A DNA stretch of 64,000 nucleotides from a virus, in the IMG/VR virus record IMGVR_UViG_3300013094_000036, positions 1 through 64,000 of that record, one strand, 5' to 3'. The notes under the pieces were generated by a model. That model searched no databases. It saw only the letters and a list, made by a program, of their open reading frames with translations, and had not been told where the DNA came from. Position numbers and translations under genes: made by a program. Shown in pieces: positions 1 to 64,000 of the stretch (its first letter is position 1; every line of letters begins with the position of its first letter).

Positions 1-201
1 GGAATCAGGAACGCATGTGTACACATAGACTCATATGTAGACAAATTAACTGGATTTGAATTTAACGGCAAAAATTATTATCAAGGTGACATAATTAAAA
101 AAGATGACAAAGTGATAAATATAACTGATGTGCTAACTATTTTAGCCTATATGGGAAGTGATGATGAAAGAGATGCATATTTGCAAAATTTGCTCGGCTA
201 A
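1..201 (+). CDS. nrdA: NrdA N-terminal segment (partial): last extein residues plus N-half of a split intein
   Basis: The window opens inside ribonucleotide reductase large-subunit coding sequence. The first five codons read GIRNA, the motif that in phage NrdA directly precedes the conserved SATxFYPIWH segment. A cysteine codon at 16-18 follows, as expected for residue 1 of an intein, and 61 codons later the frame stops at 199-201. The missing extein half (SATIFYPIWH) resumes at 1467 behind an intein C-terminus. I infer that this is the N-fragment of a split intein whose partner is encoded at 1062-1466. The end overlaps the HNH gene that follows. Everything upstream lies outside the window. 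An alternative is a dead, truncated intein. Confidence 0.75.
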   Translation, partial: GIRNACVHIDSYVDKLTGFEFNGKNYYQGDIIKKDDKVINITDVLTILAYMGSDDERDAYLQNLLG

Positions 202-1087
202 CGTGAGCCAGTTACAACGACATCTGACTATGAGACATAACAGAATGAATTTAAATGAGTATCTCAAAGAATTCAAGTGTGGCGAAGAGTTTAACAAAAT
301 CGACAAAAACCTTCGAAAAGATAGGGCAAAAAATAGCCCGTGGTCAATTGAATATTATATATCTCGGGGTAAAACTGAAGAAGAAGCAGTTCTTTTAATT
401 AATGAAAAACGAAAAACACGAAAAAAACAAAAAACAACCCCGTCAAATTCAAATCACTGGGTATCTAAAGGGTATTCGTTAGAAGATGCTGAAATACGAG
501 CACAACAATATAGGTCTGATATAGGTCGTCTCCCTTCATTGGAATCATATATAACGAGGTTTGGAGAAACAATCGGCAAAGACAAATGGAATGAATACCA
601 ATCTAAAATTAAAAATCGTCAAGAAACTTTTTTATCTCGGGCATCTACTGTTAAACACGAGGCAAAATTAATTCGTTGGTTTAAAAATAGTCGGACAGAA
701 CACGGGCCTGTTTTGAAGAAATTTAGTTATGATAATTACGACAGTTATTGTGATGCAGTAAGAACAGCTACCAAAATATCGATTGCTGTATATGGAAATA
801 TCATCGATCCGGAAAAAAACAAATTAGGTATAATTTATGGTAAGAATGGATACGCTGTTGATCACAAATTTTCCAAATATGGCGGATTTGTCAACAAGAT
901 ACATCCATTAATTATAGGAAGTTATCAAAATTTACAACTAATACCAAAAAAAGAAAATTGCAGAAAAGGTCAATATTGTATTGTTGCAATCGAAGAGGTT
1001 CTTGGTTATAAAACAATATTAGACGACAAAGAAATATCATCCGACTTGAAGGACAGAATAAATGAAATTTTTATCGAACAGAGTTAA
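164..1087 (+). CDS. Free-standing HNH homing endonuclease inside the nrdA split intein
   Basis: This reading frame sits between the two intein halves, overlapping both (start within the N-fragment, stop after the C-fragment start). The N-terminus has a CxxC...HxxxxxH zinc-finger-like pattern (CKIC and HLTMRH, first 25 residues); the middle is basic with repeated helical segments; the C-terminal third has an HNH-type nuclease core, VDHKFS followed by IIGSYQNLQLIPKKENCRKG (about residues 235-280). Several starts are possible (GTG 158, ATG 161, 164, 173); 164 is best spaced from GGGAAG at 153-158. The arrangement matches the 'fractured gene' layout known for phage split inteins with a free-standing endonuclease between the halves. 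Its likely role is homing into intein-less nrdA alleles. Confidence 0.75.
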   Translation: MKEMHICKICSANVSQLQRHLTMRHNRMNLNEYLKEFKCGEEFNKIDKNLRKDRAKNSPWSIEYYISRGKTEEEAVLLINEKRKTRKKQKTTPSNSNHWVSKGYSLEDAEIRAQQYRSDIGRLPSLESYITRFGETIGKDKWNEYQSKIKNRQETFLSRASTVKHEAKLIRWFKNSRTEHGPVLKKFSYDNYDSYCDAVRTATKISIAVYGNIIDPEKNKLGIIYGKNGYAVDHKFSKYGGFVNKIHPLIIGSYQNLQLIPKKENCRKGQYCIVAIEEVLGYKTILDDKEISSDLKDRINEIFIEQS

Positions 1088-2072
1088 AATTGATGAAGTA
1101 AAATTGGGAGATTTGGTACTATCTTGTGATATTGAAACACAAACGGATGTATATCGTAAAGTATTAAATGTCATGAGACCGATAGTTCCACATGAACACC
1201 AAGTAAAAATTACATCAACATCGGATGCTAAATTAATCACGAGCGACACACATCCTACTGCAATCAATGAATTTGGAAAAATCAAATATGTAAAGGGTGG
1301 TGATATTACTACGGCAGATTATGTAGTGTCTATTATCAACAAAAAAGATAAAGTTAAAGAAGTAACTTCTCCTAACGTATCAACTCAATATGCCGATTTT
1401 AGCATTGATGAACATGAAAATTATTATGCAGGGATAGAACCAGATAAATTATTATTAGCCCACAATAGTGCGACAATTTTTTATCCGATATGGCATCATC
1501 AATTTGATGATCTTATAGTTCTTAAAAATAATCAAGGGACTGAAGAAACACGAGTACGTCATATGGATTATGGTGTGGTTTTATCTGCTTTTTTCTGGCG
1601 TAGATTTAAAAATAAAGAGAATATCACCTTCTTTGATCCCAATGAAGTTCCAGATCTTTATGAAGCATTTTATCAAGACATAGATTTGTTTGAAAAACTT
1701 TATGTAAAATACGAACAAAGACGTGATCTAAGTACCAAAACAATGAGTGCAGAAGAAGTGTTTAGAGGCGGAATTCTCAAGGAGCGAACCGATACTGGCA
1801 GAATATATCTGGTTTATATTGACAATGTTCAGCGTCAAGGACCATTTGACACAAATATCCATACAATTTATCAAAGTAATTTATGTCTAGAAATTCTACT
1901 TCCCACAAAACCATTCAATAGTCTAGACGATGAAGGCGAATTCAAACTAACATTAGATAATGGTCAAGAAATAACATTACCTGGACAGCATAAAGTTCTA
2001 TTATCAAACGGCGAAAAAAAGAAGGTGAGAGAATTAACCGATGACGACGATATTAAAGACCTTTTGGTTTAG
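1062..2072 (+). CDS. nrdA: NrdA middle segment: C-half of split intein plus catalytic NrdA segment
   Basis: Residues 1-135 are the C-terminal part of an intein: VKIDEVKLGDLVLSCD (Hint block after A), TSDTHPT (block B), YADFSIDEHENYYAG (block F) and the terminal LLAHN, with splicing onto Ser136. From Ser136 the protein is NrdA: SATIFYPIWH, VLKNNQGTEE, VRHMDYG, then the active-site string SNLCLE near residue 272 (equivalents of E. coli Asn437, Cys439, Glu441). The homology ends at EGEF (about residue 294), and a 42-residue tail follows whose LPGQHKVLLSNGEKKKV resembles another Hint block B. The chain therefore lacks the Cys462 equivalent, found in the next piece. ATG 1062 directly follows an in-frame TAA. 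Confidence 0.85.
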   Translation: MKFLSNRVKIDEVKLGDLVLSCDIETQTDVYRKVLNVMRPIVPHEHQVKITSTSDAKLITSDTHPTAINEFGKIKYVKGGDITTADYVVSIINKKDKVKEVTSPNVSTQYADFSIDEHENYYAGIEPDKLLLAHNSATIFYPIWHHQFDDLIVLKNNQGTEETRVRHMDYGVVLSAFFWRRFKNKENITFFDPNEVPDLYEAFYQDIDLFEKLYVKYEQRRDLSTKTMSAEEVFRGGILKERTDTGRIYLVYIDNVQRQGPFDTNIHTIYQSNLCLEILLPTKPFNSLDDEGEFKLTLDNGQEITLPGQHKVLLSNGEKKKVRELTDDDDIKDLLV

Positions 2073-3144
2073 AGGTGTACAATTTCCCTCTTACCAATCC
2101 CATTTTTAATCCTTCGTCTTCAAACAATCTGTAGTTTTTTATGCCGTCATTAAACCATTTTTTTCCAACAATATATGAGGTATCTTTGTTTTTAGCACAT
2201 AATGATATTTTTTCCCTGCCTTCCTGTGTTAATATGACACCCGGAATTAATGATAGTTGCGAAATTAATAGATCATCTGGATCTAATGTGAAATTTCTAA
2301 CGCCGTCATTGAATCTCATTTTTGATTGTTGCCTGAGTGAATTTTTCAAATTATCTTCGGGAGTTCTTTTCCACGCGGCACCGCTTTTAATTCGCTCTAA
2401 GCCGTCTGGTGATATAAGTCTTCCAACAGAAAGACCTAAATCTTTTATTTTAACGTCGTTTAATTTTAGTTTATATGACTGTTTTCCGTCGTTGAACCAA
2501 AATCTGCCCGCCCGATCCTCAGATAAACTTTTTAAAGTTTCAACTGAATATTGTTTTTCCACCCCTTTAATTGGGCAGCCAGGTTGCAGATTTAATGATA
2601 AAATCACCGGATCAGTTTCAAATAACATAAAAAATTTATTACCATCTGTATACCATTTTTTACCTTTTCCAGGGGCCTGCATTTTTAAGTTAAATTCTTT
2701 TATTTTAGGAGAATCTGGATGACATCTATATCTAACACCATCTTCGTCGACATACCAAGATGTTCCTTTGGCTTTAGAAGGATTGAGGTCATTCCACATC
2801 TTAAAAGTTTCTTTTCTGATTTTTTTAGAAATTTCAAATTGTCTAGATGTGAGAAAATTTCTATAAGAATTAGACTTGCTATAAACACTCATACAACCAA
2901 AAGCAAAACGAAGTTTATACCACACATCGTCGATTCCAACTTTAGAAAGCATCCAGTGTGCAATAAAATGTTCTCGTACAGTAAGTTCGATCAAATTAGA
3001 AACAGAATCGTCGCCGCCTGCACATTTGGGGACAATATGATGAAGTTCTACCATAGAATTTGGTGGTATGATTCTCGTTTGTCTGGTATTAATAAATTTA
3101 GTATATCTAGACCAATAAATGGAATTTGTGTTAATTTTATGCAT
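2053..3144 (-). CDS. HNH homing endonuclease interrupting nrdA (opposite strand)
   Basis: The protein is 363 residues. The N-terminus holds the HNH core: VELHHIVPKCAGGDD (HH and the metal-binding region), SNLIELTVREHFIAHWML. The rest contains at least four copies of a short module of the form W-F/Y-N-D-G....Y.L.....I..LGL..G, likely DNA-binding repeats; the same module ends the GIY-YIG endonuclease at 14161. It lies antisense between two NrdA segments and overlaps the end of the upstream one by 20 nt. The layout recalls Aeromonas phage Aeh1, where endonuclease mobE splits nrdA at the same place (between the Glu441 and Cys462 equivalents) without loss of function. Confidence 0.85.
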   Translation of the reverse strand: MHKINTNSIYWSRYTKFINTRQTRIIPPNSMVELHHIVPKCAGGDDSVSNLIELTVREHFIAHWMLSKVGIDDVWYKLRFAFGCMSVYSKSNSYRNFLTSRQFEISKKIRKETFKMWNDLNPSKAKGTSWYVDEDGVRYRCHPDSPKIKEFNLKMQAPGKGKKWYTDGNKFFMLFETDPVILSLNLQPGCPIKGVEKQYSVETLKSLSEDRAGRFWFNDGKQSYKLKLNDVKIKDLGLSVGRLISPDGLERIKSGAAWKRTPEDNLKNSLRQQSKMRFNDGVRNFTLDPDDLLISQLSLIPGVILTQEGREKISLCAKNKDTSYIVGKKWFNDGIKNYRLFEDEGLKMGLVRGKLYTSKPKGL

Positions 3145-3195
3145 TGTGTACCTTATGCTGTATAAATAGTATTTATATGAAATGGAATTAAAAAA

Positions 3196-4170
3196 ATGAA
3201 AATAATTAAAAAAGAATGCACTCGTGAAGTACCAAAAATAGCTCTGTGTACTCTTGGATCAGTGAATTGGGGTGCATTTAGAAATCCAGAGGACATGCGT
3301 AGGGCTTGCAGAATCCTTCTTCGCAGTCTCAACAACATTCTAGATTATCAAGACTTTTTGAGTATTCAAAGTAAGTTGAGCAATGATGAAATCAGACCTA
3401 TTGGAATAGGAATCACAAACCTTGCCTATTGGCATGCAAAAAGAGGACTTCGTTACGGAACACCAGAAGCATTGGCAGAAGTTAAATCATGGCAAGAACA
3501 CTGTGCATATTACCTAACAGAAGCAACCGTTGAACTTGCACAAGAACGCGGTAAATGTCTTCACAGCGATAAAACATATTATGGACAGGGAATTTTTCCC
3601 TGGGAACGCAGAAATGCCGGTGTAAATGAACTAGCAGATTTCACTCCAGAACTAGACTGGGAACCACTACGCGAACAGATGAAGAAATACGGAGTAAGAA
3701 ATGCAACTCTCATGGCAGTGGCACCAGTAGAAAGTAGTTCCGTGGTTATTAACTCTACTAACGGTATCGAGATGCCAATGAGTTTGATCACAACAAAAGA
3801 AAGCAAGGCAGGTTCTCTGGTACAAGTAGTACCAGAATATAACCGTCTGAAATCTCGCTATCAATTAATGTGGGACCAAACAGATTGTGTGGATTATCTC
3901 AAGACCGCTGCTGTGATACAGGCATATGTTGATCAGAGTATCAGCACGAATACATTCTATAATCCTGCTCATTTTCCGGATGGAAAAATTCCTACAACTC
4001 TGATTGCAAAGAATTTGATGAATTTTATGAAATGGGGCGGAAAGGGACTATATTATAGCCTAATTTCAAAGCAGGGAGTAAAACAGGATTTATCCAAACA
4101 TAGTGTACAAACTCAAACTATACAGCCGGACGATTATGACGAGGAATCCTGCGACTCCTGTAAATTGTAG
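3196..4170 (+). CDS. nrdA: NrdA C-terminal segment
   Basis: After a 14-residue leader (MKIIKKECTREVPK) the sequence continues NrdA exactly where the previous piece stopped: IALCTLG with the redox Cys462 equivalent at residue 18, then GIGITNLAYWHAKRG, PVESSSVVINSTNGIEMP, STNTFYNPAHFPDG, and GLYYSL with the two radical-transfer tyrosines (Tyr730/731 equivalents). It ends in CDSCKL, the flexible C-terminal CxxC that re-reduces the active site with help from glutaredoxin (encoded at 6775). An in-frame TGA at 3178-3180 lies upstream, so this piece is translated separately. It probably assembles non-covalently with the middle segment. Confidence 0.9.
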   Translation: MKIIKKECTREVPKIALCTLGSVNWGAFRNPEDMRRACRILLRSLNNILDYQDFLSIQSKLSNDEIRPIGIGITNLAYWHAKRGLRYGTPEALAEVKSWQEHCAYYLTEATVELAQERGKCLHSDKTYYGQGIFPWERRNAGVNELADFTPELDWEPLREQMKKYGVRNATLMAVAPVESSSVVINSTNGIEMPMSLITTKESKAGSLVQVVPEYNRLKSRYQLMWDQTDCVDYLKTAAVIQAYVDQSISTNTFYNPAHFPDGKIPTTLIAKNLMNFMKWGGKGLYYSLISKQGVKQDLSKHSVQTQTIQPDDYDEESCDSCKL

Positions 4171-4174
4171 TATA

Positions 4175-4210
4175 TTCACTAAATAATAATAACTACTATT
4201 ATTTAGTGAA
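4175..4210. terminator. Perfect 14-bp inverted repeat after nrdA
   Basis: The arms TTCACTAAATAATA and TATTATTTAGTGAA are exact reverse complements around an 8-nt loop. They lie 5 nt after the nrdA stop. There is no strong T-tract, so it may stabilise the transcript end or attenuate rather than terminate fully. Confidence 0.5.
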
Positions 4211-4221
4211 TAAATAAAGTT

Positions 4222-4989
4222 ATGAACTACAAAAAACACTACGAAAAACTTATAGAAAGAAGTAAAACCAGAATACTTGAGGGATATGTGGAAAAACATC
4301 ACATAGTCCCCAAATGCTTAGGTGGAACAGATGAACCAAGTAACATTGCTATATTGACTCCTGAAGAACACTTTTTGGCACATCAGTTATTAATAAAAAT
4401 GTATCCAGGAAATAGAGATTTGATTTACGCAACACAACTTATGACAGTTCATCACACCGATGTCAGGGTCAATAACAAACTTTTTGGATGGTTGAGAAGG
4501 CAATGTGCGTTGGTTATGTCAGAACAAACTAAGAACTGGATTCAAAAAAATGGACATCCACGTGGGATGTTAGGTAAAACTCATACAACTGAAAAAAAGA
4601 AACTAATTTCATTGGCTGTAAAAAAATCAATGATTGAATCTGTTGGTGTCAAAGTGTATGCATATAATTTAGACGGATCATTTTATAAGGAATTTAGGAC
4701 TATATCCGATTGTGCCGAACACCTGAATACAAACCCATCGAATGTTAAGTATACGGCGGAAGGTAGATTTTCATATTGTAAAGGTAAACAATTGAGATAT
4801 GAATACAGTGATAGTATTCCTGCTTATGTTAAACCGATTCATCCATTAATTGGGAGAGTTCGCACAGAAGAACATAAAAAAAATCTTAGGGAGTCGTATA
4901 AAAATCGTCCTGGCAGAACCCCAGAGCAGAACGCCCATCACAGTATGAAAATGAAAGAATATCACGCAAGGAAAAAGAATAATGAGTAA
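4222..4989 (+). CDS. HNH homing endonuclease between nrdA and nrdB
   Basis: The 255-residue protein begins with a T4-type HNH core: EKHHIVPKCLGGTDEPSN and LTPEEHFLAHQLL. The middle carries a NUMOD-like DNA-binding segment (VYAYNLDGSFYKEFRTISD, about residues 140-160, followed by AEHLNTNPSNVKY). A second helix-turn-helix-like stretch with RTEEHKKNLRESYK lies near the C-terminus. It is placed between the two reductase genes and overlaps the nrdB start by 8 nt. This is a typical free-standing phage endonuclease that spreads with its flanking DNA. Confidence 0.85.
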   Translation: MNYKKHYEKLIERSKTRILEGYVEKHHIVPKCLGGTDEPSNIAILTPEEHFLAHQLLIKMYPGNRDLIYATQLMTVHHTDVRVNNKLFGWLRRQCALVMSEQTKNWIQKNGHPRGMLGKTHTTEKKKLISLAVKKSMIESVGVKVYAYNLDGSFYKEFRTISDCAEHLNTNPSNVKYTAEGRFSYCKGKQLRYEYSDSIPAYVKPIHPLIGRVRTEEHKKNLRESYKNRPGRTPEQNAHHSMKMKEYHARKKNNE

Positions 4990-6082
4990 TCAACAATATG
5001 ATTTGTCAAAACAAACGGATTATCTTAACAGAAAGATGTTTTTGGACCCTGCTGGTCCAGTAACCGTACAAAGATTCGAGGAGTATAGGTACCCAAAAAT
5101 TGCCAAATATGAACAGGAGCAACGTGGATTTTTCTGGGTTCCAGAAGAAATCTCTCTCACCAAAGATGCCTCTGATTTCAAAAATGCCAGCGAGGCTGTA
5201 AAACATATTTTTACCAGTAATCTTCTACGACAGACTGCACTTGACAGTCTTCAAGGACGCGCTCCAATACAGGTATTCTCACCTGTACTAAGCCTGCCCG
5301 AAATCGAAGCACTTGTATCTATTTGGAGTGCTTTTGAAACTAATATTCACAGTAAAAGTTACAGTCATATTATTCAAAATATCTATAACGTTCCAAAAGA
5401 TGTATTCAACACAATACATGATACCCAGGAAATCGTTGATATGGCTGCAAATATTGGTAAATATTACAATGATTTACATGTTGTAAATTGTAAAAAAGAA
5501 CTGGGAATACCAGTTGATGAATACGAGCATATCAAGGCTATTTGGTTGGCATTGAATGCCAGTTATGCACTCGAAGCTTTCAGGTTCATGGTTAGTTTTG
5601 CAACAAGCTTGGCCATGGTTGAAAATAGAATTTTCATCGGTAATGGTAATATTATCAGCCTTATCCTTCAAGATGAACTTTTGCACAAAGAGTGGACAGC
5701 CTGGATGATCAATCAAGTAGTAAAAGAAGACACACGTTTTGCACAGGCTAAACGGGAATGTGAAGATGAAGTATATGCCATGTATAATAGTGTGATACAG
5801 GAAGAAAAATCCTGGGCTGACTATCTGTTTATAAAAGGCCCTGTGATTGGATTGAACGCAGCGATTTTAAAAGATTTTGTGGATTTTACAGCATCAGCGG
5901 CACTAAAAGATATTGGAATCAAATATAAAGGTTCTGCACCACGAACAACTCCTATTCCATGGTTTAACAAACATGCCAATCCCAGCAAAAAGCAAACTGC
6001 TCTGCAAGAAAATGAATCAACCAATTATGTAATTGGAGTTTTGTCAGCAGATCTAAATTACGATCAATTGCCTGATGTTTAA
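4982..6082 (+). CDS. nrdB: Ribonucleotide reductase class Ia small subunit NrdB
   Basis: NrdB carries the di-iron tyrosyl radical cofactor that NrdA needs to make dNTPs. The 366-residue protein has the family signatures: SIWSAFETNIHSKSYSHII, containing the iron ligands Glu and His and the radical Tyr (E. coli Tyr122 equivalent), and LQDELLHKEW near residue 232 with further iron ligands. Length matches the family. The start overlaps the HNH gene and the stop overlaps the glycosyltransferase by 8 nt, so translation may be coupled. Confidence 0.95.
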   Translation: MSNQQYDLSKQTDYLNRKMFLDPAGPVTVQRFEEYRYPKIAKYEQEQRGFFWVPEEISLTKDASDFKNASEAVKHIFTSNLLRQTALDSLQGRAPIQVFSPVLSLPEIEALVSIWSAFETNIHSKSYSHIIQNIYNVPKDVFNTIHDTQEIVDMAANIGKYYNDLHVVNCKKELGIPVDEYEHIKAIWLALNASYALEAFRFMVSFATSLAMVENRIFIGNGNIISLILQDELLHKEWTAWMINQVVKEDTRFAQAKRECEDEVYAMYNSVIQEEKSWADYLFIKGPVIGLNAAILKDFVDFTASAALKDIGIKYKGSAPRTTPIPWFNKHANPSKKQTALQENESTNYVIGVLSADLNYDQLPDV

Positions 6083-6764
6083 AATCGCTGTAGTTACTCC
6101 ATATTACCGAGAAGACGCAGAGACACTGAATAGGTGTCATGATTCTGTTTTATCACAAAATCATGACACTGTTCAACATTTTATGATTGCTGATGGAGAC
6201 CCTCATCCTCTAATACAGCATTGGAACAAAACACAACACATAATTTTATCACAGTCACATCGAGATGCTGGTGCAACCCCAAGAGTAATAGGTGCCATCT
6301 CTGCCTTTAGTCAAGGTTATGATGTTGTATCATTTTTAGACGCAGATAATACTTATGAACCAGATCATATAAAAACGTTAGTTCCGTTACTGAATGGACA
6401 TGATTTAGTAACGGCAACACGCAACATTTGCTCATTAGACGGAGAAATCCTTTACACTGATACAACTGAAAGTAACGGTGAAACTTTTTGTGATACCAAC
6501 TGTTTATTCCTGGGCAAAAATACCTTTTACCTGCTACCTTATTGGATTGTACAGGCGGAATATCGGCTGTGGAGTGACAGAAATTTTTGGGAAGCAATCA
6601 AGCAATCAAAATTATCTAGAATTCATTGCAAAATTCCAACGGTAAATTACTACACACGCTGGGCATGGCATTATCAACATGCAGGGAAAGTTCCACCAGA
6701 TGACAGCGTTTGGATTGACAAAACATCAAACGGCGAGATAATACATAGAAGACACAAACAATAG
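6075..6764 (+). CDS. Family 2-like glycosyltransferase
   Basis: The 229-residue protein opens with a GT-A fold start (KIAVVTPYYREDAETLNRC) and has the nucleotide-sugar/metal motif FLDADN at about residue 90. It overlaps nrdB by 8 nt. It is one of four glycosyltransferases in the window (with those at 8940, 21094 and 22502). They may decorate virion proteins, DNA bases or the host envelope; the sequence does not say which. Confidence 0.8.
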   Translation: MFKIAVVTPYYREDAETLNRCHDSVLSQNHDTVQHFMIADGDPHPLIQHWNKTQHIILSQSHRDAGATPRVIGAISAFSQGYDVVSFLDADNTYEPDHIKTLVPLLNGHDLVTATRNICSLDGEILYTDTTESNGETFCDTNCLFLGKNTFYLLPYWIVQAEYRLWSDRNFWEAIKQSKLSRIHCKIPTVNYYTRWAWHYQHAGKVPPDDSVWIDKTSNGEIIHRRHKQ

Positions 6765-6774
6765 GAGATATAAA

Positions 6775-7044
6775 ATGCAAGCGGAAATTTATACAAAAAC
6801 AATTTGTCCTTTCTGTACCCGAGCCAAGGCTCTGCTTAATGAAAAAGGAATTCCCTATCAAGAATATATTATAAGTGCTGGTATAAACGAATCCAACATT
6901 GCGTCTAATCAGCAGTTTATCACCAAAGATGTTTTGCTTACAAGACTTCCTACTGCAGAAACAGTTCCACAAATTTGGTTGGATGGTCAGCATATTGGAG
7001 GATATACAGAATTATCTGAATATTTTGCTGAAAACTCCAAGTGA
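6775..7044 (+). CDS. Glutaredoxin
   Basis: The 89-residue protein has the dithiol active site CPFC (residues 11-14), the TVPQIWLDG cis-proline segment and the GGYTEL glutathione-binding end. It is the expected electron donor for NrdA/NrdB and is placed 10 nt after the upstream gene, with the RBS AGGAG at about 6763. Functional analogue of T4 NrdC or E. coli GrxA/GrxC. Confidence 0.93.
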   Translation: MQAEIYTKTICPFCTRAKALLNEKGIPYQEYIISAGINESNIASNQQFITKDVLLTRLPTAETVPQIWLDGQHIGGYTELSEYFAENSK

Positions 7045-7114
7045 ACTACTGTTGGTCTAAAGACGCAACAGGCTTGCGCGGTGAAAAACTAAATAAAATA
7101 TCTGGAGATATTAT

Positions 7115-7999
7115 TTGCCATTAAATCCGCCGTCATATCTGGGACAAGATGTTTGGTATAGTCCAAGTGTGTATGTAAATCAAGTTCCTGTTGCACTATG
7201 GCAACCTGCTGTACCACAACCTAGTGCCTTACATTCCTTGCCAACTATACCAAGTCCCAAATATAATCTCACGCAAGAGCAAATATCTTTTGCAACTAGC
7301 GAACAAAATACTACATATTATATCATAGATGCTGACGGCAATCATACTTATGTACCAGCAGGAACTCCAGGTGCAATTGCTGAAGCAACTGCACCAGGCC
7401 CAGATGCTCTACCAGGACAGATGAATGGAGCACAAACCACTGCAGTGGATGCAGCTGCTGTTGGTCAAGGAGGTTATGCAGCCTTCATAGGCAATATGAA
7501 CAGGGTTTTAGCAGAGGCAAGAGGCGGTGCTTGGCGTGGTGGTGCATCTAATCAAAATATTCAAAAAATGCTAGCCACAGTTGGTATCGGTGCTGGCAGT
7601 GTTTTTCCATCTGGACATAGTTTTTGGTGTGCTGCTTTTATGGGTTGGATGCTGAAAATAAGTGGATTGAAATATGTAGTTGGGGCTCAAAGTGGATATT
7701 GTAGTGCATCTGCACCATCTTATATTAATTACGGACAATCTATAGACATACGAGATCCCAGTAAATGGCGGCAAGGCGATGTGGCTGTTGTTGGATCACA
7801 TGGCAATACAAGTTCTGGTAGCCATGTCACCTTTCTCTGGAGTTATCCAGGTAATGGATGGTATAAATGTCTTGGAGGCAATCAAGGCAACACACCTGGG
7901 GATGTCAACCTAGGTGGATTTCAAATAAATTCCTTTAAGTATATTGGCAGAGCCTGGGATGATCCTGGCCGTCCATTACCATCATTTCCAGCATCTTAA
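7115..7999 (+). CDS. Probable peptidoglycan hydrolase with CHAP/NlpC-like (TIGR02594-type) domain
   Basis: The start is a TTG at 7115 with GGAG upstream; no ATG fits. Residues 1-110 form a Pro-rich N-terminal part (YVNQVPVALWQPA), of the kind seen in phage baseplate or tail-associated proteins. The C-terminal half is a CHAP-like papain-fold domain: catalytic Cys in FWCAAFMGWML, a WRQGDVAVV strand, catalytic His in GSHVTFLWSY, and the closing LGGNQGN. It could be an endolysin or a tail-associated muralytic enzyme; no signal peptide is visible. Confidence is good for the fold and moderate for the role. Confidence 0.7.
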   Translation: MPLNPPSYLGQDVWYSPSVYVNQVPVALWQPAVPQPSALHSLPTIPSPKYNLTQEQISFATSEQNTTYYIIDADGNHTYVPAGTPGAIAEATAPGPDALPGQMNGAQTTAVDAAAVGQGGYAAFIGNMNRVLAEARGGAWRGGASNQNIQKMLATVGIGAGSVFPSGHSFWCAAFMGWMLKISGLKYVVGAQSGYCSASAPSYINYGQSIDIRDPSKWRQGDVAVVGSHGNTSSGSHVTFLWSYPGNGWYKCLGGNQGNTPGDVNLGGFQINSFKYIGRAWDDPGRPLPSFPAS

Positions 8000-8051
8000 C
8001 AGTTGATTATTGCTCTCTATATTTTATATAATATAACCCAAGGAGATTATC

Positions 8052-8387
8052 ATGTTAAGTATAAAAAATTCATATGGAGTTGATGACATAGTTAGTATTA
8101 AACTGACAAACGGTGATGAAATTATTGGCAAATGCGTTTTTGTTGATGATAAAACAATTACAGTTACCAAGCCATTATTAATGGTATTGGGGCAAGATCC
8201 TAACACAGGTCGGCCAGGAATTTCTATGGCTCCATTTTGGATGCTTGGTGCAGACCCAACGAGTAACTATACTATAAATCATAGCCAAATTATCTGTACT
8301 TTAAAATCAAATTCTGACGCATCCAAGGGTTACATTGCTCAAACAACTGGACTTACCATACCTTCTGGTGGTGGGCTAATTACCTAA
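8052..8387 (+). CDS. Conserved T4-type phage protein with Sm-like fold
   Basis: The 111-residue protein begins GVDDIVSIKLTNGDEIIGKC followed by FVDDKTITVTKP, the strand pattern of an Sm/LSm beta-barrel (LTNGxExxGxxxxxD). The C-terminus is Ser/Gly-rich. The start ATG is preceded by AAGGAG. Proteins of this type are widespread in T4-like marine phages with no assigned function. Confidence 0.65.
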   Translation: MLSIKNSYGVDDIVSIKLTNGDEIIGKCVFVDDKTITVTKPLLMVLGQDPNTGRPGISMAPFWMLGADPTSNYTINHSQIICTLKSNSDASKGYIAQTTGLTIPSGGGLIT

Positions 8388-8441
8388 TTCATTTTACGCT
8401 CGCAGTGGATATCATCGTTATCAACTGCTTACAATTTAATC

Positions 8442-8471
8442 ACCGCGTGTTCTTTGGGCACGCGGTTTTTC
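8442..8471 (+). terminator. Rho-independent terminator
   Basis: Stem ACCGCGTG/CACGCGGT (8 bp), 9-nt loop, then TTTTT. It closes the transcript that includes the lysin and Sm-like genes. Confidence 0.85.
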
Positions 8472-8584
8472 AGTAAAAAATATAAAAAAACCATAATTTT
8501 ACCTTAATTAAACCTAGTAAAAAACAAAATTCTACTGCTTAATAATATCTGAAGGAGATCATTCCTTCATTATAGGAGAGACAA

Positions 8585-8836
8585 ATGAAAAAGTTAATGT
8601 TGGCATTTTTTGGACTATCGTTTGCAACTGGCGTGGCAGGATTTGCAACTGCCAGCATGGCACAGGACAAGTCAGTTGATAAGAAACCCACAGTTACATC
8701 ACCTGCAAAGACACCAGTTGTAAAGCCAGTAGATCATGCTGCTGTTAAACCTGCCGGTGTCACTACCACAAAGACTGAGACAAAACCTGCTCCTCAACAT
8801 GGCAGTCAAAAAGATCCTGCAGCAAAATCTAACTGA
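8585..8836 (+). CDS. Small secreted Lys/Pro/Thr-rich protein
   Basis: The 83-residue protein has a clear signal peptide (MKKLMLAFFGLSFATGVAGF, cleavage likely after ASMA-Q). The remainder is low-complexity, made of VKPVDHAAVKPAGVTTTKT-like stretches. RBS AGGAG lies upstream. It is flanked by terminators on both sides, so it is an independent transcript. No family recognised; its design suggests a periplasmic or envelope-associated product. Confidence 0.65.
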   Translation: MKKLMLAFFGLSFATGVAGFATASMAQDKSVDKKPTVTSPAKTPVVKPVDHAAVKPAGVTTTKTETKPAPQHGSQKDPAAKSN

Positions 8837-8849
8837 AATTCACGACAAA

Positions 8850-8876
8850 ATAGGGACTGAATAGTCCCTATTTTTT
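8850..8876 (+). terminator. Rho-independent terminator
   Basis: Stem ATAGGGACT/AGTCCCTAT with a 4-nt loop, followed by TTTTT. Confidence 0.85.
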
Positions 8877-8939
8877 ATTCTACATGCAAAAAATTTACCC
8901 TGAATACTATTAAATATAGTTTTAAATCACAGGGAAATT

Positions 8940-9995
8940 ATGGCACGAATACTTTTCATTCTAAAAAGACGCCCAGATTATAATCAAAAAATTCATAATC
9001 ATGTTGGTATAAGCACTGGTCTGTTTAACAGTGTAAAATTCATGGACACTATGCTTCAGGAAGCAGGTGTAGAAAGCAAAATGTTTGTGGCTGTTGATAA
9101 TAATTGTATTGACAGAGAAGTTCGCGCCTACAAACCAACACACGTAATTATAGAAGCACTTTGGGTTGTACCCACTAAATTTGATGTTTTATCAAAACTG
9201 CACCCCACTGTAACTTGGATAATACGACTGCACAGTGAAATGCCTTTTATTGCAAGTGAAGGTATAGCCATGGATTGGCTGGGTGATTATGCCAGATTTA
9301 AAAATATTATCATAGGAGTCAATGCACCACGAATGATGGAGGAAACAAAAACGTTTCTTCAAACAGTATATGATTGGACAGAGGATGAGTTAGACCGGCG
9401 TGTTATATACATGCCAAATTTTTATCCACAAGATTATAAAACTAAAACATTTAATCCAGATAACGAATATTTAAATATAAGTTGTTTTGGTGCAATACGA
9501 CCACTTAAAAATCACCTATTACAAGCTATTTGTGCAGTAGAATTTGCCGAGTCACTGGGTAGAAAATGCAGATTTCACATAAACAGTGGACGCATTGAAA
9601 TGAAAGGTGAGCCAATACTTAATAATCTGAAAGGAATGTTCCAGCACTTGGCAGACAAAGGACACCAATTGGTCAGTCATGAATGGACTCCTCGCGATAA
9701 GTTTTTAGAGATTTGTGCTGAAATGGATATTGGCATGCAGGCAAGTATATCTGAAACATTCAATATAGTTGCTGCTGATCATTTAAGTCAAGGAGTGCCT
9801 GTTGTTACCAGCCGAGAAATGCCCTGGGCTATTCGATGGTTCTGTGCAAATCCAGTAGAAAGAACTGATATTATAAAAAAACTAAAAAGAGTCTGGCGGT
9901 TCCCAGAATTAAATGTGATGACAAATCAATATAGTTTGACTGCCTACACAAACCAAACACGAAAAATTTGGTTGAATTATTTTCAGGATAAATAA
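8940..9995 (+). CDS. GT-B glycosyltransferase (GT4-like)
   Basis: The 351-residue protein has the C-terminal nucleotide-sugar domain pattern of GT-B enzymes: ISCFGAIRPLKNHLLQAI (start of the second Rossmann domain) and SETFNIVAADHLSQGVPVV with the E..N...EH-like donor-site segment near residue 277. It is full length. A truncated second copy lies at 12521-13110, beyond the small-gene island. Confidence 0.8.
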   Translation: MARILFILKRRPDYNQKIHNHVGISTGLFNSVKFMDTMLQEAGVESKMFVAVDNNCIDREVRAYKPTHVIIEALWVVPTKFDVLSKLHPTVTWIIRLHSEMPFIASEGIAMDWLGDYARFKNIIIGVNAPRMMEETKTFLQTVYDWTEDELDRRVIYMPNFYPQDYKTKTFNPDNEYLNISCFGAIRPLKNHLLQAICAVEFAESLGRKCRFHINSGRIEMKGEPILNNLKGMFQHLADKGHQLVSHEWTPRDKFLEICAEMDIGMQASISETFNIVAADHLSQGVPVVTSREMPWAIRWFCANPVERTDIIKKLKRVWRFPELNVMTNQYSLTAYTNQTRKIWLNYFQDK

Positions 9996-10015
9996 CAGCG
10001 GTTGGGAGAAATTAA

Positions 10016-10213
10016 ATGTCAGATGATTTTCACAGAGTACGAACACATCATTGGGTAAATGGAGTTCTGAAATACTTTGACCATGTGTTTTCTACATTTG
10101 AGGCTTCTCTAGAGTTTGCACAAAATTACGAATGCGATAATTTTAAAATTTTTGACAGCGATGATAGTCTAAAACACAGTAGCCATGGCAAGCCAGCAGA
10201 AACCTACGCTTGA
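10016..10213 (+). CDS. Small phage protein of unknown function
   Basis: The 65-residue protein (MSDDFHRVRTHHWVNGVLK...) is acidic and aromatic-rich. It starts 20 nt after the glycosyltransferase with a GGGAGA Shine-Dalgarno. Not recognised. It marks the left edge of the compositionally different island. Confidence 0.5.
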   Translation: MSDDFHRVRTHHWVNGVLKYFDHVFSTFEASLEFAQNYECDNFKIFDSDDSLKHSSHGKPAETYA

Positions 10214-10293
10214 CTTTTGTTTAAAATACCTTTATAAATATAAATGTTGCTGTTGAATGTCAGCAGCGTCAGCTGGGGTAAGATGGAAAAAGG

Positions 10294-10321
10294 TTGACAC
10301 AAGCTGCAGCCGTGTTATAGT
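10294..10321 (+). promoter_or_regulatory. Island promoter 1
   Basis: TTGACA, 16-nt spacer, TATAGT; drives the gene at 10348. Confidence 0.75.
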
Positions 10322-10347
10322 GCAGATGTTGAAACGGAGCAAGCAAC

Positions 10348-10593
10348 ATGGGTGCTACTAGTAATAGCGAAAAGCTGGCAGCAGCTGAGCAGATACTGCC
10401 TTGTTACAACGCATGGCATCGCAGCTGCATGGAACAATGTGGCGTGCCGCTGCCCCGGCTCGAGCAAGATCTACTGACTGTCGCTGCCCGTTACAAGCAC
10501 CTCAAAGTGCCACAGAAGATGGGTGCAGCGGTGGGCAGATGGGCTGCCAAGCAGTTGGGACTCAAGTGGACAGCATTCAACGGCATACAATAA
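10348..10593 (+). CDS. Island gene 1, unknown
   Basis: The 81-residue protein (MGATSNSEKLAAAEQILPCY...) is probably helical, with a basic C-terminal half (RYKHLKVPQKMGAAVGRWAA). The Shine-Dalgarno is ACGGAGCAAGCAAC. Codon and base use (GC-rich, many CTG/CAG/GCC) differ from the surrounding AT-rich genes, suggesting recent transfer. Function unknown. Confidence 0.55.
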   Translation: MGATSNSEKLAAAEQILPCYNAWHRSCMEQCGVPLPRLEQDLLTVAARYKHLKVPQKMGAAVGRWAAKQLGLKWTAFNGIQ

Positions 10594-10597
10594 CTGG

Positions 10598-10625
10598 TTG
10601 ACATCGAGCCAAGACCTGTTATTAT
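10598..10625 (+). promoter_or_regulatory. Island promoter 2
   Basis: TTGACA, 16-nt spacer, TATTAT; drives the gene at 10652. Confidence 0.8.
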
Positions 10626-10651
10626 GTGTCTGCAAGCAAGGAGCAAGCAAC

Positions 10652-10831
10652 ATGGAAAACAACTATTTCATTGACGCTGATGCTGCATACGAAGCACGCT
10701 GGGAGCGTGATGAAACCTTCGATGACTTCGACAGTGCTGTCACCTGCGAGGAATACTACAACGAGCAAGAGTGGGACGAGCCGGATGTGGGCGAGGCCCA
10801 GGAGTGGGAATCCTTCGATCCCGACTGCTGA
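10652..10831 (+). CDS. Island gene 2, small very acidic protein
   Basis: The 59-residue protein is rich in Asp/Glu and aromatics (AYEARWERDETFDDFDSAV, EEYYNEQEWDEPDVGE). RBS AAGGAGCAAGCAAC. Its charge would suit a DNA mimic or protein-binding inhibitor, but that is only inferred from composition. Confidence 0.6.
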   Translation: MENNYFIDADAAYEARWERDETFDDFDSAVTCEEYYNEQEWDEPDVGEAQEWESFDPDC

Positions 10832-10838
10832 TTTTCGG

Positions 10839-10866
10839 TTGACACTGCAGGTGCTGGTGCTATTAT
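10839..10866 (+). promoter_or_regulatory. Island promoter 3
   Basis: TTGACA, 16-nt spacer, TATTAT. It is almost identical over about 40 nt to promoter 4 at 11249. Confidence 0.85.
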
Positions 10867-10891
10867 GCACCAGCCAGCAAGGAGCAAGACA

Positions 10892-11242
10892 ATGATCAAC
10901 GTTAATACTGTGTTATACACCTGCGGTGACGGCTACTGGAGCCGTGCGGCACGTGCTGTCACTGTCAAAGGACTGTTTGTCAGCTATGAATCTGACAACG
11001 CTGAGTTTGGCGAGCTGCGAGTATACTTTGACACTGCCAGCTGGAATGTCAACAAGCTGGGACTGATCTACACTGACAGCCAGTTCGAAACTGAACTGTG
11101 CGAGTTCCTCACCAGCATAGGGCTGGACGGCAGCGATGTTGGCTACAGCGAACACGGCATGCAGGGCAGCAAATATGTCAGCTTGGACGTGGGCAAAGAT
11201 TTCCTCAGCAGCTGGCATGCCAAGTTTGCTGTGGCTGTGTGA
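10892..11242 (+). CDS. Island gene 3, unknown
   Basis: The 116-residue protein (MINVNTVLYTCGDGYWSRAA...) has predicted beta-rich segments and two cysteines. It starts after AAGGAGCAAGACA. Composition is like the other island genes. Not recognised. Confidence 0.6.
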   Translation: MINVNTVLYTCGDGYWSRAARAVTVKGLFVSYESDNAEFGELRVYFDTASWNVNKLGLIYTDSQFETELCEFLTSIGLDGSDVGYSEHGMQGSKYVSLDVGKDFLSSWHAKFAVAV

Positions 11243-11248
11243 TTTTGG

Positions 11249-11276
11249 TTGACACTGCAGGTGTTGGTGCTATTAT
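11249..11276 (+). promoter_or_regulatory. Island promoter 4
   Basis: TTGACA, 16-nt spacer, TATTAT. Near-identical repeat of promoter 3, including the spacer (CTGCAGGTGTTGGTGC). Confidence 0.85.
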
Positions 11277-11300
11277 GCACTTGCAAACAAGGAGCAAAAC

Positions 11301-11519
11301 ATGAAATATATTGTTTATGGCGATTATGGCTATGTCAACGAGCAAGAGCTTTACAGCTGCAACAGCCGCGATCAATCTGTTGCGTGGGCAAAGAAATACT
11401 GCCGTCGCGACACAGGTGGCTACAACGTCATCGAAGTTGCTTACTTTGCCAATGACGGTGAATATGTGCCAGTGTGGCAGTTTGAAGCTGAAGAAGAATT
11501 GCTCTACGACGAGTTGTAA
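11301..11519 (+). CDS. Island gene 4, small acidic protein
   Basis: The 72-residue protein (MKYIVYGDYGYVNEQELYSC...) ends in the acidic run EAEEELLYDEL. RBS AAGGAGCAAAAC. Unknown function. Confidence 0.6.
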   Translation: MKYIVYGDYGYVNEQELYSCNSRDQSVAWAKKYCRRDTGGYNVIEVAYFANDGEYVPVWQFEAEEELLYDEL

Positions 11520-11525
11520 AAACCA

Positions 11526-11553
11526 TTGACCATTTCAAACATCGTGCTATAAT
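11526..11553 (+). promoter_or_regulatory. Island promoter 5
   Basis: TTGACC, 16-nt spacer, perfect TATAAT; drives the gene at 11578. Confidence 0.8.
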
Positions 11554-11577
11554 GATTCTGCAAGCAAGGAGCTATCA

Positions 11578-12078
11578 ATGAGTGATCGTACCTACACCGT
11601 TGCGGGGACCAGTGTGCAAAATGGCAAAAAGACTCTGCGTCTTGCCAACGGCACTGCTGCTGCTCGCAGCAAGATTTTAATCAAAGCAGGCTGCACAGAA
11701 GTGAAGTTGTTTGACTTGCCCCAGCCCATGTCTGCACCTGCTGCTCAAGCATGGCTGTTGTCGCAGGGCGATTCAGTGCCTGCCAGCGTGCCCAGCAGCA
11801 ACACTGCCAAACAGCGTAAAACTGCAGATCTAGCAGCTGCTAGTGCCAGCACAGAGCCTGTGGAAATTGCACACGAAGAGCTGGGGTTTGCTGCATCGGG
11901 TATGACGCGCGAATACTGGGACAATCAAAGTGTCATTGTGCGGCAAGAGATGTCTCGCAATGCTGCATGGGCTGCAGGCATCGAATGTGCTCGCGGTACT
12001 TATCCAGAGCTGGACATGTGGCTGGAAATGGAAGGCATTTTCACACACAACGATGGCACTTTGCAGGAGGCTGCCTAA
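11578..12078 (+). CDS. Island gene 5, unknown 166-residue protein
   Basis: The N-terminal 55 residues look like a compact basic domain (YTVAGTSVQNGKKTLRLANG), followed by an Ala/Ser/Pro-rich linker (to about residue 95) and an acidic helical C-terminal domain (MTREYWDNQSVIVRQEMS, YPELDMWLEMEGIF). RBS AAGGAGCTATCA. Two-domain organisation; no family recognised. Confidence 0.6.
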   Translation: MSDRTYTVAGTSVQNGKKTLRLANGTAAARSKILIKAGCTEVKLFDLPQPMSAPAAQAWLLSQGDSVPASVPSSNTAKQRKTADLAAASASTEPVEIAHEELGFAASGMTREYWDNQSVIVRQEMSRNAAWAAGIECARGTYPELDMWLEMEGIFTHNDGTLQEAA

Positions 12079-12109
12079 CGACGATCTCAATGCTGCCCGC
12101 GGCATAGCC

Positions 12110-12175
12110 ATGGCTGTTGTGCTGTCGGGCATGATCTACATGCTGGTAATCAGCTTGCACTATGTTTTCGGTTGA
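12110..12175 (+). CDS. Possible tiny membrane peptide
   Basis: A 21-residue frame (MAVVLSGMIYMLVISLHYVF...) forms one hydrophobic helix. Its TGA stop lies inside the -35 box of promoter 6, just as the stop of the next gene lies inside promoter 7, which favours it being real. No good Shine-Dalgarno precedes this ATG, and the frame is open upstream to GGAGG at about 12066, so a longer form with an unusual start is possible. Confidence 0.3.
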   Translation: MAVVLSGMIYMLVISLHYVFG

Positions 12176-12199
12176 CAACAGCGCAAATTCAACTAATAT
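12172..12199 (+). promoter_or_regulatory. Island promoter 6
   Basis: TTGACA, 16-nt spacer, TAATAT; drives the gene at 12227. The -35 box overlaps the preceding stop codon. Confidence 0.8.
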
Positions 12200-12226
12200 A
12201 CACAGACAACAACGGAGCACACTGCA

Positions 12227-12394
12227 ATGACTATGACTGAAGATCAAATTGAACAGGTTGTTGAGCGTCACATGAACAGCTTGGATAGCCAGCTGCTCAA
12301 GGGTGCAATCACTGATGAAGAATACAATCAGGAAATCCGAGAACTGGACAAGTGGGCTCGTCAACAGTATCTAGCGCAAAATATTGCTGGTTGA
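12227..12394 (+). CDS. Island gene 6, small SHOCT-like protein
   Basis: The 55-residue protein ends with LLKGAITDEEYNQEIREL, the pattern of a SHOCT-type short C-terminal helix-turn (LxxGxITxEEFxxxKxxLL). RBS ACGGAGCACACTGCA. The stop TGA is embedded in the TTGACA of promoter 7. Confidence 0.6.
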   Translation: MTMTEDQIEQVVERHMNSLDSQLLKGAITDEEYNQEIRELDKWARQQYLAQNIAG

Positions 12395-12418
12395 CAACTG
12401 TAAAATATCTGCTAATAT
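12391..12418 (+). promoter_or_regulatory. Island promoter 7
   Basis: TTGACA, 16-nt spacer, TAATAT; drives the truncated frame at 12446. Confidence 0.8.
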
Positions 12419-12445
12419 TAGCACGCAACAACGGAGCACGATACC

Positions 12446-12520
12446 ATGCAAACTGACATGGAAATGGTAGAAGAACAACTGTGCGAAATTGACAAACGTA
12501 TCAAGCACACATTTGCCGTG
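12446..12520 (+). pseudogene. Truncated island gene 7
   Basis: A start with RBS ACGGAGCACGATACC begins MQTDMEMVEEQLCEIDKRIK (coiled-coil-like). After about 25 codons the sequence runs into the glycosyltransferase remnant in a wrong frame. The gene was therefore cut at the island border. Confidence 0.55.
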
Positions 12521-13110
12521 CTGGTGTTGAAAGCAAAATGTTTGTTGCCATTGACAACAACTGCATTGATAGAGAAGTACGTGCATACCAACCTACACAT
12601 GTGGTCATTGAAGCACTTTGGGTGGTACCTAGTAAATTTGAAATCTTATCAAAACTGCATCCAAACGTAACTTGGATTATACGTCTGCACAGCGAAATGC
12701 CTTTTATTGCCAGTGAAGGTATTGCCATGGATTGGATTGGCGATTATGCACGATTTCCCAATATCATAATAGGTGTTAATGCACCCCGCATGATGGATGA
12801 GACACGGTTTTATCTACAACAAGTATATGGGTGGTCTAATGCAGAAACAGCCCAACGTATCATTTACATGCCCAACTTTTATCCGCAGGAATACAAATAT
12901 AAAAAGTTCAATCCCAGCAATGAATATATTAATATATCATGTTTTGGAGCCATACGCCCCCTTAAAAATCATTTACTTCAAGCAATTTGTGCTGTCCAAT
13001 TTGCAGATTCCATTGGAAGAAAGTTGAAATTTCATATTAATGCAGGACGCATTGAAATGAAAGGTGAGCCCATATTACACAATCTCAAAGGCATGTTTCA
13101 GCATCTGGCG
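12521..13110 (+). pseudogene. Truncated second copy of the GT-B glycosyltransferase
   Basis: From about 12521 the DNA and protein closely follow the intact gene at 8940 (shared DNNCIDREVRAY, WIIRLHSEMPFIASEGIAMD, INISCFGAIRPLKNHLLQAI and GRIEMKGEPIL). The first ~43 codons and the whole C-terminal donor-binding region (SETFNIVAADH in the intact copy) are missing. The open frame beyond 13110 merely reads the next gene out of frame. It is an ancestral tandem duplicate degraded by events at both ends. Confidence 0.85.
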
Positions 13111-13168
13111 GATCCCGTTCATGCTTTTTGGATTCCGTCAATGATTAATCCATTTTTGGAGATTTATT

Positions 13169-13489
13169 ATGAAAAAGTTATTGTTATCATTTTTATTAAT
13201 TGGTGCTGGAATGGGTGCTTGTACTGTACAGGCACATGAAGGATTTAGAGGATATCGTGGAGGATGCTACGGATGTAATTGGGTAGCACCAGCATTGATT
13301 GGCGGAGTAATTGGATACGAGTTAAGTCGTCCGCACTATTACGAACCATCCCCAGTCATTGTTCAACAACCACCTGTAATCTATACACAGCCACAGCCAT
13401 ATGTTCAGGCTCCTCCAGCGGGATACCATTGGCAACAAATGATTGATCCACAGACTAATACAACCAAAATCGTACTAGTTCCAAATTAA
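13169..13489 (+). CDS. Small secreted Gly/Pro/Tyr-rich protein
   Basis: The 106-residue protein has a signal peptide (MKKLLLSFLLIGAGMGACTV, cleavage likely after VQA) and a GYRGGCYGCNWVAPALIGGV segment, then a Pro/Tyr/Gln-rich tail. It is a relative of the protein at 54568, with which it shares the WVAPxxxGxVIG core. Similar short proteins in bacteria are often outer-membrane- or matrix-associated; that role is inference. Confidence 0.65.
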   Translation: MKKLLLSFLLIGAGMGACTVQAHEGFRGYRGGCYGCNWVAPALIGGVIGYELSRPHYYEPSPVIVQQPPVIYTQPQPYVQAPPAGYHWQQMIDPQTNTTKIVLVPN

Positions 13490-13491
13490 AG

Positions 13492-13520
13492 TTGACATTG
13501 TACGGTAAATATTGTACAAT
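13492..13520 (+). promoter_or_regulatory. Promoter with an operator-like inverted repeat
   Basis: TTGACA, 17-nt spacer, TACAAT. The arms ATTGTAC (13497-13503) and GTACAAT (13514-13520) form a perfect inverted repeat spanning the spacer and -10 box, a good site for a dimeric repressor. A hairpin GTGTTCT/AGAACAC (13553-13578) lies in the leader. Confidence 0.6.
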
Positions 13521-13591
13521 TGAAGTTATTGCTGTATGAAGCAGAGAAAAAAGTGTTCTGGACGCAAGGGTAGAACACCGCAAAGACCACT

Positions 13592-13822
13592 ATGAACGAA
13601 CAGAAGATAAAACAACTTACCGAACAGGCTAACTTATCTGCTGATAAGATATATCAATTTGATCCCAAAGATGGATTCAAAATTCAAGAATGGGATAAGA
13701 TCCGTTTAGAAAAATTCGCAGAACTAATCATCAATGAATGTTTAGATGTTGCTAACGACACACGATATGATGGTAAGGTAGTTGCCAACCGTATCAAGTT
13801 TGTGTTTGGAGTCGAAGAATGA
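13592..13822 (+). CDS. Small conserved phage protein
   Basis: The 76-residue protein (…FAELIINECLDVANDTRYDG…KFVFGVEE) has the FAELIxxECxxxA...I...FGVE pattern of a short family common in T4-like phages of aquatic hosts. Its stop overlaps the next start by 4 nt. Function unknown. Confidence 0.65.
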   Translation: MNEQKIKQLTEQANLSADKIYQFDPKDGFKIQEWDKIRLEKFAELIINECLDVANDTRYDGKVVANRIKFVFGVEE

Positions 13823-14130
13823 TTGATTATTACCAAGCACTTAGAGAAATGCACCAGGGCAATGTAGTCAAGTATGCGGGCACGGTCAATGGTAATGTGA
13901 TGAGCGATAATGGTGCCAGTTTTTGTATGTGTCGTGGTTGTATCTTTCTATTTGACAACGGAGTAATCAAATGGAACAAACTGGGATATATGGTTTACGA
14001 TCCAGACTTTCGTTATGAACTAACTGGTGAAACTGTCGATCCACGGGCGTGGAAACCAGAGAAGAATCGGGACCGTAAAGAGATTAAATCCAAGTTGGGT
14101 TATAGTAGAGTTGGATTAGGAAATGTTTAA
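13819..14130 (+). CDS. Unknown protein, possibly DUF2829-like
   Basis: The 103-residue protein starts YYQALREMHQGNVVKYAGTV and later has FLFDNGVIKW and DPDFRYELTGETVDPRAW. The start resembles DUF2829/Tad2-type proteins (xxALxxLxxGxxVxR), a family that includes an anti-Thoeris protein, but the match is weak. It is translationally coupled to the preceding gene. Confidence 0.5.
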   Translation: MIDYYQALREMHQGNVVKYAGTVNGNVMSDNGASFCMCRGCIFLFDNGVIKWNKLGYMVYDPDFRYELTGETVDPRAWKPEKNRDRKEIKSKLGYSRVGLGNV

Positions 14131-14160
14131 CTAATCCTGGACTTTGGTTCGACAAAGGTA

Positions 14161-14913
14161 TTACAATCTTCCTTTGACCAGCCCCAACTGCTGAATTTTA
14201 GGATCACCTATTTTTAACAAATAACTTTTAGACCCGTTGTTATACCAGTGGGTCTTTTTCTTTGATTCAAAATAATCTACAGAACTTACCCATCCGTTGG
14301 GAATAACATCTTTGGGTCCGAATCGCTTCTTTTCTTTTGTTGTTAGGTTGTAGTAGAACTTTGTTCCATAAGAACCATTGTTGCTACCAGAAACTTTTTT
14401 AGATAAGTTTTCGGATCTTTCTTTTCTTTGATCTTCCGTTAGATTTTCCCAAGTATTAGGATTTAACAATCCCATTTCTACTAATTTAGACCAACCTGTT
14501 TGCCTAACTTTATTGTAAGTTTCTTCGGTCCAATTTTGAGTTCCGCCTACTACAATCTCACCTGAATCAACTTTTTGACGATATGCCTTAATATTTGGTC
14601 TATCTTCTTTTGGTATAGAATTTATGTGTTCAAACCCACCTATACCACCTGACCGCATATTATAACAATATGATTTACCCAGGTGCGGTGCTACTGTTTC
14701 TTCTTCTTTGAGCAAACATTCAGATTCATTTTCAAACACAAACAAAGTTTCCCTAACGAAATTATCTTTGCCATACTTTTTTACAGCATTGATTATCTGG
14801 GAACCGGATCCATAATAACCGTCAAATTGATACGGATCAATAGTTTGGCGATGTTTGCCAATATAAAATTTATTGTTGACAAGATTGATTGTTTTGTATA
14901 TAATATAAAACAT
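14161..14913 (-). CDS. GIY-YIG homing endonuclease
   Basis: The 250-residue protein begins MFYIIYKTINLVNNKFYIGK, the GIY-YIG motif pair (YIIYK...FYIGK), then DGYYGSG and the catalytic Glu region ECLLKEEE. The C-terminus ends with YNNGSKSYLLKIG...LGLVKGRL, the module repeated in the HNH protein at 2053. The gene lies immediately next to the tmRNA, antisense, and its first codons contain the tmRNA promoter. It is a SegA/SegE-like free-standing nuclease. Confidence 0.9.
   Translation of the reverse strand: MFYIIYKTINLVNNKFYIGKHRQTIDPYQFDGYYGSGSQIINAVKKYGKDNFVRETLFVFENESECLLKEEETVAPHLGKSYCYNMRSGGIGGFEHINSIPKEDRPNIKAYRQKVDSGEIVVGGTQNWTEETYNKVRQTGWSKLVEMGLLNPNTWENLTEDQRKERSENLSKKVSGSNNGSYGTKFYYNLTTKEKKRFGPKDVIPNGWVSSVDYFESKKKTHWYNNGSKSYLLKIGDPKIQQLGLVKGRL
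14876..14904 (+). promoter_or_regulatory. Consensus promoter of the tmRNA
   Basis: TTGACA, 17-nt spacer and TATAAT form a perfect sigma-70 consensus. Transcription would begin near 14911, shortly before the first tmRNA helix. It is embedded in the start of the antisense GIY-YIG gene. Confidence 0.8.
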
Positions 14914-14935
14914 AGTGTGTAACCCTTATAAATAC

Positions 14936-15325
14936 AGTAGAGGACAGTCCCGAGTAACCCCGGGGTTGGTGTTAGTTACCGCTAACACCTTACTCTACTA
15001 TTTATGATTGTATGAAGGAAAAAGAACAATTGACTGGACGCGGGGGGCAGTGCCCCGCCCGCTCCACCATAAGAGCATAAATTTACTTTGGTATTCCGTG
15101 TAAATTTACTTTGGTATTCCGTGTAAATTTACTTTGGTATTGTGTGCTTATGATGGGGGTGACTAGGTTCGATCAGCTGTGGTAAGGGTTGAGGTAGGCA
15201 ATGAGTAAGATACGACTCACAATCAGTTCAAAAACTATAAATGCCAACGATAATGTTGCATTTGAGGAAACTGCCCTAGCGGCATAACCTCATTGGGTAT
15301 GGGTTCCACCTAGAAACAGAACGGA
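14936..15325 (+). ncRNA. ssrA: Circularly permuted (two-piece type) tmRNA
   Basis: The order is acceptor piece, linker, coding piece. The acceptor piece runs from about 14936 (helix AGTAGAG/CTCTACT, inner GGTGTTAG/CTAACACC) to GCTCCACCA at 15061-15069, including a T-arm-like GGACGCGGGG region. A linker with three direct repeats follows. The coding piece starts GGGGTGACTAGGTTCGA at 15156; GGGGUG pairs with CGCUCC of the acceptor end. The tag frame at 15243-15287 reads ANDNVAFEETALAA then TAA, an alphaproteobacterial-type degradation tag whose ALAA end is recognised by ClpXP. tmRNA rescues stalled ribosomes together with host SmpB. The exact 3' limit of the coding piece is approximate. Confidence 0.93.
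15078..15146 (+). repeat. Three tandem repeats in the tmRNA linker
   Basis: A 23-nt unit (TAAATTTACTTTGGTATTCC plus GTG) occurs at 15078-15100, 15101-15123 and, partly, from 15124. It lies between the CCA end and the 5' end of the coding piece, the segment removed during maturation of permuted tmRNA. Flanking TAAGAGCA and TGCTTA can pair and prolong the acceptor stem in the precursor. Confidence 0.85.
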
Positions 15326-15429
15326 CTCAATTTCACCTGTATATTTTGACTTTTTCAAATCTATATATTATCTTTTAAATGTGGCACATAATTTGCCACA
15401 ACACACACAAACACAGAAAGGAAAATATC

Positions 15430-15678
15430 ATGGATAATAGTCCATTTCAACTACGCTTTGATTTACTTGCAATGGCCAAAGAGCTCCTCATGGAGGAGTG
15501 GTATGCCAAACGTCAAACACAAGAAAGGCAATTTGAAGAAAATGTTCGCTATTATAGCGAACGTGTTGCTGGTTCTGGTGGACCATTGCAGTATCCAGAA
15601 TTACCAGATGCACCCACTGATGAAAAAATTATGAAACTTGCTGCAGAACTCAATAGTTTTGTAAGCCGTAAATTTTAA
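15430..15678 (+). CDS. Small conserved T4-type phage protein
   Basis: The 82-residue protein starts MDNSPFQLRFDLLAMAKELL and has a helical body and the PDAPTDEKIMKLAAELNSFV end, the pattern of a short protein family common in T4-like cyanophages and related phages. RBS AAAGGAAAATATC. Function unknown. Confidence 0.65.
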   Translation: MDNSPFQLRFDLLAMAKELLMEEWYAKRQTQERQFEENVRYYSERVAGSGGPLQYPELPDAPTDEKIMKLAAELNSFVSRKF

Positions 15679-15971
15679 TAAATAGGTATGAGCACCACCT
15701 TAAAGGGCTCTATATTATTTCACTTAATCAAGACTATATTGTAAAAAACTAAATAAAATTGTTGATTGTTAATTTTCTATAATAATGGCGTCAGAGTCAA
15801 CGCCATCTGTGCGTTAGAACTTCTGATAAAAATAAAATTCTATATATCTAATAAGTAAAACGTAAAATTATAAAAATAGAGGGTAATGCACCCTCTATTT
15901 TTTTACAACCTTGACAATAATGCTTAAAATTTACCATAGTAGTACATTAAACAACCCTACAGATAAAGCAA
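15679..15971. other. Intergenic stretch before the topoisomerase
   Basis: It contains an inverted repeat GGCGT/ACGCC near 15787 and a strong terminator-like hairpin (AATAGAGGG/CCCTCTATT, 15875-15899, followed by TTTTT). A promoter-like TTGACA (15912) precedes the topoisomerase gene. No coding frame is credible. Confidence 0.6.
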
Positions 15972-17858
15972 ATGACCAAAAAATCCACTGAAGAAATTGT
16001 AAAACTCACTGATTTTCAACACCACCGACTACGAACAGAGATGTATCTAGGCAGCAGAAATATTCACACGCAGACTGTGATAAACTGGGATGGTAAAAAA
16101 TTAGCAGCACAAGAAGTTTCTTGGACTCCTGCAGCTTATTGTGCATTTAGAGAAATTTTTGATAACAGTCTTGATGAAGTCGTTGGGCACGGACACGGAA
16201 CAAAAATTGATATCTCATATGATCCAGATACTCTTACTTTTGGTGTTGCTGATGATGGTAGAGGCATTCCCATTGACTGGGACGAAAATGAACGTATGCA
16301 CAAGGCAACAATTGCGCTAACACAAAGCAGGGCAGGTAGAAACTTTGGCAAGCGTGAAGAAGTTCGTGGAACAAATGGTATTGGCAGCAGTGTTGTTGTT
16401 TCCTGTTCTAAAGAATTCTCAGTGGATATTAGGCGAGATGGTAAAAGATTTCAACAGACATTTAGAGAAGGTTCAGATTTACTCCCAGAATTAGACATCA
16501 GTGAACCTCATATCGTCAAAAGTTCTGCTAAATCTGGAACTGAAACAAAATTCACTTTAAGTTCTGTTGTATTTCCACGCGCCAGTATTCCAATCGAATT
16601 TGTCCGTGCCAGAATATTTGAAGTGGCAGCAAATCATCCAAAAATTCGATTTACTTTCAATGGCGAAAAAATCACAATTGGCAAGAGCGTAGATAAGACA
16701 CTGTTCCCAAATCAAACCCCTGTGATAATTTCTATTAGTCAGGATAATTTTTCAAGTACATACTATCTACTTCCTGATTTTGCTACAGAAGGTGAGTTTT
16801 TACATAGCACTGTTAATGACATACCAGCCTTCAACGGTGGACAACATATTGATACATTTAAACGATTGTTTTTCAGTGGCATGTTAAAAGCCCTGGAACG
16901 TGAGAGTAAGCGCAGAGGTTTGATGCCCAACAGAAGTGACATTGCTGAGGGTATGCTAATATACAATACCACTACCATGCATGCTCCCAACTTTGACAGT
17001 CAATCCAAGACTAGATTGATAAATGATGAAGTGGACAAATACATCCGAGCAAGTATGGATGATGAAAACACATTCAAAAATATAATCCGCAACAATAAAT
17101 CTTGGATTGAAAATATCTATGCTCGCTGTGCTGCCCGTACTCAAAAGAAAGATGACGCAGATATTGCCAAAAAGAATAGAAAACTGTTGCGAACTAAAAT
17201 TCCCAAACTTCTAGATGCAAATGCTAGAAATCGCAGCAATTGTATTCTGTTGATTTGTGAGGGGGACAGTGCTAAAAGCATGGTAGCAGCAGTGCGAGAT
17301 CCAGAAATTCATGGGGCTTTACCTCTTCGGGGAAAGATACTTAATGTTCGCGGTGAATCACCAAAAACCGTTATTGAAAATCAAATTATAGCAGATATCA
17401 TGACTGCTGTTGGTGTTGGTCTTGGACAACCAGCAGATAGAAAAGAAATGCGATATGGAAAAATCTATCTGGCTGCTGACCAAGATCCAGATGGTGCAAA
17501 TATCACGGCATTATTAGTGAATTTCTTTTATCTACATTGGCCAGAATTGTTTGATCCAAAATTACCAGCAGTTTTTTACGTGTTTCAAACTCCTTTTATA
17601 ATTCAGGAAAAAGGCAAAAAAAGATACTATTGGTATGCTGATGATTATCAAAATTATAATCCAGAAGATTGGCGAGGTGCTCCGAAACCTACTAGAGCCA
17701 AAGGTTTGGGAAGTTTAGAGGAAATAGACTGGGTACACAGTTTGACAAATCCTCGCTTGATTCCATTGACAGATGATGGCAATCTTGCAGAAGCATTGGA
17801 TTTGATTTTTAATGAATCACGAGCAGATGATAGAAAACATTGGGTAGGATTGGATTAA
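15972..17858 (+). CDS. Phage type II topoisomerase large subunit (GyrB/ParE-like, T4 gp39/60 type)
   Basis: The 628-residue protein has the GHKL ATPase motifs (FDNSLDEVVGHGHG-like N-box, GVADDGRGIPID, GTNGIGSS) in the first 140 residues. A transducer domain with QTPV.. follows, and the TOPRIM elements are LLICEGDSAKSM (about residue 430) and AADQDPDGANI (about residue 498). In T4 this function is split between genes 39 and 60; here it is one chain. It partners with the cleavage subunit at 18219 in relaxing or supercoiling phage DNA. Confidence 0.93.
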   Translation: MTKKSTEEIVKLTDFQHHRLRTEMYLGSRNIHTQTVINWDGKKLAAQEVSWTPAAYCAFREIFDNSLDEVVGHGHGTKIDISYDPDTLTFGVADDGRGIPIDWDENERMHKATIALTQSRAGRNFGKREEVRGTNGIGSSVVVSCSKEFSVDIRRDGKRFQQTFREGSDLLPELDISEPHIVKSSAKSGTETKFTLSSVVFPRASIPIEFVRARIFEVAANHPKIRFTFNGEKITIGKSVDKTLFPNQTPVIISISQDNFSSTYYLLPDFATEGEFLHSTVNDIPAFNGGQHIDTFKRLFFSGMLKALERESKRRGLMPNRSDIAEGMLIYNTTTMHAPNFDSQSKTRLINDEVDKYIRASMDDENTFKNIIRNNKSWIENIYARCAARTQKKDDADIAKKNRKLLRTKIPKLLDANARNRSNCILLICEGDSAKSMVAAVRDPEIHGALPLRGKILNVRGESPKTVIENQIIADIMTAVGVGLGQPADRKEMRYGKIYLAADQDPDGANITALLVNFFYLHWPELFDPKLPAVFYVFQTPFIIQEKGKKRYYWYADDYQNYNPEDWRGAPKPTRAKGLGSLEEIDWVHSLTNPRLIPLTDDGNLAEALDLIFNESRADDRKHWVGLD

Positions 17859-17860
17859 TC

Positions 17861-18154
17861 ATGGGTAAATTTGTATATTGTACATCACTTGACCATACAA
17901 AGTGGCTGGCACCAGACATATCTGCAGGCATTAACCTGTCTGCTGAAACGTTGGACAACATCAATCGGTATAAACTTCGGCAATGGATAGAACAACATTG
18001 CGAAGATACTGTGTGGATGTGGAACGGTTGCCAAATGCCTGATATGGGACAAGAGCCTTGGGGGCATTTGGTGTCGCCAAGTGGAGTAGGGATATTTTTC
18101 TTTGAAAAAGAACATGATAAGAGTCTGTTTTACATGACTTGGGTAGTTTTATGA
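17861..18154 (+). CDS. Small phage protein (aromatic C-terminus family)
   Basis: The 97-residue protein starts MGKFVYCTSLDHTKWLAPDI; ATG 17861 is preferred to the upstream frame extension because it directly follows the topoisomerase stop. The end (GVGIFFFEKEHDKSLFYMTW) has the F.F....D...F...W layout shared with small proteins at 36416, 36653 and 47749. Function unknown. Confidence 0.6.
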   Translation: MGKFVYCTSLDHTKWLAPDISAGINLSAETLDNINRYKLRQWIEQHCEDTVWMWNGCQMPDMGQEPWGHLVSPSGVGIFFFEKEHDKSLFYMTWVVL

Positions 18155-18218
18155 GATTAAATTTCATGGCATGATAAATTAACATCTGAATGAAAACAAC
18201 AACAACGAGTTATATACA

Positions 18219-19571
18219 ATGAACAATACAACCAACTTTATAAAAGACAGCAGCAGAGAGTACTCCATTTATGTTTGCCAAAAGCGAGGGATACCCAGTG
18301 CCAGCGATGGACTAAAAGACTCGCAACGCAAAGTATTGTTTGTGATGAAAACACAAAACGAAAAAATCAAAACTATTTCTCTGGCTGGTCGCATGATATC
18401 AGAAAATATTTACGTACATGGCGATGCGGCAGCATGTGATACAATATCCCTGATGGCTGCTCCATATTGTAATAATGTTCCTTTGTTATCAGGTGTGGGA
18501 GCATTTGGAACTCGTGTTGGACCAGATGACTGGGGTGCTCCTCGTTATACCTATGTAAAGAAAAACTCTTATACAGACGCATTGGTCTATCAAGATTACG
18601 ACATTGTACCACTGAAAGAAAATTATGATGGAAGCGTGTTGGAACCAAAGCATTTTTTACCACTTATACCTATAGTTTTACTAAATGGTGTCAGTGGTAT
18701 TGCTGTTGGTTGGAGCACAGAAATTCTACCACATAGTCTAACAAGTTTAATTGATGCCACACTGGCTGCAATTGACAACAAGAAAACTCTGCCTGATTTG
18801 CTGCCCTGTTATGAATACTTGGGCTGTTCTGTGAGAGGAATTGGTGATAATGCCTATGAATTTAAAGGCAAAGCAACAATAGATGGCAGTAGTATTATTG
18901 TAACAGAACTACCACCAGATATAAGTTTGGAAAAATTTAAAGCAAAACTGAATAAACTAGAAGATGAAGAAAAAATCCAAACATATGTTGATCGCAGCAC
19001 CAAAGATATACATGTAGAAGTAAGATTTAAACGAGGTTCCATCACTGGCTGGACAGAGGCCAAAGCATTGGAATTTCTAAAACTAAACAGTAAAACTACA
19101 CAGCGTTTGGTTGTGTTAGACTGGGATGGCAACAACGTCAGGCAATATGATTCTACAGAATCTCTTATCAGAGACTTTGTTGAATGGCGAGTTGGATTTT
19201 ACACAGTAAGATATCAAAAATTAATCCGTGATGCCACTTATCAACTTAACTGGAATCTAGCACTAAAACAGTGTTATGATAAGGGATTGCCAGCATGGCT
19301 TCCTCGTGCACAAACGGCTGCAGAAGTTGTAGAAAAAATTCGATCAATATGTGCCAAAATTGACGTAGATCATGATCAAATTGACAGGATTTCAGCACTA
19401 CCAAGTTATCGGTGGGCGAGAGATTCATATGATAAGACACTGAAGAACATTGACGATTTGACTACAACTATTGCAGACTACAACATCATTCTAAATGATC
19501 CGCAAAAAATTCGTGCTATCTATCGTCAAGAAGTTGCAGCACTGAAAAAACTGCCAAAAATAGAGCGATAA
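18219..19571 (+). CDS. Phage type II topoisomerase cleavage subunit (GyrA/ParC-like, T4 gp52 type)
   Basis: The 450-residue protein begins with the winged-helix breakage domain: SREYSIYVCQKRGIPSASDG, GLKDSQRKVLF, the catalytic tyrosine region GTRVGPDDWGAPRYTYVKK, then IPIVLLNGVSGIAVGWSTEI. A coiled-coil region follows. The C-terminal DNA-wrapping domain of GyrA is absent, as in T4 gp52. Forms a complex with the protein at 15972. Confidence 0.93.
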   Translation: MNNTTNFIKDSSREYSIYVCQKRGIPSASDGLKDSQRKVLFVMKTQNEKIKTISLAGRMISENIYVHGDAAACDTISLMAAPYCNNVPLLSGVGAFGTRVGPDDWGAPRYTYVKKNSYTDALVYQDYDIVPLKENYDGSVLEPKHFLPLIPIVLLNGVSGIAVGWSTEILPHSLTSLIDATLAAIDNKKTLPDLLPCYEYLGCSVRGIGDNAYEFKGKATIDGSSIIVTELPPDISLEKFKAKLNKLEDEEKIQTYVDRSTKDIHVEVRFKRGSITGWTEAKALEFLKLNSKTTQRLVVLDWDGNNVRQYDSTESLIRDFVEWRVGFYTVRYQKLIRDATYQLNWNLALKQCYDKGLPAWLPRAQTAAEVVEKIRSICAKIDVDHDQIDRISALPSYRWARDSYDKTLKNIDDLTTTIADYNIILNDPQKIRAIYRQEVAALKKLPKIER

Positions 19572-19579
19572 ATATTGCA

Positions 19580-20044
19580 ATGAAAGCCCAAGACTTGAAA
19601 ATACGAACAAAACAAGGAGCAGGATGTTTGATATTCTGCAGGTCAACAGATAGATTTCTGTTGATTTTACGCAGTGAACTTGTTCCTGTTGCCCTTACTT
19701 GGAGTTTACCCGGAGGCTCTGTTGATCCTGGTGAAACTCCAGAACAGGCTGCACGCAGAGAAGTACAGGAAGAAATTGGATTTGTGTTAGAAGATAACCC
19801 ACTACAACTGATATACACAAATGAAACACATGCCCCAAGATTTAAATTCTACACCTATGCTGCCACAGTTGACAAAGAATTTAAGCCAACTCTTAACTGG
19901 GAAAGTGCAGAGTACACCTGGTGTGATTTGGATAATTTACCATCACCGCTACATTGGGGTATGAGCCAACTGCTGGCATTTGATCGTGCAGCAGAAAGAC
20001 TAAAAAAATTTGTAGATGCTGAAAAAGACAAGCACAGTTATTGA
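19580..20044 (+). CDS. NUDIX hydrolase
   Basis: The 154-residue protein has the NUDIX box GGSVDPGETPEQAARREVQE (G x5 E x7 RE xx EE xG, at about residues 44-66). It would hydrolyse a nucleoside-diphosphate derivative, possibly an oxidised dNTP, a cofactor or an RNA cap. It sits 8 nt after the topoisomerase subunit. Confidence 0.85.
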   Translation: MKAQDLKIRTKQGAGCLIFCRSTDRFLLILRSELVPVALTWSLPGGSVDPGETPEQAARREVQEEIGFVLEDNPLQLIYTNETHAPRFKFYTYAATVDKEFKPTLNWESAEYTWCDLDNLPSPLHWGMSQLLAFDRAAERLKKFVDAEKDKHSY

Positions 20045-20096
20045 ATTTGATTGACAAGATTTATAAAAACCTTTAAATTACAAGCAGGAGATTTAC

Positions 20097-21062
20097 ATGG
20101 AACTGCTTGATCTTGTTGAAATTAAAAATCTGTTGAAATTCAGTAATAAATGTGTTATTGGTGTAAGTGGAGGCATTGACAGCATCTGTCTTCTTCACTG
20201 GTTTGCAGAAAATAAATCACATTTTTCCTGTGATATTCAAGCCATTCATATTGATCATGGCATTCATTCAGACAGTCATCACTGGAGGGAATTTGTTCAT
20301 GCAGAGTGTGAAAAAGTGGGTATTGCTATTCGCTCACACAAAGTAGATCTCACGGGTTTGGGAAATAATCTTGAATATGCTGCTCGCAAAGCCCGATATC
20401 AGGTATTTTGTACATCAGGAGCAGATACAATTATTCTTGCCCATCATGCAAACGATCAATGTGAAACATTTCTCCTAAAACTTTTCCGTGGTAGTGGCAT
20501 TCGAGGTCTTAAAAGTATGCAACAAACCAGTGCATGTTGGTATGATAGTAAAATTAAAATTGTCAGACCCATGCTCAAAATTACAAAAACAACTATTGAA
20601 ATGTGGGCAGAAGAAAAGAATATTACTGGAATTTTGGACCCCAGTAATCTTGACCTACGGTATGACAGAAACTTTCTTCGTAATAAAATCTGGCCTGATA
20701 TTTTAGAAAGATTTGGAGTGGCAGATGTTAATACTATCCGCAGTATTCAACATATTGAAGAAGCATGGGATCTGACTTCACAGTTGGCTGACATGGATAT
20801 TGAATCAGTTCGACTATCAGATAATTCTCTTGACTGGCTAAAAATCAAAGAATTGAGTTATCTTCGTGTGAAGAATCTTGTTTTGCGTCTGCTGGGTCAA
20901 GAAGAAGTTTACACATTCAGTATTGGTCAGGTAGAACAGTTTGCAAATGGTTTGCTATCTGCAACCATGGACAACAGAAATCAATTAATCACTAAAAATA
21001 TTATTCTTACAAAGGTGGGAAAACGAATTATAGTTGAACGAATAGTTCAACAGGCTGCTTGA
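20097..21062 (+). CDS. tilS: tRNA(Ile)-lysidine synthase TilS
   Basis: The 321-residue protein has the PP-loop ATP site VIGVSGGIDSICLLHWF (residues 20-36), IDHGIHSDSHHW, and the TilS motif LAHHANDQCETFLLKLFRGS. It also has the DPSNLDLRYDRNFLRNKIWP element (about residues 182-201). TilS converts C34 of tRNA-Ile(CAU) to lysidine so that it reads AUA. The C-terminal domain is shorter than in E. coli TilS. tRNA genes with anticodon CAT at 59956 and 62753 are possible substrates. RBS CAGGAGATTTAC. Confidence 0.92.
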   Translation: MELLDLVEIKNLLKFSNKCVIGVSGGIDSICLLHWFAENKSHFSCDIQAIHIDHGIHSDSHHWREFVHAECEKVGIAIRSHKVDLTGLGNNLEYAARKARYQVFCTSGADTIILAHHANDQCETFLLKLFRGSGIRGLKSMQQTSACWYDSKIKIVRPMLKITKTTIEMWAEEKNITGILDPSNLDLRYDRNFLRNKIWPDILERFGVADVNTIRSIQHIEEAWDLTSQLADMDIESVRLSDNSLDWLKIKELSYLRVKNLVLRLLGQEEVYTFSIGQVEQFANGLLSATMDNRNQLITKNIILTKVGKRIIVERIVQQAA

Positions 21063-21093
21063 CATAATTGAGATAAAATTTATAAAATTATCA

Positions 21094-21810
21094 ATGTCAG
21101 ATAGTTCCGCATTAATTGTAATTCCCACAACTGGGGCAGATTTTTTAGCAGACGCTGTAGCAAGCGCTGTAACACAAACACATAAAAACACACAATGTTT
21201 GGTGATTATCGATGGTCCTGAATATGAAGAAAAATCTAAGAAAATTTTACGCCATTTTCCCAGTGTAAAACCCATGACATTACCCTGGAATACAGGTGCA
21301 AATGGTTGGTATGGACACAGGATTTATTTTCTTTCAGCACCTCTTGTTGAGCAGGACTATTGGTTTGCTCTTGACCAAGATAACTGGTTTGAACCAACCC
21401 ATGTTGAAAGCCAAATTGCAACTTGTGAAAGAAATAATTATCGATGGTGTCATAGTTTAAGAAAAATTTATGATAACACTGGAAAATACATCTGTGATGA
21501 TGACTGTGAAAGTCTAGGTAGATATCCTATATATTTCAATGATCAACATCATCTGGTAGATACAAGTACATACTGTATAAAACGAGATGTTATAGTAGCC
21601 ATGGCATCAGCATGGTACAGTGGCTGGGGCGGAGATAGACGATTTTACAGTGTAATCTCTCATCATGTTCCAGAGTTTGGCTGTAGTGGACAATCAACTG
21701 TTTGTTATAGGCTAGATGGAAATCCCAACTCAGTTACTGCCGATTTTTTCCTGCAAGGCAATCAAATACAAAAACAACGATATCCTAGAGGATTTCCCTG
21801 GAGAATCTAG
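21094..21810 (+). CDS. Glycosyltransferase (GT-A, family 2-like)
   Basis: The 238-residue protein starts LIVIPTTGADFLADAVASAV and has a CLVIIDGPEYEEK strand and a metal-binding FALDQDNWFEPTHVE motif at about residue 92. This pattern fits GT2-like enzymes acting on NDP-sugars. Substrate not predictable. Confidence 0.75.
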   Translation: MSDSSALIVIPTTGADFLADAVASAVTQTHKNTQCLVIIDGPEYEEKSKKILRHFPSVKPMTLPWNTGANGWYGHRIYFLSAPLVEQDYWFALDQDNWFEPTHVESQIATCERNNYRWCHSLRKIYDNTGKYICDDDCESLGRYPIYFNDQHHLVDTSTYCIKRDVIVAMASAWYSGWGGDRRFYSVISHHVPEFGCSGQSTVCYRLDGNPNSVTADFFLQGNQIQKQRYPRGFPWRI

Positions 21811-21814
21811 CCTG

Positions 21815-22069
21815 TCAGTAGATAGCCCCAGCAACTTGAATGGCAGCGTTTAAACACTGTTCCAACAGAATTTTGTTATTGAGATCATCGGCTGCTTCTG
21901 CTACTTTTACCATGGCAGAGAGATCTTGCATAAGGTCAAGATATTCTGCTTGAGATATCTGACCAGAATCCAATGCCTGTTGATATTGCAGTGCTTGTGC
22001 AGCATTATATGCCACCATCTGGCTGGCACTGGCCGCGAGAAAATTCAAATTATTGATAACTTGACTCAT
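21815..22069 (-). CDS. Small phage protein with SHOCT-like segment
   Basis: The 84-residue Ala/Gln-rich helical protein contains ALDSGQISQAEYLDLMQDL, a short helix-turn-helix like SHOCT. It overlaps the lipoprotein gene upstream of it by 4 nt, so the two form an antisense two-gene unit. Function unknown. Confidence 0.55.
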   Translation of the reverse strand: MSQVINNLNFLAASASQMVAYNAAQALQYQQALDSGQISQAEYLDLMQDLSAMVKVAEAADDLNNKILLEQCLNAAIQVAGAIY

Positions 22070-22443
22070 AGTAATTTCAACTTATTCCCTTCAGATTTTG
22101 CGATTAATCTAGCAGTATTATAGATGTTGTTGACTTTTTGTTTGCAGTAAATCTGACTAACAGTTCCTTTTGACATCATGGATTTGAATCTGTTAATTTC
22201 ATCAAATTGTTCAGTGAGCATTTTAACAAGGTCATTGTCACTTCTGCCTGCCGCATCTTCTAGTGCATACACAGTATCGTTGTAAATTCTGATAAAATTT
22301 GCTTGCATGGAATCAGTTGTGGCACAAACAGCATCACTATTCCCAGTTATTGCCGCAACATCTACCATACGATCATAGTTTGTTTGATTGAATTTTGCTG
22401 TACAACCCGCCAAAACCAAACTCATGACTACAATATATTTCAT
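22066..22443 (-). CDS. Small lipoprotein
   Basis: Starting at the second methionine (MKYIVVMSLVLAGCTAKFNQ) gives a perfect lipobox LAGC, so the mature protein would be a lipid-anchored periplasmic protein of about 110 residues with two further cysteines. An upstream ATG would add seven residues. A role in superinfection exclusion or lysis control is possible but unsupported. Confidence 0.65.
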   Translation of the reverse strand: MKYIVVMSLVLAGCTAKFNQTNYDRMVDVAAITGNSDAVCATTDSMQANFIRIYNDTVYALEDAAGRSDNDLVKMLTEQFDEINRFKSMMSKGTVSQIYCKQKVNNIYNTARLIAKSEGNKLKLL

Positions 22444-22501
22444 GAAACTATTTATATCTGGCATAATTATCTATATAATGGTCTAAAAGCGAGCCAACAT
22501 A

Positions 22502-23149
22502 ATGCGAGTAATTTTTTGTCTTCCTGGCAAACAGTTTAGTAATAACTATTTTAATTCTTGGAATGCCACCATATCTGCTCTCAATGAGCAAGGCATTTCC
22601 TTTGCGTATTCGATGACATACGATCCTGTTGTGTATTATACAAGAAATAGAATACTGGGAGGTCAAAATACTCTTGGAAAAATTCAAAAACCCTGGCAAG
22701 GAAGTATAGTTTATGACAAAATGTTTTGGATAGACAGTGACATTGTCTGGAAACCAGAAGATGTGCTGGCTCTGTTGGCAAGTGATAAACCTATTATTTC
22801 TGGAACCTATCTTATGAGTAATGCAACACATTTTCCCATTGTAGAAAACTTAGACTTCAGTGTGTTAGCAAGCGTTGGCACATTTCAATTTATGACACAG
22901 CCCGATGTTTCTGCTAAAACTACGCCTTTTAAAGTGAGTTATACTGGGTTTGGTTTTATTTGCATTAAACAAGGAATACTGGAAACCATGGAATATCCAT
23001 GGTTTCAACCAAGATGGATATCAAATCAAAACTTTCATGATTTTTGTGCAGAAGATGTTGGCTTCTGTTGGACAGCGCAGGAACTGGGTCATGATATATG
23101 GGTCGATCCCTCAATCAAGGTTGGTCATGAAAAAATAATTTTACTTTAA
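22502..23149 (+). CDS. Glycosyltransferase-like protein (GT-A fold)
   Basis: The 215-residue protein starts MRVIFCLPGKQFSNNYFNSW and has the DxD-type motif FWIDSDIVWKPEDVLALL at about residues 78-95, then ISGTYLM and a CAEDVGFCWTAQELGHDIWV end typical of Anp1/GT-A phage enzymes. Fourth glycosyltransferase in the window. Confidence 0.75.
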   Translation: MRVIFCLPGKQFSNNYFNSWNATISALNEQGISFAYSMTYDPVVYYTRNRILGGQNTLGKIQKPWQGSIVYDKMFWIDSDIVWKPEDVLALLASDKPIISGTYLMSNATHFPIVENLDFSVLASVGTFQFMTQPDVSAKTTPFKVSYTGFGFICIKQGILETMEYPWFQPRWISNQNFHDFCAEDVGFCWTAQELGHDIWVDPSIKVGHEKIILL

Positions 23150-23432
23150 TTTTTTCTGACATTTTATAATAAATATACTGTATGGTCGCATAAACAACAC
23201 AATAAATTGAATTATTGAGCAAAAAATCTTTTCACCTGTTTCTTTAATAACTCATATACCAAGAAACCAACGAGTCGAAACACACATTGCACCTATTATC
23301 GTAATTAAAAAAACTGTAATACAGTAAAGTAATAAGTTAAGCAGAAAATTAAACTTTCAAAATAGATTGATATAGTGTAAAATTTTATTTAGAGTTTTGT
23401 ATCTATATAAGGCTTGGGGGATATATACTTTT

Positions 23433-24188
23433 ATGACTTGGAATATTTTAGATATTGTAAAAGCTGGAAATTTTCTTCCTGATGTCAGGAAAATAACAAC
23501 TCATTGGTGCTCCAGTGATTCACAAGAACTATTTGAAAAAAATCTTAGAATTCAACCAGATGATTGGATATGGAGAACGCGGCAAGTTAAATATACACTT
23601 AATTCTGTAAGATATCGTTGTCCAGAATGGCAGGACATAGATTGGAAAAATTCTATTCTGATGTTCGGCTGCTCACAGGTATTCGGCATAGGAGTTGATG
23701 ACGCGGACACAATCCCAAATATTTTATCCACCCTTTTAGGAACTCCTGTTATAAATCTTGGTATATCCGGTTCTAGTATGCTTTTTTCTTTTCACAATGC
23801 GTTGCAATACCATGCTGGCAATCGGCCAACCCCATTGGGTGTAATAAATCTATGGACCTCGTGTTGTAGAACGACTACATATAAAAAAGATTGGATTGAA
23901 TATCACGGTCCATGGAATATAAAGCAAGAGGATATATTTGATTTATACAATATAGACGCTATAAACCCAAAAATTAATGCATTGCAAATAGAACGGTCTA
24001 GTCGCATAATATGGAAAGATACAAAATATTTCAGTGCATCATTCTTTGATGATACGGTTGATGCCTTGGGATGTGTTAATCTAACTCATACTTGTAAAAC
24101 ACTCAATGATTCCAGAGATGGCATCCACACAGGACCTGATAGTAATAAAAGAGTAGCAGAGTATCTAGCCAATAAAATAAATTATTAA
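23433..24188 (+). CDS. SGNH/GDSL-hydrolase-like protein
   Basis: From ATG 23433 (MTWNILDIVKAGNFLPDVRK) the protein has a Rossmann-like ILMFGCSQVFGIGVDDADTI block, where GCS replaces the usual GDS nucleophile segment, VINLGISGSS (block II/III) and a C-terminal DGIHTGPDSNKRVAEYLAN that supplies the Asp/His pair. It may deacylate a glycan. An alternative start at TTG 23397 adds 12 residues. The Cys-Ser change in block I makes the activity uncertain. Confidence 0.65.
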   Translation: MTWNILDIVKAGNFLPDVRKITTHWCSSDSQELFEKNLRIQPDDWIWRTRQVKYTLNSVRYRCPEWQDIDWKNSILMFGCSQVFGIGVDDADTIPNILSTLLGTPVINLGISGSSMLFSFHNALQYHAGNRPTPLGVINLWTSCCRTTTYKKDWIEYHGPWNIKQEDIFDLYNIDAINPKINALQIERSSRIIWKDTKYFSASFFDDTVDALGCVNLTHTCKTLNDSRDGIHTGPDSNKRVAEYLANKINY

Positions 24189-24520
24189 CAATTTTGCAGA
24201 TATCTAGAAAAAAACCTTGACATTTAAAATAGAATACCCTATATTAATACTCAAGGGAAGCATACAGCAAACCAACAAATTGCTTTCGGTGCAAAACAAA
24301 GTCTTCCCGCCACTATGTTCTTTGAATTTTCTTATTGGGATTGTTACAGCAATACTATCAAATGCAAACAGGAGCACAACCTGTATAAATAAGGGCAAAA
24401 ACAATCCAGTTTTATATCAACGAAGACTGCAGCAAAATAAAATTTGCGATTGTTCTTCTATAACTAAGTGTTTTACACAATATCATATATTGTAAAAAAA
24501 CTGACCATGCTATGATTTGG

Positions 24521-24570
24521 TGCTAAAGTAGAGTAACTGGACTTTTAACCCAGCGCTGCTCGATTTAGCA
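24521..24570 (+). ncRNA. Miniature tRNA-Lys-like RNA
   Basis: A perfect 7-bp outer stem TGCTAAA/TTTAGCA encloses AGTAGAGTAACTGG, the loop ACTTTTAAC with anticodon TTT, CCAG, and a shortened GCTGCTCGATT T-loop-like part. The -10-like TATGAT at 24511-24516 puts transcription start at its 5' end and a run of T follows within 3 nt of the stem. It is too short for a functional tRNA (no full D- and T-arms, no CCA). It could be a decoy or regulatory RNA or a decayed tRNA. Confidence 0.4.
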
Positions 24571-24740
24571 TCATTTTTTTTTAAATTTCATCACAATATT
24601 TTTTTCAAAAATTACATTGACAGCAGCCAAAAAATCAATTATTATCAAGTTAATGAAAAAATATATATCATATCGTGGAACGTTGCAATACCCCATTGGG
24701 TCAGGCAATATTCTTAAAATTTTATCTAGGTGACTTTCAA

Positions 24741-24812
24741 GGTTGGGTTCAGCAAACTTTTCGGATGAAACGACACCCCAAAAGGGTGTTGTGAGGATGG
24801 TTCAAACCCACC
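24741..24812 (+). ncRNA. Candidate structured RNA
   Basis: GGTTGGGTT pairs with AACCCACC (one bulged T) to close a domain containing CGACACCC/GGGTGTTG (8 bp) and TTTC/GAAA hairpins, with a GGTTCAAACC T-loop-like sequence. It is not a standard tRNA because no cloverleaf with U33 can be drawn. Confidence 0.35.
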
Positions 24813-24897
24813 AACGGATTCTGAAATACAAAAAGAAGATTGAGTTCCGCAACACAAAATTGTTTTCATATAACAACCAAGTTCAATCTGTAAACAA

Positions 24898-24926
24898 ACG
24901 GCGACATTACTGTCGCCGTTTTCTTG
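24898..24926. terminator. Strong hairpin terminator
   Basis: ACGGCGACA/TGTCGCCGT with a TTAC loop, followed by TTTCTT. It overlaps the last codons of the antisense HNH gene and ends + strand transcription from the RNA region. Confidence 0.75.
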
Positions 24927-25866
24927 TCTGTCCTCTTCTCCAAAGTGTTTGATCAAATGTGATGAAATCTTCAGGATTGATACGCTTGTTATCGATACCG
25001 TTTGTTATGAATATTTGTCCTGCTAATTTTGGAATAGGCGCAGTAGTCTTACCTCTATACCAAACAGTCAAATCATAGTTTTCAAGATCTTTCGGCCAAA
25101 TCCTCTTATTTTCAACTCCATTTGTTATGAATATTTGTCCGGTCAATCCTGCACTAACATTTTTTCGATGTTCGTCTGTTGCAGGTTTTCCTTTATTCCA
25201 AGTCGGCTTGCCTTTTTGTGCGTTGCTAATGTTTTGTCGATGTTCATCAGATAATTGCTTTCCTGCATTCAGTTCTCGCAAATGTTGTTTTGTTTCATCG
25301 CTATGAGTTTTTCCATAAAAACCGTTTTTCTCACCAACCAATTTTCCTCGCATTGCAATAGACTGTTTCAGTTTTTGCTCGTCTGATATAGTTCCACCTT
25401 TATTCCAATTTGGGACACTTTTTGGTTTTCGCATATTTACTGTGGTTGTTCTTGGTTTGCGCATTTTCTGTTTAGCTTCTTCAGTTTTTGGCAATCCTTT
25501 GGTGAATTTGGATAGTTGTTTTCGTAGAAATTCATATTGTTGGGCACAAATTTTGTATCGATCCCTGCCATTACTCCTCATCGTCATTTGCCAATTTGCA
25601 TATGCTAACTTTGATTTCATTTGATTGTCACCGACCATCTTGACCAATAGCATATGACAGATAAAATGTTCTTTTGCAGTGAGATCAACGAGGTTCTCGA
25701 GATCATGGTCGCCTCCTAATCGAAAGCATTTTGGGAGAATATGATGTGTTTCCGAATATCCGATTATTTCTTGTCTATTGATTGCATTCTCGATAATCTT
25801 TACATACCAGTTAGTGTATTTGTTTTGTAGACATAGAGAATGAATTTGTTGTATATAAATATTCAT
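24907..25866 (-). CDS. HNH homing endonuclease
   Basis: The 319-residue protein has an N-terminal HNH core (SETHHILPKCFRLGGDHD, LTAKEHFICHMLLVK), a Lys/Gly-rich middle with repeated DEHRxNxSxxxxGK NUMOD3-like motifs, and two C-terminal copies of GQIFITNGxxNKRI. These repeats are typical of DNA-binding modules in phage homing enzymes. It lies between the RNA-rich region and the DUF2828-like gene. Confidence 0.85.
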   Translation of the reverse strand: MNIYIQQIHSLCLQNKYTNWYVKIIENAINRQEIIGYSETHHILPKCFRLGGDHDLENLVDLTAKEHFICHMLLVKMVGDNQMKSKLAYANWQMTMRSNGRDRYKICAQQYEFLRKQLSKFTKGLPKTEEAKQKMRKPRTTTVNMRKPKSVPNWNKGGTISDEQKLKQSIAMRGKLVGEKNGFYGKTHSDETKQHLRELNAGKQLSDEHRQNISNAQKGKPTWNKGKPATDEHRKNVSAGLTGQIFITNGVENKRIWPKDLENYDLTVWYRGKTTAPIPKLAGQIFITNGIDNKRINPEDFITFDQTLWRRGQTRKRRQ

Positions 25867-25870
25867 GCTG

Positions 25871-25922
25871 TTGCCCTCCTACGGCAATAGAGCGGTTGGG
25901 GACTTCCGATCCCGTGAATCGC
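25871..25922. other. Structured, tRNA-like sequence upstream of the DUF2828-like gene
   Basis: Two adjacent helices are seen: TTGCC/GGCAA with a 7-nt loop, and GCGGTT/AATCGC enclosing GGGA-CTTCCGA-TCCC, an anticodon-arm-like hairpin with TCC in anticodon position and U33. No acceptor stem can be formed, so this may be a tRNA-Gly remnant or part of a leader RNA. Confidence 0.3.
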
Positions 25923-25950
25923 AATCGATATATTTGTTCTAAATTATGTG

Positions 25951-25979
25951 TTGACAATCACCTGCACATAATCTATTAT
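25951..25979 (+). promoter_or_regulatory. Promoter of the DUF2828-like gene
   Basis: TTGACA, 17-nt spacer, TATTAT; the gene begins at 26021 after AAAGAGGTAAAAA. Confidence 0.75.
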
Positions 25980-26020
25980 TAAGAATATAGAACAGCAATT
26001 CAATCGCAAAGAGGTAAAAA

Positions 26021-27439
26021 ATGTCACTCACTTTCGCCCAAGCGGCGCAGGCTACTCCTAATCTATCAACGACTGCAAATGGAATGGTAACATTGGACCA
26101 TAGTGGTGATCCCTCCACTACTCTGTTCTTTGCCGTTGGTTCTAGCCGAGGTAAGGATTTAACTGGTGCATTTGCCCGCGCATTCGCAGCAGAGCCAGAT
26201 GTTGCCATGAAGATTCTCTTCTGGGCACGAGATGCTCGTGAGGGTGCTGGAGAGCGTGAGATTTTCCGCCAGATTATTCGTAATCTAGAAGTCACGGCTC
26301 CTGATAGTCTAGCACGCAACATGTCACTGATTCCGCTGTATGGAAGATGGGATGACCTGCTGGTATTCAACTCACCAGCATTTAAAATTTCTGCATATAA
26401 TTTGATTACTCGTGCTTTACGCGCTGGTAATGGATTGGCAGCCAAATGGTGCCCACGAAAAGGACCTGTTGCAAATGAGATTCGTAAATATTTAAACTAT
26501 ACTCCTAAACAGTATCGTAAGATGTTGGTGGAACTTACCAGCGTTGTAGAAACCAAAATGTGTGCCAAGGAGTGGGATGAAATAAATTATAATCATGTGC
26601 CAAGTGTAGCAGCAAATCGCTATCAGAAAGCATTTAACAAGCACGATAGTGCTCGCTATAGCATGTGGAAAGAGGGCTTAAAGACTGGTGCCAGTAAAGT
26701 AAATGCCAGTGTGCTTTATCCATATGATGTAGTAAAGGCTGTAGAGTTTGGTGATCGTGATGTTGCTCTAGCACAATGGGAAGCTTTGCCAGACTATCTT
26801 GGTGATGATGCCATCTTACCCATGGTTGATATTAGTGGCAGCATGGGTTGCCCTGTTGGCGGACAAAAGGGTGTAGGGCTAACCTGCATGGATGTGGCTA
26901 TCAGCCTTGGACTTTATATCGCTGACAAGCAACAGGGTGCCTTCAAGGATATGTGGCTAACCTTCAGCAGGGACAGTCATATTGATGTTTTAAAAGGCAA
27001 TCTTCTACAGAAAATCAATCAGATTCGCAATAACGGTGGTTTGGACACCAACCTAGAAAGTGCTTTCCGAAGCATTCTAAAGGTCGCGGTTGATAATAAT
27101 GTTGCATCTGAGGATATGCCAAAATATCTGATAGTATTTTCTGATATGGAGTTCAATCCAGCCTATATGGGTGGCAATTCTGTTGGTGCATTTGAGATGG
27201 CACGGCAAATGTTTGCAGCAGCAAATTACTCATGTCCCAAAATTATCTGGTGGAACCTTAATGCCAGACCAGATGCAACTGGAAATGTGCCGGTTAGATT
27301 TGACCAAAATGGCACTGCACTTGTCTCTGGATTCTCTCCATCAATCATGAAGAGTATTCTTTCTGGCACTCAATTTACCCCCAGAGGTATTATGCTGGGA
27401 ACAGTTGGGTCAGAGAGATATAAGGCAATCACTGCTTGA
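26021..27439 (+). CDS. TROVE/vWA-type protein (DUF2828-like)
   Basis: The 472-residue protein has an N-terminal helical-repeat part with REGAGEREIFRQIIRNLE and LIPLYGRWDDLLVF, as in TROVE/DUF2828 proteins. The C-terminal von Willebrand A domain has the MIDAS sequence DISGSMG (about residue 268), then TFS and YLIVFSDMEF. TROVE-vWA proteins such as Ro60/Rsr bind Y RNAs and misfolded RNAs; DUF2828 proteins occur in large viruses with unknown function. Own promoter and a hairpin after the stop. The RNA-binding role is inferred from fold only. Confidence 0.75.
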   Translation: MSLTFAQAAQATPNLSTTANGMVTLDHSGDPSTTLFFAVGSSRGKDLTGAFARAFAAEPDVAMKILFWARDAREGAGEREIFRQIIRNLEVTAPDSLARNMSLIPLYGRWDDLLVFNSPAFKISAYNLITRALRAGNGLAAKWCPRKGPVANEIRKYLNYTPKQYRKMLVELTSVVETKMCAKEWDEINYNHVPSVAANRYQKAFNKHDSARYSMWKEGLKTGASKVNASVLYPYDVVKAVEFGDRDVALAQWEALPDYLGDDAILPMVDISGSMGCPVGGQKGVGLTCMDVAISLGLYIADKQQGAFKDMWLTFSRDSHIDVLKGNLLQKINQIRNNGGLDTNLESAFRSILKVAVDNNVASEDMPKYLIVFSDMEFNPAYMGGNSVGAFEMARQMFAAANYSCPKIIWWNLNARPDATGNVPVRFDQNGTALVSGFSPSIMKSILSGTQFTPRGIMLGTVGSERYKAITA

Positions 27440-27449
27440 TCGATTTTAT

Positions 27450-27480
27450 CCACAAGGATGGTGTATTAGCCATCCTTGTC
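27450..27480. terminator. Hairpin after the DUF2828-like gene
   Basis: ACAAGGATGG/CCATCCTTGT with an 8-nt loop. The T-run is on the opposite strand side, so it may serve mainly as a 3' stabilising hairpin. Confidence 0.55.
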
Positions 27481-27492
27481 AAAATTAAATAA

Positions 27493-27546
27493 GATATTCA
27501 GTGATTTTAGTAGATAAAAAGAATTTATAAAAAATCACTGAATATC
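27493..27546. repeat. Perfect 16-bp inverted repeat
   Basis: GATATTCAGTGATTTT and AAAATCACTGAATATC are exact reverse complements separated by 22 nt of A/T-rich DNA. It lies in a 212-nt gene-free interval. It may be a second terminator, a protein site or a mobile-element scar. Confidence 0.7.
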
Positions 27547-27651
27547 ATATCGCAGATGCTGTATTCAACACTTGATCAATGAATCATGATAATGTTAGAC
27601 AATTACTGATTGACCCTGTCGGTGTTCCAGTAATAGGAATAAATACCCTTT

Positions 27652-28086
27652 ATGGATATGCGTGCAATCATAAACCTTTTAGAGAGTTATAAAAAGGGCG
27701 ATAAAATTGGTCGCTGGGCTTTTATCTATCTAGAACCAAAGAAAACAACTGGTGAAACCTATAACCAATTTGCACAATGTAGCACATGTGACCTGTTTCT
27801 CCCTGGAAAAAAACGCTGTGGTATTTTTGGCAAAAATGATGTAGTTGTTGCCAATGCCAGTTGTGGACTGTATATTCAAGGACAACCACATGACGATCAG
27901 CCTATTCAAGATGTTGTAACACCAGATGAGGCCGGTTATGTTATAGGTCAAGTACGGTGCGAAAATTGCAGTTGGTATAAAAAAGGCAAATGTGAACTTT
28001 TTGCAATGTTAGATGATAAAATGTCTGACACATTTAAACTTGGTGCAGATGTTGACCCCAAAGGATGCTGCAACGCATGGAGTTGA
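27652..28086 (+). CDS. Cysteine-rich phage protein (metal or Fe-S binding)
   Basis: The 144-residue protein holds cysteine pairs CSTCDLFLPGKKRCGIFG, ANASCGLYI, CENCSWYKKGKCELF and GCCNAWS, an arrangement like high-potential iron-sulfur or zinc proteins found in T4-like phages. The start MDMRAIINLLES is followed by a helix. A convergent terminator follows at once. Role unknown. Confidence 0.65.
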   Translation: MDMRAIINLLESYKKGDKIGRWAFIYLEPKKTTGETYNQFAQCSTCDLFLPGKKRCGIFGKNDVVVANASCGLYIQGQPHDDQPIQDVVTPDEAGYVIGQVRCENCSWYKKGKCELFAMLDDKMSDTFKLGADVDPKGCCNAWS

Positions 28087-28114
28087 ACTGGGTAAGTTTC
28101 CCTACCCAGTTTTA
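28086..28114. terminator. Bidirectional terminator between convergent genes
   Basis: AACTGGGTA/TACCCAGTT with an 8-nt loop and T/A-rich flanks, between the stop of the Cys-rich gene and the stop of the antisense gene at 28118. Confidence 0.75.
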
Positions 28115-28117
28115 CTA

Positions 28118-28309
28118 TCACTTCTTAGAAAAAGTGGAAACAAAAAGATCAGAGAAATTTTTTGCTGGTGAAATCTCATACAATTTCTTGTTCAAGGCTA
28201 CGAAATCCTTGAGCAGGGCTGTTTGTAACTCATATGTCTTTTTAGTAGCTGTTGTTGCATAGTCCAAAACAGCGTCGTTAATTTCTTTAATTCCAGTATT
28301 ATCAAACAT
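28118..28309 (-). CDS. Small phasin-like helical protein
   Basis: The 63-residue protein (IKEINDAVLDYATTATKKTY...LLKDFVALNKKLYE) is an amphipathic helix pair that resembles the N-terminal part of phasins. The start is preceded by CGGAGC at a good distance. The assignment is by pattern only. Confidence 0.45.
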   Translation of the reverse strand: MFDNTGIKEINDAVLDYATTATKKTYELQTALLKDFVALNKKLYEISPAKNFSDLFVSTFSKK

Positions 28310-28323
28310 TTAGATGCTCCGTG

Positions 28324-28482
28324 TTAATTTGAAAAAAAATTATGCTTTGGTGAATTGAGAGCATGTAATTTATGCTCCAGTTCAATGATATCTGCACTGT
28401 CAGCAAGCCACCGTTCTTCGGGACTCATACTCCAGTTTTTCCACAATTTCTGCAATTTTTGTATAATAACTTGCAATAACAT
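28324..28482 (-). CDS. Small DUF3563-like protein
   Basis: Starting at MLLQVIIQKLQKLWKNWSMS (RBS GGAGACC) gives 52 residues, with SPEERWLADSADIIELEHKL matching the DUF3563 pattern (ExxYLxxxxDxxxLExR). Longer upstream starts lack an RBS. Function unknown. Confidence 0.55.
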   Translation of the reverse strand: MLLQVIIQKLQKLWKNWSMSPEERWLADSADIIELEHKLHALNSPKHNFFSN

Positions 28483-28573
28483 TTTTTGGTCTCCATTCAT
28501 ATATACATTATTTACGAATTTTATGTTGCAGTGCAACATAACTTAATGCATATCTGATATGCAATCTGCTTAA

Positions 28574-28966
28574 CTATCTTTTACTATATAGATATACCAT
28601 ATAGGCACCCGCACTGCCACGACTATCTACAATAGGTTCAATCTTTCTAACACATGGTATATTCTCTACCCAAAATGGCAGTTCTTCCGCTATTTTACCG
28701 CTTTTGCCACTGATAATGACAAAACTTTTACTGCCATTAATACGATGTTCGTCAACAAACAATTTGGTAGCATTAAATGCCTGTTGAACAGTCATTCCAT
28801 GTAAGTCCAGAGAAAACTTTAGAGAATAATCTTGACCTTTTTTTGATTGAAATCTAGTTTCTGGTTTGCTCCAGACATCTTGTATATAACTATTCCATAC
28901 TCTGATGTCATCATCACTTAATTGTTCATCTTGTGTTACATGCATGGGGTTGTTACAGTTATTCAT
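28574..28966 (-). CDS. Smr-domain protein
   Basis: From MNNCNNPMHV the protein is 130 residues. It contains the Smr core DLHGMTVQQAFNATKLFV, FVIISGKSG and the end DSRGSAGAYMVYLYSK. Smr domains are nucleases acting on stalled-translation mRNA or on branched DNA; the DLHG and GSAGA (usual GGxGA) motifs are present. Given tmRNA and ClpX in the same genome, a role in ribosome-rescue-linked mRNA cleavage is possible (inference). Confidence 0.8.
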   Translation of the reverse strand: MNNCNNPMHVTQDEQLSDDDIRVWNSYIQDVWSKPETRFQSKKGQDYSLKFSLDLHGMTVQQAFNATKLFVDEHRINGSKSFVIISGKSGKIAEELPFWVENIPCVRKIEPIVDSRGSAGAYMVYLYSKR

Positions 28967-29291
28967 GGTAAATTCTCTTATATCAAAGTGTAGACTCACT
29001 ATAGATAATACTCTATTTCTCAAAAACGGACAAGTTTTTCTTGACTTTTATAAAAATATAGATTATCTTTTATAAGTAATATCCAAGGGCATATTAAAAG
29101 GAGAAGCCTAGCCCACTTTTAGGTTAAGAGCACACTTAAAAATTTTAAGTGCTTTGTAAATAACCGTCTACGCCAACCTCATAAATTGTGGCGTTTTGGT
29201 AGATAAAATGGTTTATCTATCAATAACTTAGAAATATAGTTTGACAATACTGCTTCTAAGTTCTATAAACAATGAAGGAGAAAACGACGTA
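28967..29291. other. Intergenic leader region with several hairpins
   Basis: Between divergent genes. It holds a promoter-like TTGACT near 29041 with TAGATT, and hairpins CACTTAAAA/TTTTAAGTG (29134-29152), CGCCA/TGGCG followed by TTTT (29171-29197) and GATAAA/TTTATC (about 29201-29217). It probably forms a structured 5' leader for the hydrolase gene. No coding frame seen. Confidence 0.5.
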
Positions 29292-29921
29292 ATGTATATC
29301 AATTTAAAAAAACTGTGCGCTTTTTGGTTGGGATGCACGATACTTGCAGGATGCAATCCAGTGCAAGCATCGCCGACATCAGATGCTGCACAGTTTAAAG
29401 AATCCTATACATTAGTTACTGACCCAGAGACTGGTGTTCGGGACGACTATCGCAGCATTCCAGAATTACAACGTTTGCTACCTTTGGATATCAAGGAGGC
29501 AAGCGATATGTTATATGAAGACCGACGCGAAATCGAATGTCTGGCGTGGAATCTATATTTTGAAATCAGAGGTGGCAAGCCCAATGAGCAGATTGCTATT
29601 GCTTATGTTCCAATAAATCGTATCGGCAAAAGCGAGTTTGCTTCTTCAGTGTGTGCCAATGTGTTCCAATATCACATGGTTAACGGCAAAATCAAACACC
29701 AGTTCAGTTGGGTTGGGCGAAAATTCGGCAAATCTTTCAAGATAGAACCAGATTCCTGGCAAAAAATGCAGCAACTGGCTATCCAGGTTTGGAATAAAAA
29801 ATTAAAAGATACTGGCAGAGGTTCAACATATTTTCACAGTGTCAATGTTGGTCCTCAATGGGCTAATAACACAATAAAGTTCACTCTTGGTTCTCATATA
29901 TTTTGGAAAGAAGTTAAGTAG
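29292..29921 (+). CDS. SleB-like cell wall hydrolase lipoprotein
   Basis: The 209-residue protein begins with a lipoprotein signal (LGCTILAGCNPVQA, lipobox LAGC). The C-terminal domain is of the SleB/hydrolase_2 type: REIECLAWNLYFEIRGGKPN with the catalytic Glu, AIAYVPINRIG, and STYFHSVNVGPQWA. It would cleave peptidoglycan from the periplasmic side, so it may act in lysis or entry. RBS GAAGGAGAAAACGACGT supports ATG 29292. Confidence 0.8.
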   Translation: MYINLKKLCAFWLGCTILAGCNPVQASPTSDAAQFKESYTLVTDPETGVRDDYRSIPELQRLLPLDIKEASDMLYEDRREIECLAWNLYFEIRGGKPNEQIAIAYVPINRIGKSEFASSVCANVFQYHMVNGKIKHQFSWVGRKFGKSFKIEPDSWQKMQQLAIQVWNKKLKDTGRGSTYFHSVNVGPQWANNTIKFTLGSHIFWKEVK

Positions 29922-29944
29922 AGTCTAATATTTTTTAGGTTTTT

Positions 29945-29981
29945 CTGCCTGCAACATAAATAATCAACATATTGCAGGCAG
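29945..29981. repeat. Perfect 10-bp stem-loop before 29992
   Basis: CTGCCTGCAA/TTGCAGGCAG with a 17-nt loop containing CATAAATA, a T4 late-promoter-like string. It could be a terminator of the hydrolase gene or a leader structure. Confidence 0.5.
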
Positions 29982-29991
29982 AGGAATACCT

Positions 29992-31146
29992 ATGACTTAT
30001 TCGTTTAATACAACTTATTTTCAAATCACCTATAACAACACAACACCAAATGATTATTCAGCATTAACTGGTAACCAGGCAGGTGGACTCGACAGCCAAA
30101 CTGCATGGAACATACAGAGCATTGTAAAAACAACTGGTGGCAGCAGTGTCAGTGGAACACCATTTGATAATGGTAGTACTATCCTAATTAATGGTTATAC
30201 CGTGACATTCAGCAATGGCGACAATCTTGCAAGTGCAATAGACAAAATAAATCTTTTGACTAAATTTACAGGTGTGTATGCTGATCAAAGTGTGGCATCT
30301 GGGTATATTACCCTACAAAATGCACCAGGATTTGAAGGGCAACCATTTTATCTAAAGGAGGGTAATGGCACTGCTCTGGCAACACTGGGCCTTGATAACC
30401 CAGGTTATTACCCAACTGGGCAATATCAAAACACACCAAGTGTAATAGGGAATTCTTTTTCAAATGTGACCAAAGATTCATATGTTAACATAAACAATGT
30501 CAAAATAATATTTACTGCTGGCAATCTTCAAAGTGCAGCTTCTCAGATTAATGCCTACACCCCTGAGACTGGCGTAACTGCTGAAGTTGCCGGACCATAT
30601 CTACAGTTAGAGTCGAATGGTTTTTCTCAACCTATATCAATAAACAACGGCAATGCAACTTCCAATCTTGGGTTTCCTGTTGGAGTATATACAGGACCTA
30701 TCAGTAATATAACTCTCAGTGAAGACAAAGAACGCGCAAATATGCGTTGGTTCCAAGTTGTTAGCCAGTTAGAATCAACTGCGACACCAAGTTTCTTTGG
30801 CAACATAAATCGGGTTGGTGCTGTTGGCAATGCTGCTCTGAACAGCATTACATGGACTGTTGGTTATGAATGTTATTCAGCGTTATCTACAGCGGCATTG
30901 GTATGTGAACCAGATTATGGAACTACATTTACTGGCACTGAAGCAATTCAGCGTTTTGTCGCCAGAGGACTGGTTAACACATGGAACAGCAACAGAAAAC
31001 TGTTTGCCCCATGCGTAAGTCAAGCAAGTGGCACTGCCTGGTTTAGCAATCCCGGTAGAATTACAAATATCACGGCACAAGGCATTGATAGCAACGTTCA
31101 GGTTATCAGCAATAATATAGTCATCACCCAGATTCCTGGAGTATAG
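29992..31146 (+). CDS. Probable phage structural protein with flagellin-IN-like repeats
   Basis: The 384-residue protein is Asn/Thr/Ser-rich with two repeated segments, TILINGYTVTFSNGDNLASA...IN and VNINNVKIIFTAGNLQSAAS..IN, which resemble the IN motif of flagellin/hook proteins. The C-terminal part (NRVGAVGNAALNSITWTVGY) looks globular. No signal peptide. It is likely a virion surface or fibre-related component; the exact role is unknown. Confidence 0.5.
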   Translation: MTYSFNTTYFQITYNNTTPNDYSALTGNQAGGLDSQTAWNIQSIVKTTGGSSVSGTPFDNGSTILINGYTVTFSNGDNLASAIDKINLLTKFTGVYADQSVASGYITLQNAPGFEGQPFYLKEGNGTALATLGLDNPGYYPTGQYQNTPSVIGNSFSNVTKDSYVNINNVKIIFTAGNLQSAASQINAYTPETGVTAEVAGPYLQLESNGFSQPISINNGNATSNLGFPVGVYTGPISNITLSEDKERANMRWFQVVSQLESTATPSFFGNINRVGAVGNAALNSITWTVGYECYSALSTAALVCEPDYGTTFTGTEAIQRFVARGLVNTWNSNRKLFAPCVSQASGTAWFSNPGRITNITAQGIDSNVQVISNNIVITQIPGV

Positions 31147-31187
31147 TAAATTAGTTATTCATTTAATAGTTGTAAAAAGACAGAAAA

Positions 31188-32420
31188 ATGAATTATTCTC
31201 GTTTTATGATATTTGTGGCGTTAACGATATCTGTTGTAGCAGAATATTTTAGTATTGTCGGATTAATGGCAATTTTTTCTGCTGCAGCATTGCCCGTCGC
31301 AGTTATGGGAATATCTCTGGCACTCGGCAAACTAACTATATCTGTTTGGCTAAAGACAAACTGGAAACGATGCCCGATAATCTATAAATTTTATTTAATT
31401 CCGGCTATAATATTTCTAATGTTACTAACTTCTATCGGTTGTATTGGATACCTTTCCAAGGCCCATAATGACCATTATTTGGTAAGCAGCGGTGTGCAAA
31501 GTAAACTCGCCATTTATGATGAAAAAATCCGTGTAGCAAGAGAAAACATTGATTCTGACCGCAAGCAACTCAAACAAATGGATGATGCAGTGGAACAAAT
31601 ATTGGTCCGTAGTTCCACAGAAGCAGGTGCAACAAGAGCCACTGCGTTGCGTAAATCTCAACAACAGGATCACACTGCCTTAACTAAAGATATTGAAACG
31701 CAACAAAGTATCATTCAACATCTTAATGAGGAGGCGGCACCAATTCGCGATGAAAATCGTAAAGTGGAAGCAGAAGTTGGTCCCATCAAGTATATTGCTG
31801 AATTTTTCGCCGATGGCCAAACAATTGATATAGATAAATCTGTTCGCTGGATGATTATTATGATTGTATTGGTATTTGACCCATTGGCTATTCTCATGCT
31901 TATAGCAGCAAATATAAGTTATGCTAAAGAACAAACAACGTTGTCTTCTACACAGGAAAACAACTTTACAACACCAGGATTAAACCAATCCATGCCAATA
32001 GTTGGACAAACAATCTATAACCCAGAAAGCAATTCAACTGTGTGGTGGACAGGAAAAGAATGGGCTGCCATGCCAACACCTGTCAAAGAAATCACAGATA
32101 TACAGGATAAAATTATAATAAAACCCGAGATAAAGGTTTATCCACCAAGTATTGACACAGATATTATCAAATCCGTGGTAACTTCATCGATGGACAATTG
32201 GCTAGATACTGCCAGTTACCCTGCAACTGCCGCAGACAATGACCCACCAGAATCTGCATTATCAGATATCGATTCTGAACCTGTTGTAGAAATTAAAAGT
32301 GAAGAATCTGTTAAAAAACCAGTGGACGAATCTTTGCAGAGCAGTTATACTAGTGTTGATGAGACATATCATCCTCCAGAACACTTTAAACCAACCCATA
32401 TAACTTACGGTAGGCGTTAA
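31188..32420 (+). CDS. Membrane protein with coiled coil, conserved in T4-like phages
   Basis: The 410-residue protein has TM helices at the N-terminus (about residues 5-25 and 28-50), a third at about 68-88 (AIIFLMLLTSIGCIGYLSKA), a long coiled coil (residues 100-195) and a further TM helix near 225-245 (IIMIVLVFDPLAILMLIAA). A Pro/Ser/acidic tail follows. This layout matches a T4-like aquatic-phage membrane protein of unknown function, perhaps for inner-membrane remodelling or lysis timing. Confidence 0.6.
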   Translation: MNYSRFMIFVALTISVVAEYFSIVGLMAIFSAAALPVAVMGISLALGKLTISVWLKTNWKRCPIIYKFYLIPAIIFLMLLTSIGCIGYLSKAHNDHYLVSSGVQSKLAIYDEKIRVARENIDSDRKQLKQMDDAVEQILVRSSTEAGATRATALRKSQQQDHTALTKDIETQQSIIQHLNEEAAPIRDENRKVEAEVGPIKYIAEFFADGQTIDIDKSVRWMIIMIVLVFDPLAILMLIAANISYAKEQTTLSSTQENNFTTPGLNQSMPIVGQTIYNPESNSTVWWTGKEWAAMPTPVKEITDIQDKIIIKPEIKVYPPSIDTDIIKSVVTSSMDNWLDTASYPATAADNDPPESALSDIDSEPVVEIKSEESVKKPVDESLQSSYTSVDETYHPPEHFKPTHITYGRR

Positions 32421-32422
32421 TA

Positions 32423-33667
32423 ATGACTGCAACAAAAGAATATCATCGCTGTAGTTTCTGTGAAAAGAATCAACAGCAAGTTAAAAAGCTTATAGCAGGA
32501 AATGATGTTTACATTTGTGATGAATGTGTAACTTTATGCTTTAGTATTTTAAAAAAGGAAGTTCCCAAAAATCTACCAGATGACTCTATCACACCTGCAA
32601 AAGTAAAAGAACGTTTAGACGAGCACGTTGTGGGACAAGATATTGCCAAAAGAACTTTGGCAGTTGCAATTTACAACCATATCAAGCGGATTAATAATCC
32701 AGAAATTGATGGTGTTACTATAGATAAAAGCAACATGCTTTTTATTGGTGGCTCTGGAACTGGCAAAACCTATACCATTCAGAATGTTGCGAAAATTCTT
32801 GATGTGCCATTCAGTATTGTTGATGCAACAAGCTTAACAGAAAGTGGTTATGTTGGTCTTGATGTTGAAGATGCTATTGCCAAATTATATCATGCAGCAG
32901 ACCAAGATGTAGCAAAAACTGAACGTGGTATTGTTTATATTGATGAGATTGATAAAAAAGGCCGCAAAGGCGAAAATGTCTCAATTACTAGAGATGTAAG
33001 CGGCGAAGGTGTTCAACAGGCTTTGCTTAAAATGATTGAGGGCTGTGAAGTAAAAATTCCACCACAAGGTGGTCGAAAAAATCCAAATGGAGACTTTGTA
33101 ACAATTAACACTAAAAATATTCTTTTTATTGTTGGTGGGTCGTTTGAAGGTCTTGACAAAATCATAGAAATCCGTCAAAATCACAATAATACAGGAATTG
33201 GATTTGGTTCAGTTGTTAAAGAACAAACAACAAAAATCAATAACTATGAACTTATCAAGCAGGTCAGAAGTGATGATCTTGTTAAGTTTGGAGTTATTCC
33301 TGAATTGATTGGTCGTCTTCCCATCGTTGTAACATTTGAAGACTTGAATGAAGAATCTTTGGTAAAAATTCTGACTGAACCAAAAAATGCTATTATCAAG
33401 CAATTTCAAAAGATGTTTGAACTAGATAATATTATTTTGGAGTTCACACCAGAAAGTTTAAAAGCAATTGCCTGTGAAGCAATTTTGCGGAAAACTGGTG
33501 CCAGAGGTCTTCGTAGTATTGTTGAACAAATTTTGCTTGGTGTTCAATTTGAATTGCCAACGCTTTTTAAATCTGGTGTTAAAAAAATCTGTATAACAAA
33601 GGAAACAGTTGAAAATATGAATGAACCTTTACGTGTCTATGCAAACGATCAGGATGTTGTATCTTGA
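32423..33667 (+). CDS. clpX: ClpX ATPase (protein unfoldase)
   Basis: The 414-residue full-length protein has an N-terminal C4 zinc-binding domain (CSFC...CDEC, residues 10-37), Walker A GGSGTGKT in place of the usual GPTGSGKT, pore loop SGYVGLD, Walker B IVYIDEIDK, SITRDVSGEGVQQALLKMIE, the tag-binding loop reading PPQGGRKN instead of PPQGGRKH, and the ClpP-docking IGFGS loop. It should dock to host ClpP and unfold tagged proteins, including those tagged by the phage tmRNA. The altered RKH loop may shift substrate choice. Its stop overlaps the IF3 start. Confidence 0.95.
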   Translation: MTATKEYHRCSFCEKNQQQVKKLIAGNDVYICDECVTLCFSILKKEVPKNLPDDSITPAKVKERLDEHVVGQDIAKRTLAVAIYNHIKRINNPEIDGVTIDKSNMLFIGGSGTGKTYTIQNVAKILDVPFSIVDATSLTESGYVGLDVEDAIAKLYHAADQDVAKTERGIVYIDEIDKKGRKGENVSITRDVSGEGVQQALLKMIEGCEVKIPPQGGRKNPNGDFVTINTKNILFIVGGSFEGLDKIIEIRQNHNNTGIGFGSVVKEQTTKINNYELIKQVRSDDLVKFGVIPELIGRLPIVVTFEDLNEESLVKILTEPKNAIIKQFQKMFELDNIILEFTPESLKAIACEAILRKTGARGLRSIVEQILLGVQFELPTLFKSGVKKICITKETVENMNEPLRVYANDQDVVS

Positions 33668-34242
33668 GCGGAACTTTTCAAAATAATCGGTCAAATAACA
33701 GGCGTCCTGTTGATCCAATAAAATCAACTCTGGTTTACAATGATGCAATTAGACACCCACAGGTGCGATTACTAGACATTGATGGCAACCAGGTTGGGCT
33801 TGTATCTAGCAGAGAGGCACTTACACAGGCTAGAAATGAAGGGTTGGATTTAATTGAAATAAATCGTTCTGCTAACCCTCCCGTGGTACGCATTGTTGAT
33901 CTTAACAAGTGGGTTTACAAGTTAAAGCAGGAACAAAAACTTAAAGAAAAGAAAGCCCGCGAAAATACTATTGTGATCAAAGAGATTCAACTTCGACCTG
34001 TTACTGATAAACACGATATCGCAGTCAAGCAGGAACATGCAAGAGAGTTTCTTGCCGACAACAACAAGGTAAAAGTTGTAATAAAATTTCGGGGTAGAGA
34101 AATGACATTCCGTGAGTTAGGGTTTGAAGTCATGGAAAAATTTATTAAAGGCTTAGACGCTTATAAAGTGGAAAAATCACCTGAAATGATAGGTAGAAGC
34201 ATTTCTGCGATATTGGCACCTGCCAAAAAAATTGACCCGTAA
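33664..34242 (+). CDS. infC: Translation initiation factor IF3
   Basis: The 192-residue protein has both IF3 domains: VRLLDIDGNQVGLVSSREAL and IDLIEINR-like LDLIEINRSANPPVVRIVD in the N-domain, then a Lys-rich linker, KEIQLRPVTDKHDIAVK and FLADNNKVKVVIKFRGREM in the C-domain. IF3 discriminates start codons and splits ribosomes. The start is TTG (33664-33666), overlapping the clpX stop by 4 nt. A rare start codon on infC is known in bacteria (AUU) as the basis of self-repression. Confidence 0.95.
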   Translation: MSGTFQNNRSNNRRPVDPIKSTLVYNDAIRHPQVRLLDIDGNQVGLVSSREALTQARNEGLDLIEINRSANPPVVRIVDLNKWVYKLKQEQKLKEKKARENTIVIKEIQLRPVTDKHDIAVKQEHAREFLADNNKVKVVIKFRGREMTFRELGFEVMEKFIKGLDAYKVEKSPEMIGRSISAILAPAKKIDP

Positions 34243-34291
34243 TCTAATAAATGTTTATAATTATTTTGTCTATAGTAGAAGGAAAAATTTA

Positions 34292-34603
34292 ATGGACAGT
34301 GATGAATTCGTGCTTCGTAAAAAGGGCATGTCTGTCAAAGTTTACAACAATAATATCGAAGGCGCTATTGTGCAACTAAAACGTCGTATGAATAGTGAAG
34401 GTATTAACAAAGAGTTGCGAAAGCGCAAACACTATGTACCACCAAGTATTACTCGTCGTCAAAAACTTGCTGAAGCAAAACTTCGATGGAAGAAAAAACA
34501 TGCTCAAATCATGGAACTTGAATTGCCCAAAAAGAAAAAGACAAAAAAAGAGTTGAAAACTGTAAATCGTTCTCCAATCAATAATGTTGAAAATCAGTCT
34601 TGA
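34292..34603 (+). CDS. rpsU: Ribosomal protein bS21
   Basis: The 103-residue protein includes MSVKVYNNNIEGAIVQLKRR (residues 12-31) and RKRKHYVPPSITRRQKLAEA, the bS21 fold, with a longer Lys-rich C-terminus than bacterial S21. bS21 lies at the anti-Shine-Dalgarno region of the 30S subunit, and phage copies are thought to bias initiation toward phage mRNA. RBS GAAGGAAAAATTT supports ATG 34292; ATG 34328 is a possible shorter start. Confidence 0.92.
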   Translation: MDSDEFVLRKKGMSVKVYNNNIEGAIVQLKRRMNSEGINKELRKRKHYVPPSITRRQKLAEAKLRWKKKHAQIMELELPKKKKTKKELKTVNRSPINNVENQS

Positions 34604-34604
34604 C

Positions 34605-34633
34605 ATATGCAGAAATTCGCATTATAAATACTA
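34605..34633 (+). promoter_or_regulatory. Promoter of the Hsp20 gene
   Basis: TTGACA (34605 on) with a 17-nt spacer and TATAAA; the spacer contains ATGCAGAAATTCGCAT, an imperfect dyad. Confidence 0.6.
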
Positions 34634-34694
34634 TTGAAGATGCCTAATAAGGGTCTTCAGTCTAAAACAAACTTTGCTTTTAAAGGAGGTAAAA

Positions 34695-35186
34695 ATGAGA
34701 AACATTACACTTACATCACCATTTGACGAACTTTTTCGCGATTTCAACCGTTTCGCAGTTGGATTCGAACCCACCTTTCGTATGTTAGATCAGGTTCGGA
34801 CCACCCAAAATAGTGGATATCCTCCATATGATCTGGAGTCATGCGGCGAAAATACCTACAAGCTGAGTATGGCTGTGGCAGGTTTTACTGCTGATGATCT
34901 AGACATTACTCTACAAGATGGAGTTTTGACTATCGAGGGTCGCGTAAATCAGGATGAAACTCGCACTTTCCTGCACAAAGGGATTGCCGGTCGTAGTTTC
35001 CGTCGTACTTTTTATCTAAATGCCTGGGTTCAGGTTACGGGTAGCAATCTTACCGATGGAATTCTGACTGTTGATTTTGTACAGGAAATTCCAGAAAGCC
35101 TTAAACCTCGTAAAATTTCAATTGGCAATAGCCAAGAAGAGGTAAAAGTGCTTGACGCCAAGACTTCTAAGAAGTCAGCCGCTTGA
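34695..35186 (+). CDS. Small heat-shock protein (Hsp20/IbpA family)
   Basis: The 163-residue protein has an N-terminal ITLTSPFDELFRDFNRFAVG, an alpha-crystallin domain with YPPYDLE, YKLSMAVAGFTADDLDITLQ and RSFRRTFYLNAWVQV, and a tail with PRKISI. Similar Hsp20 genes occur in T4-like cyanophages. ATG 34695 follows AAAGGAGGTAAAA. It holds unfolding proteins until ATPases such as Clp or DnaK act. Confidence 0.93.
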   Translation: MRNITLTSPFDELFRDFNRFAVGFEPTFRMLDQVRTTQNSGYPPYDLESCGENTYKLSMAVAGFTADDLDITLQDGVLTIEGRVNQDETRTFLHKGIAGRSFRRTFYLNAWVQVTGSNLTDGILTVDFVQEIPESLKPRKISIGNSQEEVKVLDAKTSKKSAA

Positions 35187-35211
35187 CATATTACATAGAA
35201 TTATGTAATAT
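35183..35211 (+). promoter_or_regulatory. clpS promoter with perfect palindromic operator
   Basis: TTGACA, 17-nt spacer, TAATAT. The 24-nt element at 35188-35211 has perfect 10-bp arms (ATATTACATA, GAAT, TATGTAATAT) covering the last -35 base, spacer and -10 box. A dimeric repressor bound here would block the promoter. Confidence 0.75.
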
Positions 35212-35231
35212 ATAAAAAAGGAAAGAATCGC

Positions 35232-35540
35232 ATGACCAATGTAGAGACAGTTGAGGATGTTGAGACCGTCACTAAAATGGTCATGCGTCCTCCTAAACAA
35301 TTTAATGTTGTTTTATACAATGATGATACTACAACTGTAGAATTTGTAGTTCTTGTTCTTATGACTATCTTTCACAAGAACTTCAATGAGGCTAATGCAC
35401 TTACTATTGCTATTCACGAAAATGGCAAGGGTATTGCTGGAACATATAGTTTAGAAGTTGCAAATCAGAAACACGATGACACAATCAGTGCTGCAAGATT
35501 AAATGGGTTCCCACTGCGATGCAGTGTACAAGAATGTTAA
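35232..35540 (+). CDS. clpS: ClpS, N-degron adaptor for Clp protease
   Basis: The 102-residue protein has the ClpS core PPKQFNVVLYNDDTTTVEF (with the Asn-Asp-Asp that binds the N-terminal amine), the helix with VLVLMTIFHKN, and IHENGKGIAGTYSLEVA with the His that lines the N-degron pocket. The gatekeeper Met of E. coli ClpS is Val here. ClpS delivers proteins with bulky N-terminal residues to ClpA/ClpP or can inhibit other ClpA substrates. The stop overlaps the antisense gene by 4 nt. Confidence 0.95.
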   Translation: MTNVETVEDVETVTKMVMRPPKQFNVVLYNDDTTTVEFVVLVLMTIFHKNFNEANALTIAIHENGKGIAGTYSLEVANQKHDDTISAARLNGFPLRCSVQEC

Positions 35541-36379
35541 TTTTGAATATGCAAGGGTCTTTGACTTAAAATTTCAAAGAAACATTTGTCATCGGCATTG
35601 TTGAGTTTGTCATAGGAAAAATTTATCCCACTCCATACAGGACGATAATACAGAGTGTTTTGACTGGGAACTAACGCCAACTGTCCAGTGGTTTTCATAT
35701 AGCCTTCTCTATCGTCAATCCTACAGGGATTTAACTGCGGATTAGGATCACTATGGTCAAGAATACATTCCATGCATTCATCCAGTGTAGTTGCGGTACT
35801 TAATCCCAATTCTGATTTAATTTTTCTAACTTCAGAACTTACACGTTTTCTACTGTGTCCTGGATCATCAGCAACACGTTGATATCCAGCCCATGGCAAC
35901 AATATACCGTGATTTGTTCTGACACATGTGTTTGGAGATATTATTTCTTCAATTTTATAGACAAAATCACCGTTTCTATGACTACTCTCCAACATATAGC
36001 ATTTATCACTGTTAAAAACTAATGTATGTCCAGTCAATTCATTTTTAACAAGACTTTCGAGTGCAGATTGACAGCTCTGTTCTAACAATGCAGTTCGGAT
36101 TTTTTTACCATCCGGACTTAAGTAATCACTTCTTGTACCTTCATGTGTTGTCTCCTGACCTTTTTCATCAGAGATGGTAGCCATACTGGCACTTATTATA
36201 CTGACACCATTGGCATTTAGACCTTCAGTGTATCCAGTATTTTCATCCCAGATATAGATTCTTTCAATTCCATTTCTATGACTCTTACGAATGTTTATAG
36301 TGGGATAATATCCTCTATCGCGATTTTTTACACCTACCCAGCCTAATTTGGGCAGAAATTTTGCCATGATAACGCACAT
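35537..36379 (-). CDS. Ntn-hydrolase-fold enzyme (Cys-nucleophile amidohydrolase-like)
   Basis: The 280-residue protein begins MCVIMAKFLPKLGWVGVKNR. Cys2 after Met removal, and the following NRDRGY, fit the choloylglycine/acyl-coenzyme A:6-APA type Ntn hydrolases. Further on, LNANGVSIISASM and CVRTNHGILLPWAGYQ match the typical NxxG and TNH segments. It may hydrolyse an amide bond in a host metabolite or signal. Substrate unknown. Confidence 0.65.
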   Translation of the reverse strand: MCVIMAKFLPKLGWVGVKNRDRGYYPTINIRKSHRNGIERIYIWDENTGYTEGLNANGVSIISASMATISDEKGQETTHEGTRSDYLSPDGKKIRTALLEQSCQSALESLVKNELTGHTLVFNSDKCYMLESSHRNGDFVYKIEEIISPNTCVRTNHGILLPWAGYQRVADDPGHSRKRVSSEVRKIKSELGLSTATTLDECMECILDHSDPNPQLNPCRIDDREGYMKTTGQLALVPSQNTLYYRPVWSGINFSYDKLNNADDKCFFEILSQRPLHIQN

Positions 36380-36415
36380 GTTGATATTTAGTAGATTTTA
36401 GTTATATAATACATT

Positions 36416-36652
36416 ATGATAAATCGTCATTTATATCCAGATGATCCAAATTATCCAGCTAGCAAAAGACTATGGGTCAAAGATCCTGTTGATGGCGGAA
36501 AGGTTTTGAAAAACAGCAGCCGTGATATACTATTTGAATGGTGTGATAAAAACTGTTCAGGCCGTTATTGGGTGGGTATGGGTTTTATTGATTTCGAATT
36601 GGTGTCAGATTACACACTTGCAATTTTATCACTTAGCACGGTAGATGTTTGA
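36416..36652 (+). CDS. Small phage protein
   Basis: The 78-residue protein has CDKNCSGRYWVGMGFIDFEL then VSDYTLAILSLSTVDV, the F.F....D...L layout of other small proteins here. The next gene starts directly after its stop. Function unknown. Confidence 0.55.
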   Translation: MINRHLYPDDPNYPASKRLWVKDPVDGGKVLKNSSRDILFEWCDKNCSGRYWVGMGFIDFELVSDYTLAILSLSTVDV

Positions 36653-36865
36653 ATGGAAAATAAATGGTGCACCTTGAACAAAATTTCTTCTACAGGGTGT
36701 TATTATGTGCTGATTATAGATTGCGATTGGTACGACGCAGAATTTAAAAATATAATTTCTTGGTTTCGAGAAAATTCACCCCACTCAGTGCCAGTAAAAA
36801 CCCAATATTTGATCAAATTTCCAAATCGGCAAGAATGGACCAATTGGCTACTAACATGGAGTTGA
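36653..36865 (+). CDS. Small phage protein
   Basis: The 70-residue protein (MENKWCTLNKISSTGCYYVL...) ends FPNRQEWTNWLLTWS, again resembling the aromatic C-terminus family. It abuts the preceding gene with no gap. Confidence 0.55.
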   Translation: MENKWCTLNKISSTGCYYVLIIDCDWYDAEFKNIISWFRENSPHSVPVKTQYLIKFPNRQEWTNWLLTWS

Positions 36866-36940
36866 TGATTCGATATTAAGGTCTGTTATTTTCTGTTAAT
36901 GACGGTATTTAAATAATACCTAGATTATGAGAAAATAACC

Positions 36941-37405
36941 ATGTTAAAGTATTTTACTTTCTTTATGTTGATACCAATAGTTGTAGTTGCTGCACCGCTG
37001 CCTGATTTTACATTTAAAAATCCTGCATTTAATGGCAACAATTATGGCACATTTGAACTGCAGATTGAAAATACAGAATATACACGCCAACAGGCGGTAG
37101 AACAGGCTTTACAGGCTGCTAAACAGCAAGCAATAACTGCGGCCCAAAACACACCCCTCAATCAATTTTTATCCAATCTTCAAAGTAGAATTTATGCAGA
37201 AATAAGTCAGAATTTGGCAACATCTATGTTTCAAGCTGGTACTGCCACTTCTGGTAATTTTACCTTTCAGGGCAATACAATATTCTGGCAAAATCTAGGC
37301 AGTAGTATAAATTTAGTTGTCACTGACAATTTAGGTAATAGCACAACAATAAATGTACCACTAGGTTCATTTACCTTCACACAGACAGTTCCAGGATCGC
37401 AATGA
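36941..37405 (+). CDS. csgF: CsgF-like curli assembly factor
   Basis: The 154-residue protein has a signal peptide (MLKYFTFFMLIPIVVVAAPL) and then DFTFKNPAFNGNNYGT, the conserved CsgF N-terminus that plugs the CsgG pore (FxNPxFGGNP). The C-terminal strand region INLVVTDNLGNSTTINVP also matches. CsgF couples the secretion pore to nucleation of curli fibres at the cell surface. It is the first gene of a six-gene unit and overlaps csgG by 4 nt. Confidence 0.88.
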   Translation: MLKYFTFFMLIPIVVVAAPLPDFTFKNPAFNGNNYGTFELQIENTEYTRQQAVEQALQAAKQQAITAAQNTPLNQFLSNLQSRIYAEISQNLATSMFQAGTATSGNFTFQGNTIFWQNLGSSINLVVTDNLGNSTTINVPLGSFTFTQTVPGSQ

Positions 37406-38229
37406 TGACAAGACTTATATTTTTATCATTGGGTATCGTATCAATCTTGATTTTACCCAGCTGTGCTGTACTCCAAAAAACTGGACAGGAAATTGGAGTA
37501 GAATATAAACCAAAACTTGAACATATTTCTTTACAAAAAGAATTTGATTCAATTCCGCCCCCTGCTAATGGAAAAATTACTGTTGCTGTGTATAACTTTA
37601 GAGATTTAACAGGACAACGAAAACCATCTGCAACATATGCAAGTTTCAGTACAGCAGTTACACAAGGGGCGGAACTATTTCTTATAAAAGCCCTGCAGGA
37701 AGTTGGACATGGAACTTGGTTTGATGTGGTTGAACGCACATCAGTGGATGATTTAATAAAAGAACGAACAATAATAAAGCAGATGCGTGAAGCATATGAA
37801 GGTAAAAATTCACAACAATTGCCACCTATGCAATTTGCAGGAATTATTATGGAAGGTGGCATTATTGGTTATGACAGTAGCATTGAATCAGGCGGTGCTG
37901 GCTATCAGTGGTTGGGAATAGGTCCCCAAACACAATACAGCAAAGATGTAGTTACTGTAAGTCTCCGAGCAGTATCAGTTGCAACTGGTAAAGTTCTAGT
38001 AAGTGTTTCTGTTACAAAAATTATCTACAGTACCGCTGACAACATAGCTGTGTTGAAAAGTTGGCAGCAAGGAACTCAGATTTTTATGGCAGAAACAGGG
38101 TTAACAATCAATGAACCTGTTTCACTTGCTGTGAAAACAACAATTGAAGCAGCAGTTGTTGAATTGATAAATGAAGGTAAACATAAAGGCGTCTGGTCAT
38201 TTGCAACACCAGTGCAACAAGAAGAATAA
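37402..38229 (+). CDS. csgG: CsgG-like outer-membrane curli secretion channel
   Basis: The 275-residue lipoprotein (lipobox LPSC, Cys21) matches CsgG: VAVYNFRDLTGQRKP, SFSTAVTQGAELFLIKAL with the constriction Phe (Phe56 equivalent), WFDVVERTSVDDLIKERTII, FAGIIMEGGIIGYDSS and VSLRAVSVATGKVLVSVSVT. CsgG forms a nonameric pore that exports curlin subunits. Some constriction residues differ from E. coli (Tyr51 and Asn55 equivalents), so cargo selection may differ. Confidence 0.93.
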   Translation: MMTRLIFLSLGIVSILILPSCAVLQKTGQEIGVEYKPKLEHISLQKEFDSIPPPANGKITVAVYNFRDLTGQRKPSATYASFSTAVTQGAELFLIKALQEVGHGTWFDVVERTSVDDLIKERTIIKQMREAYEGKNSQQLPPMQFAGIIMEGGIIGYDSSIESGGAGYQWLGIGPQTQYSKDVVTVSLRAVSVATGKVLVSVSVTKIIYSTADNIAVLKSWQQGTQIFMAETGLTINEPVSLAVKTTIEAAVVELINEGKHKGVWSFATPVQQEE

Positions 38230-38294
38230 CTGTTGTTATTATTGATATCATGGATAGTATTAATAAATTTAAAATAATTGCCAAGGAAAAGCAC

Positions 38295-39173
38295 ATGAAA
38301 TATCTATCAGTGAAGAATTTAGGTAAGATTTTAATGGCTTTCTGTGCCATATATGCATCTGTAATTACCCTGGGACAGGCAGATGACAATAGTATATATA
38401 TTCAACAGAGTGGCAACAACACTGTTGTCTCCATGGACCAAGAAGGCACCGGCAACATTGTTCGCGGAATACAAGGCATAGGCAGCGATAACACAACACC
38501 TGCTAAGATTACAGGTGATTCCAACACAGTATCAGTAACGCAAATTGGTACAGGCAATACTTTAAATTTTGGTATCTCAACATTAATAGCAAATGGTGGT
38601 GTTTTTGGTGGCAATTTCAGTTACTCAGTGACAGGCAATAATGCCACCGCCACAATAGATTCAAATAAAGATGGGAATAATACAAGTCAAAGCAACAATG
38701 TGGTAATAGATCAATCAGGAAATTTTGCAAATGCCAATGTAAATGTCCTGGGAAGCCTTAACAGTGTAACTGCTACAACAAGTGGTGGTAATTACAACTC
38801 ATATACAGGAACTGTCAATGGAAATAATAATACACAAAATGTTTCAGTATCTCAGGGGGGAAACAACACTGTGGAAATTAATCAAGGTGTTGGAGGTTCA
38901 GCGGTTAATAACACGGTGTTAAATCTTGGTACAGTTGGAACAACTACATACAACTATGGTGGTACTGCCAGTGTGACCATACAAGGTGACAGCAATTCTG
39001 CCAGTGTTCAACAATCAGGTGTAAATGGATTTACCAATACAACGGTTCTGAATCTAAATGGCAGTAGCAATACAGCAAATGTGGTTCAAAGTGCTGTGGG
39101 TGGTAATACCACTGTTAATATATCAAGTTATGGAAGCAGTAATATATTCACAGTAACAAGCAAAAATTATTGA
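38295..39173 (+). CDS. Curlin-repeat protein (amyloid fibre subunit candidate 1)
   Basis: Starting at MKYLSVKNLGKILMAFCAIY (signal peptide; ATG 38295 with RBS AAGGAAAAGCAC) the 292-residue protein consists of Asn/Gly/Ser/Thr/Gln-rich repeats such as IYIQQSGNNTVVSMDQEGTG, VVIDQSGNFANANVNV and VSVSQGGNNTVEINQG, i.e. the curlin Qx..GxxN pattern. It lies directly after csgG and its stop overlaps the FecR gene. Likely secreted through CsgG. Confidence 0.85.
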   Translation: MKYLSVKNLGKILMAFCAIYASVITLGQADDNSIYIQQSGNNTVVSMDQEGTGNIVRGIQGIGSDNTTPAKITGDSNTVSVTQIGTGNTLNFGISTLIANGGVFGGNFSYSVTGNNATATIDSNKDGNNTSQSNNVVIDQSGNFANANVNVLGSLNSVTATTSGGNYNSYTGTVNGNNNTQNVSVSQGGNNTVEINQGVGGSAVNNTVLNLGTVGTTTYNYGGTASVTIQGDSNSASVQQSGVNGFTNTTVLNLNGSSNTANVVQSAVGGNTTVNISSYGSSNIFTVTSKNY

Positions 39174-40252
39174 TCAAGGAAAAGGCGTTGGAAAAAATCT
39201 TTACTGTATTTTTTCTCACAGCCATTGTCTGTTGTTTCACTCAAGCCAGAGCAGAAATTGGAATTATTTCTTCTCATGAAAATAATCCGGCACAAATCAC
39301 ACGCAGTGATAAAAAAATTGCAGGTGTTAAAGGTGTGACTGTTGAAATGGCTGATATTGTGGAAACCACAGACGGAAAAGCGAATATTAAATTTAAAGAT
39401 GATACCGTGGTGGAAGTAAATGATCACAGCAAACTGGAAATAGATGAGTTTGTCTATGATTCAAAAACACCGGCTGCGTCAAAACTTTCCATGAATTTTG
39501 CTGCAGGAACTTTGAGATATGCCAGTGGAGCCATTGCCCATAACAACCCAAGTCAAGTCGATATTCACACACCGAGTGCAACCATTGCAGTGCGAGGAAC
39601 TGATTTTGCAGCCACCACCGATGAAACAGGTGCAAGCACTATTATACTGTTACCTAGCTGTCCAACACACTGGCAAGATATAAACAATGACTGCAAAACT
39701 GGAATAATTGATGTGTATAACAGTGAAGGTTCGGTTACACTTACAAAACCATTTGAAGGCACCAAAATACAAAACAGCAGCATTTCTCCAAGCAAACCGG
39801 TTACTTTAAATCTTTCTTTTGGAGCAATTAACAATTTATTAATTGTTAGTCCACCTGCTGGATTGAATAATTCTACTGCTAAAAGCGGAAAGTCTAAAAA
39901 TGATCTGAATATGAATTTTTTAGAAGATAGTGCAGACTTATTGGATAACATTTTTGTGGCAATAAAAGAAAATACAGATAATAGTCTGCAAACAAGTAGT
40001 TATTCAATCAATAACAATGAAGATGCAGCAATACTGCGGGTTTTCCCAGAATATAAAAAATCCTCTGGTGTTCAACCCAAAATTGACTCAACTGAAGAGC
40101 AACTTTGCCGACAAGATGGGGTACATAATACACAGTGCATAGGTATTCCTGCTGGACAAAATACTGCAATTACACAAACACAGAAAAATATCACTGTGAT
40201 AAACAGAGCATATAGTGGCGGAAATTCAACTATTATATTGAAGCAGAATTAA
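39170..40252 (+). CDS. FecR-domain protein with curlin-like C-terminus
   Basis: The start is TTG 39170 overlapping the previous stop. It has a signal peptide (IFTVFFLTAIVCCFTQARA), then a FecR domain: GVKGVTVEMADIVETTDGKA, NIKFKDDTVVEVNDHSKLEI, GTLRYASGAI and TPSATIAVRGTDFAA. Residues 230-290 are a linker, and the end (ITQTQKNITVINRAYSGGNS) has the curlin-like QxN pattern. FecR domains outside siderophore sensing often occur beside CHASE2 cyclases, consistent with a surface-state sensor. Confidence 0.85.
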   Translation: MIKEKALEKIFTVFFLTAIVCCFTQARAEIGIISSHENNPAQITRSDKKIAGVKGVTVEMADIVETTDGKANIKFKDDTVVEVNDHSKLEIDEFVYDSKTPAASKLSMNFAAGTLRYASGAIAHNNPSQVDIHTPSATIAVRGTDFAATTDETGASTIILLPSCPTHWQDINNDCKTGIIDVYNSEGSVTLTKPFEGTKIQNSSISPSKPVTLNLSFGAINNLLIVSPPAGLNNSTAKSGKSKNDLNMNFLEDSADLLDNIFVAIKENTDNSLQTSSYSINNNEDAAILRVFPEYKKSSGVQPKIDSTEEQLCRQDGVHNTQCIGIPAGQNTAITQTQKNITVINRAYSGGNSTIILKQN

Positions 40253-40253
40253 T

Positions 40254-41057
40254 ATGAGAAACTTTTTTTGCTGGTTTATTATTTTTATTTCGTTTTTGCC
40301 AAGTATTGCGTGGTCACAAACAGCAAGTGAACTGGAACAGATAAAATATAACTCAGCCCAAATTGCTCGTTTAGGAATTGTAGATAACACAATAATTTTA
40401 AACAACATTGGAAATGCAAATCAAATTTACATTGAACAAGTTGGTAATAATCAATCGGTATCAGGAATAGGACAACTATCAGTGCCAATTACTGGCAATA
40501 ACAACACCATTACATTGCATCAAGGTGATACTATTTCTCATCAACCGCAAAATCTGGTTGCAATGAGTGTAAATGGCAACTTTAATTCATTAAACTTAAA
40601 TCAAGGTCCCGATTTAACAGGAACCAGCACAGGCACAGATCAAGGTTCGCATTATCAACTTATTGCTGTGAATGGTGACTCGAACACGATTTCAACTGCA
40701 CAAACTGGATTCAATCATTATGCAGAGGTCAATATTACTGGCAGTTACAATTCCCAAACACTACTGCAAACAGGCAGTAATCATCAGGCATACACTGCAA
40801 TTAACGGCAACAACAATAATTTAATTACTACACAGACAGGTTCAGGTGGTCATGTTGTTGATGTAAGTCTTGCTGGCAACAATAGCGGTGTGAATGTCAC
40901 ACAAACTGGAGAATTACAAAATCGTGCCACTGTATCTATTACAAATACTGGAGGTCCTACAGGATTGAATTTAACCCAATCAGGTGGAGCATCATTTTAT
41001 ATGCAACAGACCTGTATTTCCACTGCTGGCTGTGGAATAACCACTGTAAAACAATAA
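40254..41057 (+). CDS. Curlin-repeat protein (amyloid fibre subunit candidate 2, CsgB-like)
   Basis: The 267-residue protein has a signal peptide (FFCWFIIFISFLPSIAWSQT) and repeats of the form NQIYIEQVGNNQSV, NTISTAQTGFNHYAEVNI and SQTLLQTGSNHQAYTAI. Two C-terminal cysteines (CISTAGC) may form a disulfide. It begins 1 nt after the FecR gene. Being shorter and distinct in sequence, it could act as a nucleator. Confidence 0.85.
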   Translation: MRNFFCWFIIFISFLPSIAWSQTASELEQIKYNSAQIARLGIVDNTIILNNIGNANQIYIEQVGNNQSVSGIGQLSVPITGNNNTITLHQGDTISHQPQNLVAMSVNGNFNSLNLNQGPDLTGTSTGTDQGSHYQLIAVNGDSNTISTAQTGFNHYAEVNITGSYNSQTLLQTGSNHQAYTAINGNNNNLITTQTGSGGHVVDVSLAGNNSGVNVTQTGELQNRATVSITNTGGPTGLNLTQSGGASFYMQQTCISTAGCGITTVKQ

Positions 41058-41079
41058 TCGTTATTCCATAAATAATTTT

Positions 41080-43134
41080 ATGTTTAAGAAAATCGCAATA
41101 TCCCCATGGATGGCCTGTGTTACTTTGGTGTTGCTACTTGTGGTTCGGGCAATGGATCCTAGTTTTGTACAAAGTGTGCGACTGCGTTATTTTGACACAC
41201 TGATCACCTCTCAGCCCAGACAAGAAAACAATATAGTGGTGGCAGACATAGATGAAAAAACACTAGACAAACTGGGTCAATGGCCATTCAAGCGTGATGA
41301 ATACGCCAAAATCATTGATGAGTTATATTCACATGGTGCTGGCCTGGTGGTCTGGGATGTATTGATGCCAGAACATGATAGACTGGGAGGCGATGATGTA
41401 TTAGCAGAAACACTAAAACACCACAAGGTAGTTCTAGTAAATGTGCCTGCTGCACAACAAAAGAATTTACCTCGCAAACCAGGCTCTACTATAATCAACA
41501 GTCAGTTTAGTGATGTGATAATGCAATATCCTGGTATTATTGCCAACATTCCCGAACTGGAATCTACCGCTGCTGGTATCGGTACAACACATACCCTGCC
41601 TGAAATTGATGGAGTAAATCGTCGCTTGCCATTGGTGGTTGCCAGTCAAGGACAATTATTTCCCAGTCTTGCCATGGAAGTGCTGCGTCTAGCAGCAGGT
41701 GACAAAGGTTTTCAATTGAAACTCAGTGAAATTGGTGTTGATAAACTTCGTATTCCTAAATTTGGTCCAATCTCAACAGACCCGCTCGGTAGAATATGGA
41801 TTGACTGGAGCCAGGGCTATAAAACTATTTCTGTCAGTGCAATACCTGAGAATTTGCAAGGTGCAATAGTAATAGTTGGTGCCAGTGCAGCAGGCATAGC
41901 AAATCCTGTTGCCACTGCGAAGGGAGCAGTATTTCCTCAAGATTTACAAGCCACTGTGATAGGTACGCTGGCCAACAAGGTCAATATAACCAGACCAGAC
42001 TATGCAGACGGTGCTGAGATTTTAACCATTTTTGCCATTGGATTGTTGATAATAGTAATATCCACATGGACATGGGCGTTTGTTCCCATCATAGTATTGC
42101 TGATAGCAAGCCATTTTGCTGCCGCATATGTATATGAAAAATATAGAATTTTAATAGATATTACTGGTTTTTTATTTTCAATAGCAATAGTGTATATGCA
42201 TGCTTACACTGTCAAGTTTGTTAGAGAATATCTACAGAAACAGCAGATCAAAAAACAATTTGAGCATTATTTGGCACCGACTATGGTAAAAAAATTACAG
42301 CAAAATCCTGCTTTGTTAAAATTAGGCGGAGATACCAGAGAACTAACAATACTATTTTGTGATATTAGAGGTTTTACTCCGATTAGTGAGCAATACAAAA
42401 CAAATCCACAAGGTCTTACAAGATTAGTTAATAGGTTCCTAACTCCCATGACAGACATTATCATGCGTAATGAAGGAACTATAGACAAATATATGGGGGA
42501 TTGTATTATGGCATTTTGGAATGCACCTATAGCAGTTCCGCAGCAACAAGAGCAGGCTGTGAAAAGTGCCACGGAAATGTTGAAACATTTGACCTTGTTA
42601 AATGCTGAATTAACCCAAGAAGGTCTATTACCCATCAACATAGGTATAGGAATCAACACTGGTGAAGTTGTTGTGGGAAACATGGGCAGTAATCAAAGAT
42701 TTGATTACAGTTGTCTGGGAGATGCTGTAAATCTTGCCAGCAGACTAGAAGGTCAGAGTAAAGAATATGGTGTCAAAATCATACTTGGTCATGACACTGT
42801 GCAAGCACTTGGTGGTAATTGGGTTCCTGTGGAATTGGATAACATTGCTGTCAAGGGCAAAATAGAAGGTGTGAAAATATTTACAATTATCAGTCATCAC
42901 AGCAAGAGTCGCCCACAAAATATAACCATTGCCATGAGTCAGCATGAAAAGTTTTTATCTGCATACAGAACACAACGCTGGGATAGAGCACTGATATTGG
43001 GCAAAAGCCTCACTTCTGCATGGAATAGTGAATTAAAAGATTATTACAAAATGATGATAAACCGTATTGAGCAACTGAAACAAGATCCACCTGGTGCTGA
43101 CTGGGACACAATTTATCGTTCAAAAACCAAGTGA
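41080..43134 (+). CDS. CHASE2-domain class III adenylate cyclase
   Basis: The 684-residue protein has an N-terminal TM helix, a periplasmic CHASE2 sensor (RYFDTLITSQPRQENNIVVA, DVLMPEHDRLGGDD, LPLVVASQGQLFPSLAMEVL), three TM helices (about residues 310-375), and a cyclase domain. The cyclase has both metal Asp residues (LFCDIRGFTPIS and MGDCIMAFWNAP) and the catalytic VNLASRLE with Asn and Arg. It should make cAMP (or another cyclic nucleotide) in response to an envelope signal. It is the last gene of the curli-type unit, 22 nt after it. Confidence 0.92.
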   Translation: MFKKIAISPWMACVTLVLLLVVRAMDPSFVQSVRLRYFDTLITSQPRQENNIVVADIDEKTLDKLGQWPFKRDEYAKIIDELYSHGAGLVVWDVLMPEHDRLGGDDVLAETLKHHKVVLVNVPAAQQKNLPRKPGSTIINSQFSDVIMQYPGIIANIPELESTAAGIGTTHTLPEIDGVNRRLPLVVASQGQLFPSLAMEVLRLAAGDKGFQLKLSEIGVDKLRIPKFGPISTDPLGRIWIDWSQGYKTISVSAIPENLQGAIVIVGASAAGIANPVATAKGAVFPQDLQATVIGTLANKVNITRPDYADGAEILTIFAIGLLIIVISTWTWAFVPIIVLLIASHFAAAYVYEKYRILIDITGFLFSIAIVYMHAYTVKFVREYLQKQQIKKQFEHYLAPTMVKKLQQNPALLKLGGDTRELTILFCDIRGFTPISEQYKTNPQGLTRLVNRFLTPMTDIIMRNEGTIDKYMGDCIMAFWNAPIAVPQQQEQAVKSATEMLKHLTLLNAELTQEGLLPINIGIGINTGEVVVGNMGSNQRFDYSCLGDAVNLASRLEGQSKEYGVKIILGHDTVQALGGNWVPVELDNIAVKGKIEGVKIFTIISHHSKSRPQNITIAMSQHEKFLSAYRTQRWDRALILGKSLTSAWNSELKDYYKMMINRIEQLKQDPPGADWDTIYRSKTK

Positions 43135-43135
43135 A

Positions 43136-43471
43136 CTAGCCATTCCCAGCAGATGCTTCATTTTCTTCATCAGATTTCTTTTTTTCGTGTGCTCGTTGAT
43201 TGATAATTTTTTCAGCCTCGACACGCTCATGTTCGATGGTTTTGCCACGAAGATACAACACCGTATTGACCTTTTGATTGAGCCTTATAAGATCATTGTC
43301 TAATACTCTGATGCGATCAATCAATGCAATCAACACACCGTTTGCATCACTTAATACAGGTTTTACTTCTTGTGTACACCATTCCCACACACGATGTATT
43401 ATAAATCCCATGCCAACTGCCATCACAACAGGGAATCCATATTTGGTTATTATGTCTGCTATTTCGTTCAT
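43136..43471 (-). CDS. Holin-like small membrane protein 1
   Basis: The 111-residue protein has one N-terminal TM helix (YGFPVVMAVGMGFIIHRVWE), then a coiled coil and a charged C-terminus. It is a paralogue of the next antisense protein (shared GFPVVxAxxxG, LIALxxR, DxIRxxxxV). Proteins of this design in phages are often annotated as holins. Confidence 0.6.
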   Translation of the reverse strand: MNEIADIITKYGFPVVMAVGMGFIIHRVWEWCTQEVKPVLSDANGVLIALIDRIRVLDNDLIRLNQKVNTVLYLRGKTIEHERVEAEKIINQRAHEKKKSDEENEASAGNG

Positions 43472-43489
43472 AAATTGTAATTCCTTGTT

Positions 43490-43771
43490 TCAGTCTCTTC
43501 TAGCATCTGTTTTGCCATCAGCACGGCCAATTCTATCTAAATCTGGCCGGATACCCAATGCACTTGAAACCAAAGTATCAATGCGTATAACATCTGCATT
43601 CATGGTTTTAACCCGATTATCCAGTGCTGTGATAATACCTGCCATGCCTTTTATGCTGCTGAGCACGCCACCCAACAGCAATTTGATAGTGAGATAAACA
43701 AAGTATCCTCCTGCAATGGCAGCCACTACTGGAAATCCCAAATCACCAATAAGTTTAAAAATTTCTGTCAT
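43490..43771 (-). CDS. Holin-like small membrane protein 2
   Basis: The 93-residue protein has an N-terminal TM segment (LGFPVVAAIAGGYFVYLTIK) and a short coiled coil (ITALDNRVKTMNADVIRIDT). It is in tandem with and homologous to the protein at 43136; holin/antiholin pairs are often such paralogues. Confidence 0.6.
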   Translation of the reverse strand: MTEIFKLIGDLGFPVVAAIAGGYFVYLTIKLLLGGVLSSIKGMAGIITALDNRVKTMNADVIRIDTLVSSALGIRPDLDRIGRADGKTDARRD

Positions 43772-43897
43772 AAAAACTTTCCTTTTTCAAAAATTATTTA
43801 AATTATCAATAAGATAGTTATCCGCGTATTTTATTGTCATAGAGCATCAGAGTGTGTTATTGTATAGTTATTATACTTAAAAAATCTGGAGAACTTG

Positions 43898-44830
43898 ATG
43901 AAAATTGTTTGCGGTAATTCAAATATACCATTTGGTGAATCTATATCCACTGTATTGAAGACACCATTAACAAAATCAACAATTAAGCGATTTGCAGACA
44001 AGGAAATTAGTGTAGAGATAACCGAAAATATCCGAGGTTCTGATGTTTTTGTAATTCAAAGCACAAGTTATCCAGCCAATGATAATCTCATGGAACTGTT
44101 ATTAATACTTGATGCTCTCCGTAGAAGTTCGGCAAAGAGAGTTACCGCTGTTATCCCATATTTTGGTTATGCAAGACAAGATAGAAAAAGTGGACCAAGA
44201 ACACCAATTTCAGCAAAATTAGTAGCCAATCTTATTACACAGGCAGGTGCTGACAGAATTCTCACTCTTGATTTACATGCTGGGCAAATTCAAGGTTTTT
44301 TTGATATTCCAGTTGATAATTTATATGCTGCACCTCTATTTGCAAAGGATATCAATCAGCGATATCAGCAGCAATTACCACTGGTGATTTCACCAGATGT
44401 CGGCGGAGTTACTCGTGCCCGTCAACTGGCAACTCGAATAAACAGTGATTTGGCAATAATTGACAAGCGTAGAGAAAGAGCAGGTGTATCAGAAGTGATG
44501 AATGTTATTGGCGATGTTTCTGACAGAGATTGTATTTTGATAGATGACATTGTTGACAGTGGAGGAACTTTGATAAATGCTGCAAAAGCACTGATTCAAC
44601 GAGGTGCCAAATCGGTTGAAGTTTATGTTACACATGGTGTTCTAAGTGGTGATGCAGTTAAAAGAATTAACGACAGCGATATAAGACAAGTCTCTATCAC
44701 AGATAGTATCTTTGCCACACAACCTGTAAATGTTTCACAGAAAATTCGTCATTTAACAGTTGCACCATTATTTGCAGATGCCATGGCAAGAATTCATGAT
44801 GAGCGTAGTGTCAGTTCTCTGTTTGATTAA
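43898..44830 (+). CDS. prs: Ribose-phosphate pyrophosphokinase (PRPP synthetase)
   Basis: The 310-residue protein has [40 protein letters not shown] and the PRPP-binding loop [18 protein letters not shown]. It makes PRPP from ribose-5-phosphate and ATP for nucleotide synthesis, fitting with NrdA/B. ATG 43898 (RBS CTGGAGAACTTG) is preferred to TTG 43895. Length matches the family. Confidence 0.93.
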
Positions 44831-45482
44831 GGGTGTGTAGTGGTGTATATGGTCTAACTGTGGATTCTATCACAGGCTCCCACCAATGCACTTTGTTGAC
44901 TATATGAGGAACTCCATGGGGTGAATGAACATGTGCTGATTTTTTGGAACCATGCTCAACATAATAGAGTTTGTTCTTTTTATGGTCATATTTAAACTTG
45001 CGAATTTCAACTGTAATATGACTATCAGCCATCCAAAAATCTAACTTATGTCTTGGATTAAATTCGCTCCATAATTCCCAACCAAAACTGAGAAAAGGTT
45101 TTTTATCCAAAGAGCGTATCTCATCAATAGAAGTAAGAGCAAGTTGATGTTTAATATGCCACCATGTATTGCCCAACAACTTGCACAATAACAGAGAAAT
45201 TTTCTTGAAAAAAGGCAATTCTGCTTTTAATTTTGTTTCAACTGTTGTCAAATCTATGTGTTCTACTCGTGCAAATTTAGATTTTAATAACCTTGCGAGA
45301 GCAAGTGGGGAAGTGACAACCATATGTAGAAATTTTACCAAGGTAATAAAAAATTTGTGAATTATGTTTTTGATAAAATTTCCAATCTTACTTAATATTT
45401 TGCATAAAATCTTCAACAAAGATCCTATAAAAACATGGTACATAATAACAAGAAGAGAAGGTTGTTTATTTCTAACTGCCAT
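44811..45482 (-). CDS. Unknown protein with hydrophobic N-terminal segments
   Basis: From [20 protein letters not shown] the protein has about 223 residues, with a weakly hydrophobic N-terminal third and a soluble C-terminal domain ([40 protein letters not shown]). It overlaps the 3' end of the PRPP synthetase gene by 20 nt on the opposite strand. Not recognised. Confidence 0.5.
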
Positions 45483-45557
45483 GAACTTATTTATTACAAA
45501 CAACAAACATGATATAAAAAAATATAAATATGCTCAATATAGAAAATTGAGGTCATC

Positions 45558-46181
45558 ATGGACAATTATACTGAAATTAAAAAATTTAAAACGATTCTGG
45601 AATCAGTTGAAGCACAATCAATGACATTTCATGACCAAGATATGGAAGAAGGAAACGAATTTTCTGGTGCTAGAGCAGCAGCAATAAAAGCAGGCAAAGA
45701 CACATTTACAGTTGACGGTAAAACATATCATGTAACTGGTGATAAAAAAATAGATGAATCTGCTTATACATATAAAGACGATGAAATAAGTGATTTACAT
45801 AAAGATGTTTATGGCTACCGTCCAAAAGAACATTTCTGGAACGAATGGCATAATGCCACACCCGATGAAAAACAAGATATTTGGAATGGATTAGTGAAAA
45901 ATATAGATTCAAATGATGAGGAAATGGACACAGATTCAGAGCCACTATCATTTATGAGTCACAGTGATGATTTCGATTCACCATACTATGACGATGACAT
46001 GAAGGTTGAATCATCAGAGGATATTGCAGATTGGGACACTCTTGCTTTGGAAGCAAGGCATGATATTAATTCACAATGGAAACAAACATTTGAAAAAACT
46101 GATATCACAGTGAAAAATGTGGAAACAACATCAGACCAAAATATTCAAAGATTACAAGAATTAAGTGGAATCAACAAATAA
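45558..46181 (+). CDS. Acidic phage protein with conserved GARAAAIxAGKDxFTVxGKTYxV segment
   Basis: The 207-residue protein contains GARAAAIKAGKDTFTVDGKT, a motif common in T4-like phages of aquatic bacteria in otherwise variable proteins. The remainder is strongly acidic (SNDEEMDTDSEPL, DDFDSPYYDDDM). Function unknown. Confidence 0.55.
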   Translation: MDNYTEIKKFKTILESVEAQSMTFHDQDMEEGNEFSGARAAAIKAGKDTFTVDGKTYHVTGDKKIDESAYTYKDDEISDLHKDVYGYRPKEHFWNEWHNATPDEKQDIWNGLVKNIDSNDEEMDTDSEPLSFMSHSDDFDSPYYDDDMKVESSEDIADWDTLALEARHDINSQWKQTFEKTDITVKNVETTSDQNIQRLQELSGINK

Positions 46182-46198
46182 CAAACAAGGTTGGTCCT

Positions 46199-46813
46199 AT
46201 GAAAAAGAAAAATATGTCAACTATGGACGAAGGAAGAATAGGCTCAGCAGTACGACTGGATGAATTGCCACCACAGTATAGAAAATATCCAGTTCTTGGT
46301 CGAGGTGCAACCACAATAGCACTTGCCAAAGATGATAAAACTGCTTTGCTTTTTACCAGAGATTACATGAAGGTTGATTGGCTAAGACATGGAATCCACA
46401 TGGTATCTCATTCTGAAGTAATAAATCCTGTGCGGTCTCATCACATAAGAGGTATGCAAGAGTTAGACATTTATATGCTTGTGGTACCACGATTGCAAAA
46501 ATTATCTGGAAAAAATATCCGTATAGTGAGCAGAGAGATAGCGGATTATACAAAAATACTTCGCAAGCATCAAAAAGAAATAGGTTATGGATTCAATAAA
46601 AAACACCAAGTTATAATTGCAATAGCAGCAGAATATGAAGAACAACATCCAAATAGTTTATTGGCACCGTTATTTTCTTGGATAATGGACTATGATCCCA
46701 ACCAGTATCACCTTGATTTAGGTCGAAGACAATTTTTGCAAACTGCAGATGGCAAAATAGTTCTTGTTGATCCTATTGTAAGTGCAGAGTTAATGGATTT
46801 GTTTTACAACTGA
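46199..46813 (+). CDS. Protein-kinase-fold-like phage protein
   Basis: The 204-residue protein has a Gly-rich loop-like VLGRGATTIALAKDDKTALL at residues 31-50 and, near the end, YHLDLGRRQFLQTADGKIVL followed by VDPI. This resembles a reduced kinase catalytic loop (HxDxxxxN) and DFG-like segment, but the Asn is replaced, so activity is doubtful. Related proteins occur in T4-like phages. Confidence 0.5.
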   Translation: MKKKNMSTMDEGRIGSAVRLDELPPQYRKYPVLGRGATTIALAKDDKTALLFTRDYMKVDWLRHGIHMVSHSEVINPVRSHHIRGMQELDIYMLVVPRLQKLSGKNIRIVSREIADYTKILRKHQKEIGYGFNKKHQVIIAIAAEYEEQHPNSLLAPLFSWIMDYDPNQYHLDLGRRQFLQTADGKIVLVDPIVSAELMDLFYN

Positions 46814-46831
46814 CCTGGTTTATTTAAAACC

Positions 46832-46859
46832 TTGACAACGGATATTTTCATGCTATTAT
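46832..46859 (+). promoter_or_regulatory. Promoter upstream of 46879
   Basis: TTGACA, 16-nt spacer, TATTAT, the same design as the 10.3-12.4 kb island promoters. Confidence 0.8.
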
Positions 46860-46878
46860 GCCCTAAAAGGAGCATATC

Positions 46879-47079
46879 ATGACAAGTACTTTCGACATAA
46901 CAGCAGTGATTCAACGGATGAACAAGTTTTCTGAGGTAAGTAAATCTCATGAAGTCAGCAACACAGTTGCAAGAATTGCCAACAAACTTCTACGCATAAA
47001 CGACAGCAATGCAGAGGGCTTTACAAAACAAGAGCAAAATATTATTCGCCTGTTCCTCACTAAAAAGATAGCTGCATAA
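46879..47079 (+). CDS. Small helical protein, unknown
   Basis: The 66-residue protein (MTSTFDITAVIQRMNKFSEV...) is helical. RBS AAAGGAGCATATC and its own strong promoter support expression. Function unknown. Confidence 0.6.
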   Translation: MTSTFDITAVIQRMNKFSEVSKSHEVSNTVARIANKLLRINDSNAEGFTKQEQNIIRLFLTKKIAA

Positions 47080-47134
47080 AATTCTTGACATCGTCAACAA
47101 TTGATATTATCGTTATTCATATTGGATTGCATAA

Positions 47135-47581
47135 ATGAAAATTCTAACAGAATCAACTTTTCTGACCGACAAGGGTATTGAAATTATTGAAACAAAGATG
47201 AATGCAAAGTATGTCTTTGAAAGTTGCTTGAAAAATATAGATGGCGGATGGGCTAATATGCCTGTGGCTGTTTTTTATACTGACAGTGCTCATCCACAAG
47301 GCAGCAACTATTTTGGTATATATACCAATGATGCAGGTGTAACCATGATCACTGATGCTATTGCTGCTACAGAAAAATTTCAAGGTCTGTCGATTGATGA
47401 TGAAGTAATCTATAGTCGATATCGTCATGATTTTCGCGAACACCATGGTGTTTTCATAGATGGTGGCAGAGACTATACTCGGTGTGGCGGCGATAGAATT
47501 TCAGAAGCCAAAGTTGTCAATATCTGTGTTGTCCGCGATCATTTGGAAATTATTGAGAACAACGATGTTTCGACATCTTAA
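47135..47581 (+). CDS. Unknown phage protein
   Basis: The 148-residue protein starts MKILTESTFLTDKGIEIIET, has VAVFYTDSAHPQGSNYFGIY and a Cys pair near the end. A promoter-like TTGACA lies at 47085. The next gene starts within its last codons. Not recognised. Confidence 0.55.
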   Translation: MKILTESTFLTDKGIEIIETKMNAKYVFESCLKNIDGGWANMPVAVFYTDSAHPQGSNYFGIYTNDAGVTMITDAIAATEKFQGLSIDDEVIYSRYRHDFREHHGVFIDGGRDYTRCGGDRISEAKVVNICVVRDHLEIIENNDVSTS

Positions 47582-47771
47582 TCAACAAGACCACCAAATT
47601 ATTTTAAAAAATGCCAAACAAGCGTGGGCAGATTGGTATCGCAAGGGTGTAAGACCAGATAACATAATAATGCAAGATACTCTGGAATTTTGGACTGTAT
47701 TGGAAACAGAAAAATTTATACGAAAACTAATTCAAACAACAGAATCCAATGGCAACGATAGGACCCAATGA
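47565..47771 (+). CDS. Small phage protein
   Basis: The 68-residue protein starts MFRHLNQQDHQIILKNAKQA, overlapping the previous gene by 17 nt in another frame and the next by 23 nt. The chain of overlaps suggests translational coupling. Function unknown. Confidence 0.5.
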   Translation: MFRHLNQQDHQIILKNAKQAWADWYRKGVRPDNIIMQDTLEFWTVLETEKFIRKLIQTTESNGNDRTQ

Positions 47772-47970
47772 TTGTAAAAACACAATAGTACCACTATCAT
47801 GGTTGGTACATGTTGGACGGTTAAAACACAAAGTCAATAGAGAAGATATGGCAGCATGGTGTAAAGAATTGCCCAACAGATATAACACTGATTGGGATTA
47901 TGACAAGGGTGGGTCCTGGTATTTTCGCTACAAAGAAGATGCTGTGGCATTTTTTATGGTGTGGGGATAA
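47749..47970 (+). CDS. Small phage protein (aromatic C-terminus family)
   Basis: The 73-residue protein ends GGSWYFRYKEDAVAFFMVWG, the W.F.F...D...F...W pattern also seen at 17861. Function unknown. Confidence 0.55.
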   Translation: MATIGPNDCKNTIVPLSWLVHVGRLKHKVNREDMAAWCKELPNRYNTDWDYDKGGSWYFRYKEDAVAFFMVWG

Positions 47971-48015
47971 AACAAAAACTGCTAAATACAGATATTCTAG
48001 AGTGAAATATCTGTC

Positions 48016-51000
48016 ATGGCACTTAACTTTCCTTATCCAGCAACACAAGATCAAATTTATCTAGCTCCTAATGGAGTGACATATGTATATGATGGTCATA
48101 AATGGGTTGTACAACCCACTTCACCCACTGGCAATCTAATACTGTCAAACAATGTTATCACCAGCAATAATTTAGGTAATATCTATATTGACAGTAATAA
48201 TTTTACCTGGACATTTGATAACACTGGTGGATTGGTATTTCCAGACAATACTGTGCAAACTACAGCAGGTGGTGGCGGTAACATCAATACTGGCAATATA
48301 CGATTCAGGGGTGACGCCATTTATGATTTCAACGGCATCATTGTTGAGAACGCAGATTTATTACATGGTGCCACTGCGGCATTAATTTTACCTGCCAATG
48401 GTGATACTTCGGATATATTTCTGAATAGACTATATGGTGGCGTTACCATAGGAACCGGTCCTGCCAATGCTATAACCAATCAGTGGGAGTTTGGTTCTGA
48501 TGGTACATTAAACTTGCCTGCTGCCAGCAATGGCAATGCTGTCATACAAAGTTTATCTCCGATAGAACTAAATTCCCAAAATAATATTTGGATATTTAAA
48601 ACAGATGGTAATTTAGAATTGCCTATAATTTTTGGGCAAGACACATCAATAGGCACCACATTTAATACCAATCCACCAGGCCATACATTGACATTAAAAT
48701 ATAATGGTGGGGTCAATGATGGAAGTGGTGGAGAACTGCAGTTTAATTATGGAACAGCTGAGATTAATGTTGTCAAAGATGCAGGTATAACTAGAACTTG
48801 GACCTTTGGTTCAGATGGAGTATTAACCCTGCCAGATGGTGGTTATCTTGACGATAATGGTGGAATTACTCGTCTTGGTGCAGCCGGTAACATGGGTGTA
48901 CAAATAGGCAGCAGTGATCAGCAAAATTATGTTACTGCCAGCGATATAGGCGTAACAATACAGACTCTTGCAGATACAGTCAACAGCCTATGGGTTTTTG
49001 ACATCAACGGTGCGATAACCATGCCTCTACATACTAGGCTGAACAGCGGTGGTATTGGCAACACAAATAGTGCAGAGTTTGGTACGGTAGTCAACACCTA
49101 TACTGACAATGGCATAGTACAGAACAGCCAGATATACATGAGCGCTGGCACTGGCGAAGCTCGCATACTAGTTAACATGGAAGGCCAAACTCTGGTCTAT
49201 TACGGCACTGAAGAAGTATATAACCCCAACTTCACTGGCATGGTCAGCATGGATCCAAATGTACGCAGTCAGTATGCCATGAGCGCGGACGACAACGGTA
49301 ACATACTGATTGGAGGCGCACAGATCGGTGGCACGCTGGTCAGCAGCGACTATATTGCTGGTATTGGTTCATTGAACAGCGACTATAACATGAACGGGCT
49401 TTATGCTGACACCAAGTCCACCTTGGTCAGCGGACTTGGCAATGTGCGTGTACAAAGCGGCGGCGGCCTGATCTGGCAGTTTAATTCAGATGGAACACTT
49501 ACATTACCCAACTCTTATAATTCTTTATATCAGACTGATAACGCATTAATAAAATCTATTGCAAATATACAAATAAGTGCAGGAGAAAGTTCCCTAATAT
49601 TTGCCACTGATGGCAATTTAACAGTGCCCAATATTCTTAATGTTGGTGTTACAACTTATATTGGCAGTAACAGTATTGGCAATGTGCCAGCAGCAGCCCT
49701 GAATCTAAACAATTCAGGAGCACCTGGTCAACTGCTAACACAGTTGACCCTGATCAACACTGCAGGCAACGGTGGTACTGGCAGTGCCATTGATTTCTAC
49801 ACATATACCAATCAGGGCAATGGAATTCCTGGTGCTCGATTACAATCTATAGATGATGACAATTATAGTGGTATTTTCAGCATAGCCTTAAAAGGACCAG
49901 GTAGTGGCGGCAACAACGATTTGACTACTTTTTGGACATTTGGTCCTGATGGCAGTTTGACATTTCCAGATGGCAGCAAACAAACTTCTGCTTATCAGGT
50001 TCCAGATATAGTAATAACTGGGTCCTGGGCGTATGAGTTTATGTTTGACATTACAAACACTTGGTCATCAAACTATTCTCAACCTGTTATTAAAGTTGAT
50101 AGATTAGTATATAATGAAAATGGTCATGGCAATACATTGACTAGTTTTACATTCAACAATGTTGTTTATATACAAAACGACTTTGATTTTGAAAACGATA
50201 CAATATTGACTTCAATAAGCATGCCAAAACTAATTTATGTGGGCGGAAATTTCAATATATCATATGATGACGCTTTAACAAATTTAGATATTTCTTTGTT
50301 AACAACAGTCGATGGCAACTTTTATCCCAATAACAATAATGCACTGACAGTAATTTCGGTACCTGCATTGACCACAGTAGGCGGAAACTTTTATCCCAAT
50401 TACAATCATGCTCTTGAATCAATGAATTTGACATTTTTGTCTTCAGTGGGTGGTGATTTTGATCCCAATAACAATACCTTATTGACAGAAATTAATGTTC
50501 CTGTATTAACCGCAGTCGGTGGTGGATTCTATCCCAATTACAATCCTGCTATGATATCCATGGATTTGACATCGCTGTCCTCAGTAGGTGGTGATTTTGA
50601 TCCCAACAGCAATAATTCACTCACGACAATTTCCGTGCCTGCACTGACCACAGTCGGTGGTTCTTTCTATCCCAATTACAATCCTGCTATGGTATCCATG
50701 GATTTGACATCGCTGTCCTCAGTAGGTGGTGATTTTGATCCCAATAACAATACCAGTCTTACAACAATTTCGGTACCTGCATTGACCACAGTCGGTGGTG
50801 AATTCTATCCCAATTACAATCCTGCTATGGTATCAATGGACTTGATATTATTGTCTTCAGTGGGTGGTGATTTTGATCCCAATAACAATACCAGTCTTAC
50901 AACAATTTCGGTACCTGAATTGACCACAGTCAGTGGTGCTTTCTATCCCAATAGCAACAATTCACTCACTGAAATTTCTGTACCTGCATTAACCACAATT

Positions 51001-52185
51001 GGTGGTGTCTTTTCTCCCAATTACAATTCTGTTCTGGTATCCATGGATTTGTCACAATTGGCTTCAGTAGGTGGTGGATTTGGTCCAAATCATAATCCAC
51101 TACTAACAGCAATTTCAGCACCTGCATTAACATCGGTTGGGGGCGGTGACTTCAACCCTTATAACAACGATTCACTCACTGAAATTTCAGTTCCTGTATT
51201 GGCTACAATTGGCGGCGGTCTTGGTATACAATTTAATTATTCACTTACAGAAATTTCAATGCCTGCGTTGACCACAATTGGTGGTCGGTTTTATCCCAAT
51301 AATAATTTATTAACAGCAATTTCAACACCTGTATTGACCACAATTGGCGGTGATTTTGTTCCAAATGAAAATACTGATCTGCTATCTATGGATTTGACAT
51401 TGTTGTCATCAGTGGGTGGCAATTTTAGACCTTTTAATAACGATTCATTGCCAGCGATTAATGTACCTGCATTGACCGCAATTCATGGTGATTTTTATCC
51501 CAATTACAATCCTGCACTGGTATCAATGGATTTGACATTATTGTCTTCAGTTGGGGGCGGGTTTTATCCCAATACCAATACTTCTCTTACAGCCATTTCA
51601 GTACCTGCATTGACAACAGTGGGCCATGACTTTAATCCCAATGCCAATCCTGCTCTGATATCCATGGATTTGACATCGTTGGTATCGGTTGGCGGTAGTT
51701 TTTATCCCTATAACAATAATTCACTTACCGCAATTAGTGTACCTGCATTGACCACTATTGGTGGTGATTTTTATCCCTACGGCAACAATTCACTTACTGA
51801 AATTTCTGCCCCTGTATTGACCACAATTGGCGGTAGTTTTCATCCTAATACAAACAGTTCACTTGTCACTGTGAATATTCCTGCAATAGAGTCAATTTCT
51901 GGAGTAATTGTAGATAATGCGACTACACAACCCTGGGCCACATTCAACATTGGCAATTCACTGAAACATCTTGGTGGAGATGTGGCATTGACTGGCATGG
52001 CATTTGATCAGACATCAGTGGATAATTTGCTTGTTGCACTGGCAGCACTTGATGGAACAAACGGTACCACACTGTATGAAAATCACACAGTGATCATTAC
52101 GGGCACCAGTTCTGCACCCAGTGCAACAGGGCTAGCCGCCATTGCAACTTTACAAGCACGCGGTTGTACAGTGACAACAAATTAA
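48016..52185 (+). CDS. Large repeat-rich tail-fibre/receptor-binding-like protein
   Basis: The 1389-residue protein begins MALNFPYPATQDQIYLAPNG, a T4-like fibre N-terminus. Residues 60-660 have recurring WxFGxDGxLxLP units (for example WTFGSDGVLTLPDGG), common in phage neck/tail fibres. From about residue 700 to 1290 there are about 26 copies of a 22-24 residue solenoid repeat, LTxISVPALTTVGGxFYPNxN, like receptor-L/leucine-rich repeats. The end (DNLLVALAALDGTNGTTLYE) is a cap often found on such repeats. Probably adhesive. Bases about 49040-49480 are markedly more GC-rich than their surroundings. Confidence 0.8.
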   Translation: MALNFPYPATQDQIYLAPNGVTYVYDGHKWVVQPTSPTGNLILSNNVITSNNLGNIYIDSNNFTWTFDNTGGLVFPDNTVQTTAGGGGNINTGNIRFRGDAIYDFNGIIVENADLLHGATAALILPANGDTSDIFLNRLYGGVTIGTGPANAITNQWEFGSDGTLNLPAASNGNAVIQSLSPIELNSQNNIWIFKTDGNLELPIIFGQDTSIGTTFNTNPPGHTLTLKYNGGVNDGSGGELQFNYGTAEINVVKDAGITRTWTFGSDGVLTLPDGGYLDDNGGITRLGAAGNMGVQIGSSDQQNYVTASDIGVTIQTLADTVNSLWVFDINGAITMPLHTRLNSGGIGNTNSAEFGTVVNTYTDNGIVQNSQIYMSAGTGEARILVNMEGQTLVYYGTEEVYNPNFTGMVSMDPNVRSQYAMSADDNGNILIGGAQIGGTLVSSDYIAGIGSLNSDYNMNGLYADTKSTLVSGLGNVRVQSGGGLIWQFNSDGTLTLPNSYNSLYQTDNALIKSIANIQISAGESSLIFATDGNLTVPNILNVGVTTYIGSNSIGNVPAAALNLNNSGAPGQLLTQLTLINTAGNGGTGSAIDFYTYTNQGNGIPGARLQSIDDDNYSGIFSIALKGPGSGGNNDLTTFWTFGPDGSLTFPDGSKQTSAYQVPDIVITGSWAYEFMFDITNTWSSNYSQPVIKVDRLVYNENGHGNTLTSFTFNNVVYIQNDFDFENDTILTSISMPKLIYVGGNFNISYDDALTNLDISLLTTVDGNFYPNNNNALTVISVPALTTVGGNFYPNYNHALESMNLTFLSSVGGDFDPNNNTLLTEINVPVLTAVGGGFYPNYNPAMISMDLTSLSSVGGDFDPNSNNSLTTISVPALTTVGGSFYPNYNPAMVSMDLTSLSSVGGDFDPNNNTSLTTISVPALTTVGGEFYPNYNPAMVSMDLILLSSVGGDFDPNNNTSLTTISVPELTTVSGAFYPNSNNSLTEISVPALTTIGGVFSPNYNSVLVSMDLSQLASVGGGFGPNHNPLLTAISAPALTSVGGGDFNPYNNDSLTEISVPVLATIGGGLGIQFNYSLTEISMPALTTIGGRFYPNNNLLTAISTPVLTTIGGDFVPNENTDLLSMDLTLLSSVGGNFRPFNNDSLPAINVPALTAIHGDFYPNYNPALVSMDLTLLSSVGGGFYPNTNTSLTAISVPALTTVGHDFNPNANPALISMDLTSLVSVGGSFYPYNNNSLTAISVPALTTIGGDFYPYGNNSLTEISAPVLTTIGGSFHPNTNSSLVTVNIPAIESISGVIVDNATTQPWATFNIGNSLKHLGGDVALTGMAFDQTSVDNLLVALAALDGTNGTTLYENHTVIITGTSSAPSATGLAAIATLQARGCTVTTN
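50280..51870 (+). repeat. Tandem repeat array in the fibre gene
   Basis: Units of about 69 nt (paired as about 138 nt) repeat with high similarity at DNA level, for example 50560-50760 versus 50690-50890 (shared CCCAATTACAATCCTGCTAT and TCAGTAGGTGGTGATTTTGA). Such arrays can expand or shrink by slippage or recombination. Confidence 0.85.
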
Positions 52186-52198
52186 AAGGAAATACACA

Positions 52199-52657
52199 AT
52201 GACAACAGTTGTACTACCACAATATGCCAGACAAATAAATGTACCTTATGCTTGGTTACTCAAGGGAGCAATTGATAAAACTTTGGCAGCCACATTGACA
52301 CCAAAGGTAGGCTGGACAGCAGACGACGCTGCTGTAACTACCTGGTTGGCAGCACATCCTGTGCCACAGGGATTGACCATGAATGCAACCACGCAGGATC
52401 TAAACACCTTGCTGGGAATAAAAATACCAGGAACTGACACAGTTGTTCCTGTGTCCAGAATCATGAATCTGCTCACCACTGAAAACAAAACATCGCTGGC
52501 ACAAAATCCACAATCTGCTGCATTCTGGATCAATCTTGTGGGAGAGACCACAATAAATGTCAGTGACCCTGTATTTGTAGCAGAAATCAACAACATGGTT
52601 ACTGCTAATACCATAACACAGCAACAAGCCACTGCCATTTTGGCATTGCGAGTTTAG
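52199..52657 (+). CDS. Fibre-associated protein of unknown function
   Basis: The 152-residue protein (MTTVVLPQYARQINVPYAWL...) follows the fibre by 13 nt. It is probably helical, with FWINLVGETTINVSDPVFVA in the C-terminal half. It may be a fibre chaperone or tip protein; this is by position only. Confidence 0.5.
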   Translation: MTTVVLPQYARQINVPYAWLLKGAIDKTLAATLTPKVGWTADDAAVTTWLAAHPVPQGLTMNATTQDLNTLLGIKIPGTDTVVPVSRIMNLLTTENKTSLAQNPQSAAFWINLVGETTINVSDPVFVAEINNMVTANTITQQQATAILALRV

Positions 52658-52820
52658 TATATATTTGTAGAAAATACAATATTTGTATATCAAGACATGG
52701 GTTATGGTCTATAAAACCTTACCTTGAATGTAAATCTGCAAAACATTACTATTCTCTTATTCAAACTGTTTGACATTCACACAAAAAGTGCTATAAACTA
52801 TTAACTTATAGGAGTTAGAA

Positions 52821-53051
52821 ATGCACAGTGATGATCTTGGCGACAGAATGAAGAGTTATGAGAGTCAGGAATGTGACAGAAAATTTCTTCCAGGTCTTCC
52901 TGTTTATGCAAGAATAGATGGACGCAATTTTTCTAGATTTACCAAAAACATGACACGACCCTACGACGAACGCATGAGCCGTGCCATGGTGGCAACCGCC
53001 AGCGCCCTGGTGGAGAAAACGCATGCTACTCTTCGCATATTAATTCAATAA
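52821..53051 (+). pseudogene. Thg1-like (tRNA-His guanylyltransferase family) gene, 5' fragment
   Basis: After RBS ATAGGAGTTAGAA the frame encodes LPVYARIDGRNFSRFTKNMT, the Thg1 RIDGRxFxxFT metal-binding motif, and the helix DERMSRAMVATASALVEKTH. It stops five codons after the homology ends because an endonuclease gene has been inserted. The fragment alone cannot polymerise. Confidence 0.8.
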
Positions 53052-53054
53052 ATA

Positions 53055-53510
53055 TCATATTAATTTAGCATACCAACCGGCATATATTAGTATGTTACGC
53101 CTGGTTGCGTATGATCTAGCTCGTTTTGTATCATATGATAGTGGTTTATCATTATACATTGTATCTCGTAGATTAGAAAATGGTAAGTTGTTGTCAATAC
53201 AATATTGTTTAAAATTTCCAATGCAAGTGTGAATTAATTGTCCTTCTGCATTATATATTGCTATTTGTTTAGCATTTGGATTGTCTGCACCAGATACTTT
53301 GTTTTTATTAACCCCTACTAGATTGGTATTGTTATTGAATTCTTCTCGTGTGACACTAATGGTTGAATTAGTTTCTGTATCAAATGCAGATACTAGATTT
53401 TTTGAAACATGCACCCATGTTCCATTCTTTATGTTTGGATGGTCTTTATCTGCAAGGAATCTATTTCCGTAGTTATCAATAACCGGTGATTTACCTGTAT
53501 TTGGGCAAGA
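53055..53510 (-). pseudogene. Remnant of a homing endonuclease (N-terminus lost)
   Basis: The reverse frame is open from 53510 to 53055 and contains NTGKSPVIDNYGNRFLADKD (no start codon), then WVHVSKNLVSAFDTETN, IAIYNAEGQLIHTCIGNFKQ and the closing GWYAKLI, like the NUMOD-type DNA-binding portion of phage endonucleases. No nuclease motif remains. It interrupts the Thg1-like gene. Confidence 0.65.
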
Positions 53511-54040
53511 TCATAAAGATGACCTCCGTGCTGGCTGGACTGGCAACGGCTGCATTCATCCAGGCAATATCACGGGAATTTGGATCGGTACAAGGGTCCA
53601 CCTTGATGGAAAAACTTCCACATTTTGATGCACGGGTCATCCAACTACCAAGTGAAATGGAAGCAGCGAACATGCTGTTGTGGCGTAATCTGGATGCCAC
53701 CAAGAATTCTGTTAGCATGGCAGCACACCACTATTACAGTCACCGAGAATTACATGGTAAAACAGGAGCAGAAAAGCAGGAAATGCTTTTTCAAAAAGGA
53801 ATAAATTTTAACGATTACCCAGAATATTTCAAAAGGGGTGTGTTTGCAAGGAGATCTGTTATACAGCGACAATTTACTGCAGATGAACTCGCTGATATTC
53901 CTGAAAAATTTAGACCTGACCCCACCACTTTAATAAACAGAACAAAAATACAGGAATTTGATTTACCACCTCTGAACAAAATTGCAAATTTAACAGATGT
54001 GCTTTTTCACTCTGCAGAGGTTCAATTAAAGACAACCTAG
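53486..54040 (+). pseudogene. Thg1-like gene, 3' fragment
   Basis: Homology resumes with LGKIIKMTSVLAGLATAAF, then LPHFDARVIQLPSEMEAANM and LLWRNLDATKNSVSMAAHHYYS, as in Thg1-like phage proteins. The segment that should lie between the fragments, including the second catalytic motif (QSDE), is absent. The first codons (GTG 53486) are read-through of the inserted DNA. The gene is therefore dead rather than merely split. Confidence 0.8.
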
Positions 54041-54391
<351 letters not shown>

Positions 54392-54567
54392 CTACATAGG
54401 TTTTATCTGGATTTTATATAATAACTTTCCCAGTTATATTTATTTTAACCTGTCTAAGAAAAAATAATTTTACTGCAAAAACGCCATATTTTGAACAAAA
54501 ATTACCTGTAAATAGTTTTGACATAGAACAAGTTATATCACAAAATTAATAGCAAAGGAATGATAAC

Positions 54568-54852
54568 ATGAAAAAAATTGCCGTCAGTTTATTTTTCTCA
54601 AGTGCAGTTTGTATTCTTGGGATGACACCAGCACACGCTGATGGATATTATCGTGGTGGTGGTGGCAACTACTGGGTTGCACCGTTTGTAACGGGTGCTG
54701 TTATTGGTGGCGTGATTGGTTCAGTTTTGACTCCACCACCTCCGGTAGTTTATGTTGCTCCGCCACAGGTTTATTCTCCAGCACAATGCTGGCAAGAAAT
54801 TGCCTACTATGATGCATGGAATCGTCCTGTATATCGTACTGTATGTCAGTGA
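54568..54852 (+). CDS. Small secreted Gly/Pro-rich protein
   Basis: The 94-residue protein has a signal peptide (MKKIAVSLFFSSAVCILGMT...AHA), a GYYRGGGGNYWVAPFVTGAV core and a PPPPVVYVAPPQ tail with two Cys near the end. It shares its layout with the protein at 13169. A promoter-like TTGACA (54519) lies upstream. Confidence 0.65.
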   Translation: MKKIAVSLFFSSAVCILGMTPAHADGYYRGGGGNYWVAPFVTGAVIGGVIGSVLTPPPPVVYVAPPQVYSPAQCWQEIAYYDAWNRPVYRTVCQ

Positions 54853-54939
54853 ACCATCTCGGCACAAGAGTTATAAAAATCTCTTGACAAAGTTGTATGA
54901 GTTATATTATATTCAGATTCTGAAAAGGGATAAAACACA

Positions 54940-55122
54940 ATGTTTTACATTTTGGTTGACACTGAAACTGAGAGTCGCTGCATGACTTTTGATTCATTCA
55001 GCAAGGTTCAAGATGCTTATTATCGTCAATGGCGAGCAGCAGATGGGTCAATACCTTGGAAAATAATCTGCGGTGAATATCTTATAGACCCTGCTGACGG
55101 CAATATCCTGCAGAAGTTCTAG
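54940..55122 (+). CDS. Small phage protein
   Basis: The 60-residue protein (MFYILVDTETESRCMTFDSF...) follows a TTGACA promoter (54884) and is 5 nt from the deaminase gene. Function unknown. Confidence 0.55.
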   Translation: MFYILVDTETESRCMTFDSFSKVQDAYYRQWRAADGSIPWKIICGEYLIDPADGNILQKF

Positions 55123-55127
55123 TATCA

Positions 55128-55556
55128 ATGCGTTCACATAAAGACTGGATCCACATCTTAAAAAAGATGTTGGAGGATATGCCTACCACTGAACTCAGCC
55201 ATCGCAGTAGGTTGGCTAGTGCTGTGGTATATCGTGGAGATTTGGTGAGTTTTGGATTTAACAGTTTAAAAACTCACCCTCTACAGGCAAAATATAGCAA
55301 GAACCCATGGAGTATTCATCTTCACAGTGAGATTGATGCAATCAAGAATGCGCTTCGTCATATTTCACAGCGTGAACTAAGCAAGAGCACCTTGTATGTT
55401 GCTCGTGTCAAGAAGGAACATTTAACCATGAAAAATATTCAGGGATTGGCAATGCCATGTCCAGGATGTGCCAGAGCAATTGCTACTTTTGATATTCCTC
55501 AGGTTATCTGGACTCTTGATAGGTCTGGCTTGAGTTGTGATGAAAATATGGCTTGA
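55128..55556 (+). CDS. Cytidine/deoxycytidylate deaminase-like protein
   Basis: The 142-residue protein has the zinc-deaminase motifs IHLHSEIDAIKNAL (H-x-E) and AMPCPGCARAI (PCxxC). Spacing suits a CMP/dCMP or nucleoside deaminase-like enzyme, consistent with the phage nucleotide metabolism genes. It could also edit a nucleic acid; the substrate is not clear. Confidence 0.75.
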   Translation: MRSHKDWIHILKKMLEDMPTTELSHRSRLASAVVYRGDLVSFGFNSLKTHPLQAKYSKNPWSIHLHSEIDAIKNALRHISQRELSKSTLYVARVKKEHLTMKNIQGLAMPCPGCARAIATFDIPQVIWTLDRSGLSCDENMA

Positions 55557-55559
55557 ACA

Positions 55560-56591
55560 ATGCCTGGTAAATTATACAAAATAGAATACAAAGACAAGGT
55601 TTTAGAGACCAATCATTTTGCTGATATTTCCGATCAAAAATGTGAAGAAATTCGTCAAGCATATTATAGAAAACCCAGTATAGAAGCGGTTCATAAAAAT
55701 CTGGCTAGTATCAGGCGTGGTGGCACACAAGTTTCCGCCATTACTGATTTTTATGTAAAAGACCTGATGAGTATGACTAAACTGTATAGCCCACGATGGA
55801 CTATTTCAGAAGTTTTTGAATGCAATGATTTAATTCGTTATTTCTATTCGCGAATTTTATCCAGTGAAAAAGTTTATCCAAGTTCAAAAAGTGAAATAGA
55901 AAATATTGAGACTGCCTTGAGAATTTCAGGTGGAGGAGTTGCCATGAAACCCAGCAACTTTCCCATGCACACTGTTGATGCGATTCTTGGAAAATATAAT
56001 TTAAACAATCGCTATTATGATTTTAGTTGTGGTTGGGGTGTGAGGTTACTTTCTGCACTCAAGAACAAGATAGCCTATTTTGGCACTGACCCCAATTATG
56101 AATTGGTAAAACGATTGTCTGCAATTCACAAAGATTATGATTTGGTAAATTCAACACAATCTTCAGTTGATATCCGAGCAACAGGCAGTGAAGTTTTTCA
56201 TTCTGACTGGTGTAACTCTATGGGAGTGGCTTTTAGTTCGCCACCATATTTTGATTTAGAAGATTATCGAATTGGCAAACAATCAATTCAAGGTCGTGAT
56301 TATCAAAAATGGTTGGCACAATATATGCAACCTACAATAGAAAATACAAAAAATTACCTAATATCAGGAGGACATATAATCATCAATATTAAAAATTATG
56401 GTGATTATAAACTCTATGATGATACTTTTTCCCTGTGTCAACAGAGTGGTTTAACCTATATTGAAACCCTGACACTTGATAATATCACAAGACCCAGTGC
56501 CAAACCGAACATAAACACTGATGAAAAAATAATGGTATTTCGTCACGGTGAAACGGAAAAATCCTCTCCCATGGATATGTTTGTTTTTTAA
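55560..56591 (+). CDS. DNA methyltransferase-like protein (SPPY motif)
   Basis: The 343-residue protein has a SAM-binding element (YYDFSCGWGVRLLSALKNK, about residues 157-175, then YFGTDPN) and the catalytic motif FSSPPYFDLEDYRIG (SPPY type, amino-methyltransferase) near residue 223. It could be an N4/N6 adenine or cytosine methyltransferase protecting phage DNA. The order (SAM site then SPPY) fits an alpha/gamma-like arrangement. ATG 55560 overlaps nothing and sits 3 nt after the deaminase stop. Confidence 0.75.
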   Translation: MPGKLYKIEYKDKVLETNHFADISDQKCEEIRQAYYRKPSIEAVHKNLASIRRGGTQVSAITDFYVKDLMSMTKLYSPRWTISEVFECNDLIRYFYSRILSSEKVYPSSKSEIENIETALRISGGGVAMKPSNFPMHTVDAILGKYNLNNRYYDFSCGWGVRLLSALKNKIAYFGTDPNYELVKRLSAIHKDYDLVNSTQSSVDIRATGSEVFHSDWCNSMGVAFSSPPYFDLEDYRIGKQSIQGRDYQKWLAQYMQPTIENTKNYLISGGHIIINIKNYGDYKLYDDTFSLCQQSGLTYIETLTLDNITRPSAKPNINTDEKIMVFRHGETEKSSPMDMFVF

Positions 56592-56648
56592 CAGGCTTGA
56601 CAATATCTTTTATCTTTGATAGATTATCAACAAACCGAAGGAATTAAC

Positions 56649-57284
56649 ATGAGTGCTGCTATCTGCCTAAAGACTGTTCGTGATGAACAATTGGCACAGA
56701 ATAACTCTAGCCGAAATGTTCATGATCATTTAAAGCATCTTGATGTTCCAGAATTACAAAAAATTTCTGAGCAGGATAGGAAACCCTGGTACACAGTTTG
56801 TCTTAATTGTACAGGTGATTTAAATGTTGGAGTAATGATAAGAACCAGTCATTGTTTGGGTGCAACTGGTGTGATTATCCATGGGCGGCAGAAAATTGAC
56901 AATCGCAGTTTGGTTGGTGCTGCCAATTATATTCGTGTGATCAAGACAGCAACCGATTACGAACTAACTGATCCACATGCATTTGTCAAAATTCTAGATG
57001 AAAATAATCTTACACCGGTTATTGTTGAGCAAAATGGCTTAAATCTTAACCAGATTTGCTGGCAGACAAGAATTCAGGCCATGAATAACAGAGGAAGAAT
57101 TCCAGCACTTATTATGGGAAATGAAACTGGTGGTGTTCCACAGAGTTTTATTGATGTTTGTCTGCAAATGCCAAATAGCCTTGTCGTTTCTATTCCCATG
57201 CTGGGTGTAATTCGCAGCCTAAATGTAGCAGTTGCTCATGGAATAGTTGCCGGAAATATGTGCCAGAATATGAACTGGATTTGA
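56649..57284 (+). CDS. SpoU/TrmH-family RNA methyltransferase
   Basis: Starting at MSAAICLKTVRDEQLAQNNS (ATG 56649 after CGAAGGAATTAAC), the 211-residue protein has LNVGVMIRTSHCLGATGVII (motif 1), ALIMGNETGGVPQ (motif 2) and IPMLGVIRSLNVAVAHGIV (motif 3, trefoil knot). It would 2'-O-methylate a tRNA or rRNA. In the same genome are tRNAs, TilS and translation factors, suggesting phage control of the tRNA pool. Confidence 0.88.
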   Translation: MSAAICLKTVRDEQLAQNNSSRNVHDHLKHLDVPELQKISEQDRKPWYTVCLNCTGDLNVGVMIRTSHCLGATGVIIHGRQKIDNRSLVGAANYIRVIKTATDYELTDPHAFVKILDENNLTPVIVEQNGLNLNQICWQTRIQAMNNRGRIPALIMGNETGGVPQSFIDVCLQMPNSLVVSIPMLGVIRSLNVAVAHGIVAGNMCQNMNWI

Positions 57285-57364
57285 TGATAACAGTTAATTT
57301 AAACTATGATTGACTGTTTAAAGTTTTTCACTTATTCTTATAATAAAATACACAAGGTTACATA

Positions 57365-57619
57365 ATGTCTATTTCTCTTGAAAATCTGATAAATTCTCTG
57401 CAACAGGGAGTTGTTGAAATTTGTTTCACCAAAGTTGATGGCAGTGATAGAACCATGTTGTCTACTACTAGACCAGATTATATCAATTATGAATTTATGC
57501 AAAAAACGAAAATACCAAACAACACAGCCAGTTCTGCTGTGATAAAAGTCTGGGACACAGAAAAAGGTGCCTGGCGAAGTATTCGAATCGCCAATATAAA
57601 AACCTGGAAAGAATGTTAA
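57365..57619 (+). CDS. WYL_2/Sm-like small phage protein
   Basis: The 84-residue protein has QGVVEICFTKVDGSDRTMLS and VWDTEKGAWRSIRIANIKTW, the pattern of the PF10902-type (WYL_2) small phage protein (GVVxVxFTKxDGxxRxMxxT, VWDxxxxAWRSF). Function unknown. Confidence 0.7.
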   Translation: MSISLENLINSLQQGVVEICFTKVDGSDRTMLSTTRPDYINYEFMQKTKIPNNTASSAVIKVWDTEKGAWRSIRIANIKTWKEC

Positions 57620-57650
57620 AAATCATTTTAAGTTATCTGAAACCACTGTG

Positions 57651-57983
57651 ATGAGTGATACCGATAGGAAAATACCGTTGATATTCTTTATTAAAAATTA
57701 TCTGCAGCAGTTAATTGGCTGGATATTTAATCGTGATGTTGTTTGGGTAAAATTCTGCCATGATGATAAGATTCATATTTGTTTCATTATTTCTGACTGG
57801 GATCCCTTTGTAGAAACCAAAACACAACATATTGTAGTTAAAAGACAGCGATATAAAATCGATAAAAATGGCAAAGTTTTAGGATACAACCATCCATATA
57901 AAGGGTTTTTTCAAGGACGATGGATTTACGCCGATTACGCCAAACGAGTCATGATGAACTTACGAGGCGAAGCTGATTTTTAA
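57651..57983 (+). CDS. Unknown phage protein
   Basis: The 110-residue protein (MSDTDRKIPLIFFIKNYLQQ...) has a hydrophobic N-terminal helix and a beta-rich C-terminal half (DDKIHICFIISDWDPFVETK). ATG 57651 or the adjacent upstream ATG. Not recognised. Confidence 0.5.
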   Translation: MSDTDRKIPLIFFIKNYLQQLIGWIFNRDVVWVKFCHDDKIHICFIISDWDPFVETKTQHIVVKRQRYKIDKNGKVLGYNHPYKGFFQGRWIYADYAKRVMMNLRGEADF

Positions 57984-57992
57984 AAAAAAACG

Positions 57993-58019
57993 CTTGACAA
58001 GACAGTCCAACTCGTATAC
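57993..58019 (+). promoter_or_regulatory. Promoter of the small membrane protein at 58047
   Basis: TTGACA with a 15-16 nt spacer and TATACT/ATACTA, followed by RBS TAAGGAGCAAACATC as in the island. Confidence 0.65.
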
Positions 58020-58046
58020 TATCATCAAGATTAAGGAGCAAACATC

Positions 58047-58220
58047 ATGAGTAATGACAGCAATAAAGACAGTGGATTGATCGCAGGGACAGCATTTCTG
58101 CTTATTGCATTTATAGCATGGGGATTTACCAGCTGGACACGATTCTTTATTGTTTTGGCAATTTTAGCATTAATCTGGTTGGCTCCTGGTTCACCAACTG
58201 CTGTTCATGTTAACTTCTAA
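58047..58220 (+). CDS. Small membrane protein
   Basis: The 57-residue protein has two hydrophobic helices (LIAGTAFLLIAFIAWGF and FFIVLAILALIWLAP) with a charged N-terminus. It has its own promoter and a strong Shine-Dalgarno. Confidence 0.65.
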   Translation: MSNDSNKDSGLIAGTAFLLIAFIAWGFTSWTRFFIVLAILALIWLAPGSPTAVHVNF

Positions 58221-58261
58221 CGGCCAGTTAGGTATCACCAAATTAAAAAGGAGAATATAAC

Positions 58262-58486
58262 ATGACAGAATCATTTGTGGTTAATGCTCTAAAAACACAT
58301 ATTGATATAGTGAGTTTCGATCCAGTAATTCAAACAGAACTGGTATGCCATCTGCCAGCAATTGAATTGATTGATATTGCAAAATCACCAGGTTCCGAAA
58401 CCTATGATCAAGTTGCCACCAATCTTGGAAGAATAATTTTGTCTGCACTGGCACAGGCATTCAATTCACAGGGAGTCTATCCCTGA
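58262..58486 (+). CDS. Small helical phage protein
   Basis: The 74-residue protein (MTESFVVNALKTHIDIVSFD...) follows RBS AAAGGAGAATATAAC. The stop overlaps the next start (TGATG). Function unknown. Confidence 0.55.
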   Translation: MTESFVVNALKTHIDIVSFDPVIQTELVCHLPAIELIDIAKSPGSETYDQVATNLGRIILSALAQAFNSQGVYP

Positions 58487-58650
58487 TGCCTATTTGGGAA
58501 ATTCACAGAGTCACAAAAAGTGGCAAAACCGTAAAAACTGTGCTGGCAACTGGTAACACAGAAAAAGAGGCTTGGAGAGTTTTTAACCACCATGAAACAT
58601 GGCGATGTTACCCAGAGTCTGCAAGTTTTGCGGCTATTCTAAAAAATTGA
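58486..58650 (+). CDS. Small phage protein
   Basis: The 54-residue protein (MPIWEIHRVTKSGKTVKTVL...) is basic and starts on the TGATG overlap with the preceding gene. Function unknown. Confidence 0.5.
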   Translation: MPIWEIHRVTKSGKTVKTVLATGNTEKEAWRVFNHHETWRCYPESASFAAILKN

Positions 58651-58684
58651 GCCTACAAGGTGTGCAGTCGATGGGTGTAAACCT

Positions 58685-58786
58685 ATGAAAGAATGGTTAA
58701 TTATATCGATAGTTGTTATTATCTTGGCAAGTATTTTTAGCATACCTGTCTTAATTTGGATTGTCAAACCAAAAAAGAAGAATTGA
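58685..58786 (+). CDS. Tiny single-helix membrane peptide
   Basis: The 33-residue frame (MKEWLIISIVVIILASIFSI...KPKKKN) is one TM helix with a basic end. RBS is weak. Plausible because of its position in a run of small genes. Confidence 0.4.
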   Translation: MKEWLIISIVVIILASIFSIPVLIWIVKPKKKN

Positions 58787-58845
58787 CAATCCAGAAAAAA
58801 TTTATAAAATAAAAATAGAAATAGTTGGCCAAGAAGGATTGTAAA

Positions 58846-59118
58846 ATGAAAAATATCGTGACAGAAAAACCAATGATAACAGAAATTCAAAATCAAGATC
58901 AGATCGATGTTGACGTTGCCATGTTGAAAGCTAATCTGGAAACAGCCAAATCCAGCGGCGATAGTGCAAGAGCAACAAAACTTGAAAAACAAATTGCATT
59001 ACTAGAAGATGCTGCTGTGATTTATCATCTACATTCTGAACGCAAGGTTTTTTATGTGGATGTTGGTGATATGCCACAAGAAGTTGTAGAAAAAATCAAA
59101 AAGGATTTAACAGAATGA
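58846..59118 (+). CDS. Small phage protein with DVGDMP motif
   Basis: ATG 58846 (RBS AAGAAGGATTG) gives 90 residues with a coiled coil (MLKANLETAKSSGDSARATK) and a terminal KVFYVDVGDMPQEVVEKIKK. This resembles a strand-turn (VFYIDVGNLP) of T4-type portal proteins, which may be coincidental. Overlaps the peroxiredoxin start by 4 nt. Confidence 0.55.
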   Translation: MKNIVTEKPMITEIQNQDQIDVDVAMLKANLETAKSSGDSARATKLEKQIALLEDAAVIYHLHSERKVFYVDVGDMPQEVVEKIKKDLTE

Positions 59119-59651
59119 CAAAACAAGTACCAAATGTAACGTTCAAAACCCGAGTGCGAGATGAAAGCATTTCTGGTCCCAATCCCTATCGCTGGCAAGA
59201 CATGACCAGTGCAGATTATTTTACTGGCAAGCGAGTGATAGTTTTCAGTTTGCCTGGTGCGTTCACACCAACTTGCAGCACATACCAATTGCCAGATTTT
59301 GAAAAACTCTATGAAGATTTCACAGCACAGGGCATTGATGAAATTTACTGCATTTCAGTAAATGATTCTTTTGTCATGAATGCCTGGGGCCGTCAGCAGT
59401 GTGTGAATCGTGTCAAATTGATTCCAGATGGCAGTGGCAAGTTTACACGCATGATGGGCATGCTGGTGGACAAAGACAATCTGGGGTTTGGCATGCGTAG
59501 CTGGCGATATGCCATGCTGGTCAATGATGGTGTTATTGAAGAGTTTTGGCCAGAACCTGGTTTTCAAGACAACGCTGAAACTGATCCCTACGGCGAAAGT
59601 TCGCCACAAACAATTCTAGAGCGTATCAGCGGTAAAAACCAACAAAACTGA
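59115..59651 (+). CDS. Peroxiredoxin (Prx5/AhpC-TSA family)
   Basis: The 178-residue protein has VIVFSLPGAFTPTCSTYQLP with the peroxidatic Cys (PGAFTPTCS, about residue 55), NDSFVMNAWG and the FGMRSWRYAMLVNDGVIEEF segment of Prx5. It reduces peroxides using glutaredoxin or thioredoxin; the phage glutaredoxin at 6775 may serve. Translationally coupled to the preceding gene. Confidence 0.93.
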   Translation: MTKQVPNVTFKTRVRDESISGPNPYRWQDMTSADYFTGKRVIVFSLPGAFTPTCSTYQLPDFEKLYEDFTAQGIDEIYCISVNDSFVMNAWGRQQCVNRVKLIPDGSGKFTRMMGMLVDKDNLGFGMRSWRYAMLVNDGVIEEFWPEPGFQDNAETDPYGESSPQTILERISGKNQQN

Positions 59652-59658
59652 AATAAAC

Positions 59659-59876
59659 ATGCACCAAGTTCACTTGTCCTGGTGCATGGACATTCTCAAA
59701 AGAATGAAAGATGTGGTAGAAGGTGATCTCAGTGATCATGACAAGGAAGAGTATGCTATGCTGGCAATGGCAGGATCTATGGCTGGTGGAGGCGCTGGAA
59801 TGGACAACTGCCTACAAATATGTATGCTGGTGATCCTCTTCCGCTGCTTAACCTGCAAGGACCGGCTGCTCGTTAA
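59659..59876 (+). CDS. Small protein, possibly completed by a -1 frameshift
   Basis: The 0-frame starts MHQVHLSWCMDILKRMKDVV and continues through MAMAGSMAGGGAG-like sequence, then stops at 59892 inside the terminator hairpin. Near 59796 the -1 frame reads WNGQLPTNMYAGDPLPLLNL and ends at TAA 59874, right before the hairpin, which looks more natural. This may reflect ribosomal frameshifting, a mutation or a sequencing error. Function unknown. Confidence 0.45.
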
Positions 59877-59880
59877 AAAA

Positions 59881-59909
59881 TCTAGCGTGTAATACAAATA
59901 CACGCTAGA
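59881..59909. terminator. Strong terminator-like hairpin
   Basis: TCTAGCGTGTA/TACACGCTAGA, 11 perfect base pairs with a 7-nt loop. A-rich on one side, so it may act for both directions. Confidence 0.75.
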
Positions 59910-59955
59910 CAAAAATGCATTTATCTAGTAGTATTAAATACTTAACAGGTTAATT

Positions 59956-60030
59956 GCACTGGTAGCTCAAAGGAGGAGCGTCCCGCTCATAACGGGAAGG
60001 TTGGGATGTCAGGATTCCCCCGGTGCACCA
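59956..60030 (+). tRNA. tRNA with anticodon CAT (elongator Met or Ile2)
   Basis: Acceptor GCACTGG/CCGGTGC with encoded ACCA, D-arm GCTC/GAGC, anticodon arm TCCCG-CTCATAA-CGGGA. The T-arm is slightly irregular (GGGAT/TTCCC). The G1-C72 pair argues against an initiator. It could be a TilS substrate (tRNA-Ile with C34). Confidence 0.88.
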
Positions 60031-60042
60031 TTTTTGAGGTAA

Positions 60043-60111
60043 GAAACCAAAATACATCTTTAGGATGTACGGAGTGGTTTCATTGCGCAGGCGGGCAGGG
60101 GGCCATGCGTA
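60043..60111 (+). ncRNA. Candidate structured RNA after the first tRNA
   Basis: GAAACCA/TGGTTTC closes a domain with an inner TACATC/GATGTA hairpin (60043-60081); a GCGCA/TGCG hairpin with a G-rich loop follows. No tRNA can be drawn. It could be a leader element of the gene at 60181. Confidence 0.35.
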
Positions 60112-60180
60112 AAAAAACAATAATTGTATATTATCGGCCTGCTAAATATCTCTAGCATATATGCCTAAGCGGAGTTAGCA

Positions 60181-60726
60181 ATGACCAAAAAATCAAGTGT
60201 CGAAAACATGCGAGAATTAATGACACTTATGGAAAACGCAGCTGGTTTTCAAGCAGCAGACCCAACAGATCGCAGAAATATATCTTGGACTAAACCCAAT
60301 CTTAATTTTGAATGGTCAGAGATAGAGTTTCAATCAGACGTGCCAGACGTGCCATCTGATGTGAGACAGTACCTCAAGCAGCACTATCCGGATAAGGCTA
60401 CCTGGCTACGGGCAGCACAGCGGGGTCAGGCGGTGACCATACCGCCTAATCATAGGCTTGACATAGAAAACTATCCAAGAAACAAGCGGTCATTAATTGC
60501 TGAGCTCAAGCCACAGCAAGACTCGGCTGGTCCTGATAAGGCAGCTAGAGCAGAACAAGCCTTTGACAAAGGATCTGTGGAGATGCCTATTATTCTCAAC
60601 ACAGGCAACAGGCTTTGGTTGATTGGTGGCAAGACACGACTGGGCTTTGCCAACTATATCTTTAAAATTCCAGCTAAGGTATGGATGATAGGGGGGCAGC
60701 TCAAAAAAGCCAACTATTACGGTTGA
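60181..60726 (+). CDS. Phage protein with ParB-like/nuclease-like LxLIGGxTRLGxA segment
   Basis: The 181-residue protein has a helical N-terminus and ends ILNTGNRLWLIGGKTRLGFA, a segment resembling ParB/Srx-like domains (GxxLWLxGGxTRxxAA) found in some T4-like phage proteins. RBS GCGGAGTTAGCA. Function uncertain. Confidence 0.55.
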   Translation: MTKKSSVENMRELMTLMENAAGFQAADPTDRRNISWTKPNLNFEWSEIEFQSDVPDVPSDVRQYLKQHYPDKATWLRAAQRGQAVTIPPNHRLDIENYPRNKRSLIAELKPQQDSAGPDKAARAEQAFDKGSVEMPIILNTGNRLWLIGGKTRLGFANYIFKIPAKVWMIGGQLKKANYYG

Positions 60727-61015
60727 AGAAATAGTAGCAATAAAACGGTATCTAACATCGGGTAAATATGATGAATAAAAATTTACTCTGTTAGATACTA
60801 CAAAATCATTTAAAACCGAAAATTGTCTCCCTGACCAATTATGGTTGACTAATCATGTGACTCTAGAACAATATTATCAAACAGGAAAATTTCACCTTTC
60901 ATCCGACGACGAAAAAATTTAAAAAAAATATCATAACCGTGCATTTTTTCAGTTGACAGATAAGTAAATATGATATATAAATACACTCATAAAGAGGATT
61001 AAGAGTTCAAAAACA
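60727..61015. other. Intergenic stretch
   Basis: It holds GTATCTAACA/TGTTAGATAC (60747-60797), an inverted repeat around a 30-nt loop, and a TTGACA promoter at 60953 with TATATA. No credible gene of ordinary size is present. Confidence 0.5.
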
Positions 61016-61093
61016 ATGATGCAAAAAACAACAATTTTATGTAATGTAATTAACCGCGAGGCCTATAAGCCCGTGCTGAGGTTTGCTGCCTAG
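61016..61093 (+). CDS. Possible 25-residue peptide or leader frame
   Basis: A short frame (MMQKTTILCNVINREAYKPV plus five residues) begins 19 nt after AGAGGA and ends just before a hairpin region and a terminator at 61125. It could be a leader peptide or a chance frame in a structured RNA (GGTTTGC at 61080 pairs with GCAAACC at 61120). Confidence 0.3.
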   Translation: MMQKTTILCNVINREAYKPVLRFAA

Positions 61094-61124
61094 AGGATTC
61101 GTATAGATCATCAAGGTAAGCAAA

Positions 61125-61153
61125 CCCCAGAAACAAAAATTCTGGGGTTTTTT
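61125..61153 (+). terminator. Rho-independent terminator
   Basis: CCCCAGAA/TTCTGGGG followed by TTTTTT. Confidence 0.9.
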
Positions 61154-61185
61154 GTTACACAGGGTTTGAGAACTGACGACGATTT

Positions 61186-61378
61186 TGGTCACCTATGGCC
61201 AGTGTTTAGCGTATGAAACACAAAGGATAGGGACTCGCGGAGGGCAACAAGGTAGATATGTCTACTGGATACCAATGCGAGGCTGGGTTAGATAGAGATC
61301 ACCCAGTAGGAGTTGCCATATAGGCGACTCTGTTCGTGATTGTTTTGTGGGACGATGATGAGGGAAAGTCATCGTCCC
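61186..61378 (+). ncRNA. Candidate highly structured RNA of unknown class
   Basis: In order: TGGTCA/TGGCCA hairpin, GTGTTT/AAACAC hairpin, CTCGC (61234) with GCGAG (61277) enclosing a GTAGA/TCTAC hairpin, CTGGGT/ACCCAG hairpin, GGCAAC (61243) with GTTGCC (61312), which would make a pseudoknot, and finally a 10-bp hairpin GGGACGATGA/TCATCGTCCC. It lies just upstream of the tRNA cluster. I could not match it to RNase P, 6S, SRP or group I intron signatures. Confidence 0.5.
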
Positions 61379-61443
61379 AGAAAGTGAAACCTTTTGCAGA
61401 ATGTATTTTTTGAAATGATTGTGCTAAGGGTTTTTAAGAATTT

Positions 61444-61529
61444 GAGGGGGCGCCAGAGTTGGAGAGCTGGAGCAGACTGTAAATCTGCCGCTTATTGCTG
61501 AGTGTGTTCGAATCACACCCCCCTCACCA
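61444..61529 (+). tRNA. tRNA-Tyr (GTA)
   Basis: Acceptor GAGGGGG/CCCCCTC with ACCA encoded, anticodon arm GCAGA-CTGTAAA-TCTGC, long variable arm as in class II tRNAs, T-arm GTGTG-TTCGAAT-CACAC. Confidence 0.95.
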
Positions 61530-61540
61530 ACATAAGATAA

Positions 61541-61614
61541 CAGGGCGTAGCTCAGAAGGAGAGTGCTAGTTTTGGAAACTAGAGGCCGGGATTGCAAAAC
61601 TCCCCGCCCTGACC
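61541..61614 (+). tRNA. tRNA-Pro (TGG)
   Basis: Acceptor CAGGGCG/CGCCCTG with ACCA encoded, anticodon arm CTAGT-TTTGGAA-ACTAG. Confidence 0.93.
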
Positions 61615-61630
61615 AGATAAAATAATATAT

Positions 61631-61705
61631 GGGTCTAAAGTGTTGTTGGGGGCACGCGGGATTTGCATTCCCGAAGGCGGGATTCAAGCTCCCGTAGATC
61701 CACCA
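61631..61705 (+). tRNA. tRNA-Ala (TGC)
   Basis: Acceptor GGGTCTA/TAGATCC with ACCA encoded and a G3-T70 pair, the Ala identity element; anticodon arm CGGGA-TTTGCAT-TCCCG. Confidence 0.93.
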
Positions 61706-61799
61706 CTATTTTGGGTAATTTTCAATGCGTTGTAGTAATTCTTCCAGTGTCATTCTTGAAGTTTTTCTTGCAAAATTTTCTTCCCAACTAATCAATTAT

Positions 61800-61873
61800 G
61801 CCTCGTTCGTCCAATGGCAGGGCCGCATCTTTACACGGTGCAGACGGCAGTTCGATTCTGTCACGAGGTACCA
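61800..61873 (+). tRNA. tRNA-Val (TAC)
   Basis: Acceptor GCCTCGT/ACGAGGT with ACCA, anticodon arm GCATC-TTTACAC-GGTGC, T-arm GGCAG-TTCGATT-CTGTC. Confidence 0.92.
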
Positions 61874-61899
61874 ACGATTATTTTGGTATAAATAACTGC

Positions 61900-62460
61900 A
61901 TGAAAATTGCTATAACAGGTCATACTAGTGGTATCGGTATTGCAACATATAATCTACTGCAAGAACACAATCATATCGTACAAGGGTTCAGTAGATCTAA
62001 TGGGTTTGATCTAACTAATCAAGCAGAACGAACCAGTATGTATCAAATTCTTAAAAATGAACAATTTGACTGTTTGATAAACAATGCATATCCTTATCAA
62101 TCCGCACATGGCACCAACGGGTTTATGCAAACAGCAATATTAAATGATGTTTGGAAAATCTGGCGTTCTGATCCTGGAAAAACTATAATAACCATTGGTA
62201 GTTTAGGAGCAGACCATGTAAAAAACCAGTATATGCCATATGCTATTCATAAAAAATCAATTGACGATACTGCAAAACAATTGAGATTGGCTTGCCAATA
62301 TCCACAAGTCACTGTTATCAAACCTAGCTGGGTAGACACACCTGCTGTCAAGCAGTTCGATGGCAATAAATGCACAGCCCAACAGGTGGCAGAGATAATT
62401 CTTTGGATTTTAAACTGCCAAGTTAGAATTTTAGATATAACTTTTGAAAAGCGTGTTTAA
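61900..62460 (+). CDS. Short-chain dehydrogenase/reductase (SDR) family protein
   Basis: ATG 61900 follows tRNA-Val; an upstream extension would read through the tRNA and is rejected. The 186-residue protein has the Rossmann motif ITGHTSGIGIATYNLL, INNAYPYQ (NNA), IGSLGADH, and the catalytic YAIHKKS (YxxxK). It is shorter than typical SDRs (about 250). Substrate unknown, possibly a nucleotide sugar. Confidence 0.8.
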   Translation: MKIAITGHTSGIGIATYNLLQEHNHIVQGFSRSNGFDLTNQAERTSMYQILKNEQFDCLINNAYPYQSAHGTNGFMQTAILNDVWKIWRSDPGKTIITIGSLGADHVKNQYMPYAIHKKSIDDTAKQLRLACQYPQVTVIKPSWVDTPAVKQFDGNKCTAQQVAEIILWILNCQVRILDITFEKRV

Positions 62461-62519
62461 ATCAATGATATGAACCAGTTGTTGTTTATGTAGATAGACG
62501 GCAACGACATCAAATAATT

Positions 62520-62639
62520 GCTCTTGTGGCCTAACTGGATAGAGCGATAGATTAACAAATGCACCTGTATCCCTCTCCGCTACGAACGGAGCGAAAGGTA
62601 ATTGGAATCATACAGGTTCAACTCCTGTCAGGTGCTCCA
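62520..62639 (+). tRNA. tRNA-Arg(ACG)-like gene with an extended anticodon helix
   Basis: The anticodon arm CTCCG-CTACGAA-CGGAG (ACG), T-arm ACAGG-TTCAACT-CCTGT, CCA end and a D-arm TGGCCTAACTGGATAGAGC are clear. However, 29 nt separate D-arm and anticodon arm, and 20 nt separate anticodon arm and T-arm. These extra pieces can pair (GATT/AATC, CAA/TTG, ACCT/AGGT), lengthening the anticodon stem. The acceptor GCTCTTG/CAGGTGC has one T-T mismatch; GCACCTG at 62561 is a perfect competing partner. Confidence 0.55.
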
Positions 62640-62670
62640 ATTTTTTGATTATGGTGATCAAATCGCCATT

Positions 62671-62744
62671 GCTCCTATAGTATAAAAGCAGAACAAGGCT
62701 TTGGTAAAGCCTGGACGCAGGGGCGATACCTGCTAGGAGCACCA
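62671..62744 (+). tRNA. tRNA-Thr (GGT)
   Basis: Acceptor GCTCCTA/TAGGAGC with ACCA, anticodon arm AGGCT-TTGGTAA-AGCCT, T-arm GCAGG/CCTGC. The D-arm is atypical (AGTATAAAAGCAGAACA). Confidence 0.88.
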
Positions 62745-62752
62745 TAATTTAA

Positions 62753-62830
62753 TGCGGAGTAGACTGGAGGTGGCCCCAGCATGGTCTCATACGCCATTGA
62801 CGCACGTTCAACTCGTGCCTCTCGCAACCA
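62753..62830 (+). tRNA. tRNA-Met (CAT), initiator-like
   Basis: Anticodon arm ATGGT-CTCATAC-GCCAT, T-arm GCACG-TTCAACT-CGTGC, ACCA encoded. The 5' TGCGGAGTAGA and 3' CTCGCAACCA resemble initiator tRNA (CGCGGAGTAGA...CTCCGCAACCA), but position 1 is T, giving T1-A72 instead of the usual C1-A72 mismatch. It might serve in initiation, or be an elongator or Ile2 tRNA. Confidence 0.8.
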
Positions 62831-62897
62831 AAAAATAACAACGATTACTGCGATTGAAACCAAAATAACTGTGATATGTTCCGTTGCCAGAGATAGT

Positions 62898-63736
62898 TCA
62901 ATGGTATATCTGCTCAAACATAGTAATCCGTTTCATTAACTCTTCTAATGTTATAGAAGATTTTGAATGTTTGTTTTGATTTGTTCGATGCGGAATGATT
63001 CGGCAATTTGCTGGATGTGCAAGTATTTTTGGATCAACACCATTTTTAAATCCATCAGAAACAGAATATAAGTGATCGCGAGAACAACCTTCTAAATTTT
63101 TTTTCTGTTAGCTGCTGAATACCAACCATATTGTTTGATAAGTGCAGATGCATCCATAAACCAGTCTGCATAATCTGTTATACAGAAAGTGAACCTTGTT
63201 TGGTATCTATATAAACTTTTGTTATCTATAGTATCTGGATGTATAGTTTTAATAGTTTTTGAATACCATATTTTTCCGGTTATTTTGCACTTGCATAGAT
63301 ATACTCGAGTGTATGGGCCAACTATTTGTGATTTGAAAAGTTTTTTGGCAATATATTTTGGATTTTTACTCTCGTGAGTTGGCCTAGTAGCACGCCCTTT
63401 CAAAGTTTCAGATCGTTTCTTTTTTGAAATTTCTGATTGAGGACCACGTTGTTTGTTATTAAACTTTGCTGCACATGACTGCGTACAAAATTTGTTTTTG
63501 TTTTCATGTTGTTCATATGAAAGTGCCGATTTGCAGTTCAAACACAAATTTGGATTTTCTAAGTATTTGGAGATTATTTTTTGTTTTTCCTTTAAGAGTT
63601 TTTCGGAAAGGGCTTTTCCTCGTCCTAAACCAGAACACCTAAAGTTACAAAATTTTGGATTAATTGTTGGCTTGCCACATGCAGCACATGGTTTTTCTTT
63701 TAGAGTAGATGATTTTTTATAAATATCATTAGACAT
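62898..63736 (-). pseudogene. HNH homing endonuclease broken by a 1-nt frameshift
   Basis: From MSNDIYKKSSTLKEKPCAAC the protein has several Cys pairs (CGKP, CNFRCSG, CLNCK, CTQSC) and stops at KKI* in a run of eight A. With one more A the frame continues as NLEGCSRDHLYSVSDGFKNG, DPKILAHPANCRIIPH and KHSKSSITLEELMKR to a stop at 62898, the conserved HNH end (CxRDHxxSVxDG...NxxHPANC). So the nuclease core lies beyond a frameshift; slippage on the A-run could restore it. Confidence 0.8.
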
Positions 63737-63911
63737 TGTCTTTTCCTTATAGTATAATAAGACTGTGTTTAGAGATACAAGATGCGTCAACATCTTGTAT
63801 CTCGTTTATTTAGTTAATTTGATCCAGTGACCAGAGATAGTAATGGCCCCGGCTGCAACCCGGAAAATCGGATTAACGAGTATGCAAGCGACCCACGGAA
63901 CTCCAAAAAAT

Positions 63912-63984
63912 GGACTGTTAGCTCAGTGGCCAGAGCAGGGAGCTTTTAACTCTCGGGTCCTCGGTTCAAATCCGAGACAGTCCT
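63912..63984 (+). tRNA. tRNA-Lys (TTT)
   Basis: Acceptor GGACTGT/ACAGTCC, D-arm GCTC/GAGC, anticodon arm GGGAG-CTTTTAA-CTCTC, T-arm CTCGG-TTCAAAT-CCGAG. CCA is not encoded, unlike the other tRNAs here. Confidence 0.93.
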
Positions 63985-64000
63985 TGAAGATAAATTCAGG

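What the first reader, a model, noticed from the sequence alone, without database searches (positions are those of the whole stretch)
36941..43134. A complete curli-type secretion operon with a sensory adenylate cyclase on a phage genome
Six tightly spaced + strand genes encode CsgF, CsgG, curlin-repeat protein 1, a FecR-domain protein, curlin-repeat protein 2 and a CHASE2 adenylate cyclase. Intergenic gaps are overlaps to about 65 nt, and signal peptides or a lipobox are present on all secreted parts. CsgG/CsgF and curlin repeats are established as the amyloid fibre export system; FecR next to CHASE2 cyclases is a known bacterial pairing. Such a set inside a T4-like phage region is, to my knowledge, undescribed. 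It could make infected cells aggregate, build biofilm around infected cells, or be virion-linked. CsgC, CsgD and CsgE are not in the window.
Basis: partly seen in the sequence, partly recalled or inferred. Interest (0 to 1): 0.96.

Follow-up and report, generated by a model that had tools for sequence, protein, structure and literature searches.

The report
Curli-type fibre operon in jumbo phages
This phage carries a complete set of genes for exporting curli-like amyloid fibres from the cell it infects, together with a membrane cyclase; the same gene set is already published in marine SAR11 and OM43 phages, but here it sits in a different, apparently jumbo-phage lineage.

Summary
The six genes are real and correctly placed: CsgF, CsgG, curlin-repeat 1, FecR-domain, curlin-repeat 2, CHASE2 adenylate cyclase. 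They lie on a genuine phage genome: 45 IMG/VR loci carry a close CsgG and most share flanking genes. The claim that the set is undescribed is wrong. The same six-gene order is annotated in Methylophilales phage Melnitz and present in Pelagibacter phage HTVC008M, and papers of 2020-2022 discuss it.

New here:
(1) The window and its relatives form a separate CsgG clade with jumbo-phage markers: topoisomerase II nearest the 469-490 kb phages Phosso and Atu_ph07, one relative a 265,680-bp contig, relatives' terminases nearest PA5oct-like phages.
(2) A T4-late-type motif (TAAATA) precedes csgF in 26 of 32 loci, against 6.4 in shuffles.
(3) A pair of small paralogous single-TM proteins adjoins the operon wherever enough flank is held, so the module looks eight genes long.
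(4) A Hyphomonas chromosome carries csgF-csgG-curlin-FecR-CHASE2 cyclase in the same order and is the closest sampled bacterial relative of the phage CsgGs.

Most likely a late-expressed type VIII secretion module that puts curlin fibres on infected cells, with a periplasmic FecR/CHASE2-cAMP sensing arm. No experiment shows fibres; function is inferred.

The parts
36905..36918 (+). T4-late-promoter-like element (TATTTAAATAATAC), TTTAAATA starting 33 nt upstream of csgF
   Evidence: sequence; TAAATA in the 130 nt before csgF in 26 of 32 dereplicated loci against a shuffle mean of 6.4 (max 14); TAAATACT in 16 of 32 against 0.4; none before csgG
36941..37405 (+). CsgF: secreted CsgG-associated chaperone/cap
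   Evidence: Pfam PF10614 59 bits, E 7e-16; phrog_35372
37402..38229 (+). CsgG: outer-membrane lipoprotein secretion pore
   Evidence: PF03783 E 5e-48; PDB CsgG 4uv3/6si7 E about 1e-42; 41-68% identity to other phage CsgGs
38250..39173 (+). Curlin-repeat protein 1 (CsgA-like subunit)
   Evidence: 17-member family profile hits the E. coli CsgA fibre 8enq E 2.4e-5 and 8c50 E 2.3e-26; invariant Q/G/N ladder; predicted beta-rich solenoid-like model, pLDDT 78
39170..40252 (+). Secreted FecR-domain protein with a C-terminal all-beta domain ending in two conserved Gln 21 residues apart
   Evidence: PF04773 in 21 of 21 members; AF2 model matches FecR/PupR-type domains 4m0h and 6ovk; Q338 and Q359 invariant in 18 phage FecRs
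40254..41057 (+). Curlin-repeat protein 2
   Evidence: PF07012 29.6 bits, above cut-off
41080..43134 (+). CHASE2 adenylate cyclase with complete class III catalytic residues (D428, K470, D474, D542, N551, R555)
   Evidence: PF05226 E 1e-39, PF00211 E 2e-20; catalytic residues; PDB cyclases E down to 4e-38
43136..43471 (-). Small single-TM protein B of the associated pair (phrog_18771; weak similarity of residues 1-21 to a holin PHROG)
43490..43771 (-). Small single-TM protein A of the associated pair (conserved C-terminus DAR[RK]D)
   Evidence: 48-85% identity across phage lineages
34674..35186 (+). Hsp20 small heat-shock protein, conserved upstream neighbour
   Evidence: PF00011 E 3e-16; homologue upstream of csgF in 34 related loci
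35232..35540 (+). ClpS adaptor, conserved upstream neighbour
   Evidence: PF02617 E 5e-26; homologue in 35 related loci
32423..33667 (+). ClpX-like AAA+ unfoldase with C4 zinc finger, upstream neighbour
   Evidence: PF06689 E 2e-17 and AAA_2 E 1e-26; in 6 related loci

Best explanation
This is a phage-encoded type VIII (curli) secretion module, switched on as one late transcript, that makes the infected Gram-negative cell export curlin-repeat proteins. The five secreted parts carry signal peptides or a lipobox (by eye) and the cyclase is a membrane protein. CsgG is expected to form the outer-membrane pore and CsgF its exit cap. The two curlin-repeat proteins are the exported subunits, which should stack into beta-solenoid amyloid fibres on the cell. 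The FecR-domain protein is secreted to the periplasm and, with the CHASE2 cyclase (sensor facing the periplasm, cyclase in the cytoplasm), would form a sensing arm that converts the state of export or of the envelope into cAMP. Two small single-TM proteins nearby belong to the same unit and may act at the inner membrane. The likely benefit is fibres deposited around the cell shortly before lysis, keeping new hosts or virions close. Shown by sequence: gene content, order, conservation, cyclase residues, late-type motif. Inferred: pore and fibre formation, cAMP signalling, timing, and the benefit.
For: Pfam and PDB matches for the parts. Whole-unit retention: FecR in 39 of 39 loci with at least 2 kb after csgG, cyclase in 22 of 22 with at least 7.5 kb, small pair (at least one member) in 13 of 13 with at least 3.3 kb past the cyclase (near-identical contigs not removed). 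The same order in two other phages. Curlin Q/G/N ladder kept at about 45% mean column identity. Catalytic residues kept in the window's cyclase. Late-type motif concentrated before csgF and absent before csgG, which fits one transcript; the cyclase often has its own. Bacterial counterpart with the same order on a Hyphomonas chromosome.
Against: No CsgE gate found. No clumping was seen in Melnitz cultures (PMC9004378). Some relatives carry cyclases lacking two catalytic positions, so cAMP output may not be general. Nothing here shows fibres or secretion. The motif is a consensus match, not a mapped promoter, and TAAATA also occurs before 68 of 212 other ORFs in these loci.
Confidence: 0.6

Rival explanations
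1. Pore-and-lysis model (proposed for Melnitz, PMC9004378): CsgG/CsgF act mainly as a gated hole that helps depolarise or open the envelope at lysis, and the other genes tune its timing.
For: Late-type motif before csgF; a pair of small single-TM proteins next to the operon in all lineages seen, both with a weak holin-PHROG hit; no CsgE gate found; no clumping in Melnitz culture.
Against: Curlin genes with the conserved Q/G/N ladder and a matched FecR are retained throughout, which a bare pore would not need. The CsgG pore lies in the outer membrane and would not by itself depolarise the inner one. The holin hit covers only about 20 residues.
Confidence: 0.17
2. Uptake model (raised in PMC7029224 and PMC9599517): the ungated CsgG channel imports larger nutrients or iron complexes for the infected cell.
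For: No CsgE found; a FecR domain is present, and FecR is best known from iron uptake.
Against: The FecR here begins with a signal-peptide-like helix and has no N-terminal anti-sigma region, and no sigma factor or TonB receptor lies in the operon. CsgF and two curlins are unexplained.
Confidence: 0.06
3. Virion-linked fibres: curlin proteins assemble on or with released virions as adhesins.
For: Late-type motif; subunits are small and repetitive.
Against: All subunits appear exported by a Sec plus CsgG route, away from cytoplasmic virion assembly; no link to structural genes was found.
Confidence: 0.07
4. Artefact: a bacterial operon misassembled or mis-binned into a phage contig.
For: The operon type is bacterial in origin.
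Against: 45 IMG/VR loci with a close CsgG; shared neighbours in 20-35 of them; a second contig with topoisomerase and csgG the same 21,430 bases apart as in the window; complete genomes of isolated phages with the same order; no GC step.
Confidence: 0.01

Closest known systems
Pelagiphage T8SS (curli) partner-AMG module, PMC9599517; HTVC008M NC_020484
   Same: CsgF, CsgG, curlin, FecR, curlin, CHASE2 cyclase in the same order
   Different: CsgG about 44% identical and in a separate clade (99/95 support); the phage here is a jumbo-type lineage with Hsp20/ClpS neighbours; the small pair lies downstream on the other strand here, upstream of csgF there. That paper reports a histidine kinase, sometimes two, upstream; in HTVC008M that position holds two roughly 93-aa single-TM proteins with no kinase match.
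Methylophilales phage Melnitz curli operon, PMC9004378; MZ577095-98
   Same: Same six-gene order, annotated as such in the record
   Different: The Melnitz cyclase is of the type lacking two catalytic positions, the window's is complete; the paper text treats csgA/csgB as missing, although the record annotates two curlin-repeat proteins.
Hyphomonas sp. TMED17 chromosomal curli-FecR-CHASE2 operon (L053)
   Same: csgF-csgG-curlin-FecR-CHASE2 cyclase in the same order, ordinary bacterial genes on both sides; closest sampled bacterial CsgG to the phages (97/95)
   Different: One curlin gene instead of two; FecR lacks the Gln-containing C-terminal tail; no small TM pair found in the locus; CsgG branch is long, so placement is less sure.
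E. coli csgBAC/csgDEFG curli system
   Same: CsgG, CsgF and curlin repeats
   Different: No CsgE found; FecR and CHASE2 cyclase are part of the operon; curlins diverged and about 270-310 aa.

Membership tests
Type VIII (curli) secretion system | CsgG outer-membrane lipoprotein pore | tested here: met
   PF03783 E 5e-48; PDB CsgG E about 1e-42
Type VIII (curli) secretion system | CsgF | tested here: met
   PF10614 E 7e-16
Type VIII (curli) secretion system | Curlin-repeat subunit(s) | tested here: met
   Curlin 2 above the Pfam cut-off; curlin 1 family profile to CsgA E 2.4e-5, though the single protein is below the Pfam cut-off
Type VIII (curli) secretion system | CsgE periplasmic gate (present in E. 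coli; absent in the alphaproteobacterial arrangement according to PMC9599517) | tested here: not met
   No PF10627 match in 15 records, control E. coli rings; phage records are fragments
Type VIII (curli) secretion system | Amyloid fibres exported through CsgG | not testable with these tools
   needs expression and EM / Congo red
Pelagiphage T8SS module (PMC9599517) | Gene order CsgF-CsgG-CsgA/B-FecR-CsgA/B-AC | tested here: met
Pelagiphage T8SS module (PMC9599517) | Monophyly of phage CsgG apart from bacteria | tested here: met
   22 phage rows one clade, 97/87
Pelagiphage T8SS module (PMC9599517) | Upstream histidine kinase | tested here: not met
   The conserved neighbours are about 90-130-aa single-TM proteins with no kinase match in Pfam; equating them with the paper's HK is my inference
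FecR-type anti-sigma iron regulator | FecR domain | tested here: met
FecR-type anti-sigma iron regulator | Cytoplasmic anti-sigma N-terminus, with sigma factor and TonB receptor partners | tested here: not met
   Protein starts with a signal-peptide-like helix (2-23) followed by the FecR domain; no such partners in the operon
Class III adenylate cyclase | Two metal Asp, Lys/Asp adenine pair, Asn and Arg | tested here: met
   D428, D474, K470, D542, N551, R555
T4-superfamily jumbo phage | T4-type genes nearest to phages over 200 kb | tested here: met
   Topo II subunits 50-53% identical to Atu_ph07 and Phosso; terminases of two relatives nearest PA5oct-like
T4-superfamily jumbo phage | Genome over 200 kb | tested here: inconclusive
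   Window record is a 72,148-bp fragment; one relative's contig is 265,680 bp
T4-superfamily jumbo phage | Gp23-type capsid on the same contigs | tested here: inconclusive
   PF07068 found nothing in 15 records, but the control did not ring either

The most novel reading that the evidence does not exclude
The unit is really an eight-gene, late-expressed phage module (curli pore, cap, two curlins, FecR, CHASE2 cyclase and a pair of phage-specific small membrane proteins). It entered phages once, from a bacterium with a Hyphomonas-like operon, and was then passed between unrelated families including jumbo phages. The FecR/CHASE2 arm senses fibre export in the periplasm and, with the small membrane pair, couples it by cAMP to lysis.
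Probability: 0.2. Interest if true: 0.8.

Novelty: new member of a known kind. Interest (0 to 1): 0.5.

Why it matters
Phage-made curli would be a rare case of a virus remodelling the outside of its host with amyloid. The published cases are phages of streamlined marine SAR11 and OM43 hosts. Finding the same unit in a jumbo-phage lineage says it is a transferable fitness module, not a quirk of one phage group. The constant retention of FecR, the cyclase and two small membrane proteins gives specific, testable partners, and the late-type motif favours roles acting near lysis.

Tried and rejected
(1) Reading the FecR C-terminal tail as a true curlin repeat: two Gln invariant in 18 phages, 21 residues apart, and an all-beta model, but profile comparison gave probability under 4% and P about 0.01, and Pfam found no Curlin_rpt in any of 21 members. 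Kept as a hint only.
(2) Gp23 capsid as phage marker: uninformative, since the control did not ring.
(3) Foldseek of the curlin 1 model: no confident match.
(4) Sampling site of the IMG/VR contigs: dataset numbers not found in any paper, so freshwater versus marine is not claimed; the host is not identified.
(5) Sigma-70 and terminator scans of the operon: not informative.
(6) CsgF against PDB by single sequence: no hit, although Pfam CsgF is clear.
(7) The idea that the set is undescribed: rejected.
(9) Window topoisomerase as a marker of the related contigs: found only in the near-identical contig G979 among 27 others, so the link to the 265-kb contig rests on shared neighbours and the CsgG tree.
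Full report
WHAT IS THERE. The window is 64 kb of a 72,148-bp IMG/VR virus record. Pfam supports CsgF, CsgG, FecR, curlin 2, CHASE2 and the cyclase above their curated cut-offs; curlin 1 alone is below it. A profile of 17 curlin 1 orthologues matches the solved E. coli CsgA fibre (8enq, E 2.4e-5) and another curlin (8c50, E 2.3e-26), keeps an invariant Q/G/N ladder and is modelled as a many-stranded beta protein, apparently a solenoid, with pLDDT 78. CsgG matches solved CsgG pores at about 1e-42.

IS IT PHAGE DNA. Yes. PHROGs hold families for CsgF, CsgG, FecR and the cyclase. The window carries T4-type topoisomerase II subunits, NrdB, homing endonucleases and other phage families. A scan of IMG/VR found 45 loci with close CsgG relatives. 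One of them (L002, contig G979) is identical over CsgG and has topoisomerase and csgG the same 21,430 bases apart as the window (my subtraction). Homologues of the window's Hsp20 and ClpS recur upstream of csgF in 34 and 35 loci, a 410-aa unknown protein in 30 and a further small protein in 22. GC does not step at the operon.

IT IS ALREADY DESCRIBED. HTVC008M and four Melnitz genomes hold CsgG at about 44% identity, in the identical six-gene order. PMC7029224 reported CsgF/CsgG in pelagimyophages and proposed 'sibling capture'. PMC9004378 proposed a lysis role and saw no clumping. PMC9599517 described CsgF, CsgG, CsgA/B, FecR, CsgA/B and AC in podo- and myo-pelagiphages, with alphaproteobacterial ancestry. 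The literature library is limited to open-licence PMC papers.

WHAT IS NEW: LINEAGE. The window's topoisomerase II subunits are nearest to Sinorhizobium phage Phosso (469 kb) and Agrobacterium phage Atu_ph07 (490 kb) at 50-53% identity. Terminases on two related contigs, one of 265,680 bp, are nearest PA5oct-like 286-kb phages at 52-53%. No paper in the library joins 'jumbo phage', 'curli' and 'CsgG'. The window's own genome size is unknown, so 'jumbo' is an inference from relatives. In the careful CsgG tree the window clade (17 rows, 99/95) and the marine clade (5 rows, 100/98) are sisters within one phage clade (97/87).

WHAT IS NEW: REGULATION. TAAATA, the core of the T4 late promoter, lies within 130 nt upstream of csgF in 26 of 32 dereplicated loci against a shuffle mean of 6.4 and maximum of 14. 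TAAATACT does so in 16 of 32 against 0.4. Neither occurs before csgG (0 of 32), while the cyclase has TAAATA in 11 of 18; 68 of 212 other ORFs in these loci have it too, as expected of a promoter used elsewhere. That TATAAATA marks T4 late promoters is from my own knowledge. Late expression is an inference.

WHAT IS NEW: A BIGGER UNIT. FecR is present in 39 of 39 loci with 2 kb after csgG, and the cyclase in 22 of 22 with 7.5 kb. A pair of paralogous single-TM proteins (window 43136-43471 and 43490-43771, both - strand) adjoins the operon in 13 of 13 loci with 3.3 kb beyond the cyclase (two of these show one member only). In the marine phages, in MAG contigs L049, L054 and L115, and in L009, L024, L025, L027 and L028, the pair sits directly upstream of csgF on the same strand. 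These proteins have no Pfam kinase match. I suspect they are what PMC9599517 calls one or two histidine kinases upstream, but I did not examine that paper's genomes.

WHAT IS NEW: ORIGIN. Of 80 CsgG loci from bacterial genomes and MAGs, only Hyphomonas sp. TMED17 has csgF-csgG-curlin-FecR-CHASE2 cyclase on a contig that is clearly chromosomal (705 kb, bacterial flanks). Samples of its order, class and phylum gave no second FecR of that strength among roughly 1,030 genomes. Its CsgG groups with the phages (97/95), though on a long branch. PMC9599517 states that FecR and AC are not within bacterial curli operons; this is a counter-example. Direction of transfer cannot be settled from one bacterium.

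FecR AND CYCLASE. FecR has a signal-peptide-like helix, a FecR domain whose model matches FecR/PupR-type structures (4m0h, 6ovk), and a C-terminal all-beta domain. It lacks the anti-sigma region of true FecR, so an iron-regulator role is unlikely. Its tail has two invariant Gln but is not demonstrably a curlin repeat. FecR-CHASE2 cyclase neighbours without curli also exist in bacteria (L137, L142, L145, L149), which supports the two as a functional pair. The window's cyclase has all class III catalytic residues, whereas Melnitz and many relatives have a second type in which the adenine-binding Asp and the transition-state Asn are replaced. The two types are scattered, which suggests repeated exchange of this gene.

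VERDICT. The headline of novelty is not supported. It is a new member, in a new phage lineage, of a published phage curli module, with some new anatomical facts that make its role testable.

Noticed in passing
L008:9042-9443 and equivalents in 13 loci: A stand-alone protein of about 130 aa resembling the region after the cyclase domain of the CHASE2 cyclase lies just upstream of csgF in several loci; no Pfam match. Possibly a regulator of the cyclase.
   Followed up: partly
Cyclases of L005, L014, L026, L033, L035-L039, L041, L047, L049: Second cyclase type: catalytic Asn replaced by Ser and adenine Asp by Ser or Gly, scattered among phages with the complete type.
   Followed up: partly
L015:15414-18377: The cyclase gene is in two pieces with a GIY-YIG-like homing endonuclease ORF (by eye) and another ORF between them; intron, HEG insertion or split gene.
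   Followed up: no
L006:9974-11158 and other relatives: Phage CsgG with a C-terminal SH3 domain extension; L008 and L023 lack the lipobox Cys.
   Followed up: no
L005:13766-15697, L036:10039-12033: Large secreted outer-membrane-like protein of about 650 aa between curlin/FecR and the cyclase in some relatives.
   Followed up: no
window 32423-33667, 34674-35186, 35232-35540: Phage-encoded ClpX-like unfoldase, Hsp20 and ClpS close together upstream of the operon; Hsp20 and ClpS conserved across relatives.
   Followed up: partly
window 14972-15378: tmRNA, tag ANDNVAFEETALAA, best in Rfam as permuted/alphaproteobacterial tmRNA.
   Followed up: no
window 10001-12000: GC rises to 0.49 against 0.36-0.41 on either side.
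   Followed up: no
window 48016-52185: 1389-aa protein with weak leucine-rich-repeat (BspA-like) similarity, below cut-off; no PHROG.
   Followed up: no
L049, L050, L054, L062, L115: MAG contigs labelled Rhodobacteraceae, Pirellulales, Pelagibacter and Flavobacteriales hold the phage-type operon at GC 0.35-0.38 and fall in or beside the phage clade: probably phage contigs binned into MAGs.
   Followed up: partly
OR851715.1: A 1,499-bp record called Salmonella phage S.Kent 1-2-1 contains csgG; likely host DNA or a mislabelled fragment.
   Followed up: no
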